This document shows, in pieces, positions 1 to 45,786 of a stretch of DNA of 45,786 nt. Numbering within the stretch: the stretch's first letter is position 1; every line of letters starts with the position of its first letter. This DNA comes from an uncultured Bacilli bacterium (GTDB lineage Bacteria; Bacillota_I; Bacilli_A; RF39; UBA660). The stretch spans positions 1 to 45,786 of the forward strand of contig CANRJW010000009.1 of the NCBI GenBank assembly GCA_947631035.1, in the 5' to 3' direction. The position numbers and the translations under genes were made by a program. The notes beneath the pieces were generated by a model. The model was not told the origin of the DNA, searched no databases, and worked only from the letters and a program-made list of their open reading frames with translations.

Positions 1-1060
1 ACTTTAAAAAACTCGCTTCTTTCTCTATGTCCTTAACATTATAATCAAGCTCAGGTGTTGTGACTTCTTCGTTTAGTTTATTTTTACTTAAAAATAATCT
101 TATATTTTTCATCCCTTCTCCAACTATTTTTTCTTCATTTATATTATTTGAACTTGAAGGTGCTTTATTCTTAATAGACTTAATTTGATTACTACTCTTC
201 AAGGTGATGATATCAGTGGTTGTCCCACCAAACATGCTTCCATGAGGACCTATATCTAAAATATCTTCTACAATGATACCGTCATAATTTGTGCCTTCTT
301 CCTCATTTAGATAAAGCACCCAGTTAACAATGTAGTCCAAGGTGTAGAAGTAATCGTCCTCTCCATACTCATCATCATCTGAGACGCCCACCAGTAGCTC
401 CTTGATTCTATCCTCATCATCAAAGAGTTCATCAACTGTCTCATACTCCCACATCACTGGATGGGCACTACCCCAAGCCTTGTTGGAGTCAAGCTCAATG
501 AGATCCCAGTACTCCGGATGTCTCTCATTCCTTCTGACACCATGATTGAACTTGTGAAGATCAGCATTGAGCTGATTTTCCACTTGACTGATTCGAGAAT
601 CGTCGTAAGCCCACCTCTTTACTAGTCGATCAAAAGCTTTCAGCTCAATCTCTCTAATCCTTTTATCTCTGACATTCTGCCAGCTTTTAATCTCAGCAGG
701 GGTGCTGTTATCTACAATGTAGGGATTTTGAATATTAAGATAAACTGCATAGATGTTCTTATATTTATCATCAACATCACCTACACCCATCTGAGTGTAT
801 CCTCTTGCAGTATCTAGGTTGGTTGTGAAATAGTTTACGTTATACTTTTCAAACTTATAATCACCAAATTGTGATTTTGCTTCTCTGGGGTTAAACTCTA
901 TAAATCCTGGAGTTGGAGTTCCGTGATAGCAAACAAGTAATTGACCTTTTCTATTTCTAGCCTTACTGCTCTTGAAGAAATTTATCTGCTCTTGGGTTAA
1001 AACATTTCCTTCGCTATCAGTAATTTCAGTAGATTCTTTGAAATAAGTTCTCTTTCTCAT
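1..1060 (-). CDS. ADP-ribosyltransferase-like protein, partial (3' end off window)
   Basis: An open frame runs from an ATG at 1060 to the left edge without a stop, so about 353 residues are visible and the C-terminus is missing. A GGAG site lies about 10 nt before the ATG. Residues 44-95 carry the pattern of ART domains found in phage polyvalent proteins: a CYHGT motif, then NYFTTN followed by an alanine-rich helix (DTARGYT), and further on NYDGIIVEDI, like the strand before the catalytic region of such enzymes. The family transfers ADP-ribose from NAD to host targets. The later part is acidic and linker-like and contains a KLNEE segment resembling the L-x-E protease motif seen elsewhere here. 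It follows a terminator and a conserved promoter-like motif, so it probably starts its own transcript. The ART fold is inferred from motifs only. Confidence 0.6.
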   Translation of the reverse strand, partial: MRKRTYFKESTEITDSEGNVLTQEQINFFKSSKARNRKGQLLVCYHGTPTPGFIEFNPREAKSQFGDYKFEKYNVNYFTTNLDTARGYTQMGVGDVDDKYKNIYAVYLNIQNPYIVDNSTPAEIKSWQNVRDKRIREIELKAFDRLVKRWAYDDSRISQVENQLNADLHKFNHGVRRNERHPEYWDLIELDSNKAWGSAHPVMWEYETVDELFDDEDRIKELLVGVSDDDEYGEDDYFYTLDYIVNWVLYLNEEEGTNYDGIIVEDILDIGPHGSMFGGTTTDIITLKSSNQIKSIKNKAPSSSNNINEEKIVGEGMKNIRLFLSKNKLNEEVTTPELDYNVKDIEKEASFLK

Positions 1061-1151
1061 TTACTTGCAACTCCGTAAAAGTATTCATTTAATTTATTTT
1101 TACCTAAAAATAGCCTTGTACTTTTCGTGATAATCCTGCTTACATTATATT

Positions 1152-1165
1152 CCACATAATTTAGC
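1152..1165 (-). promoter_or_regulatory. Conserved promoter-like motif, copy 1
   Basis: The minus strand reads GCTAAATTATGTGG, one of five near-identical copies in the window. It lies directly downstream of a strong terminator and upstream of the ART-like gene that starts at 1060, which fits a phage-specific promoter. Activity is inferred. Confidence 0.45.
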
Positions 1166-1174
1166 GGAGAAGGC

Positions 1175-1214
1175 AAAAAAAAAAAGCCACAACTACCCGT
1201 ACGGATGTCATGGC
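1175..1214 (-). terminator. Rho-independent terminator
   Basis: On the minus strand a GC-containing stem (GCCATGAC with its partner GTTGTGGC, inner ATCC/GGGT, GTAC loop) is followed at once by eleven T residues. It ends the transcript of the 84-residue gene at 1264-1518. Confidence 0.75.
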
Positions 1215-1263
1215 CTGCAGTACCTTGTTAATTCAATTCTTATGAACGAGTTCGATACAGAAA

Positions 1264-1518
1264 TTAGCTGTTATGATATGTGAACAGCTCATCTAATACG
1301 GCATCCAGGAATGCATTCCGAGCCTTCTTATACTCAGAGGTTTCTAATTCTACACACCATTCCGGATCATACTCCGGGATAGCTTCATGAGCCTCTAAAG
1401 CTAATGCATCTTCAAAATCTTCTCCCAGCTTTTCATAAATCCAGTCTCTGACCTTCTGCTTTACTGGATCGGTAGCCTCTCTTAATTTTCTTCTTACCGG
1501 TAATCTATTATCAGACAT
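1264..1518 (-). CDS. Hypothetical 84-residue protein
   Basis: A short acidic protein of 84 residues with no motif I recognise. The N-terminus is basic (LPVRRKLREA), followed by a helical stretch (VKQKVRDWIYEKLGEDFEDALALEA) broken here only by description, and an acidic C-terminal half. An AAGGAG site sits about 10 nt before the ATG and a conserved promoter-like motif lies about 30 nt upstream, so it seems to have its own promoter. A strong terminator follows. This small single-gene unit is flanked by a methyltransferase upstream and an ART-like gene downstream. No function is proposed. Confidence 0.6.
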   Translation of the reverse strand: MSDNRLPVRRKLREATDPVKQKVRDWIYEKLGEDFEDALALEAHEAIPEYDPEWCVELETSEYKKARNAFLDAVLDELFTYHNS

Positions 1519-1544
1519 TACGTGTGTCTCCTTGTTGGTGTGTT

Positions 1545-1560
1545 ATATACAATTTAGCAA
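1545..1560 (-). promoter_or_regulatory. Conserved promoter-like motif, copy 2
   Basis: The minus strand reads TTGCTAAATTGTATA about 30 nt before the start codon of the 84-residue gene, with an AAGGAG ribosome site in between. It matches the other copies except for one A to G change. Confidence 0.45.
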
Positions 1561-1605
1561 AGAATGATTATGTTTCTGCAGCTGATTATAACTAATTGTG
1601 CATTT

Positions 1606-2373
1606 TTATTTGTAAGTGCTTTCAGGATCTACTAATTTGTAACACCCCTTAAAGTCATTTCCCCATTCCAGTTCTAGTTGTTGATACCTCTCTTTCATTA
1701 CATCAACATCTAGATCATCCTGGACGTGAGCTTGATAAGGGCTGCCCTCAAATTCATCTTGATAATAGTGATAAGGAACAATTACAAATGTAAGTGTTGT
1801 TATCTTATCCAATTTATTTAGTACTCTATGTGCTTGACCCACATTTAAGTGCTCCAGCACATCTCCCATAATACAAATATCGTAGTGTATCCCTTCATCT
1901 GGTTGCCATTTTACAACGTTTTCATTGTAGACGTTGTCGTAAATATCGTTCAAATGGTTTTGCTCTATATATGGTGCAAATATTTCTACTGCATCTAATC
2001 TTCCAGGATTGCAGATGCTTTTGAAAAACTTTCCCCACTGCCCCTTCTCTGGACCTATATCTAAAATATTAGCACCTTCTAATAACCCTTCCTCTGCAAG
2101 CTTTTTAAGGTGATCTTCTAATTTGTATTTAGGGTCTTTATAACTGCGAAAACATGCTGCTTTGTAATATTCCCCATTTCGAAATAATCTATCATTATCT
2201 GGATCTAATTTATGAGCCAGCGTACCATATTTAAGAGCAAGAGCATAGCGATTAGCCTCATTCTCATTATAGTAATGCTCCAGAGCTATTTTATCATAAA
2301 CATCTGCTAGTCTTTTATTGTTTTCTTGAATGGTCTCTTCTTTTAACTTGTAAAGTTCATCTAATTTACTCAT
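1606..2373 (-). CDS. SAM-dependent methyltransferase with N-terminal TPR-like helices
   Basis: A class I methyltransferase-like protein of 255 residues. Its centre has NILDIGPEKGQWG, matching the glycine-rich SAM-binding loop, and further on CIMGDVLEHL, matching the motif before the catalytic region (the LEHL form seen in many small-molecule and glycan methyltransferases). The first 80 residues are helical and TPR-like (ALALKYGTLAHKLDPDN), resembling the N-terminus of the glycosyltransferase at 24056-25081. I chose the ATG at 2373, five codons inside the longest frame, because a GGAG site lies 9 nt before it and the longer start falls inside a hairpin. It may modify a sugar added by the glycosyltransferases in this window, but that substrate is inferred. 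Confidence 0.7.
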   Translation of the reverse strand: MSKLDELYKLKEETIQENNKRLADVYDKIALEHYYNENEANRYALALKYGTLAHKLDPDNDRLFRNGEYYKAACFRSYKDPKYKLEDHLKKLAEEGLLEGANILDIGPEKGQWGKFFKSICNPGRLDAVEIFAPYIEQNHLNDIYDNVYNENVVKWQPDEGIHYDICIMGDVLEHLNVGQAHRVLNKLDKITTLTFVIVPYHYYQDEFEGSPYQAHVQDDLDVDVMKERYQQLELEWGNDFKGCYKLVDPESTYK

Positions 2374-2375
2374 AT

Positions 2376-2406
2376 AAAAATACTCCACTATATCATACAG
2401 TGGAGT
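2376..2406 (-). terminator. Hairpin terminator overlapping a ribosome binding site
   Basis: On the minus strand an 8-bp perfect stem (ACTCCACT / AGTGGAGT) is followed by ATTTTTAT. It can end the upstream transcript. The 3' arm contains the GGAG site of the methyltransferase, so the hairpin could also mask its start. Confidence 0.65.
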
Positions 2407-2411
2407 AGAAA

Positions 2412-2660
2412 TTATTTTTTCTTAATTTTAAATGCCCTTGTTGGTTTATTTATAATGCCTGGATAATTAAGGTAGTACTTCTCAAAAATAGCTTCGGACT
2501 GTTTGCTTTCTCTATCCAGCCTATTCAGCACAAATTGGAACCTGTAGTTGTGTCCAATGTATGCTATTTTACCGACCTTCTTCAGCTCTTTTCTATCCCC
2601 ACCAAACAGGTCGAAGAGATCTTCCCTTAAAGTGTATTCGTATAATTTAGCAATAATTTT
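2412..2660 (-). CDS. Conserved-looking open frame without a normal start codon
   Basis: Eighty-two sense codons follow the TAA of the 142-residue gene in the same frame and end at 2412-2414. The product is charged and looks like genuine coding sequence (for example REDLFDLFGG, KIAYIGHNYRFQFVLNRL). No ATG, GTG or TTG lies near its front; the earliest options are two ATT codons at 2652-2657. It could be translated from ATT, made by readthrough of the upstream TAA as a C-terminal extension, or be a remnant. A copy of the conserved GCTAAATTATA motif overlaps codons 4-7. Function unknown. Confidence 0.45.
   Translation of the reverse strand, partial: KIIAKLYEYTLREDLFDLFGGDRKELKKVGKIAYIGHNYRFQFVLNRLDRESKQSEAIFEKYYLNYPGIINKPTRAFKIKKK
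2639..2653 (-). promoter_or_regulatory. Conserved promoter-like motif, copy 3
   Basis: The minus strand reads TTGCTAAATTATACG immediately after the stop of the 142-residue gene. Unlike the other copies it lies inside an open frame, so it may be chance or a promoter overlapping coding sequence. Confidence 0.3.
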
Positions 2661-3089
2661 TTAGAACTTATAATTATATTTATCCTTAGAAGATCTTTCT
2701 ACCGAAAGAGTTACTGTACTTTCTGTTGGAGTATTTAAAGTAATCATAACAGGCTTACAAGAAATATTACCTGCAGATTCGGGAAGAAACTTTTCAACTT
2801 CAGGCGAGTTTATTAACGATATAAATTTTTCCACCATAACCTCTGCACTTACACTGTTTGGAAGTAAGCAGTTTCTCAGGAATTCCTTAATTGCATTGAG
2901 TTGGGGCTCGCCAACCTCATCATTCATAATCCAAAGGAGAGATTTATTGTAAGTATAAAAGGGGCGAATTTGGAAATCCCACGTAATCCCTCCAAGGTAG
3001 CTACAAATCTTAGATGCAATATTTTGCACCTCATTAGAAGTTTTTCTTTTATATTCCTTGGAATCAATACTGATGGTTAACTCAATCAT
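2661..3089 (-). CDS. Hypothetical 142-residue protein
   Basis: An unrecognised protein of 142 residues. It opens with a beta-strand-like segment (MIELTISIDSKEYKR), has a mixed central part with several aromatic residues, and ends in a threonine/serine-rich strand region (MITLNTPTESTVTLSVE). There is no signal peptide or membrane segment. A GAGGT site precedes the ATG. It starts 15 nt after the MazF-like gene and probably shares its transcript. Its TAA is followed in the same frame by another 82 codons. Confidence 0.6.
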   Translation of the reverse strand: MIELTISIDSKEYKRKTSNEVQNIASKICSYLGGITWDFQIRPFYTYNKSLLWIMNDEVGEPQLNAIKEFLRNCLLPNSVSAEVMVEKFISLINSPEVEKFLPESAGNISCKPVMITLNTPTESTVTLSVERSSKDKYNYKF

Positions 3090-3104
3090 AGATATATACC
3101 TCGC

Positions 3105-3488
3105 TTATGCTTTTATCCAGGCTATCTGTGGATCGTCATCCGGAATAAATCTTTCTATTAGGTGAGAATATTCCGGTTTTTCCTCTCTTATAATCTTACG
3201 AAGATTTCTAATATCTTCATCTTGCAGACTTCCTACTTTATCCATAAATCTAGATCTTTCAATTTCAAGTACTTCTGAACCCCTGATGGTAGATGGTTTA
3301 TATAGCCCCGCTTCTGCCCAATGAATTATAGAATACTCAGCAGGAAATCTGGTTCTAGGTTCCCTAGAGGTTATCTTGAATGTACTTATCATTCGCCCAT
3401 TTACTTTAAGTACTAGCACAGGTCTAACTTTGGACTCTCTGCCGTTATCAAAAGGTGCATCTGCAAACCATATCTCCCATTTCTTCAT
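3105..3488 (-). CDS. MazF/PemK-like protein
   Basis: A 127-residue protein whose first 40 residues (MKKWEIWFADAPFDNG, then KVRPVLVLKVNG) match the start of the MazF/PemK/CcdB-fold family: a first strand with W-x-[IV]-W-[FL]-A, an acidic loop, and the K-x-R-P-V-L-V-L strand that lines the RNA-binding groove. Known members cut mRNA, and some are inactive or regulatory. The second half is charged and helical. The start overlaps the stop of a small acidic gene by four bases (ATGA), the usual layout of a toxin-antitoxin pair. In a phage late region it may be a host-takeover RNase, a plasmid-like stability pair or a domesticated protein; sequence alone does not decide. Confidence 0.65.
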   Translation of the reverse strand: MKKWEIWFADAPFDNGRESKVRPVLVLKVNGRMISTFKITSREPRTRFPAEYSIIHWAEAGLYKPSTIRGSEVLEIERSRFMDKVGSLQDEDIRNLRKIIREEKPEYSHLIERFIPDDDPQIAWIKA

Positions 3489-3652
3489 TTATGCTTCCTC
3501 TTCTGCCATTCAATCCAATATTCGTCATCTTCTGGATAGTCCCAATCCTCTTCAGGGAGGGCATGAATTATGGGGAGTTTTTTCAATGCCTGTTCAAACT
3601 CGTAATCTTCTTGTTCTTCCTCAGTTAATTGTTGTTTATTCTTACTATTCAT
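3485..3652 (-). CDS. Small acidic protein, possible antitoxin partner
   Basis: A 55-residue, strongly acidic protein (LTEEEQEDYEFEQALKKL, then EEDWDYPEDDEYW) ending in a basic tail (QKRKHK). I chose the ATG at 3652 because an AGAGGT site lies just before it; the longer frame to 3700 begins in hydrophobic, probably untranslated sequence. Its last bases overlap the start of the MazF/PemK-like gene, so the two are coupled. Size, charge and order fit an antitoxin, but there is no recognisable DNA-binding domain. It is the first gene after the capsid gene terminator. Confidence 0.5.
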   Translation of the reverse strand: MNSKNKQQLTEEEQEDYEFEQALKKLPIIHALPEEDWDYPEDDEYWIEWQKRKHK

Positions 3653-3721
3653 TTTATTTACCTCTATTATCATTATAATACATATTTGAAAATAAATCAA
3701 CTACTCTAATCATACATACAT

Positions 3722-3756
3722 AAAAAAAAACAGGTCCCAGTTTTCACCAGGACCTG
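3722..3756 (-). terminator. Rho-independent terminator after the capsid gene
   Basis: On the minus strand a long stem (CAGGTCC / GGACCTG with further inner pairs) is followed by nine T residues, about 45 nt after the capsid stop codon. It closes the head operon. Confidence 0.85.
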
Positions 3757-3801
3757 AAATTTTGTAAATTAAGCTTTTACGCTGCTATTTACCTATATAG
3801 T

Positions 3802-6800
3802 TTACGCTACAACTTCTCCGGCTACGAGAAGATCTTTGTTGAGGATTCTGAGGTCATATCATGTATCTTACAGATAATTCGTTTCCAATTATCTTCTCAA
3901 CATTGGTTTATTGAGATGAGACTATATCATATTCCTTAATTGTTTTATCCTTTTAAGGAATCCGCGCACTTCCATTTCACTTGAAATGTACTCTACTAAG
4001 TTCTCATATAAGTTTTTCTCTTATATTAACTTTTCGATAGTCGTTAAACCTTCTTATTTTTATATAAGCTTGGCTTTTGATTACCCATGTTTGGGCTTTC
4101 CAAAAATTCACGCGGTTTTCATTAAATATTACTACTTAATGCTTCAAAAATTTCAAAGTTGACCATCCCTGTGACCACTTATATTATAGATAAGGCGTTA
4201 ATTTATCTACCATTGATTATGGCTTTATATTTCTATAAAGGTTAGACTATATTATCATCTTGTTAAAGATGTGCAATCTTTCAGATTCACTTGAATCTTA
4301 CACAGAGCTACCTGTTAGTCGTTGAACCTTCATCCTATTTAGGATGCTTGGCTGCTGGTTGCCCAATTTCTTTTATTTTTTATAACCTTCATATTTATTA
4401 AATATTGTGGTAAAAAGAACTATAAGGAGTTTCCAGCAATTAATTGCATTATCATTTATTTATTTCTAAATAAAGCTACTATATTATTAATAGAGCCATC
4501 AGCGTGCCCTAAGAGTTGTGTAGGCACTATAGGCATATCGTTTATCTTCTAACTAATTCGTTGTATTAGTAACTTATATTTTCATATAAGACGAGACTAT
4601 ATTATTATCTTTTTATAGATACACAATCTTTCGATTTCACTTGAAATCTACACGGTGCTATCCGTTAGTCGTTGAACCTTCTCTTTCATATAAAGAGCTT
4701 GGCTGCTGATTGCCCAATCTTTTCACTTTTTAAAACCTTCATATCTATTAAAATATTGTGGTAGAAAAGCTCTAAAGGGTTTTCCAGCAATTAATTGTGT
4801 TATCACTTACCTATTTCTAGATAAGGCCTCAGGAGATATTTTTATTTATATCCCAAGGAGCATATCAAATATGTTGTATCTAAATCGTTTCCATTTAATT
4901 TCTTTATATTACTATAAAGTTCAGACTATATCATATTCTTTCATTGTTTTATCCTTTGAAAGAATCTCCGCACTTCGAAATCACTTGATTTCTACTTTAC
5001 TCACTTCCATTATATAAGTTTTTCTCTTATATATGTGTTTTCATTAGTCGTTGAGCCTTCTCTTACGAGCTTGGCTGCTGATTGTCCATTTCTGGATTTC
5101 CCAGCAATTCACGGAGTTATTTACTAATATATTACTATATTAGGCTGCGTATATGTTTTTCACAGCTGCACTTGCTGCAAAGTCACCGTCGTTGACACCA
5201 ACAACGAATTTACCTGCTGCAATATTAGGAGTTACATAAACCTTAAGCCCATTTAATGTCAAATATATTGTAGTTATGATTCGTTAAATCATATATGCTT
5301 ATTCTTTCAAATAAGTTTAGACTATATCTTCATCTCGTTTATTTGAGATGCAAACCATTTCAGATTCACTTGAATCTTACATTCCCTTTGGGGGAATTAG
5401 TCGTTGAACCTTTCTCTATTCGAGACTTGGCTGCTAGTTATCCAATTTTTACTGTTTTTTATAACCTTCACATTCACCTTTATTTCATGGTTATGTTGTG
5501 GTAAATAAAACTTAAGGACTTTCTAGCAATTAGATTTGTCAATTATTCTATATATCACTATATAGCCAGGCTACATGTAATAAAGCTTAGTATTTATATA
5601 TTGTTAAGTAATTTAAATGATTGTCTTCTGCAGTTTTTATCTTTTTTGGATCCACCTGAGTCCATATTCTGATCGCTTCTTGATACTGCTTACTGTTAGG
5701 ACATGTAGCAGCCTTTTCTTTTAGGTCTGCTAACAGTTCTCTGTCCTCTTCACTGTCTGGATCATATGGATGAGGTCCGTGATGCCACCAATTATTTACT
5801 TCAATAAATAGATCTTCTGTATCTACATAGAAATCACAATTGAAAGGGTACCTGGGGTCTCTATATTGATAGTGTACATGATCTTCACCATACCTATTTA
5901 TTAAATCTTCCTCTACCCTTCTCTCTATAAGAGTTTTTACATTCCCCGCAGTTCCGTTGCGAAGCATTGTGCTCCACCTACGTTCTGCCTGGCCATCACT
6001 CCAATGCTGCACACCTTTTTTACCTTTATTCCAGGGTGTGTGTCCTTTTTCCCACTTAGTGGGACTGTTCTTGCTAGAAGGCCTGGGTATGCCTGCCTGC
6101 GCTTTGCTGATCTTATCCCTTACACTTTGAGGGGTTGTGTGACCTAAGTGGGATTTCCCTATTCTATTTCCCCTTGCTCTCCTTTCATCATCTGACATAC
6201 AATCAAATTGAATCCTGGTGTTCTCTGCAATAGTATGTACGGGGATATCTAAGTAGTTAAGCACCTGTTTTAATAAATAAAGAGAAGGAATATGAAATTT
6301 TCTACAAGTCTCCCCAGGTAGATGATCTTTATAAAAACCTTCAAGTTCTTTCTTGTCTATCTGGTTAGCTAATTCTTTATACTGTGACATTTTATTAAAT
6401 TACTTAATTATATAATATTGCTTTGCTTTTATTAACCTGCAAAATAAGGACCATTTACACGACTTACTGAAGCTGCCTGCCAACCTTTAACGAATCCGAG
6501 GATAGGAAGGATGTCAGGTGCGATAAGCATGTAGTTGGGCATGTATCTCTGAGTCTTACTATAAATGATTGATGCTGCGAGTGCAGTAATCTCTGAGAAT
6601 CCTTCATAATGCTCTGCCTTGCTGCAATTATATTACATGTGGTTCATTGAATTTATATTCTCAAACCAAATTTCTTTATATTTCTATAAAGTTTAGACTA
6701 TATCATCATCTTATTTACTATTACCATAAATAAGAGCCACATACTTCGGATTTATTTAAATCCTACTCTACTTACTTCCAAGCTTAAATATTTCTTTTAA

Positions 6801-9800
6801 GCTGTGCTTTCGATAGTCGTTGAGCCTTCCCATTATTGGGCTTGGCTGCTGATTGTCCTATTATTAGGAGTTTCCAGCAATTCATGTGGTTATTTTATAT
6901 TATATTACTATAATAATGCGCAATTTTTTATTTTACGCCAATAGGAAGAGTACGAGAGAATGTGAGACGTGCATCTGCTGCTGCATTCTTGATTAAGAGA
7001 TCTGTAACTTCTGTATCGATTTCCACTTATGTTATTAATAAACCGTTTCCGTTTATTATCTATAGATTATTTATTTTCTATAGGTCAGACTATATCATAT
7101 TCTTAATTATCTGTTACCAATAATTAAGAACCCTAGCACTTCGAGTTTACTTAAACTCTACTCTACTCGCTTATCAATTCTCCTATCCTTTATCCTCTCG
7201 CGAAGGAGATATTTACGTATTTCTACGGATGAGAATATTTAGCTTTCGATAGTCGTTGCTCTACTTTCTCTAAATATAATAGAGAGAATTTAGATCATGA
7301 TTATCATATGAGTGATACTAACTCTCATAAGATTTTCCATGAGTTCACTAGGTTATTCGATAACACATTACTGTGTTAAGCTACAAGTTTTTGTTTATAG
7401 GCGAGTTGTTCTTGTATTCTAATAAGTTCGTTAATCTTATTATGCTCTTAGATAAGCAACTATATATTTCTATATAGGATAGACCATATCTTCATCTCAT
7501 TTTTGAGATGCACACTGCTTCCACTTTACTCAAAGTGTACTTTCTTACGAAATGGTCGTTGAACTTTTTCCTGTTCGGAACTTAGCTGCTGATTATTCAA
7601 TCCTCTAACTTTTATAACTTTTACATCTAAGCCTTTCATCTTTCTGCTTTAGTATAGAGGCTCTAAGAATGTTCCAGCAATTCAATGTGTTTATTGTGAT
7701 AAGCATTTCTGCTTAGGTAGGCCAAGTATTATCTCTATTGAATGCCTATACGTCAATAGAGATCTTCAAAACCTACTGCTTTCTCTGCAAGTTGATCACC
7801 GAGAGAAACGCCGTAATCAGTTTTCTTACTGCATTGACCACAGCTCGTTAGGCTGCAGTGTTCTTATTTGTCCATTTTCCACCATGTACCAATCTCTGTG
7901 TGGATACACAAGAGCTAACTTTACACCAGATGATAGGGCTTGCTTCAACTTCTTGACATCTCGTACAGTCCAGGTGTATGAATCTATACCATGTTTTTCT
8001 AGGTTCTCTAAGTATTCTATACAGACCGGATCTAGGGGATTATAAGGACGAGGCCCGTGAGAGTAATGTCCCTGATATTCTATAAATAGATCAAGAGATT
8101 TTATATAGAAGTCACTCATAAATGGATAGCGCTCTTCAGAGTAACCTCTAAGAATGTCTTCCTCGTCAAATGAAACAAGCAGTTGATGATAGAAGGATTC
8201 TTCTGCTTTAGACTTTGTACCGCCTTGTTTCTCTCTTACGGTATTAAGTCTTTTTTGATATGCAGCCTCCATATGCTCCGGCTTAGTTGCTCTAGACTTA
8301 TTTATAATTTGTCTCTCTTCCTCCGGACGACTGTACCAAGTCTGCCGCACCCGCTTCGCTCTGAGACGTAAGGTTTCCTCTGAACGGTTATTCATTCTAA
8401 TCTTATTCGCTTCAGAATCGGTCCTTCTAGGTATGTTATTTTTTATAAGATAGCCGCGAATGCATGCTGATGTGCATCCATACCTCTCTGCTATCTGGAC
8501 GGTACTTAGTTTCTCTTCCACATAAAGTTGAAGTAAGTCTTCTTTAGGAATATTTAGTTTCTTATTCTTCTTTCCCATGGTATGTGTGTTATTAAATGAA
8601 CATTGAACTTTACATTTTCATGTAAAAATAGACTATATTTTTATCTAATATATCTAATTAGATACTCGCTCTTTCAGGTTTACTTAAACCTTACTCCTGT
8701 TTAGGATAGTCGTTGAACCTTCTTCCCTTGAATGAGGGAAGCTTGGCTGCTGATTGCCCAATTCCTTATTTTTCAAACCATCGCACCTACAATTACTTGT
8801 TATGCTGTGGTATAAAGACTTAAGGGGTTTCCAGCAATTAAGCGAGTGTGTACTTATTTATTTCTAAATAAGGGGCCTAAACATATTAAGCCTGATAAGC
8901 TGCCATTTGTGAATAGTAGATCGCGATTCTCCGCGCGCGAGCGAGAAGGGGCATCGCTTCCATTTTGGCTGTAAGAAGAGGTAAATCGTTCTGAGGGATT
9001 ACAACGTTGTTCATTTATCTTATAAATCAGATTGATTTTTTTCTCTATATCACTATAGAGATGAGACTATATCATTATCTTTACTTGTTTTATCCTTGTA
9101 AAGACACCTTGCACTTCGGAATTTTTATTTTCCTACTCTACTCGCTTAATACTTTAGATATTTCTTCTGAAAGTATGCTTTCGATAGTCGTTGAACTTTC
9201 TCTATTTTTTTTTTTATAGAGCTTAGCTGCTGATTATCTTCTTTCTTTCCTCTAATAGAAAGAAGAGTTTCCAGCAATTCGCAAGGTTTTTCCATTACAT
9301 ATTACTATGTAAGGCTACTAACAATTAATAGGAGTATGCAACTTCAACAGCTGAATCCTTTGCAATAGAAAGATCGGTAAGATCGATTACACCGGTAGCG
9401 TAGTCAATCTTATCTGCTGCTGTAGCTAGCTTAACGCCGCCACCTGCTTCTGTAACAACAGTTTCGACCTTAGCTTCTGTACCTTCAAAACGGGGCTCAC
9501 TTAAACCGCTTACTTCTGTAACGGGCTGAACCATAACAGTTCTACGAGTTACTGAATCTGTTGCTCCTACTTCTGTAAGGCTACCCTTACCTGCCTGTGT
9601 ACCTGCAACGTCTACGTATGTCTTTGTAGTACCATCTTTGGTAACAGTGATTGTAAGAGTACCCTCGATGAAGGGTTTCCACTCCATTGTGAAGGAAGTG
9701 CTGTTCTGTGAAGTTGCTGTGAAGTTCTTAACTACTCTTGAAGAAGTGTAGTTGGGATCTACTTTACCGAGGTGGAAAGGATCATTGAAGACGTATCCTG

Positions 9801-11712
9801 CGTCTATGTTCCCTTTTGTCACACCCGCTGTAAAGCGGAGATAATTTACCAATGCTGTTACAAATAATTCATTTTGGAAATTATTCTCAATCTATTACTA
9901 GATTGTTCAGACTATATTATCAACTTTAATTGTTTTATCCTTTCAAAGTTGCCCAATCTTTCGAACCTATTTAGGCCCTACGGTACTCATTTATTCATAT
10001 AGGTTTTTCTCCTATATTATATTTTCCCTAGTCGTTGAACGTTCCCTTGCGGGCTTCGCTGCTGATTTTCCATTTTATTTGGAGGTTCCAGCAATTAATT
10101 GGGTTTCTTTTATCTACATCACTGTAGATAGGTTACGTTAATAATTCATAACCACTCATTGAGCTCATGGGATGTGTTACTTTTATCTTATTCTTTATAT
10201 CACTATAAAGACGAGACTATATCATAATCCATTATTGTTTTGTCCTTTAATGGATTCCAAGCGCTTCGAATATTTCTTATATTCTACTCTACTCACTTCC
10301 ATATTTAGGTATTTCTCCTAAACTGTGTTTTCGATAGTCGTTAAACCTTCCCTCAGTAATTGAAGGCTTGGCTTTTGATTGTCTTAGTAAGCTCTAAGAT
10401 TTTTCAAAAATTCACTTGGTATTTTTTTATTATAAATTACTTTATAACTGTCCTAACTATTTAAGACGATCTCAGGAGCGATGAGGTTAGGTCATTTTCT
10501 TATAAATATTTCGTTCTTAAATATTTACTATACATTACTGCACAGTTGAGACTATATCATAATCCTTAATTCTTTTACCGTTTTAAGGATTCGCATCTTT
10601 TCGATTTCACTTGAAATCTACTCTACTCGTTTATTCTCATGAATGTTTCTTTCATGATATACTTTCGATAGTCGTTCCACATTCCTAAGAATTTTTTCTT
10701 AGTTAGCTCGGCGATTACCCATTTAATGGGCTTCCCCCGAATTAGATGCGTTATTGTTTTGTGTAACTAAATATTACTATTTAGTGCCTCTACCTATTTA
10801 GTTAAAGGCGACATTGACTAAGTTAAGAGAGAACTTAGTAAATAGACCCATATCACTTCTTTGGGTTGCACCCTCATTGTGTGACTGAAGTGCAAGTGCC
10901 TCATTCATAAACACCTGCCTTACACTTGAACCGTTTCCGTTCAAACTCTCTACGTTACCGTAAAGATGAGACTATATCATAATCTTAAATTCTATCACCG
11001 TTTTTAAGATTCATTGCTTTTTGGGTTTCACTTGAATCCCTACTGTACTCGTTTATTCATGCAAGTATTTCTCTTGCACTATACTTTCCATAGTCGTTGG
11101 ACCTTCCCTTTATAGGGCTTGGCTGCTGGTTTTCCCTGTTTGGAAGTTTCAGCAATTAGCAATGTTTTTTAACTTTTAATTTTCCAAATCGAAGCTTTAT
11201 AATTTGTTTATTAAAAGATGCTTGACCTTACATGTTACCATATAAGGGCGCTTTAGTTGAATGAGTTTTTAACTTAACGCTGAGTATTCTCCAATTGTGT
11301 TATAAATAAATCGCTTTGTTTATTTTCAACTTATCTCTAAGCTGTTCAGACTATATCATCAACTCCACTTGTTTTATCCTTATAGAGTTGCAGTGCGCTT
11401 CAGACCTGCTTAGGTCTTACTCTACTCCCTTCTTTGCAATAGTTTTTCTCTGTTGCTATGGTTTCGATAGTCGTTGCTCCTGCACAATGCAGGATCATGA
11501 TTGTCTTTAGAGTTGCGTTAGTCTCTAAAGAGTTTCCATGAATTCACACTGTTGTTTGAGCTGAGTATTGCTACTCAGTGTCTCTCAAATTAAAGACATT
11601 TTGCGATGAGGATTTTCTTTGACTCACTAAGGCGTTCACCGTTGTGTGCCTTAGAATATAATTTCTCGGCAAGGTTTAATCTCTTGCCATAAGCTTCGAG
11701 TAAATTAGCCAT
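3802..11712 (-). CDS. Major capsid protein, sixteen exons split by fifteen group I introns
   Basis: Head shell protein, gp23-like by gene order (terminase, portal, protease/scaffold, capsid) and by motifs such as TQRSDMG, HPMSSMSGY and LLGHADGS. Exons in order: 11593-11712, 11277-11313, 10805-10922, 10464-10492, 10147-10179, 9328-9860, 8889-9011, 7771-7824, 7397-7435, 6935-7023, 6435-6624, 5162-5259, 4855-4865, 4490-4538, 4155-4175, 3802-3859. Joined, they give 1602 nt, a multiple of three with no internal stop, so about 533 residues against 521 for T4 gp23. Starts after AAGGA, ATG at 11712, and ends GEVVA then TAA. Sites were set by a U.G pair between exon end and guide sequence, and a G at the intron end. 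Uncertain points: exon 2 may begin at 11301 (twelve nt shorter), and exon 5/6 can slide by one base without changing the protein. Near the N-terminus RLSES and FMNEA resemble prohead protease sites. Confidence 0.9.
3860..4154 (-). ncRNA. Group I intron 15 (295 nt)
   Basis: Lies between the 21-nt exon 15 and the last exon. P1 pairs exon CUUU with guide GAAG. L2 is a GUAA tetraloop. P near 4098-4109, R near 4038-4050, S at 3920-3930. P4 uses UUUUG with CAAAA instead of the usual UGCUG with CAGCA, a paired change shared with intron 4. Its P9 hairpin lacks a GNRA loop. No endonuclease gene. Confidence 0.9.
4176..4489 (-). ncRNA. Group I intron 14 (314 nt)
   Basis: P1 pairs exon CUAU with guide GUAG, and the intron starts UAAUAA. 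L2 and L9 are both GAAA tetraloops. P near 4431-4443, R near 4317-4330, S from 4245. P4 is the common UGCUG/CAGCA type. It separates the exon encoding LLGHADGS from the 21-nt exon encoding SQGWST. Confidence 0.9.
4539..4854 (-). ncRNA. Group I intron 13 (316 nt)
   Basis: Directly follows the 11-nt exon 13. P1 pairs exon CCUU with guide GAGG. L2 and L9 are GAAA tetraloops. P near 4782-4793, R near 4666-4680, S from 4595, common P4 type. The 3' splice site follows G in AAACG and the next exon begins ATATGCC. Confidence 0.88.
4866..5161 (-). ncRNA. Group I intron 12 (296 nt)
   Basis: Lies upstream of the 11-nt exon 13. P1 pairs exon GCUGU with guide GCAGC, and the intron begins GAAAAAC rather than UAA. 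L2 and L9 are GUAA tetraloops. P near 5098-5109, R near 5045-5058, S from 4924, common P4 type. Confidence 0.88.
5260..6434 (-). ncRNA. Group I intron 11 with homing endonuclease gene in the P1 loop (1175 nt)
   Basis: Exon CAGGU pairs with guide GCCUG at about 5572, but 5' splice site and guide are separated by the whole endonuclease gene (5587-6390), so the gene sits in the P1 loop. The core follows: L2 GUGA hairpin near 5553-5570, P near 5520-5532, R near 5399-5412, S at 5320, L9 GAAA. Without the gene the core is about the size of the other introns. Exons on both sides read in frame (YFAG then TLNGLK). Confidence 0.9.
5587..6390 (-). CDS. Intron-encoded homing endonuclease, NUMOD3-like plus PD-(D/E)xK/Vsr-like domain
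   Basis: A 267-residue protein. Residues about 83-125 hold repeated NUMOD3-like DNA-binding motifs (TPQSVRDKISKAQAG, then GHTPWNKGKKG). The C-terminal half has PFNCDFYVDTEDLFIEVN followed by WWHHGPHPYDP and later WTQVDPKK; this D...E...HG arrangement is shared with the endonuclease at 7826-8578 and suggests a PD-(D/E)xK or Vsr/EDxHD-type nuclease. Such enzymes cut intronless alleles so that repair copies the intron. The gene lies wholly inside intron 11, between 5' splice site and guide sequence, and may be translated from unspliced RNA. No clear strong ribosome site precedes the ATG. Family assignment is from motifs; a search of Vsr/EDxHD profiles would decide it. Confidence 0.75.
   Translation of the reverse strand: MSQYKELANQIDKKELEGFYKDHLPGETCRKFHIPSLYLLKQVLNYLDIPVHTIAENTRIQFDCMSDDERRARGNRIGKSHLGHTTPQSVRDKISKAQAGIPRPSSKNSPTKWEKGHTPWNKGKKGVQHWSDGQAERRWSTMLRNGTAGNVKTLIERRVEEDLINRYGEDHVHYQYRDPRYPFNCDFYVDTEDLFIEVNNWWHHGPHPYDPDSEEDRELLADLKEKAATCPNSKQYQEAIRIWTQVDPKKIKTAEDNHLNYLTIYKY
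6625..6934 (-). ncRNA. Group I intron 10 (310 nt)
   Basis: P1 pairs exon GCGU with guide GCGC, and the intron starts AAAAUAAA. L2 is GUAA and L9 is GAAA. P near 6870-6882, R near 6815-6828, S from 6696, common P4 type. Splicing joins LPIG to VSKAEHYEG in frame. Confidence 0.9.
7024..7396 (-). ncRNA. Group I intron 9 (373 nt)
   Basis: P1 pairs exon CUAU with guide GUAG. L2 is GUAA; the P9 hairpin has a larger loop. P near 7333-7345, R near 7248-7262, S at 7088. P4 is the alternative UCAUG/CAUGA type and P6 changes together (UCU with AGA), both shared in kind with intron 1. Confidence 0.88.
7436..7770 (-). ncRNA. Group I intron 8 (335 nt)
   Basis: P1 pairs exon GUAGGU with guide GCCUAC. A 9-bp extra hairpin (AUCUCUAUU / AAUAGAGAU) lies inside the P1 loop. 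L2 and L9 are GAAA. P near 7671-7683, R near 7554-7568, S at 7482 in a variant form (gaccatat on the plus strand). P6 uses GCU/AGU rather than GCC/GGU, a compensatory change. Confidence 0.88.
7825..8888 (-). ncRNA. Group I intron 7 with homing endonuclease gene near its 3' end (1064 nt)
   Basis: P1 pairs exon GGCU with guide GGCC, and the intron starts UAAUAUG. L2 and L9 are GAAA. P near 8828-8839, R near 8707-8720, S at 8631-8640. The endonuclease gene (7826-8578) begins after P9, and its TAA is followed by one G, which I take as the last intron base; exon 8 then reads KTDYGV in frame. Confidence 0.88.
7826..8578 (-). CDS. Intron-encoded homing endonuclease, HTH plus PD-(D/E)xK/Vsr-like domain
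   Basis: A 250-residue protein. Residues about 8-50 form a resolvase-like helix-turn-helix (LYVEEKLSTVQIAERYGC, then IRGYLIKNNIPRR). The C-terminal half has PFMSDFYIKSLDLFIEYQG followed by HYSHGPRPYNP and WTVRDVKK, aligning closely with the nuclease half of the protein at 5587-6390, whereas the DNA-binding N-termini differ. The ATG lies in CCATGG at 8578, shortly after the intron P9 hairpin. The stop codon ends one base before the 3' splice site, so the gene reaches the very end of intron 7. Its likely role is cutting intronless capsid alleles to spread the intron. The nuclease fold is inferred from the D...E...HG motif set. Confidence 0.75.
   Translation of the reverse strand: MGKKNKKLNIPKEDLLQLYVEEKLSTVQIAERYGCTSACIRGYLIKNNIPRRTDSEANKIRMNNRSEETLRLRAKRVRQTWYSRPEEERQIINKSRATKPEHMEAAYQKRLNTVREKQGGTKSKAEESFYHQLLVSFDEEDILRGYSEERYPFMSDFYIKSLDLFIEYQGHYSHGPRPYNPLDPVCIEYLENLEKHGIDSYTWTVRDVKKLKQALSSGVKLALVYPHRDWYMVENGQIRTLQPNELWSMQ
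9012..9327 (-). ncRNA. Group I intron 6 (316 nt)
   Basis: Follows the longest exon. P1 pairs exon CUAU with guide GUAG, and the intron starts UAAUUG. L2 is GUAA and L9 is GUGA. P near 9268-9279, R near 9186-9198, S at 9065. P6 uses GCU with AGU, compensating for the GCC/GGU pairs of most copies. Joins VAYSY to NNVVIPQ in frame. Confidence 0.9.
9861..10146 (-). ncRNA. Group I intron 5 (286 nt)
   Basis: P1 pairs exon GGUUAU with guide GUAACC. L2 is GUGA and L9 is GUAA. P near 10085-10096, R near 10029-10042, S at 9910. Because the same base (G) follows the exon end and precedes the next exon, the junction can be placed one base either way with the same protein, SGYVTALVNY. Confidence 0.88.
10180..10463 (-). 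ncRNA. Group I intron 4 (284 nt)
   Basis: P1 pairs exon GUCU with guide GGAC, and the intron starts UAAAUAG. L2 is GUAA and L9 is GUGA. P near 10392-10405, R near 10337-10350, S at 10215. P4 is the UUUUG/CAAAA type shared with intron 15. It separates the 29-nt and 33-nt exons and joins PEIVL to THPMSS. Confidence 0.9.
10493..10804 (-). ncRNA. Group I intron 3 (312 nt)
   Basis: P1 pairs exon GCCUU with guide GAGGC, and the intron starts UAACUAAAU. L2 and L9 are GUAA. P near 10732-10744, R near 10668-10680, S at 10550. P4 is a fourth type, UCGG with CCGA, found only here, and R carries GGAACGA instead of UCAACGA. Joins NVA to LPNLIAPE in frame. Confidence 0.88.
10923..11276 (-). ncRNA. Group I intron 2 (354 nt)
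   Basis: P1 pairs exon GCGU with guide GCGC. L2 and L9 are GUAA closed by an extra G-C pair. P near 11147-11158, R near 11091-11104, S at 10970, common P4 type. The 3' site follows CAAGUG and the next exon encodes RQVFMNEA. Confidence 0.85.
11314..11592 (-). ncRNA. Group I intron 1 (279 nt)
   Basis: P1 pairs exon UGUCUU with guide GAGACA, and the intron starts UAAUUUG. L2 is GCAA and L9 is GAGA, both GNRA. P near 11533-11544, R near 11468-11480, S at 11349. P4 is UCAUG/CAUGA with P6 UCC/GGA. The 3' end is the least certain of the set: a G-ending site gives exon 2 from 11313, while local similarity to other introns would allow 11301; both keep the frame. Confidence 0.82.
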
Positions 11713-11744
11713 TGTATTGAAAATTCCTTTATCGTTTAATTTAT

Positions 11745-13238
11745 TTATTTGCCGTATTTGTTTGCCAGATTAACAAGATTTTCATCTATGTCATCGTCGA
11801 ACCTACTCTTTGGCTTGATAGGTTCAACAGACTCTTTAATCTTTACCTTTACGGACTGGTTGCTACCTACATCAAAAGGAAGTGAGTTTACCCTAAGCTG
11901 ATAATTTTGCATTTCTTCGCAAATTCTATCAATATCGTTGAAGGAATAACCTTCGTGGAGTTTTGATTTTATAGCTGATGGCGCAATGCCGATCATCTTA
12001 GCCTTTGCTTCAATGTACTTGTTACTAGCTGTAAGAGCTATTCTCTTGTAGTGCTCTACAAGATCACTTGCCTTTTTTAATTTGGCGTTGCAGTCTTCTT
12101 TGATAATTTTAGAATCTTGGCGTGCATCCTCTAAGCTTTCCTGCAGTCTGGAAATTTCCTTCCTACTTTCTACTCTTTCTGATCTTAACTGCTCATTTAA
12201 TTGTCTCACTCTACCTGTTTTAGATTGGAGTGATTCATTAAGTGATTGATGTTGATCTACTTGAGCAGTGTTCTGCTTTTCGAGGAGGGCGAGCTTCATC
12301 TCTTGACGTTTGATGGTCTTTTCTGATTGAGATAATTGCTCAGTTAGGCGTCCATTTTCGGCTACTACATCTTGATTAGAAGTTTCTAATTCTGAAACTC
12401 TAGTCTTGCAAGTCTGGAGCTCATCTCTTGATTTCGTTTCTTTCGCATTGCAAACTGATAACTTCTCTTGAAGTGATTTCACCTGATCTTGAAGTTGTTT
12501 GTTCCGCTTAATGGATTCCTGGAGTTGCTTTATCACGTCTGCCCCGATATCTTCGGCTGCATTGGGTGCTTCTTTATTTTTATTATCAGACTTATAATCA
12601 ATATTAAGTCTGTCTAATGTCTCTGTCATAATTTTCTTGTTTTCAGGGGTTGCTTTGTTGAGTGCTTCTGTGAGTGCTTTCTTTAATTTCAAAGCACTGG
12701 GACTGAGGGATTCTGTCACGTAACTAGGTCTTGCACTTTCAACAGCAGGAATAAGAACGGCATCCCAGCATTCGCAAGAATAGGTCTCAGGATCTACTCT
12801 TTCACCGCTGCCGCTCCAATCCTCAACTACGTCGCCCTCACCACGAGAACTAACCCCGACCTGACAGCCATAATCACATAAAGTTTTTAGAATTCTGCCA
12901 TTGGGTGTATCCAGAATATCAAACACACCCTTTAATGTACCGTCAGGATATTTTTTAGGTTCTTCCGCAAGGCAAATAGCTATTTTTTCCATATCTATCT
13001 CGGTACGATCTGCGGGATGTCCTAACTCTCCAAAGACAGCGCGATTCTTTAACTTCTCCTGCATAATGGGATCTTTAAAAACGTTATCCCAAAGTTGCTC
13101 GGAGTATAAGCGACCATTACGGGTAGGATTCTTAAAGTCGGCTATGGTGCCTACTAGCCTACCTAGTATGCCCCTTCTCTTCTGCTCCTCCACCGTTAAT
13201 TTTTTATATTCACATGTACCTGAATTTACCGTTTTCAT
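11745..13238 (-). CDS. Prohead protease fused to scaffold core protein
   Basis: A 497-residue protein. The N-terminal 175 residues match T4 gp21-type prohead proteases: a start strand (LVGTIADFKNPTRNGRLY), FGELGHP with the likely catalytic His74, and VGVSSRGEG with the likely catalytic Ser130 or Ser131. The rest is a long coiled coil (about residues 230-430) rich in Gln, Glu and Lys, as expected for a gp22-like inner scaffold. In T4 these are separate genes, so here protease and scaffold form one chain. L-x-E or T-E-S segments (YVTESLSP, KALTEALNK, SLNESLQ) between and within domains are candidate self-cleavage sites. It lies just upstream of the capsid gene, 32 nt away. A sigma-A-like promoter and a conserved phage motif lie ahead of it. 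Confidence 0.88.
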   Translation of the reverse strand: MKTVNSGTCEYKKLTVEEQKRRGILGRLVGTIADFKNPTRNGRLYSEQLWDNVFKDPIMQEKLKNRAVFGELGHPADRTEIDMEKIAICLAEEPKKYPDGTLKGVFDILDTPNGRILKTLCDYGCQVGVSSRGEGDVVEDWSGSGERVDPETYSCECWDAVLIPAVESARPSYVTESLSPSALKLKKALTEALNKATPENKKIMTETLDRLNIDYKSDNKNKEAPNAAEDIGADVIKQLQESIKRNKQLQDQVKSLQEKLSVCNAKETKSRDELQTCKTRVSELETSNQDVVAENGRLTEQLSQSEKTIKRQEMKLALLEKQNTAQVDQHQSLNESLQSKTGRVRQLNEQLRSERVESRKEISRLQESLEDARQDSKIIKEDCNAKLKKASDLVEHYKRIALTASNKYIEAKAKMIGIAPSAIKSKLHEGYSFNDIDRICEEMQNYQLRVNSLPFDVGSNQSVKVKIKESVEPIKPKSRFDDDIDENLVNLANKYGK

Positions 13239-13283
13239 CTATATCTCCGACGAGAAGTGCTCTCGAACCTTTACAGAATATTT

Positions 13284-13298
13284 CATATAATTTAGCAA
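13284..13298 (-). promoter_or_regulatory. Conserved promoter-like motif, copy 4
   Basis: The minus strand reads TTGCTAAATTATATG, the consensus form, about 45 nt before the protease/scaffold start codon. It could give the capsid operon its own late transcript. Confidence 0.5.
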
Positions 13299-13357
13299 CA
13301 GTGAGAATTTATTTTTAATTAAATCCCGTAAAAGTGTGATTTTCGGTGTTAAAATCG

Positions 13358-13386
13358 GTTATAAATCACCGGTAGGGGATGGTCAA
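13358..13386 (-). promoter_or_regulatory. Sigma-A-like promoter
   Basis: The minus strand carries TTGACC, a 17-nt spacer and TATAAC, close to the vegetative bacterial consensus. It lies after a strong hairpin and about 120 nt before the protease/scaffold gene, so host polymerase could start the protease-capsid transcript here. Confidence 0.5.
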
Positions 13387-13419
13387 GCCTGCTCTGCCTG
13401 CTCACCTTATCATACATAA

Positions 13420-13460
13420 GATAACCTGCTATTCTGGTTTATGTTGAATAGCAGGTTATC
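13420..13460. terminator. Perfect 15-bp hairpin, likely terminator
   Basis: GATAACCTGCTATTC (13420-13434) pairs perfectly with its inverse at 13446-13460. The plus side is followed by TTTTTATTTG; the minus side, which is downstream of the 71-residue gene, by the weaker TTATG. It probably separates the portal-side transcript from the protease-capsid transcript. Confidence 0.65.
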
Positions 13461-13463
13461 TTT

Positions 13464-13679
13464 TTATTTGATTTTGCTAATATCAGTAGGTATAAGAGAG
13501 GTAAGCATGTTACCTCTATATACTACCCTTCCGTAAAAGTCATTTGTTGTGTTTCTATCTGGATAATATGTCCCTAACAGTCTTCCTTTAAAATCTAAAG
13601 CTTTTTGTCTGCCATCAGGTTCTACTACTATCCATCCTAATATTCTACCATAAAAATCTTTTACAGGTGTTTTATTCAC
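13464..13679 (-). CDS. Small repeat protein with DFYGR motifs
   Basis: A 71-residue protein made of three short repeats: DFYGRILGWIV, DFKGRLLGTYY and DFYGRVVYRG, each a likely beta hairpin ending in a turn. Such D-F-Y-G-R repeat proteins occur in phage structural regions, but I know no assigned function. It ends three bases before a 15-bp hairpin and begins two bases after the 154-residue gene, so it is the last gene of the terminase-portal transcript. Its position between portal and protease suggests a minor head protein. Confidence 0.65.
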   Translation of the reverse strand: MNKTPVKDFYGRILGWIVVEPDGRQKALDFKGRLLGTYYPDRNTTNDFYGRVVYRGNMLTSLIPTDISKIK

Positions 13680-13681
13680 AG

Positions 13682-14146
13682 TTATTCCTCTCTTCTGCCT
13701 GCAATTGTTTCACATGCAACTAGATCTGCTTTTATTAGCCTTAACAGCTTGATACAATTTGTTAAGTCATAGGTATCATAATATTTTGCTAGTACTATGT
13801 TTACTTCTTTTGCTCTTGCATGTTTTAGAAATAATTGACTGTCTTGTGCCTGTTTAGAATATAGTGCCACTTGTAAGTTATATGAGGATAATGTTGTAAT
13901 TACATCTGTTGGATTTTCTAATTCTTTTACGATTGAAATGTAAAGTTTAGACTTCTTGTGATTATAGTTTTTTCTCAACCCCTCATAAAATGCTGTTAAA
14001 TCTAACTGCCTATTATCGTTAATAAATTTAATAACGTCGAGAGAGATTGTAGGTGATATGATTGTTTTTCTTAGCTGAGCATTCACATCAATCCCATTAT
14101 CTTCTAATTCTGTAAGTAGTAATATAATATCCTGTTTTGAAATCAT
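13682..14146 (-). CDS. Hypothetical protein between portal and protease
   Basis: A 154-residue, mostly helical protein with no signal peptide or membrane segment. It begins with a helix pair (MISKQDIILLLTELEDNGID) and ends with a cysteine-containing helix (ADLVACETIAGRREE). I do not recognise the family. Its position between the portal and the DFYGR repeat gene, with two-base spacing to the latter, suggests a minor head or assembly factor made with the portal. Confidence 0.6.
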   Translation of the reverse strand: MISKQDIILLLTELEDNGIDVNAQLRKTIISPTISLDVIKFINDNRQLDLTAFYEGLRKNYNHKKSKLYISIVKELENPTDVITTLSSYNLQVALYSKQAQDSQLFLKHARAKEVNIVLAKYYDTYDLTNCIKLLRLIKADLVACETIAGRREE

Positions 14147-14184
14147 TCTATTTATCCTCCGCTATTCCGGTTGGTTATTTTTAT

Positions 14185-16167
14185 TTAAAAATTGCTATTA
14201 TCCGTAAAATCTGCGCCTAATTGCTCCGGTGTAGGAAGTACTTCTTCTCCTTCCCCGGCTTCCGAGGTCTCTTCTTCTCCACCCAGGCCTGCTGCAGCTG
14301 CTAATGAGGAGCCACCCTCTTCTTCGCCTGTATCTAATCCACCTACATCTATGGAACTATCTAAGTCCATATCTTCAGATTCTTCTACCTCTTCGCTCTC
14401 AGTAGGTGTTTCTTCAGGTGCAGGATTTTCTAGTTTATCTATTTCATCCTGAATGAGTTGAATCACCTCAACATCTGTAATATATGACTTGAGGAGAGAT
14501 TTCAATATCTTAAGTTTAGTAGCTGGATCCTCAATTAAGTCCATCATACTCATGGTATCACTTGTTAATTGAACTTTAGCTGCAATATTTTCTCTTCTAT
14601 CAATCTCTTCCTGAGTAGTAGGTGCAAGCATTTTTAATTTGAATCTATTAATATAGTTGGGTAATCCTCTATCAATTAAAATAACATTAATTGCATCTGT
14701 TAGCATTTGAATAATAGTATTTTGAATACGTTTAATCATCTTTGCATAACGAGATGAAATAATTGATAATGATTGTCCACCATTAAACCCTGCGCCATCT
14801 TCAGTAAAACCAAAATATTGTTTTGGAACTTTTAATCCCCCGAATAATTTATCTCTAAAGTAATCAAGGTCTGCAAGCCCTTTAACATCTACATCCCCAC
14901 CCACGGTTTGGATATTTAAAGCACCCTTACCATCTCTTGTAGGTATATATATGTTATTCTCGATGGGCCCTGGATTGGTATATTCACTCATGGATTTACC
15001 AGATACGATTGATTCCGATTGCTCAAATAATTTTTTTATGCCCTGTAGGTGAGGTGCTACCTGCTCTTTGGGCATATCCCCAATCTCTACACCTATGGCT
15101 CTAACAACTGAGGATTTAGTAACTCTATTCAACAGTACAGAATTTTCAAGCAATGTCATCTCTCTCCAAATCTTAAATAAATCATAGAAAAGAGATTTAC
15201 CGCGTTTTACTGTATATGTAGAGCTGTTAGATTCTTTTTGACTATCAGCTCCAACCTCACCTGTAGTAATTGTTACCTCTTCGGGTATTCTGCTACTATC
15301 ATCTTCAAGACAACCGTGTACAAACTCTGTAGCTGCATATACGTTTATATCACCTTTGTTAAATTTATAATTTATTGCCTGTAAATATCCTGCACTTGCA
15401 CCCATAGTACCCATTGGATTATAAGAGGTACTTGCACTTGTAAGCTGGGTATTTGTTTTTATATATGCATATGATTTACCAAACTTGGTGAGCTCAAATA
15501 TGATTGCAGGGTTAGGTTGCATTTCAAGATAGTGCACGAAATGATCATTCTTGCTATACGCCTTAATCCTTACTTCCTCTGCTAATGATGTAGAAGGGGT
15601 ATCGAGATCTGGACTATCTACACTATATGATTCAAGAATTTTTGTCTTTTTCTTTATATCTTTAAGTTGTCTCTTATTAAACAACTTGTCATCATATTCA
15701 GACTCTCTATAAATTCTTAAATATACATCTCCGTACTTACATAAGGAATGTACCCAATTATAAACATTTTTATCTACCTTCATGGAGTCAAGTAAATACG
15801 TAATATAACTGGAAATATCGGCATCAGCAGAATCAACCCAAACTATTCTACCATCCTCATTTGTTTCAGTTGCATCTTCTGAGTATGTTTCCAGTACGGC
15901 AGCCATTGTTACATCTTGACACATGGTATCAAGTAGGGAGTATATTTCATCTCTACTTCTTGCTGTCTGGTCAAATGAATCAAATGCGCTGATGTCCAAT
16001 TTATTAGACGTTGCTGCGTCTATAAAGGTATTGAAAAAGTCATCATCCGTATCTACACCTATTTGGCGAGGAGGAACAGGTGATGATTGTATTTTTTGCC
16101 CATATAAATTATCATCTTGTTGGAATGGGCTGCTTTCTTGCTCTGTACTATTAATATTTTCTGGCAT
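14185..16167 (-). CDS. Portal protein
   Basis: A 660-residue protein matching T4 gp20-type portals, which form the ring through which DNA enters the head. Evidence includes the N-terminal helical part (SRDEIYSLLDTMCQDVTMA), the wing and stem region with LFKIWREMTLLENS, and the typical KVPKQYFGFTEDGAGFNGG segment followed by long helices (SSRYAKMIKRIQNTIIQ) and the clip/crown region (PTTQEEIDRRENIAAK). The final 70 residues are very acidic with glycine-rich patches, an added tail absent from T4 gp20. It follows the terminase by 13 nt, the T4-like order. The tail might contact packaging or scaffold proteins; that is inference. Confidence 0.92.
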   Translation of the reverse strand: MPENINSTEQESSPFQQDDNLYGQKIQSSPVPPRQIGVDTDDDFFNTFIDAATSNKLDISAFDSFDQTARSRDEIYSLLDTMCQDVTMAAVLETYSEDATETNEDGRIVWVDSADADISSYITYLLDSMKVDKNVYNWVHSLCKYGDVYLRIYRESEYDDKLFNKRQLKDIKKKTKILESYSVDSPDLDTPSTSLAEEVRIKAYSKNDHFVHYLEMQPNPAIIFELTKFGKSYAYIKTNTQLTSASTSYNPMGTMGASAGYLQAINYKFNKGDINVYAATEFVHGCLEDDSSRIPEEVTITTGEVGADSQKESNSSTYTVKRGKSLFYDLFKIWREMTLLENSVLLNRVTKSSVVRAIGVEIGDMPKEQVAPHLQGIKKLFEQSESIVSGKSMSEYTNPGPIENNIYIPTRDGKGALNIQTVGGDVDVKGLADLDYFRDKLFGGLKVPKQYFGFTEDGAGFNGGQSLSIISSRYAKMIKRIQNTIIQMLTDAINVILIDRGLPNYINRFKLKMLAPTTQEEIDRRENIAAKVQLTSDTMSMMDLIEDPATKLKILKSLLKSYITDVEVIQLIQDEIDKLENPAPEETPTESEEVEESEDMDLDSSIDVGGLDTGEEEGGSSLAAAAGLGGEEETSEAGEGEEVLPTPEQLGADFTDNSNF

Positions 16168-16180
16168 TATTTATTTCTCC

Positions 16181-17734
16181 TCACCAAATTAACATTCCAT
16201 CTGATACTGAAGGACCGGCAAAGGGGGTTGAAGGACCATTACCGAAATCAACAAACCCTTCTTCACTTGCTTTTTGTCTTTCTTTTTTAATAGAGTTTGG
16301 AGTAAACATTTCTTGTAATGCTTGTTCAAAATCTATATTTATTTGTTTTTTAGTTTCGGCTTCATTATTAGCTGTGCTTACTGATATCAAATCGTCCAGT
16401 GTTTCTCCATAATCAAAGGAGAAATCTCCGATGCTCTGTGACGCATTATATAATGAACCACATATTGCATCCGCTGCATCTTTCGACCCCTGAGTTCCGC
16501 CCTCGGGGTGGTTTATATGACCATCAGGCTCCTTCTCAAGGCCAACAATTTCGTCGGTCAGTAAATCGCATTTTGCATAGAGCTCTAATCTTTTTTCATA
16601 AATGGCAGACTTAAAAAATATGTAAGGCAAACATAGTTTTTGTTTAGAATCAGGCACGTTTTCTAGTCTATCAACAGATAATATCTTTGTATTAAATCCA
16701 TCTGCTGTTAGCTGTTGCTTTATTTGAGCAGACTGGTAGGTATCCATTGAGACGCCTTTTATATTAAAGCCCTGTGATTTTAACCACTTAATAAATATTC
16801 TAGCTTTCTCAAAGGAGATTTCGTAACCCTTGGGCGCCTTAATTGAAACAGAAAAGGCTACTCTATATTTTGCACCTTTTCCCGTATCATCATTGGCACT
16901 TTTAGACATTATCCAGGTACCGCCTATACCGGTTTTGTCCCCGGATTTTGACATATCCAAATGGATATACAGAGGTTTGCTTCTACAATTCTGGGGAACT
17001 TTTTTCAGGTCGAAAAATTGAGAATATTGTAAATTATCTCCTGTACCTACTTCTATAATATCTTTTGTAAAGGGATTCTCATAAGTAGTGGTTTTTATTT
17101 CATTTAATCTAACACCTGAAATATATTTTAATGCGCTTGTGCTAGAGATACCTGCAATATCTGTTAAAGCTAGTTCTACATTATCCATGAAAGCTTCATA
17201 GTAACCTTCAGGTACATGCAACATTTGGTAACCCTTAGCTCTATAATTATTTACAAGCTCTTCAGGTGCATTTATAGGTAATACCTCCGAGGCTAAAAAT
17301 TTATTGCCTACAGCTACCCAGAATTTATTAGGACTATCTTTATCATTTCTTATTACCCATTGTGGCTCATCAACAATTAGGGTAGTTTTACTATTATTCT
17401 TCTTTTTCGTGCTAATATAAGTATCGAGAAAGGATTGATCACTACTTTTAGATGATGCAATCATCTGTAATGTAGGTAATTTAGTGCCTTTCATAAATCT
17501 TGATTGCATACGAGCATCAACTTGAGAAATAAGTAGTTTTTGCTTTCTTTTTATTTTTTCTACATCTGTAGTCATCGCAGCGAAATTTACTTCATCTGTA
17601 AAATTGCAGTTGTGAGAAATGATGTAACCTGAATTTGTTTTAATTAGGAAATTATTGTAAGGATTAGCTTCAACTACGTCATAAAACTGCTTCGGAGCAT
17701 CAAGGGAGATCTTTTTTATACTCTTTATTTTCAT
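16181..17734 (-). CDS. terL: Large terminase, C-terminal part preceded by split-intein C-half
   Basis: A 517-residue chain. Residues 1-42 are an intein C-terminal half: FYDVVEANPYNNFLIK matches block F and GYIISHN followed by Cys43 matches block G with a +1 cysteine. From Cys43 the terminase resumes with CNFTDEVNF, giving the Walker B acidic pair, then the nuclease domain, with candidate metal-binding acids in IHLDMSKSGDKTG, SMDTYQSA and GSKDAADAI. Protein trans-splicing with the upstream product would give a terminase of about 683 residues. The start codon lies one base after the upstream stop (TAAGATG) with GGAG about 12 nt ahead, so it has its own translation start. Without splicing, ATPase Walker A and Walker B motifs would be on different chains. 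Confidence 0.87.
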   Translation of the reverse strand: MKIKSIKKISLDAPKQFYDVVEANPYNNFLIKTNSGYIISHNCNFTDEVNFAAMTTDVEKIKRKQKLLISQVDARMQSRFMKGTKLPTLQMIASSKSSDQSFLDTYISTKKKNNSKTTLIVDEPQWVIRNDKDSPNKFWVAVGNKFLASEVLPINAPEELVNNYRAKGYQMLHVPEGYYEAFMDNVELALTDIAGISSTSALKYISGVRLNEIKTTTYENPFTKDIIEVGTGDNLQYSQFFDLKKVPQNCRSKPLYIHLDMSKSGDKTGIGGTWIMSKSANDDTGKGAKYRVAFSVSIKAPKGYEISFEKARIFIKWLKSQGFNIKGVSMDTYQSAQIKQQLTADGFNTKILSVDRLENVPDSKQKLCLPYIFFKSAIYEKRLELYAKCDLLTDEIVGLEKEPDGHINHPEGGTQGSKDAADAICGSLYNASQSIGDFSFDYGETLDDLISVSTANNEAETKKQINIDFEQALQEMFTPNSIKKERQKASEEGFVDFGNGPSTPFAGPSVSDGMLIW

Positions 17735-17735
17735 C

Positions 17736-19478
17736 TTACTTCTTCTCCCACCTCAGGTTATCTATAACCTCTTTATAACGCCTAGAAAACAGATCTCCAT
17801 ACCCCCCTGACTCCAGGGTACGTACAGCGGAGGTAGTGATACTCACTCCAATAGAATTAAGATAGGTTACCAAATCTTTTCTACACTCAAACACCCTGTC
17901 TTTGAAAAAATATCGAGTAACTGCCTTCCCGTTATTTCCTCCCGCAATCTTATACCCCTTGCCATACATATTATTTCCTGAACCAGAGCACTGCGCACTC
18001 TTTTGCTTACGAAAAGTCTCAAGATCTCTTATTACGTGCTTCTTATGTACTGTATGCTTCGGATGCTTTCCTGTACTCAAATTTCCTAGCTGCCAGCCCG
18101 CAGGCACTTCCATACCTACATCTATGTACCTACAGGTGGTTCCGTTATTTATGGCCTTCTTTCCAAAAGCAGGCCCTCTTTCTTTTTCAAAACGCTGTCG
18201 CGCGCTTTTAGACATACGCATGCGCGTCTCCTCAGAGTAGGTTCGACCCTTAAAAAACTCTGACAAGCACCTCTTCAGGTTAGCGTATTCTTCTTCAGGC
18301 AACAGGTACTTAGACTTATTTTGCAGCCCCATCCTAAAGAAGGCAAACTTGAGCGCATCGCAATCAGGATACTTCTCTAAGAGGAGTTTATGAGCAATAT
18401 AATGCTCTTCGGGATATAATCGAATGATATTGGGGTGATGCTGCTTAGATCTACCTTCGCCCCCTAGGCATTTAGGCAGAATATGATGACCCTCAAAGTA
18501 ATTGTTTTCTATTCCCCACTGCCCCCTCTTTTGAATAATATTGGCTATAAATTGATCATACTCATCCAAACAAGGGTCTGCAAGTTCGTCTCCGTCCGTT
18601 AAGTACCTGGCTTCTTTATATGTACCGTCCTTTAACATCAGCTTATGATTAGGTGTACACTTAATTACAGTGCCGTCTTCCAGCTCAATTTGGTACTCCT
18701 CATCCGTGAGTAGGGTCGGCTGAACAGTGCACTGATCACCTACTACCTGATTGCCGTTTTCATCTATAGAAAATACCTTAATGGACTTATTTACTAGATC
18801 TACCAGCTTTCTATCACCCTCAGTGGTCTTAATTATGGTATCACCATCAAGACAGAAAACTGCTCGACCAATAACTGCATTATTGTTTGAACCTACAACT
18901 AATTCTATTCTTTTATTCGGAGACCAGGTTAGTTCACTTCTACCCGTTACAGTACCGTGGCTCATAAACCAAGGAGAAGCTTGAACTAACTGCTGCAATT
19001 TATCCCATGCAACACCTTTTGCTGCATCTATAGTAACGTTGATAAGTGAAAACGTAATTTTGTCAATAGGCTGTAATCCATAATGGAGGTAAGGATCCTT
19101 TAAGCACAACATTCTATGTAATAGATAAAGCATACATAGAACAGCAATAAAGCTCTTACCTATACCAATAGAGCCTGTTAATACCAAAGTATTATATTTT
19201 GTATCAAGATTATTGGGAAATATTTTTTTCAATGTTTCAACCCAGTAAGGGAAAACTGTAAATCTTCCATCCGGGTCTATTAAACCATTTCCTAGATATT
19301 GCTTATCATATAAGAACGTCTCAATATCTACAGGAATTTCTTCATAATCAGCATACTTGAGGGTTTCAAGTATTTTATTTTCTCCTTTAGATATTTCTGA
19401 CAATGCCTTCAAGGCTATCTCCCTTTCTTGTGGTGTGAGAGTAGCCAATAGCTGTTCAGTTGTTTGTTGGTTAGCCAT
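17736..19478 (-). CDS. terL: Large terminase N-part, split-intein N-half and fused HNH endonuclease
   Basis: A 580-residue chain in three parts. Residues 1-208 are the terminase ATPase front, with Walker A TGSIGIGKS at 101-109. Residues 209-302 are an intein N-half: CLDGDTII is block A with the catalytic cysteine, and CTPNHKLML is block B with its T-x-x-H. Residues 303-580 are a homing endonuclease-like part: an HNH motif at about 330-364 (FEGHHILPKCLGG, then HPNIIRLYPEEHYIAHK) and a NUMOD3-like repeat (TYSEETRMRMSKSAR). The chain ends in a TAA one base before the gene for the intein C-half. In known fractured genes the endonuclease is usually a separate gene between halves; here it is fused to the N-half. 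The insertion point AVF/CNFTDE is inside the Walker B motif. Confidence 0.87.
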   Translation of the reverse strand: MANQQTTEQLLATLTPQEREIALKALSEISKGENKILETLKYADYEEIPVDIETFLYDKQYLGNGLIDPDGRFTVFPYWVETLKKIFPNNLDTKYNTLVLTGSIGIGKSFIAVLCMLYLLHRMLCLKDPYLHYGLQPIDKITFSLINVTIDAAKGVAWDKLQQLVQASPWFMSHGTVTGRSELTWSPNKRIELVVGSNNNAVIGRAVFCLDGDTIIKTTEGDRKLVDLVNKSIKVFSIDENGNQVVGDQCTVQPTLLTDEEYQIELEDGTVIKCTPNHKLMLKDGTYKEARYLTDGDELADPCLDEYDQFIANIIQKRGQWGIENNYFEGHHILPKCLGGEGRSKQHHPNIIRLYPEEHYIAHKLLLEKYPDCDALKFAFFRMGLQNKSKYLLPEEEYANLKRCLSEFFKGRTYSEETRMRMSKSARQRFEKERGPAFGKKAINNGTTCRYIDVGMEVPAGWQLGNLSTGKHPKHTVHKKHVIRDLETFRKQKSAQCSGSGNNMYGKGYKIAGGNNGKAVTRYFFKDRVFECRKDLVTYLNSIGVSITTSAVRTLESGGYGDLFSRRYKEVIDNLRWEKK

Positions 19479-19500
19479 AAGCTACTCCCTTTGCGTTTAT

Positions 19501-22332
19501 TCACACCTCTAAATCATCATAATCGAAATCATCTAATTTATCGTTGTCGAAGTTGGATTTTTCTTCCCAGTCAAAGTCATTCATGCTGTAAGTAAACTCT
19601 ACACCATTGACTATAATTACCAATTGTTTATCTTGTTGTTTAACTTCTACTTCAGGCTTACCGTCCAAATAATTATTCATTAGATATTCTATTTGTTCTT
19701 TTAATTCTTCCAGATCTCTATAAGAATATCCAAATAGTTTATTTTCTACCCGGTAAAAGTATCTGGTAATCCTTTCTTCTGTCTTTGCTTTCTTTCTTCT
19801 TTCAGCTTCCTGTTCGTCTGCCGTAGTAAAGACAGCCACTGGATATTTTTCATCCCAGCCGAATGCATTACCTACAACATACATTCTATGCCTGCCATCT
19901 TGAGATCTTTCAGCACCATAATCTAACCATGTAAGAGGAAGTTTATGACCTTTATCCAGTTCGGATTGAATGTAGTCCAGAGTTTCTTTATCTCCCCTCA
20001 CTTGCCTGATCTGTTTATCGAAAGTAGAATTAAATACTTTTGCACAGCCTCTAAAGTATTCTCTGGGAGACATTTGAACTATTTTTACATCCCTATTTTC
20101 TCTTTTTCTGGCTTCCTGTGATTTTAATAATTCATCGTAGAAGGGAATATTAATACGATTAGTATCAAATATGTCCTTAGGATCATCAAAGGACTCGACC
20201 AGCTCTTCACTAGATTGTTTTACTTCATATACATCAACAGGTAATTTTATTCCTAACATAGAGCAAAGTTTTGCTCTATGTCTACCATCTGTAGGAATGT
20301 ATCTTCCAGACCATTTATCTTTTCTTACTAATGCGGGTTCTATTTTGGGATAATTCTTGTTACCAGTGCCTAATGAGTCTAGATAAGCTAAAAGGGTTTG
20401 GTAAAAAATATTATTTTTATTATTATTTAGTATACGATATTCAGGACTCTTCTGGTAATGTGTGTCTGTGCCAGAAACCATGTATTTAAAAAAACTATCT
20501 GCATCTACTAACATATCTGCATGTTCAAAAAGATCATAAGGCTGTACACCTCTATTAATCGCTTCATCAATCAAATTTTCCATGCCTAAATAATTTTTTC
20601 GCATAGGAGTATTATTAGATCTTAAAAGACTTTCATTTAACTTGAGATAATCAACCACATAATCTTTCGTATATTCATCTATTAAACCCCTTTCAAGGCA
20701 CCTATCAAGAATCCATTTCATCTCCTCGTCTGTAAGGTGAAAATTATGCTGAAGCTCAAAAAAGGAGTCTGTTTTACCGTACTTCTGCCTGTATTGAGGC
20801 CAGGCGTGCCAAGCATTATAGGCTGTTCTCTCCATGGTTTCCGATAATTTTTCTTTCATATTCGGAATATAAGCTATCTGGACATCATCTTCATATATAA
20901 TGTTACTGGGTCTCTTAAACCTCTTTGTTATGAGCCCATAACCTATTTCTTTTAGATTTAATTCTAAATCTTCAAATTCTTCTTTATGTTTATCCACAAA
21001 AGATTTTTTATATGCAAATCGAGCATCCTTTGTAATCTTGTTATCGGGCGGTATTGGAGTATCTAGCTCAATTGTGTACATATCATAATCTATATCGTAA
21101 AGGGGAGAGTTTTCATCATAGTAGGAAGGTAATAATTTGCTTATTACTCTAGAAAACTTACCCATGTCACGTCCATTTCTGTTTTTAATAGTAAATCTAT
21201 AGTAATCTTCATTATCAGCAGCTTCGTTTAATGATTCAAGTGTTAATTCTTTAGATTCTAATTCTTTTATCTTATCTTTAATCTGTTGAAGCTTATCTTG
21301 GTTTCTCATTTCCTTAAAGATAAGATTACCTAAACCAAATTCACCATCTTTTGCAAGACTATCTTTTCTAAGAATGTAGATATCATCAACAAATGATTGT
21401 AGTTTTTCTATGTCCTCAGATTCAATAGCATTATCAAACTTTGATTCCCATTCTTTATATTCATCTTCAACTGTAACATCAATTGAAGATTCTTTCATGG
21501 GCTCGGGTTCTTTTATCCATTTATCTCTCTTAAGAGAATAAACACCATTAGAGATGGCAGAAGCGTTGATATCTTCTATATATAACTCCACCTCTTGTCC
21601 TCTAATAGTGATATCATAATCATCATTAAATTTGGATTTAGCGTAATTATATAATATGGTTAGCACTTCAGGTGCTACATCAACATCTTCCATGTTGACA
21701 ATTATGTGAGTATCGATGTCACTTTTTGAGGTATAGTTATAAGCAGCATTTGAACCAAGTACCCAATAATCATATACTTTTAGGGGTACACCGTCTTCTT
21801 TAAGGCTGTCCACAAATTTATCTGCAATTTCAATAAGCCTTTCTCTTACTTCCCTTCTCATCTTTTTTGTACTATTATTAAATAGTCTAGGGTTTAGTTT
21901 ATTATGAGTTTCAAACGCTTCACTTATTTCTTTACTTTCACTCGTTTCTTCAACTTCCAGGATTTCAATGTCTTTAGGGTCAAATACCACATATTGATCC
22001 GCTTCAAATGATTCACCATTTATGTACCAATTTTCGCTGTAGGAAATAACCCCATCATAGTCCATTTCCTTTAATTTATCCGTGCTCTCTTTATTAGTTT
22101 CTCCCAAGCTAAGAAAGTAATCAATCTTTCTTGTATCATCATTTCTGACAATAAACGGCTTGTCAAAATGTAATTTACATTTATATATAATATTACCCCA
22201 ACTAAGCGCAACTTCTTTTTTATTAGAAAAATAGACACCCTCTCCCCATTGGCCAGCATCGGACTGCCCAAAATATTTTAGAGAAAATTGATTAAATTTT
22301 TTTCTACTACCATGAAATCCTATTAGTTCCAT
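19501..22332 (-). CDS. Polyvalent protein: ART-like, nucleotidyltransferase and two ParB-like motifs
   Basis: A 943-residue multidomain protein. Residues 1-125 resemble the ART domain of phage polyvalent proteins: IGFHGSRKKFNQF, GQWGEGVYFSN, and DQYVVFDPKDI at the end. Residues about 150-275 hold a nucleotidyltransferase: VLGSNAAYNYTSKSDIDTHI gives the GS and D-x-D metal site. Around 680-710 and again near 805-840 are TDGRHRAKL and SQDGRHRMYV segments, each followed by a V-x-V strand, resembling ParB/sulfiredoxin-like domains. Linkers contain repeated L-x-E-[SA] motifs (SLNEAAD, KLNESLL). Such proteins are thought to be carried in the virion or act early on host targets, like T4 Alt. It lies 22 nt upstream of the terminase. 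Domain calls are by motif; activity is not proven. Confidence 0.72.
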   Translation of the reverse strand: MELIGFHGSRKKFNQFSLKYFGQSDAGQWGEGVYFSNKKEVALSWGNIIYKCKLHFDKPFIVRNDDTRKIDYFLSLGETNKESTDKLKEMDYDGVISYSENWYINGESFEADQYVVFDPKDIEILEVEETSESKEISEAFETHNKLNPRLFNNSTKKMRREVRERLIEIADKFVDSLKEDGVPLKVYDYWVLGSNAAYNYTSKSDIDTHIIVNMEDVDVAPEVLTILYNYAKSKFNDDYDITIRGQEVELYIEDINASAISNGVYSLKRDKWIKEPEPMKESSIDVTVEDEYKEWESKFDNAIESEDIEKLQSFVDDIYILRKDSLAKDGEFGLGNLIFKEMRNQDKLQQIKDKIKELESKELTLESLNEAADNEDYYRFTIKNRNGRDMGKFSRVISKLLPSYYDENSPLYDIDYDMYTIELDTPIPPDNKITKDARFAYKKSFVDKHKEEFEDLELNLKEIGYGLITKRFKRPSNIIYEDDVQIAYIPNMKEKLSETMERTAYNAWHAWPQYRQKYGKTDSFFELQHNFHLTDEEMKWILDRCLERGLIDEYTKDYVVDYLKLNESLLRSNNTPMRKNYLGMENLIDEAINRGVQPYDLFEHADMLVDADSFFKYMVSGTDTHYQKSPEYRILNNNKNNIFYQTLLAYLDSLGTGNKNYPKIEPALVRKDKWSGRYIPTDGRHRAKLCSMLGIKLPVDVYEVKQSSEELVESFDDPKDIFDTNRINIPFYDELLKSQEARKRENRDVKIVQMSPREYFRGCAKVFNSTFDKQIRQVRGDKETLDYIQSELDKGHKLPLTWLDYGAERSQDGRHRMYVVGNAFGWDEKYPVAVFTTADEQEAERRKKAKTEERITRYFYRVENKLFGYSYRDLEELKEQIEYLMNNYLDGKPEVEVKQQDKQLVIIVNGVEFTYSMNDFDWEEKSNFDNDKLDDFDYDDLEV

Positions 22333-22399
22333 ATACTATAACCTTAAGGGGAGAGGCAGAAACGTTACCTCTCCCCACCTAATATATTTTATTTTCTTT

Positions 22400-22792
22400 T
22401 TACTGGGCTGTAGCAGCAGCCATGTTTGCGGATTCATTCATATCATTATGGAACTTGATGCACTGGTCAATATATGCACTTAGCTGATCCAAGAAAACAT
22501 CAATATCTAATCCCTCTGCTTTGCATCCGGCTTTAACAGCATCAACTACCATCTTTTTCTTATCTGCACCTGACGCTTGACTTGCTTCTGCCTGTTTCAT
22601 GGCTGCATCAGCCATATTTACAATCATTGCCCAGATTTCCTTGGCACTTTTATCTTTAGCTGCTTTAACAAAACTCTTGATTGCAAAAAATGCACCAACA
22701 CCTGCTGATACTAAACCAAACAAACCTGTAATTAAAACCACTATTGAATTTGCAGTGCTTAAAAAACCATCAGCTAATATTAGACTATACAT
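22400..22792 (-). CDS. LL-H-type holin-like protein
   Basis: A protein of about 130 residues with one hydrophobic N-terminal segment (STANSIVVLITGLFGLVSAG) followed by a charged helical tail containing AAMKQAEASQASGADKKK and a LDIDVFLDQLSAYIDQCIK end. This layout matches the LL-H family of phage holins in Firmicutes phages. Holins permeabilise the membrane at lysis, although some members of this family are found with structural genes. I chose the ATG at 22792, two codons inside the longest frame, because GGAGG lies 9 nt before it and too close to the first ATG. It is coupled to the membrane-anchored coiled-coil gene upstream. Confidence 0.7.
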   Translation of the reverse strand: MYSLILADGFLSTANSIVVLITGLFGLVSAGVGAFFAIKSFVKAAKDKSAKEIWAMIVNMADAAMKQAEASQASGADKKKMVVDAVKAGCKAEGLDIDVFLDQLSAYIDQCIKFHNDMNESANMAAATAQ

Positions 22793-22816
22793 ATGCATTT
22801 ACCTCCAAATCTTTAT

Positions 22817-23245
22817 TTACTTCTTCCTCTCTGCAGGGAGCTCCATGAATTCCTTTCTCATACCGTCCATAACTCCATTAGCTCCGAGTGAGTGATAAAC
22901 AGTATACATTCTTTCTAGATCTTCTTTGGCATCAAGCGGTGCGTATCCTTCTGTAATCCAATGTTCGTATCTTATTTTAAGGTCATTCTTAATAATGGCC
23001 TGTAGACCCGTCTTTAGCAGTTTTGTATCTGCTTTTAACGCATTTGTGTTATCTTGTGCACGTGAAAATCTTTCATCAATGTTGTTACTTAGAGTATCTA
23101 TTTTATCAAGTAAAGCTTTTATCTCAGCCTCTCTTTCTTCTCTTCTTCTTTTAGGACCATTTAAAATATAAGTGGTTACTGATGTAGCTACAAGAGTTGC
23201 TACTGCTGTTAAAACTGGAACTAAAATTTGAGCCCAAATAGGCAT
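22817..23245 (-). CDS. Membrane-anchored coiled-coil protein beside the holin-like gene
   Basis: A 142-residue protein with an N-terminal transmembrane helix (WAQILVPVLTAVATLVATSV), a basic stop-transfer stretch (GPKRRREEREAE), a coiled coil (residues about 35-80), and a conserved-looking C-terminus (YAPLDAKEDLERMYTVYHSL). Proteins of this layout are common beside holin and endolysin genes of Firmicutes phages and are usually called hypothetical. It may be a second lysis-membrane component or a holin regulator. It starts a short two-gene unit with the holin-like gene. No endolysin gene is seen in the window. Confidence 0.65.
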   Translation of the reverse strand: MPIWAQILVPVLTAVATLVATSVTTYILNGPKRRREEREAEIKALLDKIDTLSNNIDERFSRAQDNTNALKADTKLLKTGLQAIIKNDLKIRYEHWITEGYAPLDAKEDLERMYTVYHSLGANGVMDGMRKEFMELPAERKK

Positions 23246-23360
23246 AGTCTTGTCACTCCTTATTGCAAAAATTTGTTATTATGTATATTAGAGCCCTCTT
23301 CCTCCAATACAACAAATAACAATAATAAGAGGAGCTCGTAAACAATTTTATTTATTTAAT

Positions 23361-23972
23361 TTATTCAAGAAAATATCTTTCTCCTAGTTTTGAAGCCTGT
23401 CCTTCAAACCATATATCATCATACTTGGGGGGTGCAGTTGCTAGGTTGGGGCTATAAAGAGGGATCTCCTGATCAAAAGCCCAACTAAAAATCATACACC
23501 CGTAGCATGTAACAAAAATGAATATGATCAAGGCAACAAAATTATCTAGCAACACCGTGGATAATATAATACCTAATGCACCTATCAGCATAACAATACC
23601 TGTTGTTATGCCTGTATACGTATACTTTTGTTTCTGTGTTTTAAATTCTCTTAACCAAAACCTAAATACAGATGGAAGGCAAATTACAAAAGGCATAAGT
23701 GGTCCCCACCATAAATTTTGCAAACCATGTCCTGCTTCATGTTGTTTCATATGTAAATTATTTTGGCAATCTTCAGATAAAATAAAGAAGGGTCCAAATT
23801 CAGTTCCACAATCGTGCAAACTTTTTATTACAAAGTAGATATTGTAATGGAACCTGTAAGGTTTATGTCCTGTAATTAATAACCCAAGGGCTACAAATGA
23901 ACCTATAAGAGTCATTATAATTCCCCAGGTGTAGGAGATAAACCAGTACCCTATTCCTTTTAAAACTCTCAT
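23361..23972 (-). CDS. Membrane protein with HEAGH motif
   Basis: A 203-residue protein with at least three hydrophobic segments: near residues 10-35, 88-105 and 120-165. Between the first and second is KQHEAGHGLQN, with HEAGH at 78-82 matching the HExxH zinc-binding motif of metallopeptidases. A short membrane protein with this motif could be a site-specific membrane protease, but related proteins are usually annotated only as hypothetical, and no third zinc ligand is obvious. It has its own conserved promoter-like motif and follows the terminator of the glycosyltransferase operon, so it opens the transcript leading into the holin-like genes. Confidence 0.6.
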   Translation of the reverse strand: MRVLKGIGYWFISYTWGIIMTLIGSFVALGLLITGHKPYRFHYNIYFVIKSLHDCGTEFGPFFILSEDCQNNLHMKQHEAGHGLQNLWWGPLMPFVICLPSVFRFWLREFKTQKQKYTYTGITTGIVMLIGALGIILSTVLLDNFVALIIFIFVTCYGCMIFSWAFDQEIPLYSPNLATAPPKYDDIWFEGQASKLGERYFLE

Positions 23973-24004
23973 TCTATATTCTCTTCTTTTTCTACATATA
24001 TTTC

Positions 24005-24019
24005 CATATAATTTAGCAA
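24005..24019 (-). promoter_or_regulatory. Conserved promoter-like motif, copy 5
   Basis: The minus strand reads TTGCTAAATTATATGG, located between the terminator of the glycosyltransferase operon and the HEAGH membrane protein start about 35 nt downstream. This position is the best evidence that the motif starts transcription. Confidence 0.55.
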
Positions 24020-24049
24020 AAATAGAGGGAAAGAATTGTATCTTTCCCT
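24018..24049 (-). terminator. Rho-independent terminator after glycosyltransferases
   Basis: On the minus strand GGGAAAGA and TCTTTCCC form an 8-bp stem directly after the GT8 stop codon, followed by TCTATTTTT. Confidence 0.75.
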
Positions 24050-24055
24050 AAACTG

Positions 24056-25081
24056 TTAACTAATTAATTTTAGATCAGAACTTGTTATTCCCTTCTCATT
24101 TAGTTCCTTTATAGTATGATTTAATGTATCTATGTAATCTAGATTAAGTCTAGCGTAATAAGGGTAATTGTTTAGATATTCAGTAAAATACTTTATAGAT
24201 AAGTTCCAAGGTTTTTTATCTATAATGTGCAGTACCTTTATTTTAGATTTCAAATAATAATAATAATCTGCATTTTCAACATTAAAATTCGTAGTCCAGG
24301 GGGCGTACCATTGACTCAGGTGCAATTCGGGTTTACTTTTCCAATCCTTAAAATATTCTTGAAGTATCCATTGGTCATGAATTAACTTACCATGAGAGTC
24401 AAAGTTGTTTAATAGATTTATGATGTTTTCAAATTCTTGGTGGTTTGGTTCAATTACGAGTAGTCCGGAATTAAAACTATTAGTACTGTCTTCGAATGCA
24501 GTGCCGTCCAGTGTTGTGCAATCCTGCACTGCAGACATGTGAGGCCTATCAAACAATTCATCTATATTTTGTTTAACTATCATATCTGCATCTAAGTACA
24601 CTACCTTGTTAAACTGAGTTAAATCAAATATACTTAGTTTAACCATTGCTCGGTGCCACCATAAACCTCCATCTTGCGGGCCATCCAAAGATTCAATGAA
24701 TTTCAATGAATGGTCTTCATCTGCACCTGGGGGGGATATTTGATCTTTCTCTATTACAGGTATTCCTAATTTATCTAATACTGTCCTATTCTCTTTTGAT
24801 ATGTCTGGAGTTATTATACAATATAATATATAACTAGATTCCACCATTTTTAGGCTTTTATCCAGAACAATGATTCCATTTATATAATCGTTGCTGCTAA
24901 GAACGGTTGTGTATGCGTACTTTTTATAAGCAGTGTTGTACCATCTTAAATTTTGATATAATCTTTTATCTTTTGGAGAAGCTTGAAGTGCTAAGCGCCC
25001 ATAATTAACAGCATCTTTGTATCTACCTTCACTGTAAGCATTAAGAGCTAGACTGTCGTAATCATTGATGTTGTCTTGCAA
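24056..25081 (-). CDS. Glycosyltransferase, GT8 (glycogenin-like), with TPR-like N-terminus
   Basis: A 341-residue protein. Residues 1-50 are TPR-like (SLALNAYSEGRYKDAVNYG, then LALQASPKDK). The catalytic part has KVVYLDADMIVKQNIDELF near residue 155-175, the D-x-D of GT8 enzymes, followed by NSGLLVIEPN and later KVLHIIDKKPWN, all typical of glycogenin-like enzymes that use a UDP-sugar and manganese. The gene overlaps the end of the preceding GT2 gene by 20 nt, so they are made together. Three glycosyltransferases in a row next to threonine-rich collagen-like fibre genes suggest glycosylation of fibre threonines; that link is inference. Confidence 0.85.
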   Translation of the reverse strand: MQDNINDYDSLALNAYSEGRYKDAVNYGRLALQASPKDKRLYQNLRWYNTAYKKYAYTTVLSSNDYINGIIVLDKSLKMVESSYILYCIITPDISKENRTVLDKLGIPVIEKDQISPPGADEDHSLKFIESLDGPQDGGLWWHRAMVKLSIFDLTQFNKVVYLDADMIVKQNIDELFDRPHMSAVQDCTTLDGTAFEDSTNSFNSGLLVIEPNHQEFENIINLLNNFDSHGKLIHDQWILQEYFKDWKSKPELHLSQWYAPWTTNFNVENADYYYYLKSKIKVLHIIDKKPWNLSIKYFTEYLNNYPYYARLNLDYIDTLNHTIKELNEKGITSSDLKLIS

Positions 25082-26255
25082 ATTCTAAATAACCTCCTAA
25101 CCTATCTAATGCTTCCAGGTATCCAATATCTTCTTCTGTCAGCAATTCCAAAGAAGTATTAAATAACTCTTCTGCTTCCTTATAAAGGCCTAACCAACAC
25201 TTTATTATTCCCTCTACCTCGTAAGAATAGTAGGTAAAAGCACCGGGAATCTCTTTCCATGCTTCCTGCTTTGTGGTGGATGCATTTTTCATTGCTTCTA
25301 TCACCGCCCTTGCTTTTGTAGGATTAGGTGCTTCAAATTTATTATATAGTAAATATAGACAGTATCTTAAATAATAAGTTCTAAGCTGGGGGTTAAAAGA
25401 AATTGCTTTTTCATACCAGGAACAACACTCGTCATAGTTTAAATCTGCCAACTGCCCTGCTATGTTGCCGCAAATACATTCTCTCCAATTACATTGGCAT
25501 TGAAGAGATCTACCATACATTGTCAACATAATATCAAGAACTTTATCAAAATTGTCTCCAAGGTTTCCATCTTTTAAAAGCTCAGTACAATAGTGATTCA
25601 TGGCTTCTAGATCATATCTATCTGCATCTATTCTCATTTTAAGAAGACTCTTATAATTTTCCTTATCCGTATCTAAGTTTTGATAATGATGTACAAATAC
25701 CTTATCGCAGGAAATATTTATTTCACCGTCTATGTAGAGTTGCTCCGAGTCCCCGTATGTCAGAATTTCATGAATAGGTAAACTCCATTTTGCACCCATG
25801 AGCCTATGGCACTTGTCATAGGTATTAATATTGATAGGGTTTCCCTCTGCGTCATGATTACATGCATATGGATATCTTAGTTTTCTAAAGTTGGGATGAG
25901 CTTCGTACTCTTTTTTGGTAAGCGCATACCAATCAGAACAAAACCTCTCGTCCAAATCAATGGTCCAGCAAACAATGGAGTTTTGTTTGATGTCCTCTTC
26001 CATGTCAGGATCTAATAAAACCATTTGAAGATTGATGTTTCTAGCTTTATCAAATCTCCAAGGATCTATAATAGTTCGGGCAAGATGAAGATTAGGGTAG
26101 GCATTTCCTATCTCGCTACTACTTAGAAGTTCCCAGGAGCCGTCTGTACTTCCGGTATCTAGTAAGTAGATTCCGTCCGCGTCTTTGACGTTCTCTAGCC
26201 ACCCCCTTATATTTTTTAGCTCATTCTTTAATATTGTATAAACTATAATTTTCAC
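25062..26255 (-). CDS. Glycosyltransferase, GT2-like, with helical repeats
   Basis: A 397-residue protein. It begins IVYTILKNELKNIRGW and has LLDTGSTDGS at 31-40, the GT-A nucleotide-binding start, and WTIDLDER with D-x-D at 100-102. The segment PWRFDKARN is shared with the neighbouring transferase. Residues from about 210 on are helical repeats (AISFNPQLRTYYLRY) like TPR units. This layout resembles the SunS/Tpr-type GT2 proteins found with collagen-like or glycosylated phage and spore proteins. It lies 12 nt after the third transferase and overlaps the GT8 gene by 20 nt. Confidence 0.83.
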   Translation of the reverse strand: MKIIVYTILKNELKNIRGWLENVKDADGIYLLDTGSTDGSWELLSSSEIGNAYPNLHLARTIIDPWRFDKARNINLQMVLLDPDMEEDIKQNSIVCWTIDLDERFCSDWYALTKKEYEAHPNFRKLRYPYACNHDAEGNPININTYDKCHRLMGAKWSLPIHEILTYGDSEQLYIDGEINISCDKVFVHHYQNLDTDKENYKSLLKMRIDADRYDLEAMNHYCTELLKDGNLGDNFDKVLDIMLTMYGRSLQCQCNWRECICGNIAGQLADLNYDECCSWYEKAISFNPQLRTYYLRYCLYLLYNKFEAPNPTKARAVIEAMKNASTTKQEAWKEIPGAFTYYSYEVEGIIKCWLGLYKEAEELFNTSLELLTEEDIGYLEALDRLGGYLEFARQHQ

Positions 26256-26267
26256 TTCTGATTCACC

Positions 26268-27476
26268 CTATTTTTTTTTTTCAATAATGAAGTTCAGGTC
26301 ATTATAAAAACCCTCTTTAAATGCATCATTCTCATCATCTTTAGTTTTAATGTCTTGCAACGCTTTTTGGATTAGTATTAAAGCCTTTGCATAATCACCT
26401 TCCCAGCAGGCTGCATCTGCAAGAATTTGATTTATTTTCCAATCTTTCCAGTAATAATCTACCAGTCTCCAGTCAGCAATATACTTGGATTTTAATTTCA
26501 TCTCTTCTATTACACTGTAGCATTCTTTATACTTACCGGGTTGATAGGCATATATCTGTGCCAGTTTTATGTAAGCCTCTCTAAAAGTATCATCATAGTA
26601 GAGAGCTTTCTTATAATAAAATTCAGAATCATCTCTAATACCTAGCTTCCAGAAAATATCCCCTAATCTACAACAAAGGGAAGGGAGCATTAACATATCA
26701 TCTACTTGCTTTGCTTGCTCTAAGGTTTTATTACTTGTTAGTCTGGTATATAATCTAAAAAACGCAAGAAGACTTTTTTCCCAATTTTTTACAAAACCGT
26801 ATTCTCTTCCTAAATAATACAAACCATAGGTATCATCTGGATACTCATCTGCCCGTAGTTCTAAGAGTTTAAGATAACTACCTCTACTCTTAGTATTGTC
26901 TGGATAGTGATGTAAATAAATCTTGTCACTATCCATGTAGTAGCAGCCACTATAACCTAATTTCTGCATATCAGGGCATTTTAAAGCTTCATGCACAGGG
27001 TAATCCCAGAACCATCCATTGGGCTTATGGATTTTATCGTACCAAAAATACCATTTAGGCTCACCTGTTTCTTCATCATGAGACCAGGCATATTGATAGT
27101 AGATTCTTTCAAAGTTTGGATGCTCAAAAACCACCCTTCTCAGATCATCCCAAAAATCAGAAATAAGAACTTCATCAATATCAGTACAGACACAAACATC
27201 GACGTCGTCTCTAGGGATCAATGTCATACTGGCATTTCTGGCAGAATCGAACCTCCAGGGTTTTATGTCTTCTTCCCATACTATTAATTTATCTTTAAAT
27301 TCAGGCAGTTGCTGCTTTTTCTTAAAGTACTCAAAATTAGGATTATGTATTTTGGTGATTAAAACAGTGATCACATCTGCGCCGCTCATACTATCAAGCC
27401 ATCTATCAATGAAGGCTTCTGGTTCATCTGCAGCCATGGCGTACACACAAATTTTTACATCTTTATAGGAGTTCAA
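26268..27476 (-). CDS. Glycosyltransferase-like protein with TPR repeats
   Basis: A 402-residue paralogue of the GT2-like protein downstream. It has a GT-A-like start (ICVYAMAADEPEAFIDRWL), PWRFDSARNASMTLIP, and VCVCTDIDEV with D-x-D at 99-101. The classic GT2 D-x-G-S-x-D loop is missing, replaced by VLITKIHNP, so acceptor or donor use may differ. From residue 205 on are TPR-like repeats (TYGLYYLGREYGFVKNWEKS). It is the first gene after the fibre operon terminator and starts the three-gene glycosylation cluster. Confidence 0.78.
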   Translation of the reverse strand: MNSYKDVKICVYAMAADEPEAFIDRWLDSMSGADVITVLITKIHNPNFEYFKKKQQLPEFKDKLIVWEEDIKPWRFDSARNASMTLIPRDDVDVCVCTDIDEVLISDFWDDLRRVVFEHPNFERIYYQYAWSHDEETGEPKWYFWYDKIHKPNGWFWDYPVHEALKCPDMQKLGYSGCYYMDSDKIYLHHYPDNTKSRGSYLKLLELRADEYPDDTYGLYYLGREYGFVKNWEKSLLAFFRLYTRLTSNKTLEQAKQVDDMLMLPSLCCRLGDIFWKLGIRDDSEFYYKKALYYDDTFREAYIKLAQIYAYQPGKYKECYSVIEEMKLKSKYIADWRLVDYYWKDWKINQILADAACWEGDYAKALILIQKALQDIKTKDDENDAFKEGFYNDLNFIIEKKK

Positions 27477-27492
27477 AATTTTCTTTCTCCTT

Positions 27493-27530
27493 AAAAAAAA
27501 AAATAGTGGAGAAGTTTAGTTCTCCACTAT
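27493..27530 (-). terminator. Rho-independent terminator after the fibre operon
   Basis: On the minus strand an 11-bp perfect stem (ATAGTGGAGAA / TTCTCCACTAT) is followed by about ten T residues, between the stop of the 799-residue fibre and the first glycosyltransferase. Confidence 0.88.
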
Positions 27531-27556
27531 GATATACACTATTTTATATAAATGAA

Positions 27557-29956
27557 TTATGTCAATTCACCGTCATCTATTTTTATCGCTCCCCAATAGG
27601 GTGCAACACCGGTACCAGCTGCATACAGCGTGTAACCTGTAGGCCCTACCTGTGTGGGAGCATAGATGGATCGTCCTGTAGTGTAACTGTTGTTTAACAT
27701 GGTTATTACACCAACACCACTCTCACCCGCGGGCCCTGTGGGACCAGTCAAGCCCATGGGTCCTGTAGGACCTGTAGGCCCCATAGATCCTGAGGAACTT
27801 GACCCTGCTGGGCCTGTAGGGCCAACCGCACCAGTTGCGCCCGTAGGCCCTACTGCACCTGCACTACCAGTAGGTCCATTAGCACCGGTGGGTCCTGTAG
27901 AGCCGGTGGGCCCGGTAGGTCCTGTAGAACCAGTATACCCTGTGGGTCCTCTAGAACCGGTGCTACCTGTAGGCCCCCTGGATCCTGTGGCACCAGTAGG
28001 TCCTTGAGGAACGGTAAAGCTGAAATCAAAAATTGATTTATTATTAACTGTATTGACACTTACTGTTGCTGCTACAGGGCCCGTGGTTGCTGTTACATTG
28101 CCTATTTCTGCTCCCTGTAATGCAGAACCTGCTGTTGATTGTATGTCCTTTATTGTAGCATCTTGTTCGTTGTCTTTCAATTTAATATTTGCAATATCAT
28201 TCTTATTTGTTGTGATTTGAGCAGTAAGATTTGCAGTTATATTACTGTTAATAGCTGCTACTTGAGCTGCTGTTAACGTTGTTCTATTTACAATATACTG
28301 ATATTCCCATTGACCCTCGGGGTACACACCGCCTTGATAGGTATACCTTGTTGTAGGCGATTCACCTAATTCGTCTTTTTTAGTTTCATCAGCAAGCACA
28401 ATTGCATAATCATTGGTGGTGGGATCTCTTAAGGCTCCACCTGAATAAAAAGTAGTTGCAGCTGCTAGTTGTGCGTAATTATCAAACGGGTTACCTTGAG
28501 CATCTTTTGTAATATAAAAAGCAGCTAGGTTATTTATAGATGAGTTAACAAAGTTTTTGTCTGCAAGCTGGTTTGTAGGGCTTGCTTGTGTAGGTACCTT
28601 ACCCTCAATTGTTGTAACTCTTGTATTTAATCCACTCTCAACACCTTCAGCCCTTGCTTGTTCTGCAGTTATGTTGTTTTGTAGTGTGGTATCAGCTGCT
28701 CTGCGTTCATCTGCTTCTGTATTTAAGCTACTTGTTAACGTTCTTTCTGCAGCTTCTGCTCTTTCTTTTTCTGTGTTTAATCCATCCTCTAAAGATGTTA
28801 TTATGTCAGCTTCTGCTTGCTTAGCTCTTTCTACCTCTGAGTTTATAGCAGCTACTAAATTTGATCTATCTGCTGTTTCAAGATCACTAAGCTGGCCTTC
28901 TGTTGCGGTAGCTCTATTTACTTCATCATTGATCTTTTTAGCCACCGTTTCGTCTGATGTAAAACCTTCCCCTATTCTATCATTAATGTCCTTCTCAGCA
29001 TTTGTAGCTCTTGTATATTCATTATTAAGAGATGTTACTAAATCTTCACCTTTAATGGCTTGTTCTATTGTGGAAAGATCTCCGTCAGCTTTCATTCTAT
29101 CACTTCTTTCAGAATTGATTGCTTTAACAAGATCTTCTGTATTTGATGTTTCTAGGTCTTCAAGATTGCCTTCTACTCTTTTAGCTCTAGCTGCTTCTGT
29201 ATCTACATCGTTGTGTACTTCGTTTATAGCGGATACAAGGCTCTCTTTTGTTTCTGTATCTAAAGAATCTAATTGACCCTCCGTTGTGGTAGCCCTGTTT
29301 ATTTCTGCTTTTAGATTTGTATTAACCTCATTAATAGCACCAACGATGGTAGTTTTATCTTCTGTGTTTAAATCTTCATTGTTACCAAGCCTTGTGGTAA
29401 ATGCTTCCTCAGTCGCTTTTGCTCTTTCATTTTCAGAATTAATGGCATCTACAAGATTATCTCGGTTTAACCCTTCGTTAAGATCTTCAAGATTACCTTC
29501 GGTAGCTTTAGCTCTTTCTATTTCTTTGATGAGTGCTCTTTCTAGATTCTTTTCAATATTGGAGGCCCTTTCGTATTCTGAGTTAATAGCAGCTACTAAA
29601 TTTGATCTATCTAACTCTAGATTTAAATCTTGAAGATTGCCTTCAACACTCTCTGCTCTTTCTTTTTCAGTATCTACAAGCTTGGTACCGTATTGCAGGG
29701 AAACCTTACCGTTATCAATGGTAGCTTCTAATGAATAGACACCATCATCTGTAGAAGAAATAACATCCACTATACTCTTAGTTGTATTATCTACAAAAGA
29801 TCCTTCTTTTATTACGCTTTTATCTAAAAAAGGAACCTGGACTGATATCTCTCTATTTTCATTATCTACAGTTGTTTTGGCTGTCTCTGTGTCCTTTCCT
29901 TCATATTCTACAGGTGTTATTTTATCAAGTAATTCCCCGTATAAGTAGTCCATCAT
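27557..29956 (-). CDS. Tail fibre with coiled-coil repeats and collagen-like domain
   Basis: A 799-residue fibre. Residues about 95-420 are tandem coiled-coil repeats of 25-35 residues ([12 protein letters not shown] and similar, alternating with E-G-x-L-x-D-L). About 430-560 is a globular insert starting [18 protein letters not shown] and containing NDYAIVL, which is shared with the 1042-residue fibre. About 650-750 is a collagen-like stretch of G-x-y triplets dominated by G-P-T (27725-28010), ending in a short C-terminal tip. Phage collagen-like segments form stable trimers. Threonine in the y position is a known glycosylation site in bacterial collagen-like proteins, fitting the adjacent glycosyltransferases. 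It is last in the fibre operon. Confidence 0.85.
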
Positions 29957-29972
29957 CAGCTTGTTGACTCCT

Positions 29973-30368
29973 TTAACTTAAAATGAAAAATTCTGTCTTA
30001 GGAATAATGGTATTTATTCTACCATCTCCTCTGTCTACCTTTACCTCATAATAGTATTTACAGGGTAGTAAATACTCAGTATCTGTAGGTTTCAACTTAA
30101 CTACAATGTCGCCCTCTTTATTTACTATATTATATGTTTTATCATCAAAATCTTTTTTGCAGTCTTGACCATCATAGTACTTTCTAATTAATGCATCTTC
30201 AAAGTTTTGGTGATATTCCATTATTCCTAAGTATACTGAAGCTTCCGGATGCTTAACAATTTCAAACCTCACCGGAACTTCTCTTGTACCTTCATTTATG
30301 AATAGAGGAGCCTCAAATGAATCTCCTCTTACAAGGCTTATAAATCCGCCGTTGGATATATTACACAT
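29973..30368 (-). CDS. Hypothetical virion protein
   Basis: A 131-residue, strand-rich protein with no signal peptide. It starts [19 protein letters not shown], a beta pattern like the first domain of baseplate upper proteins (BppU-like), and ends [19 protein letters not shown] then TEFFILS, again like an Ig-type sandwich edge. I treat the resemblance as suggestive only. It lies 17 nt upstream of the 799-residue fibre and probably forms its attachment or cap. Confidence 0.6.
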
Positions 30369-30391
30369 TTTTTGACTCCATTTTAAATAGA

Positions 30392-30589
30392 TTAGTAAAT
30401 TTGAACAACATCTTGTATTGTACCGGATTTTATATCACGGTGTAGCAAAGAATTACCATTTAGGAGGATAGCGCGGACGTTTCCGGTGGAGAGCTGACTG
30501 CTTATTGCTATGACTGGGCACCGTGTATTACCTTCTCTGTAATAGCCGGTAGCAGAAATATAATTAGTTTCAGTATCTATAACATTCAC
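30392..30589 (-). CDS. Hypothetical 65-residue fibre-operon protein
   Basis: A 65-residue protein, mostly strands (CPVIAISSQLSTGNVRAIL), with no recognised family. Its start overlaps the end of the nucleotidyltransferase gene by four bases, so they are coupled. The sequence AIGYYREG-like turns and its position suggest a small structural or tip protein. Base composition is intermediate between the GC-richer block upstream and the AT-rich fibre genes downstream. Confidence 0.5.
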   Translation of the reverse strand: MNVIDTETNYISATGYYREGNTRCPVIAISSQLSTGNVRAILLNGNSLLHRDIKSGTIQDVVQIY

Positions 30590-31188
30590 AAGGTAAGCAA
30601 GGAAACGATCTTCTTTCTCAATTCCTGCGCTTCCGATATCGGGAGGTTTCCGTCATGACAGAGTTGGATCGCATTCTGCTGTTGAGCCGTGAGCTCCAAG
30701 GAGCCGTTAAGGAAGGCATAGTAATACCACAACGCCCAGCTCATCATCTTCGCGCAGCCCCGCTTTCCATTCTTGTTTCGGATATGCGGGTGAAAGAAAT
30801 TGACGTCGCCAAATTCAATGACCCGCCGCAGAGCCCTTTCTTTGTTATCGAAAAGGCCTATATCCCGTTCTTCGCATTCACCATAATGCACGGAATCGCG
30901 GATATTGAGCTTTGCTGCCTCATGATCCATGAGGGCACAAATATTCCCACGAGGATCTGCGCCCCCGGGATCCATAAGATAATTTCTGTACTCCTTGGCA
31001 GCTATGACAAAGATGTCCTTCCCGTCTATGACGTATTTCCACCTGTCTTTCTTTTGATCGACAACGATGAGAATATCGTCGTCGCGGGGGTTGTTGACGC
31101 CGTAGAGCCTGCTCCCGACGCTCTGTGCGAGTATGACCTCCTTCGCCCCCACGGCTTCCTTGATCTTTTCAAAATCGATGTTTTCCAT
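30586..31188 (-). CDS. Nucleotidyltransferase-fold protein (MNT/YcgL-like) in a GC-rich patch
   Basis: About 200 residues. VILAQSVGSRLYGVNNP followed by RDDDILIVV matches the GS...D-x-D active site of the polymerase-beta nucleotidyltransferase superfamily, in the arrangement of YcgL-type predicted nucleotidyltransferases. Later parts (GKDIFVIAAKEY, WALWYYYAFLNG) are helical and may form the acceptor side. I chose the ATG at 31188 because GGAGG lies 11 nt before it inside the end of the fibre gene. The gene is visibly GC-richer than its neighbours and sits between fibre genes, suggesting recent transfer. Its role in the operon is unclear: nucleotide modification of a protein, RNA or small molecule are all possible. 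Confidence 0.72.
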   Translation of the reverse strand: MENIDFEKIKEAVGAKEVILAQSVGSRLYGVNNPRDDDILIVVDQKKDRWKYVIDGKDIFVIAAKEYRNYLMDPGGADPRGNICALMDHEAAKLNIRDSVHYGECEERDIGLFDNKERALRRVIEFGDVNFFHPHIRNKNGKRGCAKMMSWALWYYYAFLNGSLELTAQQQNAIQLCHDGNLPISEAQELRKKIVSLLTL

Positions 31189-31190
31189 TT

Positions 31191-32726
31191 TTAACTCGTC
31201 CTCCAACCAAGTCTCGTGTATTGGATCGTGATCGATTCCGTCGATGTCCCGCTTGTGAGCTCAATTTCAGCTTTCGGGTCTGACGTAAATACATTGCCAA
31301 GAGCTTGCCCATCTGCAATGATGGTATAATTACCACTTACGGCAGAACGCGTGATCAACAACGTGAAATGTGCAGTATTGTAATACCAGTCTCCTGCGCT
31401 ACTTCCACAATAACTCCATGCGGGATTGATCGTGAGCTGAATGTCGGCGAAGGGCAAGTCGACCCTTCTCTTGCCTGCCGAATCTAACTCTATGTTTCCC
31501 GATAAGGTGATAAAATACAGGTAAGAATGAAACGAAGGAGGAAGATCGAGGAAATAAACATCTTCGGACGACATCGAGGCTCGGTCATAGCTTACATCGA
31601 TCCCGCCAGACCCCCCGCTTGCAGGAGGCGGGTTGCTCGGCGAGTAAACCTCTTCATTCCCACCTCTAATGAATAAACGCCCAGAAGAATCAATATACCC
31701 CATTGTCTTGTAAGTACTAGAACCCTCTGTGTGTGTATTAAAACTTATTCTTCCATAAGTGCCAGCACTTTCAGCATTAGTACAAATTAAAGCAAAATTA
31801 TGCGGGATATTACCTATATCAGAACCAAGGCCATGGGTAGAGTGATTAGTACTTGGATCAAAGAAACCTAATTTAACACCATTTATACCTGCATTATTTC
31901 CGCCAGCATGTGGAACAAAGATGGGACCATTTACTGTTCCACCACCGGTTCCAATTGGATAAGGGGGCGGGTAAGCAGAGGTGTAACACCTGTGCCCGGC
32001 GGAAAGAAGTTGCCCCGGACTGGTGAAAGTACCATTTACATTAAATACATATTCTAATGTTGCACCATTTATACGTATGTGTAAGATATTTCCAGAAGCA
32101 TCATTAGGAGATGCATATATTCTGGCCACCTCATTTGCTATACTACTGGGATCTCCTTTATAGAAAACAATATCTCCAGGATCTGCATTTACAAATTGAA
32201 GATCTTGAGTACCTGACATGGTAATACCACCAGTCATTGTGCCACCTGATGTCAATAGTACATTACTTGGGGCTACTCCTTGTGGGCCTGTAGGCCCCGT
32301 GGCACCTGTACTACCTGTCGGCCCTCTAGAGCCCGTGGCGCCGGTAGGCCCTGTAGCTCCAGTATACCCCGTGGGTCCTCTAGAACCTGTAGCGCCTGTT
32401 GGACCTACTGCACCGGTGTAGCCAGTGGGTCCTCTAGAACCAGTATATCCTGTGGGCCCCCTGGCGCCTGTAGCACCTGTAGCACCGGTCGGTCCCGTGT
32501 TCCCAGTATTGCCTTTAGCACCTGTTGGACCAGCAATACCTGTAGCTCCGGTCGGACCTTTTGCACCAGTAGCACCTGTGGGACCAACAGGACCTGTGGT
32601 AGGAGCTCCCCCTTCGACGGCATAGAGTACATCGTCCTGTAGTGTATGATTATTAACAGAACCGCCACTTATTAGAGTTTTCATCTGCGATTTTGTTACT
32701 TTTATAACTTCTTTTAAATTGGGCAT
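31191..32726 (-). CDS. Collagen-like tail fibre with GC-rich C-terminal tip
   Basis: A 511-residue fibre. The first 40 residues ([19 protein letters not shown]) look like an attachment head, residues about 42-150 are collagen-like G-x-y triplets with G-P-T (32277-32610), and the rest is a strand-rich receptor-binding part. The last 165 or so residues (31191 to about 31690) are encoded by GC-richer DNA than the collagen part, as is the nucleotidyltransferase gene that follows two bases later. Swapping of fibre tips is a known way phages change host range; the composition break suggests that here. An AGAGGT site precedes the ATG. Confidence 0.82.
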
Positions 32727-32786
32727 ATTTAATACACCTCTAATAAATTTAATAAAAAAAAAATATCTAGCTCATCTTAATTCTTG

Positions 32787-32966
32787 TTACTTGCGGGAAT
32801 CGGATGAGTCTATATGTGTACCTTCTGAATTGCTTGACATGTTAGTTTGACTATTAGTTGAAATACTACTCGCATTAATTTGATCTTTTAGGTAGACATC
32901 ATATTGCGTGTCTTCTATATATAAACTGTAAGGTTTATTACCTATATAAATATCATAATAGGCCAT
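32787..32966 (-). CDS. Small 59-residue protein between fibre genes
   Basis: A short frame of 59 residues. The ATG is one base after the TAA of the upstream Mtd-like fibre (TAATATG), with GGAG 12 nt before it. The front is aromatic (MAYYDIYIGNKPYSLYIED), and the rest is Ser/Asn-rich and probably disordered. No family recognised. Tight coupling supports translation. It may be a small virion protein or chaperone for the fibre. Confidence 0.6.
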   Translation of the reverse strand: MAYYDIYIGNKPYSLYIEDTQYDVYLKDQINASSISTNSQTNMSSNSEGTHIDSSDSRK

Positions 32967-32967
32967 A

Positions 32968-34620
32968 TTACGACACTCCTCGCAAATCTATAATTGGAAT
33001 AGCACCTATATCACTTAATTGTGCTTTTATATCATCTATGCTGCTATATGCTAACCCATTTCTTGAGTTATTACCAACAAATGTCATAAAGTTTGCTGGA
33101 TTACTATTGTGTTCTTTTAATGCTGAGAATATAATATTTGGTACATTTAAGTTGCCTGTTAATGTCCCACCAGTTAAGGGTAAATAATTACCTAAAACAT
33201 CTCCAGTCGTTATTTCTTTTCCATTTATATAACCAGCACCATTGTATAACTCAAACCTGTTTGCAGTAGTGGATGCTTGTAATTCAAGAGTACCTTCAGG
33301 CTCTTGTCTAATTGGTGTGCCTGTATACTCCCAGGTAACAAGATTTTCTTGGGATATGTTTACAACCAAGTTATAAAGACACCAACTATTTAATTTGAGA
33401 TAAACTTTAGTTGTATTATCTGTTTGCCTATAAGTTACTACATCCATTCTTTGCCAGGCTTGCGTCATATCTCCTGACAACGCAGTTACTACTATTTGAT
33501 CTCCATCTCTGTCAGATACAAGAATATTTACTTCTGCAAAATTGTTTTTATTCCATCCACCTAATCTACCTGTAATGCTCATACTAGCATAATTACCTGA
33601 ATTGCTAATTACAGGTAAGGTACCTAGTAAAATATACCACGTTGCAGGGATATCGTTTTCTCTTGCTGTTACTGCTTGACTAATAGAATAACTATTATTT
33701 GAAAACTTGTTTAATTTGGTTTGTATATCGGATAATCCATTAATCTTGGATTGTGCTATGTTCGCATCAGCTGCTACATCAGCATCCTTTATTGTTGTTT
33801 TACCCGCAAGTGCACCAAAACCGAACGTAAAATCGAATATTTTGGAAGTATTATCGCCCGATGCGGTTACGGTAACTGTAGGTGTAGTACCCGTAATGCC
33901 TGTGACGCTTGCTGTAGGGGTACCAAATCCAGCTGCAACACCAATGGCGCCCGTAGGACCAATCGCACCAGTCTTACCGGTAGCTCCGGTTGGGCCTTGA
34001 ATACTTTGACCGATATCACCCTTTGCACCTGTTGGGCCAACCGGACCAATACCTCCGGCTGCACCTGTAGGCCCAATGGCACCGGTAGCCCCTGTTGCAC
34101 CTTTCTGTATCCAAGAAGACCACGTCTTGCTTGTAGTATCTGTACAGGTTCTCATCCAGATGGTGTTAGGTAACCTATTTGCTCCTTCCAGTATTTGAGC
34201 ATAATAACCGAGGGCAACTCTAACCACATGCATGCCAAAAGCATCAATACTCGAAGGTTTATTAGTAACTGTATTTCCACTACCTGCATAATAATAACCT
34301 AGGTAGGTATCTCCACAGTAATCGTCTAAGTTTTTACCGTTAGTTATCTCTGTGGCTACTAAACCATCTCTACCAGTAGGGCCGGTAGCGCCTGTGGGGC
34401 CCTGCGTTCCATCTTTACCGGTAGCGCCTGTAGGGCCTACCGGGCCGCTTGTTTCATTTGGAATCGGTAGATCAGACCATAATGTTGTACCGTCACCGAC
34501 CTTATATAAATGTGCTTCACTATCATAGCCCACCTCGCCCTTATCAAGAGGTTTTGTGGCGGCACTCCATTCCTCTGTAGTGCCTGTACCTATGTGTAAG
34601 ACTGTTTTAATGTCTGCCAT
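32968..34620 (-). CDS. Collagen-like tail fibre with Mtd-like N-terminus
   Basis: A 550-residue fibre. The N-terminus contains LDKGEVGYDSEAHLYKVGDG followed by TTLWSDLP, the recurring fold of major tropism determinant N-termini and other phage fibre heads. Collagen-like triplets occur at about residues 58-90 and again at 174-230, separated by a globular insert (DDYCGDTYLGYYYAG). The C-terminal half is strand-rich and ends in a likely receptor-binding tip. Two collagen blocks in one chain are unusual compared with its neighbours. It lies between the 1042-residue fibre and the 59-residue gene in a single operon. Confidence 0.82.
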   Translation of the reverse strand: MADIKTVLHIGTGTTEEWSAATKPLDKGEVGYDSEAHLYKVGDGTTLWSDLPIPNETSGPVGPTGATGKDGTQGPTGATGPTGRDGLVATEITNGKNLDDYCGDTYLGYYYAGSGNTVTNKPSSIDAFGMHVVRVALGYYAQILEGANRLPNTIWMRTCTDTTSKTWSSWIQKGATGATGAIGPTGAAGGIGPVGPTGAKGDIGQSIQGPTGATGKTGAIGPTGAIGVAAGFGTPTASVTGITGTTPTVTVTASGDNTSKIFDFTFGFGALAGKTTIKDADVAADANIAQSKINGLSDIQTKLNKFSNNSYSISQAVTARENDIPATWYILLGTLPVISNSGNYASMSITGRLGGWNKNNFAEVNILVSDRDGDQIVVTALSGDMTQAWQRMDVVTYRQTDNTTKVYLKLNSWCLYNLVVNISQENLVTWEYTGTPIRQEPEGTLELQASTTANRFELYNGAGYINGKEITTGDVLGNYLPLTGGTLTGNLNVPNIIFSALKEHNSNPANFMTFVGNNSRNGLAYSSIDDIKAQLSDIGAIPIIDLRGVS

Positions 34621-34646
34621 TTGATCTACCTCAATGTTTTTTGTCG

Positions 34647-37600
34647 TTATGCTAAATCGGTAGCATTTCTACCATAAATATTTATTACGCCCAATGCTTT
34701 TAATGCATTTTCTAACGTATTTGTTTTATAGCTCTCAAGGTGTCCTGTTGCATCTGAAGTAACGGAAGTTAAAAATGCAACAGCATCTTGCTGTACACCT
34801 CCATCCGCAACTGATTTGGTTGCATGAGATATGTTATATACGCTATCGGTGGAAGAAACATTTATGGGAGCTGTACTTTCAACATTTATAACTGGAAGTG
34901 TTTTCTTGGTGGCTGTCACAACACCGTTTTCTTGGGTTATAGAAGCAATATATTTATTGGTTTCTTCGGTTATCGAAACGTCCAGACCTGCGATTTTATT
35001 ATCTGTATATTGATTGGCTGCTTCAGTTGCAGTAGAAGAGCTATCTGCTGCTGCTGTATCTACATATAATTTAGTTGCTGCCTCTGTGTTGTCTACAGGC
35101 TCCTTTACTCTTAACGTACCTTCTGTAAAATCAATCTCACTTCCAGCCGTAGGTGTCATCTTACCTGAAAAAGTAGGATCAACCCTGGTCATAAACTTAC
35201 TATTTGAGTCGCTGATGTGTTGAGTTAATTTGGAATCAAGGTTGGAAATGTTAGACTGGTTTGTCCCTATCTGAGTAACTAAATCTTCTGTAATACCCGA
35301 GTCTATTGCTGCTTGTTGTGCCGCAGTAAAAGCAGATCCCATTTTGTACTGCTCAGCCCAGTGACCTTCCTCTGAACCTGATTTTTGGTACAAAGCTCTC
35401 CACTGTTCCACAACACCGCTGCCACTCTCTTCTGCGGATTTTAGGAACACTGCATAGTCGTTGTTTGTAGGCTGAGTTAACTGTCCCTCATAGTACCAAG
35501 GACCAGCCTGCAAAACTGTGAAGCTTGACCATTGAGATTTTCCATCCTCTGTTGGAGTTAAGAATCTAGCAGCACTTGCTTGAATTGAACTATTAACAAA
35601 GTTTCTTGTTGCAAGTTGGTTATCTTTGCTGGCCTGCTCAGGAATAACTCCCTCTATTGCGTCTAATCTTTGATTGATTAATGTATGCGCAGAAGCACTT
35701 TGTGTAATTTCTTCTTCTAGGTCTTGCTTTGTTTGTTCAATGGTAGCATTAAGACTGGCCGTAGCACTTGTAATGTTATTTTGGAGGGTTTGTTCCACTC
35801 CTGTTGCTCTTGTTCTTTCCGTAGCTATTGCATTTGCATTTGATTGTTCTGCTGCTTTAGCTCTACTTACCTCATCATTAATTGCAGCTACTAAGGATGT
35901 CTTGTTTGATGTGGTTAGGTCTGTAAGCTCACCCTCCGCACTTTTTGCTCTTTCAATCTCTGCGTCTAATCTATCAGTAAGATCGGAAATATTTGAGTCT
36001 ATCGTGTTATCTGCGCTCTCACGTGCGACAGCTTCGTCCTGTATCTGCTTTTCAAGATTTGTTTTTAAGTCGATATCAGCAGCTTTCCTATCCAGAATTT
36101 CTTGCTGTAGCCCTTCATTACTGGAAGATATTTCACCTTCTAGTTTTGTTATATCATTATCGTGCTTTGCTTCTAGATTGCTTATTTGATCTTTAAGAGC
36201 ATTATCAGCCCGCTCTCTTGCGCTGGCTTCTGCACTTATATCAGTATCTATCTTCTCTTCTAGCTCATTTTCTCTGTTAGTAGCACGAGTGACCTCATTA
36301 TCAATGTTGGTTTGCAGATCTTTTTCAGCAGTTGTAGCTCTTTCTGCTTCTGTGCTTACTTGCTTATCTGTATAGCTTTTAAGTTCTGTCTCTAGGTTAG
36401 TTATGTCTTCGTCGTGCTTTTTAAGGGCGTCGTCAATTTCTTGCTGAAGAGTTGTTTCTACTCGAGTGTCTTCTGAAGCCCTTGTAGAAGCCTCATCAGA
36501 GATTTTCTTATCTAGATCATCGTAGATACGAGTATCTTCTGATTTTCTATCCTCTACTTCTTTTTGCAATCTATCCCAAACAGTATTTCCACTATCACTG
36601 CTAAAACCATTACCTATTTGGCCTTGAATGTAATTGTCTTGAGTTTCTCTTGCAGTAACTTCGTCTTGGATAGCTTGAGTTAACTCATTATACTTATCTT
36701 CTCTAGCTTTAGCTTCAGTATCTATGTTTTCTTGAAGTGTAGTATCAGCAGCTTCTCTAGCAGCTATTTCATCATCTACTTTTTTACTAAGAGCACTATC
36801 ACCTGCCTGTCTGTTAACTTCTTCTTGCTCTATTCTTGCTTTAAGAGCATTATCCCCTTCTGTACGCTCTCTTATCTCTTCGTTTAGTCTTTCTTTATCT
36901 GCATCTATACGATCTTGCAGATTTAAGAAATCTGACTGGTGCTGATCTTCATCGTACTTTATTCTATCAGTTATGCTTTGAATGCCGCCCTGACCGTCGA
37001 TGAAGCCTCCGCCTACTTTCTTGTTTATATTAGCTTCAACACCTTCAGCTCTTTCTCTTTCAGTTTTTATTGCATCTGCAAGCTTTTCGTCTATTAGCTC
37101 TCTAGTTGTTATCTCGTCATCTATTCTTTTATTGAGAGCATCAGAAGAGTTGTCTATCTTCTGCTCTAAGAGAACTTCTGCCTGTGTTGCTCTTCCAATC
37201 TCTGCATTTAGGTTACCTTTGATAATTCTCTCTTCGTTGGTAGCCCTTATTATCTCAGCATTAAGGTTATTTTCTATGGTGGTGATGTTATTTTGGAGAG
37301 TAGCTAAGTAGCCCTGCATTTCTTGCTTAAGAGTAAGATCTGCTAATTCTCTATCATCTATTTCCTTATTTAATCTATTTGATAAATCTACCACCTGTGT
37401 AGAAAAAGTATCATGAAGTTCTTTTATTGCTTTTTCCAAATCTTCTATGGTAGCGTAATCTTTGAATACTTCACTTAAGTTGTAGTAAGTATTATCTTTC
37501 CATCCATAAACATCCCCGGATGTAAGATCTTCTTTTAGAAAATCAAAGTTAGGTAGCTTGGATATATCGGTTTCATTTTCCACATATTTATAAATTTTAC

Positions 37601-37775
37601 CAAATTTGTTTACAAATATTGGAGTACCGGAACTTAATCTATATTTAGTTGTATCTAAAAGTTCTCGGAGACCCTCAAAGTCTTCCACCAGAACAAAGCT
37701 ACTGTGTATATAACCGGCTTCCGTAACATATCTGTCGGCTACACCGGGATCTACTTTAAAGGGTAATGTAATCAT
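34647..37775 (-). CDS. Long coiled-coil tail fibre
   Basis: A 1042-residue protein, the longest in the window. Residues 1-115 form an N-terminal attachment domain (LPFKVDPGVADRYVTEAG). About 115-670 are dozens of short coiled-coil repeats (E-I-x-R-A-T-x-x-E and D-x-A-L-K-x-x-I types). About 690-800 hold the globular domain also found in the 799-residue fibre ([25 protein letters not shown]). The end is strand-rich. This is typical of a long side fibre forming a trimeric rod. The shared globular domain in two fibres points to duplication or a common hinge. Confidence 0.82.
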   Translation of the reverse strand: MITLPFKVDPGVADRYVTEAGYIHSSFVLVEDFEGLRELLDTTKYRLSSGTPIFVNKFGKIYKYVENETDISKLPNFDFLKEDLTSGDVYGWKDNTYYNLSEVFKDYATIEDLEKAIKELHDTFSTQVVDLSNRLNKEIDDRELADLTLKQEMQGYLATLQNNITTIENNLNAEIIRATNEERIIKGNLNAEIGRATQAEVLLEQKIDNSSDALNKRIDDEITTRELIDEKLADAIKTERERAEGVEANINKKVGGGFIDGQGGIQSITDRIKYDEDQHQSDFLNLQDRIDADKERLNEEIRERTEGDNALKARIEQEEVNRQAGDSALSKKVDDEIAAREAADTTLQENIDTEAKAREDKYNELTQAIQDEVTARETQDNYIQGQIGNGFSSDSGNTVWDRLQKEVEDRKSEDTRIYDDLDKKISDEASTRASEDTRVETTLQQEIDDALKKHDEDITNLETELKSYTDKQVSTEAERATTAEKDLQTNIDNEVTRATNRENELEEKIDTDISAEASARERADNALKDQISNLEAKHDNDITKLEGEISSSNEGLQQEILDRKAADIDLKTNLEKQIQDEAVARESADNTIDSNISDLTDRLDAEIERAKSAEGELTDLTTSNKTSLVAAINDEVSRAKAAEQSNANAIATERTRATGVEQTLQNNITSATASLNATIEQTKQDLEEEITQSASAHTLINQRLDAIEGVIPEQASKDNQLATRNFVNSSIQASAARFLTPTEDGKSQWSSFTVLQAGPWYYEGQLTQPTNNDYAVFLKSAEESGSGVVEQWRALYQKSGSEEGHWAEQYKMGSAFTAAQQAAIDSGITEDLVTQIGTNQSNISNLDSKLTQHISDSNSKFMTRVDPTFSGKMTPTAGSEIDFTEGTLRVKEPVDNTEAATKLYVDTAAADSSSTATEAANQYTDNKIAGLDVSITEETNKYIASITQENGVVTATKKTLPVINVESTAPINVSSTDSVYNISHATKSVADGGVQQDAVAFLTSVTSDATGHLESYKTNTLENALKALGVINIYGRNATDLA

Positions 37776-37816
37776 GTAAGTAAACTCCCTTGAATTTTTA
37801 GAACACCGTAGAAGGT

Positions 37817-38395
37817 TTAGTCAGATTCTTTATGTACTTTGATTTCTACAAACAGCTTCCATGTATGGCCTGCACTTAGCATGCTATCCGTTCTGTAGCA
37901 ATAGTAGGGCAGCCCGTCTGCACCGATAACTGTACTAGAATCCGGCGTATCAGCACCTGGTACAAGCTTGTAATCCCAGGGTCCCAGGTACCCTTCACCT
38001 ATTTCGCACTTAACCCCAACTATTTTACGAGAACAACATAACCATACATAGCTATCTTCAGGCACTGAAACTGTAGGCATGTAGGTGAAAACATCGTCAC
38101 CCTCTTTGTAGTATTGAGTATCCAGATCTTTTCTGTTCTCTAAACTGACTATAGAGTCATTGTTTAGCACAGCATTTCTGCTTGTACCCCATCTTAGTCT
38201 TATATTTCTAACTGCAGATGCTTCCAGTTCAACCCACTGTTTATCTCTTCTACCATAGGTAAAACCATCCGTGGGGGCCTCTTTAACGTAATTTTCTAGC
38301 TCTGTGCTTAAATCAGACTTTCTAACGTAGTTGCTTAGCTCATCTGGACTTAATTTATAATATGCTTTTATGGTTGTAACTAAATTGTTTTGCAT
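37817..38395 (-). CDS. Hypothetical fibre-associated virion protein
   Basis: A 192-residue protein of unknown family. It starts with a helix (LVTTIKAYYKLSPDELSNYV) and then becomes strand-rich with several conserved-looking aromatic turns (RDKQWVELEASAVRNIRLRW, YVWLCCSRKIVG). There is no signal peptide or membrane segment. It sits between the long fibre and another unknown structural gene with short spacing, so it is likely a baseplate-fibre connector or a fibre head. Confidence 0.6.
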   Translation of the reverse strand: MQNNLVTTIKAYYKLSPDELSNYVRKSDLSTELENYVKEAPTDGFTYGRRDKQWVELEASAVRNIRLRWGTSRNAVLNNDSIVSLENRKDLDTQYYKEGDDVFTYMPTVSVPEDSYVWLCCSRKIVGVKCEIGEGYLGPWDYKLVPGADTPDSSTVIGADGLPYYCYRTDSMLSAGHTWKLFVEIKVHKESD

Positions 38396-38406
38396 TTTAC
38401 TTCACC

Positions 38407-39087
38407 TTACTTAATGAATATAATGCAGTCTTCTCCTGCACCGTTGTTTGATGGTATTAAAGTCATCTGGGTTCCTGCATTTTTATCTATCAAATTTAGC
38501 TTCAGCTTGTACGTACCCTTAACTAAGCTACAGGGATAGAAGCTATCAGATAATATAACTACCTTAGAGGCCGCTTTTACCTCGCACCATGCAACAACTT
38601 CATATCTAAAATTATAAATTAGCACCTGGAATATTTTAGAATCATCTTTATTATCATCATCTAGATATTCAGTTACGTCTTTTGTATTCTCATCTTCTTC
38701 TGTAGTTGTAGAGGTTGTTCCTTCTTCTTCTTTTTCCTGTCCTGTGGTAGATGTGGAATTGCTCTTTAATCTTATTCCATTATCCTTATAATGAGGATAG
38801 TCTGAAGGGGTTTTTGAATTTAAATACGTGTCCGCGCTTTCCTCAATACTTAAAGTAGGTTCTACATATCCAGGATCCCCCGGGTCATAGGTAACATTTC
38901 CTGTAGTATCAAATTCTAGGTATATAGTGTCCCCATAGTTCCAAGTAAATCCAATTGGGTCTCCCTGCTTATTATAAATAACAAGAGGGAGTTTTGGTTC
39001 CTTGGGTTGGATTTGAGATTGATGTATATTGTCTGGTACATAATTTTCAGGAACTAATTTGTAGTTCATAAATCTATTTAAAGGCAT
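38407..39087 (-). CDS. Hypothetical baseplate/fibre connector protein
   Basis: A 226-residue protein with two strand-rich parts separated by a low-complexity Ser/Thr/Glu linker (GQEKEEEGTTSTTTEEDEN). The front contains VIYNKQGDPIGFTWNYGDTI and the end SKIFQVLIYNFRYEVV then KGTYKLKLNLIDK, a beta-sandwich-like pattern resembling the 131-residue protein at 29973-30368. Function unknown; position in the operon suggests a baseplate or fibre anchor protein. Confidence 0.6.
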   Translation of the reverse strand: MPLNRFMNYKLVPENYVPDNIHQSQIQPKEPKLPLVIYNKQGDPIGFTWNYGDTIYLEFDTTGNVTYDPGDPGYVEPTLSIEESADTYLNSKTPSDYPHYKDNGIRLKSNSTSTTGQEKEEEGTTSTTTEEDENTKDVTEYLDDDNKDDSKIFQVLIYNFRYEVVAWCEVKAASKVVILSDSFYPCSLVKGTYKLKLNLIDKNAGTQMTLIPSNNGAGEDCIIFIK

Positions 39088-39113
39088 TTTTCTTCCCTCT
39101 TCATTATTTTTGT

Positions 39114-39695
39114 TTATTCTATGTCAGGAACTTCGTCATCATATGCAGAGGTAGGGAGAGTACAAATTCCGGAAACATCATTTGCTCCGGCCATTTGGGA
39201 ATCATTACCATCCATACTAGCTTGTTGAGCCAATACCGATTGGATTTCTCCCAACATAGAATTTTCAGGAACAACATTCTGGGGAGGTCTTAACCTGCCC
39301 ATAATATCGCCGCTTACTAAAGATTCATTTACAGGTTCTGTTGTTTGTTGAGTAGTAACAGTTACTTTTTGACTATTATTACTCATTCCCTTTCTAAGCA
39401 TGTCTTCTATATTTGCTAACCTGTCGTTAATTTCGAGTAAGATTGCTTGTGTGCTATCTGGTGAGCGTCTGATGTTGGAGCCGCGTGAGGGTAGACTAAA
39501 TTTATCTTCTTTAGGTTGATAAACACCACCTTCAAATTCGATTCCGTCTACATCATCATCAAAGTCTATAATAACATCATCATCATCTTCTTTCAATGGA
39601 GATTTCTTTTTAGTTAAATATAATCTATCATCCACTGATTCTCTCACTGGAACTCTTTTAACAGGTCTTTTTATATTTTCTCTTTGTAGTAACAT
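39114..39695 (-). CDS. Hypothetical linker-rich protein
   Basis: A 193-residue protein, largely disordered: a basic front (RENIKRPVKRVPVRESVDD), an acidic stretch (KEDDDDVIIDFDDDVDG), a short coiled coil (AILLEINDRLANIEDMLRKG) and a Gln/Ser-rich end. VRESV and VNESL segments resemble the protease-like motifs seen in other proteins here. No family recognised. It may be a processed internal head protein or a scaffold-interacting peptide; that is inferred only from composition and motifs. Confidence 0.55.
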   Translation of the reverse strand: MLLQRENIKRPVKRVPVRESVDDRLYLTKKKSPLKEDDDDVIIDFDDDVDGIEFEGGVYQPKEDKFSLPSRGSNIRRSPDSTQAILLEINDRLANIEDMLRKGMSNNSQKVTVTTQQTTEPVNESLVSGDIMGRLRPPQNVVPENSMLGEIQSVLAQQASMDGNDSQMAGANDVSGICTLPTSAYDDEVPDIE

Positions 39696-39716
39696 TTGGT
39701 CACCTCCACAAACATG

Positions 39717-40208
39717 TTACTTTTTCTTTCTCTTGATCTCTCTAGGGCGAAGACTTTCCGCTAATGTTTTGCCACCAAATATATCATTGAGACCTTTGAA
39801 TGAATATGCTTCATCTACATTGTAAGAATTTTCATGCTCACCGAAGTCATCATCACATTCAAGCTTGTCATCCTCGTCATCATTTTCATTATCATCGTCA
39901 TCGCAGTGAAGACATTCTTCGTTCAGATTTTTAGAATCACTATTATCCCAAGATTCGTCAAACAAATCATCTGCTTTGAGCTCTTCTTCCTCGTAATCTT
40001 CATCCATCTCCGCATCTGTTTCTTCCGCAGTAATGCGGCTTGCATGAATTGCGCCGTAAGTATAACCACCGTCGTGACTTAAAACCACGGGGGTACTCTC
40101 ATCAAAATCCTCAAGGATTTCAATTAACTCACCTACGGTAAGGGTTCTATTAATAATATCTTCTACACTATAAGCATCGCGTCTTGCGCCTATTTCAACA
40201 TATTCCAT
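39717..40208 (-). CDS. Acidic hypothetical protein
   Basis: A 163-residue protein. The first 65 residues form a compact domain (LTVGELIEILEDFDESTPVV then LSHDGGYTYGAI) of a type common in phage and bacterial small proteins of unknown function. The rest is a very acidic linker (DDDDNENDDEDDK) ending in a basic tail (SLRPREIKRKKK). LNEEC and LAESL resemble protease-like motifs. Its start overlaps the previous stop by one base (TAATG), showing translational coupling. Confidence 0.6.
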   Translation of the reverse strand: MEYVEIGARRDAYSVEDIINRTLTVGELIEILEDFDESTPVVLSHDGGYTYGAIHASRITAEETDAEMDEDYEEEELKADDLFDESWDNSDSKNLNEECLHCDDDDNENDDEDDKLECDDDFGEHENSYNVDEAYSFKGLNDIFGGKTLAESLRPREIKRKKK

Positions 40209-41386
40209 TATTTATCATCTCCACTTTTGGTATCTTCATTATTGAGAATCTGCTCTGCTTGCTCATTACCCTTCTCTATCTTGTTAGTTGCTGGAGCAAG
40301 TAATGCAAGAACTTCTTGAAGATTCCCTACATGTGTATTTTCATCAAACATAATGTGGTTGAGAACTTCAATTATTTTTTCGTCCACACCATATTCTTTT
40401 AAATTAACCATTGCGCTATTATATTGTTCAATGGCTAACCATTCATCTCTAATTAAGGAATTAATTAATGAAGCTGCTGCACTTTCTTCACCAGCAACAG
40501 GAGGCTCAGGATTGTTTCCCTCCTCAGCTTCTTCATGTTCGAGTTCACCTACTTCAAGATCTTCGATAAGACTCATTCCCTTTTTCTTGTTGGTCTCTAC
40601 TTCTCTATCATCTAACTTTCTAATACCAAGAATTTCTGTATCAGGGAATTTCTTTAAGAAAACTGATTGTGCATCAGCTTCGCCACGAGCATTAATCATC
40701 ACAGCACTAAAGATATTTGCATCCTTATCTACTACATATGTAACTCTATAGATGGCATGTTCTGTTTCTTCATTAAGAGATTCATCAGTGGCCTTAAGAC
40801 CAAAAGATTTGATGAATCTGTCAATATCTTCTTTTTCACCCTTTACAAGCCAGGTATTTGAAGTTTCTTTATAATCAAACGTAATTGCATATCTATTGGT
40901 GTACCAGTAAGCATCTGTAGGGAAGCCGGGTAGGTCTTTTAATTCTTCATCTTTAAATTTTATAGTAACTAAATTGCTTTCTTTTAATCCCTTACTAGAT
41001 GTGAGTTCTGGACCCTTTGCGCTGGTATTTTCTACAGGCTGTTCATCCCAATATTTGAAAATCTTTACAATATCTTCAACTGCATAATCAGCACCACCAT
41101 CAAAATTAGGATCATAATCATCTGCCTCTACTACATAAACAGTATTGGTATCTGGATCAAACCCATTTATTACTAATTTACCTCCATTTTCAGCTTCAAA
41201 CGGTTCGCCTCTGCGTAATACTGTACCATCCTTGGCTTTTACTTTTACGATATCGTAATTATCATCAAAGTACCAGGTGTGACCCCATTTTCTGGAAATT
41301 CTTTTTTCTTCTCTGAGAGGATGAACACACTCTTTTACTTTATTCTTTGAGCTTGGAAATTCAATAGATTCTTTTATAAATTTCAT
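40208..41386 (-). CDS. Protein with C-terminal ferritin-like domain
   Basis: A 392-residue protein. The front (FIKESIEFPSS) and middle are small domains separated by linkers carrying L-x-E motifs (GLKESNLV, ESLNEETEH). The last 90 residues, from about 300, are two helices with RDEWLAIEQYNSAM and FDENTHVGNLQEVL, the E...E-x-x-H pattern of ferritin/rubrerythrin-like four-helix folds. Only two of the usual helices are clear, so metal binding is uncertain. In a phage structural block it may be a domesticated fold. Start and stop overlap neighbours by a few bases on both sides. Confidence 0.6.
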   Translation of the reverse strand: MKFIKESIEFPSSKNKVKECVHPLREEKRISRKWGHTWYFDDNYDIVKVKAKDGTVLRRGEPFEAENGGKLVINGFDPDTNTVYVVEADDYDPNFDGGADYAVEDIVKIFKYWDEQPVENTSAKGPELTSSKGLKESNLVTIKFKDEELKDLPGFPTDAYWYTNRYAITFDYKETSNTWLVKGEKEDIDRFIKSFGLKATDESLNEETEHAIYRVTYVVDKDANIFSAVMINARGEADAQSVFLKKFPDTEILGIRKLDDREVETNKKKGMSLIEDLEVGELEHEEAEEGNNPEPPVAGEESAAASLINSLIRDEWLAIEQYNSAMVNLKEYGVDEKIIEVLNHIMFDENTHVGNLQEVLALLAPATNKIEKGNEQAEQILNNEDTKSGDDK

Positions 41387-42177
41387 TCCTCAACCTCCAT
41401 ACCAAGCATTTCATATACCCAATTAGCGTCAAACCAAAGAAGATCGTTTAATGCTTGACTATCAATACCTGATGGATAAGCTTCATCAAGTAGAGCATAA
41501 AAATCATCTAATTTACCTGCTTCCTGGATTTTTTCATAGGTAGTAACTGCACCTTGCCAGGGCTTATATTCTCTTGCATCCGTAATGATTTTTGCTTCTG
41601 TTAATTTTTTATTATTATTAACTGGTTTTTTATTTTCAATAGCTTCAAATAAACTCTCATCAAGAGAAATTTTAGCAGGGGCTGTTCCATCTGTTATAAC
41701 TGCATAGTCTCTCTTATAGGCTGTTGAAGCTTCTTTGAATGCTTCATTAAAACGTTGGTAAAGTAAATTTGTTGCAGTTATGTAACAACGCTCATTATAA
41801 ACATTTAATGATTGTAATTCATCACTAAGTACATCATTTGTTTTATCTTGAGCTACCCATTTTGTTGATCTAAACGCTTCCATGATGTCATCACCTGTAC
41901 CGGCAGATTCAACTAGTTTACCATTACCATTGGCCTGTCTTTCTTTTAATTGATCATCAAGCCCGAGCGTTTCTTTTGCTTGTTTGGTTCTTATATCTAT
42001 CATTTTCTTAAATTTTTCTTTTGCAGCTTTATTCCTAGCTCTTGCATCTGCAAAAGGTTCGGAAACTGCAGCTACTGTAGTTATTTCAAAATCTTCTGGT
42101 TTAGCTTCTGGAAGAACATCATATGACATTTTTTCCACTGCTTCACTTAGTTTATGCTTAAATTCCTTCTTAGCCAT
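41383..42177 (-). CDS. Hypothetical linker-rich protein
   Basis: A 264-residue protein. It starts with a basic amphipathic helix ending in a protease-like motif (EFKHKLSEAVEKMS), has a long helix (RARNKAAKEKFKKMIDIRTK), and repeats LVES, LDES and LTEA motifs between parts. It ends with a compact helical domain (SQALNDLLWFDANWVYEMLG). No family recognised. The gene overlaps both neighbours (ATGA on one side, eight bases on the other). The N-terminal segment resembles capsid-targeting propeptides of internal head proteins; that is inference. Confidence 0.6.
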   Translation of the reverse strand: MAKKEFKHKLSEAVEKMSYDVLPEAKPEDFEITTVAAVSEPFADARARNKAAKEKFKKMIDIRTKQAKETLGLDDQLKERQANGNGKLVESAGTGDDIMEAFRSTKWVAQDKTNDVLSDELQSLNVYNERCYITATNLLYQRFNEAFKEASTAYKRDYAVITDGTAPAKISLDESLFEAIENKKPVNNNKKLTEAKIITDAREYKPWQGAVTTYEKIQEAGKLDDFYALLDEAYPSGIDSQALNDLLWFDANWVYEMLGMEVEE

Positions 42178-44491
42178 TCTGTTGCCCTCTTACAATAGCA
42201 AGTTTTGCTCTTTCTCTTTCTAGTTCTCTTTGAGTTGCTGCTAATGCACTATCTATTTCTTCTTGAGAATCAAAATTTCCACCTTTACCTATTTCTCTAG
42301 GTGCTTGTCTAGTTAAAAATCTTTCTTCTCTTTCTAGGTCATCAATGTTGCGTTGAATTTTATCTATAAGCTCATCATAACCTGTTTCTTGAATTTCAAC
42401 ATCTAAATCCGATATTGCGGCTTCTTTTAGTTTGTTGCGCTCTTCACCTGCTACACCTTCACTGAATGCTTTTTTTCTCATATCATCGAAAATGTCATCA
42501 ACGACTGCTTCAACGTAGCTCATGTTCTCGTCTGTCCACTTCCAACCTGGGAATTGAATTTCTATTCTATCCATTACCCAATCTGAAGTCTCTGAACTGT
42601 CCATACTTGACCAATCATGGTCGTTAAAGTAAAGTCTTTCATCGATGTCTTTTTCTGCTGTTTTTACAATAAAATCAACTACATCATGGGGGAGCTTATA
42701 TTTGTTATAATTAAAATATTTTTCTTCTAATGTGTTTAAAGAATTATGATTACATTGATAATTTTCTTCAAGGAATTCAGGATGTTCTTCAATTATTATG
42801 TCATAAAGGTCTTGTAGGTTTTCATCTTCAGATTTATCTTCATCATATTCTATTTCAAATTCAGGAATAATACCAGTATTAGTAGCATTCCCTGCAATTA
42901 AACTATTACCTTTTTTCTGCACATAAAAATAAGTACCATCATTGAATTCTAATATTTGACCGTTTAGATCTTCATATAAAGGCTCTTCTGGGCCTTCATC
43001 TTCTTCATCACCTACACCATAATCTGATTCAGAATTGTACCAACCATGGGGGTGTTTTTTCATCCATTCTTTTGCATGCTTGTCATCGTAACGATCTGGA
43101 TCTCTATTTTCAAAAGCTTCTTCATCGCTGAATTCCTGCTGTGCTTTATAAAAATCATATGATGTGTAATGGTGACCTGCAAAATCATCATCAAAATCTG
43201 GGTTGTAATCTAAATCTTCTCCTATTTCGGGAAGTTCATCTGATGCATCATCATAGCCCTCGTCGAAATCGTCATGCTCGTAGTCACTTGCAGTCCAAAC
43301 AATCTCACTATCAAGCTCATCTTCATCAACGAATTTTGAGTAGGTGTGCTTACGGATTAACTTAGGTTCTTCGTACAAAAAATTCTCTTCCGCCCAATTA
43401 ATAGCATCAAATTTATCTTCAGATATGTAAAGAATGGAGCCATGTTCATCCTCGACTGTGTAATTAATTGGCTCTCCACTTTCATCAAAATAAGATTCAT
43501 CTATTTCATCATATTCATTAAGTTTATCTAATTCTGGTTCTTCGATATTTTCCACCTCTGAAAACATTGTTTCTGTAAGGTCCTCTGAAGGTGCTTTCTC
43601 TCGTTCAATAAAGTTATCAAGATTTTGCTTAAATAAATCTACAAGTTTTTCTGCTCTATCATCAAAGTCAACAACTGTATCATATGCACTGTTAAACCAA
43701 TCAACGAATTCTTGCTTTAACTTTGCCATCTCTTCATCAGTGTAAGCATACTCATGAGAATATAACCCATATTCATTGTTGCACCAGAGCTCAAAGGCCT
43801 CATCAACATCATCTACTCTGAAGTTAAATGGGTCATACTCTAAAGGAGCTTCACCGTAATCAACATCAAGAACCAAATGGCCACCTTGCCTACCTTCTTG
43901 ATAAATGTCTCTAGCTAATTCCTTATTTGCATCCCAGAACATTTCAAGAAAACCACTTTCAAGAAAGTCATCAAAGTAATCTTCCTGTTCGGATGTGAGA
44001 CCTAAGTCCCAGATCTTAACATCTCTGGAAAACTTACCTTCATATGTTTTGTGGTTTTTTAGAAAATTTAATTTGTCTTGGAGATCTTTGCTCCACTTGT
44101 TATTTGTGCTTTCATTCATTTCTAAACCCTCATCAAAAGGACTGTTTTCATAATCTTCGGGATCAATCTTGTCGTAAGCTTCCATCTCAGCTTTTGATCT
44201 AAAAATATTCAAAATCTCTTCTTCATATTTATCAAAAAGTTCATCAAAATGTTCATCTATATAGTCATAGATAGCCTCATATTCATCTTCACTGCCGTTA
44301 ACTATATCACCATATTCGTTTTCAGGTATAAGATTAGCTATAGCTTCTCTTACATCGTTTTTATCTACAACGTATGTATACTCTACATATTCGTCAAACT
44401 CTTTAGTACCTCGACCTGTTTCCCAATCTGTAGAACCATAATCAAATTCAATATGAAGATCAGGGTAATATAACTCAATAGTATCTTCCAT
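42170..44491 (-). CDS. Large acidic hypothetical protein
   Basis: A 773-residue, very acidic protein rich in Asp, Glu and Tyr. Several compact segments are separated by acidic linkers: an N-terminal part (DLHIEFDYGSTDWETGRG), a central part with EFNDGTYFYVQKKGNSLIAG, and a C-terminal helical part ending LEREEERFLTRQ-like coiled coil. L-x-E and F-S-E motifs (EDLTETMFS, NKLKEAAIS) occur between segments. I do not recognise the family. It could be an internal virion protein. It is coupled to genes on both sides by overlaps. Confidence 0.6.
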   Translation of the reverse strand: MEDTIELYYPDLHIEFDYGSTDWETGRGTKEFDEYVEYTYVVDKNDVREAIANLIPENEYGDIVNGSEDEYEAIYDYIDEHFDELFDKYEEEILNIFRSKAEMEAYDKIDPEDYENSPFDEGLEMNESTNNKWSKDLQDKLNFLKNHKTYEGKFSRDVKIWDLGLTSEQEDYFDDFLESGFLEMFWDANKELARDIYQEGRQGGHLVLDVDYGEAPLEYDPFNFRVDDVDEAFELWCNNEYGLYSHEYAYTDEEMAKLKQEFVDWFNSAYDTVVDFDDRAEKLVDLFKQNLDNFIEREKAPSEDLTETMFSEVENIEEPELDKLNEYDEIDESYFDESGEPINYTVEDEHGSILYISEDKFDAINWAEENFLYEEPKLIRKHTYSKFVDEDELDSEIVWTASDYEHDDFDEGYDDASDELPEIGEDLDYNPDFDDDFAGHHYTSYDFYKAQQEFSDEEAFENRDPDRYDDKHAKEWMKKHPHGWYNSESDYGVGDEEDEGPEEPLYEDLNGQILEFNDGTYFYVQKKGNSLIAGNATNTGIIPEFEIEYDEDKSEDENLQDLYDIIIEEHPEFLEENYQCNHNSLNTLEEKYFNYNKYKLPHDVVDFIVKTAEKDIDERLYFNDHDWSSMDSSETSDWVMDRIEIQFPGWKWTDENMSYVEAVVDDIFDDMRKKAFSEGVAGEERNKLKEAAISDLDVEIQETGYDELIDKIQRNIDDLEREERFLTRQAPREIGKGGNFDSQEEIDSALAATQRELERERAKLAIVRGQQNG

Positions 44492-45621
44492 TATCTATCC
44501 CTCTTTCCCTCAAGTAAGAACTCATCTGTCTGTTTCGCCCACTCAACAGCATTATTAAGAGATGAGAAGTTTATAACATTAAGCTTTTCACCACTATCTT
44601 TACCTTCGTTCCAAAGAATATACCTACCGGGGAATTTGGGGTTCTTTTTAATGCATAGTGTTAATGGTTCTTCCAAATTTGCATCACTACGGAGATTTTC
44701 TAACCTTAAAATCTCACCATCTTTAAGGCCGCTGATTCTTTCAATAAGTGCGTGCTCATTGTTATTAAAGCCTTCGTCGAGAGAATTGAAAGGATCTGCT
44801 TTCTTAAGTTTATCATCAAGCTCAGCGGATTTAGCATCTGCATTGACTTTCCAATCATCATACTCTTTCTTACTAAGCTCTTTAAGCACACGATTGACAC
44901 CTACACCTATTGCACTTCCATACTCATGACGAATCTCATTGGCATCATTATATTTTCTATCCATGAAAACATAATCCATTAAAGCTCTTACCTCATTACC
45001 ATACATCCAAAGATCTTCTTTTTCAGTATCAAGTTTAGGGTCATCTCTTAAAGCAATCCAATCTTCAGCCGCAAGGTTTGCAACAGCACCTAAACCTCTG
45101 ATTACTTCATCAATTTTACTGCTACTAATAGATTCTTGAATTTTCATATTATTATTCCTTAGTACATGGTCAGATGTTGACACTAATTTTACGTCAACAC
45201 CTGTTTTTTCTGCATTCGCAGGTTCATCCTCCCACTTTATTGCTCTTCCGACAAATTGATCTCTGGCTTTTCTTAATGTCCCCTCGTATTGAGTAACAAG
45301 ATAATCTCCGTCGTCAAAAGTAACCTTCAGTGTTAAGGGTTCATTGTTAATATCTTCGGCTATTCCTACCATTCCAATTCCACCATCGGGAGCTGCTACA
45401 GGTGCACTAGATGTTGCTGGAGCATTTCCTACAAAATTATTTGTGTTTACTTGAGCCATGTCTACTGATTTAGAGCTGCCCATCATCATGTTAAAAATGG
45501 CATTGTTGAGGGGTACGTTACCTGCATCCCTTTTAGTTGCTTCATGCCAGCCCCTGTAACCTTTCTTCTTACTCATTTCAGCGTATTTCTTTTTTAACTC
45601 TGCAAGTGTGTACCCTTTCAT
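44491..45621 (-). CDS. Hypothetical protein, first gene of the structural operon
   Basis: A 376-residue protein of unknown family. The first 25 residues are basic and helical (TLAELKKKYAEMSKKKGYRG), followed by a Ser/Ala-rich linker, a small domain (EPLTLKVTFDDGDYLVTQYEG), a helical centre with WIALRDDPKLDTEKEDLWM, and a last small domain (RYILWNEGKDSGEKLNVINF). IQESI and LDEGF segments lie in the linkers. An AGAGGAG site precedes the ATG. It starts a run of coupled genes, and the AT-rich repeats upstream may contain its promoter. Confidence 0.6.
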   Translation of the reverse strand: MKGYTLAELKKKYAEMSKKKGYRGWHEATKRDAGNVPLNNAIFNMMMGSSKSVDMAQVNTNNFVGNAPATSSAPVAAPDGGIGMVGIAEDINNEPLTLKVTFDDGDYLVTQYEGTLRKARDQFVGRAIKWEDEPANAEKTGVDVKLVSTSDHVLRNNNMKIQESISSSKIDEVIRGLGAVANLAAEDWIALRDDPKLDTEKEDLWMYGNEVRALMDYVFMDRKYNDANEIRHEYGSAIGVGVNRVLKELSKKEYDDWKVNADAKSAELDDKLKKADPFNSLDEGFNNNEHALIERISGLKDGEILRLENLRSDANLEEPLTLCIKKNPKFPGRYILWNEGKDSGEKLNVINFSSLNNAVEWAKQTDEFLLEGKRDR

Positions 45622-45644
45622 TCAATCGCTCCTCTCGTACATAC

Positions 45645-45786
45645 ATACTCTAGATATAAAATAAATATAAACTAGATATAAAATAAATATAAACTAGATA
45701 TATATATATATATATATATATTATAAATATAATTATTATAACCAGTTATAACAAGTATATCTGGTTAATATTATATATATATATAA
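45645..45786. repeat. AT-rich intergenic tandem repeat
   Basis: A 22-nt unit beginning ctagatataaaataaatat occurs twice in a row from about 45651, followed by a third start and a run of alternating TA. It lies upstream of the structural operon and reaches the window edge. On the minus strand it reads as T-rich, TATA-like blocks that could hold tandem promoters. No gene is seen in it. Confidence 0.55.

Follow-up and report, generated by a model that had tools for sequence, protein, structure and literature searches.

The window, meaning the whole stretch of DNA analysed here (45,786 nt; contig CANRJW010000009.1 of assembly GCA_947631035.1, uncultured Bacilli bacterium, RF39; UBA660), holds a T4 gp23-type major capsid gene that runs on the minus strand from 11712 to 3802 and is divided into 16 exons by 15 group I introns (Table 1). 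An earlier, sequence-only reading of the same DNA had placed the start and the stop at these two positions and had put the intron share at about four fifths, which agrees with the 6381 of 7911 nt (80.7%) found here. Exon boundaries were set by spliced alignment against a profile built from 32 capsid proteins with unsplit genes, and wider search ranges together with P1 pairing fixed the boundaries of introns 6, 9 and 12. By both spliced and homologue alignment, the joined frame measures 1530 nt and encodes 509 aa, which replaces the 1602 nt first proposed; the joints VNVA/LPNLIAPE and VKGWQAAS (near the end of exon 11), named in that reading, are correct. The joined protein matches Pfam Gp23 (PF07068; E 4e-23, 82.9 bits, cut-off 24.4), bearing out the identification as a phage major capsid gene, and the PHROG major head protein (7.7e-21). 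Portal (phrog_213) and prohead protease (phrog_207) genes lie upstream, in keeping with the gene order terminase, portal, prohead protease, capsid; LIS04 has the same order with other genes interspersed. Nine terminator-like sites were found in the region, against 5.0 expected in shuffles.

Table 1. Features of the capsid locus, in window coordinates. All exons were placed by spliced alignment; L096 is the closest relative whose DNA was compared.
Feature	Position	Strand	Length	RF00028 bits	Remarks
Exon 1	11593..11712	-	120 nt		start codon at 11712; L096 continuous over its 3' joint
Group I intron 1	11292..11592	-	301 nt	69.0	P1 of 6 pairs
Exon 2	11277..11291	-	15 nt		micro-exon ENTQR; continuous with exon 1 in L096
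Group I intron 2	10912..11276	-	365 nt	74.8	site shared with L096; 93.7% identical to L096 intron 1
Exon 3	10805..10911	-	107 nt
Group I intron 3	10493..10804	-	312 nt	60.8	site shared with L096; 95.2% identical to L096 intron 4
Exon 4	10464..10492	-	29 nt
Group I intron 4	10180..10463	-	284 nt	68.6	site shared with L096; 95.4% identical to L096 intron 5
Exon 5	10148..10179	-	32 nt
Group I intron 5	9850..10147	-	298 nt	69.2	site shared with L096 and the yak-rumen phage L097; 96.6% identical to L096 intron 6
Exon 6	9328..9849	-	522 nt		variable domain inside
Group I intron 6	9012..9327	-	316 nt	94.1	site shared with L096; 95.2% identical to L096 intron 8
Exon 7	8889..9011	-	123 nt
Group I intron 7	7825..8888	-	1064 nt	105.7	endonuclease-like gene after P9
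Putative homing endonuclease in intron 7	7826..8578	-	250 aa		PHROG HNH endonuclease families, best 1.2e-8
Exon 8	7771..7824	-	54 nt		L096 continuous here
Group I intron 8	7409..7770	-	362 nt	67.3	3' end modelled at A, set by homology; compensated P7 change
Exon 9	7397..7408	-	12 nt		micro-exon QLAY; also homologue alignment
Group I intron 9	7024..7396	-	373 nt	39.8	below cut-off; site shared with L097
Exon 10	6935..7023	-	89 nt
Group I intron 10	6625..6934	-	310 nt	83.5
Exon 11	6435..6624	-	190 nt
Group I intron 11	5260..6434	-	1175 nt	71.2	endonuclease-like gene upstream of guide sequence
Putative homing endonuclease in intron 11	5587..6390	-	267 aa		weak PHROG HNH match, 8e-4
Exon 12	5162..5259	-	98 nt
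Group I intron 12	4866..5161	-	296 nt	69.2	site shared with L096; 96.6% identical to L096 intron 13
Exon 13	4855..4865	-	11 nt		micro-exon, likewise 11 nt in L096
Group I intron 13	4539..4854	-	316 nt	60.5	site shared with L096; 96.9% identical to L096 intron 14 over 159 nt
Exon 14	4490..4538	-	49 nt
Group I intron 14	4176..4489	-	314 nt	69.4	nearest kin intron 13, 79.8% identical over 257 nt
Exon 15	4155..4175	-	21 nt
Group I intron 15	3860..4154	-	295 nt	55.0	site shared with L096; 97.3% identical to L096 intron 16
Exon 16	3802..3859	-	58 nt		includes stop codon
Terminator-like hairpin 3' of capsid gene	3731..3756	-			11-pair stem, then T run
Prohead protease gene	11745..13238	-			directly upstream; phrog_207 head maturation protease, 2.7e-28

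Continuity and constraint of the joined frame

Homologous capsid proteins lacking the joined sequences would have refuted the proposal, as the sequence-only reading had pointed out, but the homologues contain them: in an alignment with ten uninterrupted homologues, no gap interrupts any row that extends across a joint, at 15 of 15 joints with 8-10 rows each. Since the nearest full-length natural proteins among the matches listed are 69% identical (one partial protein reaches 83%), none of them is a spliced copy of the exact window protein. Many joints fall inside highly conserved segments, and exons of 11, 12, 15 and 21 nt would be unusable alone; both observations speak against separate translation of the exon pieces with assembly of the capsid protein from fragments. 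An open frame of 175 aa that starts with TTG contains exon 6 and would favour such a scheme, which we nevertheless consider close to impossible.

The exons are under purifying selection relative to L096 (dN 0.093, dS 0.683, 504 codons; dN/dS ~0.14). Synonymous change amounts to 0.20 within 9 nt of shared introns versus 0.38-0.61 farther off; guide-sequence constraint as well as co-conversion may each explain this pattern, and we therefore draw nothing from it. The low dN/dS bears on the idea that the gene is dead, its introns having piled up in an unused capsid copy while the shell comes from another gene or from a helper phage. Such an origin would fit a locus that is about 81% intron and the irregular 3' end of intron 8, and the window probably covers only part of the phage genome, so that a second capsid gene could lie elsewhere. 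However, the 16 exons join in frame under the selection just described, the intron cores covary (below), a second phage is in the same state, and an unsplit capsid protein searched against G000 and G001 matched at split loci only, which makes a dead gene very improbable. An assembly artefact that joined fragments of several phages is rated slightly lower still: the contig does come from a bin of 82 contigs, but the joined exons give one continuous frame, a separate record (CANQPY010000001.1) carries introns at eight of the same sites together with different extra ones, and other phages have 1, 2, 5 and 6 introns.

Ribozyme cores, guide pairing and predicted splicing

Infernal scored the RF00028 model in all fifteen minus-strand introns, a check that the sequence-only reading had proposed, with 14 of the 15 above the curated cut-off of 50 bits (55-105.7 bits) and the match in intron 9 (7406-7071; E 1.6e-7) below it. 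Model positions 1-253 are spanned by 15 of 15 matches. No further match above the cut-off was found anywhere in the 45,786-base window; matches below it were sought within 3300-12300. Under closer inspection, the P3-P8 core contains 225 double-changed cells versus ~60 in shuffles (0 of 500 shuffles reached this count), and these changes are spread over 37 of the 46 core pairs. Pairing is formed in 95.4% of the core cells, versus 72.8% in shuffles and 35-45% in slid controls. P7 (helix names are those assigned in the present analysis) is paired in all 21 rows compared, 15 from the window and 6 of the 17 from L096, with a single compensated change, in intron 8.

At the 5' splice sites, the claim that a U.G pair and a guide sequence can be drawn for every intron held in the sense that a U.G-type P1 of 4-6 pairs is drawable at 15 of 15 sites, but the donor search admitted only T-ended donors and rewarded pairing, so that P1, like the 3' G, is partly built into the boundary search. 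Without the pairing reward, 11 of the 15 donors are unchanged, and permutation of guides against exons gave pairing as good in 0 of 100,000 trials for the window, 0 of 100,000 for L096 and 265 of 100,000 for the six introns of L097. Because core covariation and P1 pairing both lie above their controls, a chance origin fails, and the fifteen-intron capsid gene is real.

At the 3' ends, the G-restricted search yielded a terminal G in 14 of the 15 introns, while intron 8 fits the homology only with a terminal A; that A-ended candidate was added by hand. With the usual G at its end, intron 8 would bring in a stop codon, shift the frame or lengthen the protein by nine residues, and the ends that keep the frame (T before, G after) were rejected, since the nine residues they add are seen in none of the homologues compared. 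Intron 8 is thus the one irregular joint of the fifteen.

Taken together, these results make it highly probable that the capsid gene contains fifteen group I introns which, as predicted from the DNA, would cut themselves out and leave sixteen exons joined. Every intron has a catalytic core of its own (P3-P9, P7 being paired) as well as a separate guide sequence. In the sequence, this guide pairs with the final 4-6 bases of the exon before it, and the U.G pair in which the helix ends marks the 5' site; in intron 11, the guide sequence lies 863 nt downstream of that site. Following the chemistry established for group I introns, the U.G pair would be attacked by a guanosine, and the freed exon would then attack the downstream boundary. 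A stop codon lies in frame within 34 bases of every 5' site (a plain count), and these stops would end translation of unspliced copies early. One long transcript could in this way become a 1530-base message for a 509-residue protein, and one structural protein would likely depend on a whole chain of ribozyme reactions. The ribozymes would also have to cope with exons as short as 11-15 bases, in which one intron's end and the next intron's guide would share a handful of bases. Fifteen self-splicing reactions in cis that restore the capsid message are the best reading of the locus, as a prediction.

Relatives and the origin of the array

Intronless alleles, whose existence the sequence-only reading had proposed to check, were found: among 84 related loci, the capsid gene is unsplit in 46 and split in 10. 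A scan with capsid alignment A5 listed 80 loci, kept apart from this tally. In viral_contigs, scans with single proteins (exon 6, protease, portal) returned no relatives and a scan with a portal alignment did. Among relatives of the host bin, 1 of 60 genomes had a match, namely the window's own. Intron counts in the series run 0, 1, 2, 5, 6, 15 and 17, those of the relatives being lower bounds because the RF00028 listing in E-value mode missed five previously listed matches, of which L097 has two and L096, L032 and L098 have a single one apiece; two are weak, at 20-24 bits. L044/L098, L020, L015 and L062 stand outside the exon-by-exon models; of these, L044/L098 have six RF00028 matches and L062 has a split frame with no RF00028 match. 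The fourth joint of L032 is uncertain, with two solutions.

L096 has 17 modelled introns and a joined frame of likewise 1530 nt. RF00028 lists 14 of the 17; introns 11, 14 and 15 have no listed match and were modelled from core motifs, exon gaps or both. Intron 14 is confirmed by its window partner, and intron 15 (257 nt), which shows no BLAST relation to the other introns, may be of another type. The two genes share 8 sites, 7 are found in the window only and 9 in L096 only (24 in one gene or the other), and each gene's exons are continuous at the sites that only the other one occupies. All 8 shared sites hold sister introns in the intron tree, and 7 of these 8 pairs are 93.7-97.3% identical although exon dS is 0.68. 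Across seven genes, 12 of 33 intron sites recur, and insertion falls at conserved residues to a degree that random sets reached in 1 of 5000 cases over the whole gene and in 56 of 5000 outside the variable domain. At the recurrent sites outside the L096 pairs (203, 222, 282 and 1014), no supported grouping by site was seen in the tree, whose deep forks lack resolution (21 of 40 forks open).

We infer that the array most likely, if by no means surely, grew by repeated insertion over time of introns from at least two subfamilies into conserved capsid sites. Related phages would also have exchanged introns recently, some introns would have been copied to nearby sites, and most copies would have lost or never had an endonuclease gene. 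A rather unlikely alternative is that most introns are copies of one or two, spread within the gene (for example by reverse splicing nearby), either in the phage of the window or in the ancestor that it shares with L096. Close pairs within one gene speak for it: introns 13 and 14 of the window (79.8%, support 99/94), the two introns of L043 (100/100) and introns 2 and 3 of L032 (99/88); spread in the common ancestor would moreover leave the sister pairs observed. Against it, the L096 sisters of 8 introns exclude that these 8 spread recently within the window alone, no two window introns are more than ~80% alike, and the window introns comprise at least two structural subfamilies, both of which are also present in L032. 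Given the open deep forks of the tree, local copying may nevertheless have happened at an earlier time.

Returning to repeated insertion, an open frame of more than 200 aa is present in only 2 of the 15 window introns (7 and 11); homing endonuclease genes are accordingly not a feature of the array as a whole, and the label for these two rests on PHROG matches. Neither putative endonuclease has a Pfam match. A low-confidence structure model of the intron 11 protein has a Vsr endonuclease as its best Foldseek match (E 0.13), and a PDB search with one putative endonuclease returned designed proteins only. The L096 copy of intron 13 contains a GIY-YIG gene, and the L097 intron at the site of intron 9 contains a 249-aa open frame. 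At sites 1014 and 1402, the window intron lacks an open frame that a relative's intron has, as would be predicted if the array were a shield, in which introns free of endonucleases occupy the conserved sites that homing endonucleases of rival phages cut. We put this forward as an unlikely possibility; if true, a fully occupied capsid gene could not be cleaved in a mixed infection, at the cost of fifteen splicing reactions gating the shell protein. With relatives in such a graded series, the gain of introns, the loss of endonucleases and their spread can be tested directly. Furthermore, because the open-frame listing of the window shows the capsid gene only as fragments, public data may contain more phage genes saturated with introns that have gone unnoticed.

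Comparison with known systems

Phage Twort reportedly also has group I introns in protein genes. In SP-15 (NC_031245.1), the annotation of the related gp23-type capsid gene joins two pieces that flank an endonuclease; unlike the window's gene, it has a single intron, which matches RF00028 weakly (38 bits).

The published systems are compared here from the accessible portions of the cited papers. In Bastillevirinae, group I introns likewise interrupt protein genes, some with two or three, and the maximum is three per gene (PMC11878797), as against fifteen here. A crAss-like Zeta-group phage of the gut also has its major capsid gene split by group I introns: the gene lies in five fragments, intron-type domains occupy three of its four gaps, and a whole genome contains at most 14 introns (PMC7886860); some phages of this order recode stop codons (PMC7886860). 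In contrast, the capsid gene alone carries 15 introns in the window and a modelled 17 in L096, with exons as short as 11-15 nt, in another lineage and with a gp23-type capsid. Jug phages of the gut have many group I introns in essential genes, and metatranscriptome reads supported splicing of 37 of 76 predicted introns (PMC12363816); their mean of 18.5 is spread over a genome of 360-402 kb (PMC12363816), whereas the window's fifteen lie in a gene of 7.9 kb. In mirusviruses, which are related to tailed phages, morphogenesis genes of the virion are crowded with introns, some with homing endonucleases, but these introns are spliceosomal and the hosts are eukaryotes (PMC12768974).

The sequence-only reading knew of no phage gene with anything near fifteen introns, and the literature covered, which falls short of most subscription papers, agrees in reporting no phage gene with more (at most three per gene in Bastillevirinae, PMC11878797; a capsid gene in five fragments in the crAss-like phage, PMC7886860). 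A comparable case is the mitochondrial cox1 gene of Agaricus bisporus, with 18 group I introns and one group II intron, often eroded endonuclease genes and a patchy distribution (PMC2987802); it is mitochondrial and 29.9 kb long (PMC2987802), whereas the window's gene is viral, more compact and has micro-exons. With known single phage genes at up to 3-4 introns in these sources, the 15 of the window and the 17 modelled in L096 come near the 18 of that mitochondrial gene.

Exon model and joined capsid protein

The window, which is the entire contig (C9) within a bin of 1.43 Mb, encodes on its minus strand terminase pieces, a portal, a prohead protease and the split capsid gene (see table). A search with the Rfam group I intron model RF00028 gave 15 matches within the capsid locus and none above cut-off elsewhere in the window; 14 of the 15 introns passed the curated cut-off, and the fifteenth match (39.8 bits, E 1.6e-7) fell below it. 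The exons were placed by spliced alignment to a profile of 32 unsplit capsid proteins from related phages (38 were gathered, and 6 that were partial or had doubtful starts were left out), requiring T-ended donors and acceptors after G and rewarding P1, the pairing of guide and exon at the 5' site. This alignment yields 16 exons of 120, 15, 107, 29, 32, 522, 123, 54, 12, 89, 190, 98, 11, 49, 21 and 58 nt, which join into a frame of 1530 nt, replacing the 1602 nt of the sequence-only reading, and leaves 6381 of the 7911 nt of the locus to introns. When the P1 reward was removed, 11 of the 15 donors were unchanged.

The joined protein matches Pfam Gp23 (4e-23) as well as the major head protein family of PHROG. 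Among the 120 matches listed from a search of 5.8 billion proteins, the best full-length ones were the uninterrupted P0121 and P0122, both 69% identical end to end, while P0123 showed 83% identity over 77%. None of these 120 is identical to the joined sequence, so a spliced copy from this phage was not directly seen among them. When ten homologues were aligned, all 15 joints were free of gaps in every row reaching them (8 to 10 rows per joint). Since all ten rows read [VI]GQLAYEIDTEV, we take exon 9 to be CAACTCGCCTAT, and intron 8 would therefore end in A. Going by the other introns, the end would be expected at a G two bases earlier, but with a T-ended, in-phase donor that end gives a TAA stop. 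The irregularity reflects either an unusual 3' end of intron 8 or a two-base error in the assembly.

Coordinates of the features discussed
Feature	Record	Position	Strand	Match
Split capsid gene	window	11712-3802	minus	
Fifteenth RF00028 match	window	7406-7071		RF00028
MazF-like protein, shortly 3' of capsid gene	window	3105-3488	minus	phrog_1936, 1.4e-13
Terminase gene in two open frames	window	16181-19478	minus	
Long collagen-like GXY repeats in several proteins	window	27557-34620	minus	
Intron 12	L096	8724-10654		
Intron 15	L096	12299-12555		
Repeated capsid end	L009	14314-14797		
Weak group I intron match	L009	131034-131448 (record position)		

The first terminase frame ends with an intein-like N half and a homing-endonuclease-like stretch (phrog_655); the second starts, by eye, with an apparent intein C half ending in HN, and the terminase C part follows. 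This arrangement resembles a fractured split intein. In the first frame, the Pfam Intein_splicing match reached 28.2 bits, below the cut-off of 35.8. In LIS04, intein and endonuclease genes precede the terminase.

Ribozyme cores and guide pairing

The 15 window introns were aligned with 6 of the 17 capsid introns of L096, the closest relative with retrievable DNA. Over these 21 cores, 35 of the 41 pairs in the RNAalifold helices, which we read as P3, P4, P5, P6, P7.x, P8 and P9, show compensated changes. With P7 included (46 pairs), 95.4% of cells are paired versus 72.8% in shuffles, and 225 cells are double-changed versus 59.9; on each of five measures, none of 500 shuffles equalled the observed value, and slid control structures pair in only 35-45% of cells. 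All 21 cores have a paired P7, which in intron 8 shows a compensated change. Guides match their cognate exons better than they match exons belonging to other introns (permutation as good in 0 of 100,000 cases for the window, 0 of 100,000 for L096 and 265 of 100,000 for the relative L097); P1 had helped choose the donors. By raw count, an in-frame stop lies at most 34 nt past the 5' site in all 32 introns of the window and L096. As arithmetic only, if each splicing step succeeds with probability p, complete messages would amount to about p to the fifteenth power, that is 0.86 for 0.99 and 0.46 for 0.95.

Capsid introns in related phages

Among 84 related loci retrieved via the portal (80 kept of 139 viral hits, plus four genome hits; some contigs are near-duplicates), the capsid gene is unsplit in 46, split in 10 and cut by the locus end in 7, and 21, mostly short pieces or loci ending soon after the portal, have no capsid match. 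Modelled introns, with those holding an open frame above 200 aa in brackets, number 17 (2) in L096, 6 (2) in L097, 5 (2, or 3 with a GTG start) in L032, 2 (1) in L021, 2 (2) in L043 and 1 (0) in L037; in the window, 2 of 15 hold such a frame. L097, from yak rumen by its title, was modelled with TAG as Q. L097 and L044/L098 have about six capsid-gene introns each, with stop codons at positions that are Q in the window; these phages seem to read TAG as glutamine. The window and modelled relatives together have 48 introns. These occupy 33 sites, of which 12 recur in more than one phage; two sites of L032 could not be assigned a position in the window numbering.

L096 shares contig CANQPY010000001.1 (isolate name Lapin-010, by name from rabbit) with L092, and the portal on that contig is 73% identical to the window's. 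Its joined capsid frame is likewise 1530 nt; RF00028 lists 14 of its 17 introns, and the remaining three were placed by means of core motifs and exon gaps. Eight sites are common to both phages, seven occur only in the window and nine only in L096, making 24 in one gene. Wherever a site is unshared, the other phage supplies a natural intronless allele: at the site of window intron 1, L096 runs unbroken as MANLLEAYGKRLNLAEKLYSKAHNGERLSESKKILIAKCLENTQR. The capsid proteins agree at 448 of 504 residues, and dS of 0.68 with dN of 0.093 indicates exons under purifying selection. The 24 sites favour conserved residues (1 of 5000 random sets as high over the whole gene, 56 of 5000 without the variable domain).

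At sites 1402 and 1014, the window intron lacks an open frame that is present in the intron of L096 or L097, which, with the open-frame counts, agrees with a known cycle: homing, endonuclease loss and retention. An alignment of the two putative window endonucleases with three encoded in L032 introns shows most conservation in the C-terminal part; for one of the window proteins, a low-confidence model gave a Vsr endonuclease as top Foldseek hit (E 0.13).

L096 intron 15 was modelled at 257 nt with a good P1 (6 pairs), lacks an RF00028 match, shows no BLAST relation to the other introns, and is possibly another subtype; in intron 12, an open frame of 486 aa carries a DUF7487 domain. In L009, the last 20 residues of the intact GXN1 capsid gene are repeated downstream (95%) behind a weak group I match (34.7 bits), resembling an intron placed past the stop together with a copied last exon.

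Origin of the array and known systems

The intron tree covers 43 of the 48 introns, five not being reducible to the core; it has two subfamilies, with 12 of 40 inner branches well supported and 21 open. All eight sites common to the window and L096 hold well-supported sister introns. Seven of these pairs are 93.7-97.3% identical; in the eighth, the copies differ by the insertion of a GIY-YIG gene and share 96.9% identity over 159 nt. Because the introns are 94-97% alike despite an exon dS of 0.68, they point to recent exchange or strong constraint. At greater distance, the lack of supported by-site grouping at the other four recurrent sites (203, 222, 282 and 1014) and the within-gene pairs (L043 introns 1 and 2, L032 introns 2 and 3, window introns 13 and 14) speak against site loyalty. 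A label count gives 15 changes for the window, which says little, because the L096 sisters by themselves impose much of this number. Exchange seems to have taken place, and so does local copying; as the account of the array as a whole, local copying is improbable and keeps some weight because the tree is compatible with it in a common ancestor.

In phage PhiPA3, an intron endonuclease acts against a rival phage (PMC11620839); this observation motivates a rather improbable reading, that the array would act as a shield against rival endonucleases. In the available portions of the respective sources, Bastillevirinae have up to three introns per gene (PMC11878797), a crAss-like phage capsid gene lies in five fragments, with up to 14 introns per genome (PMC7886860), Jug phages have 18.5 introns per genome, 37 of 76 being backed by RNA (PMC12363816), and A. 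bisporus cox1 holds 18 group I introns (PMC2987802).
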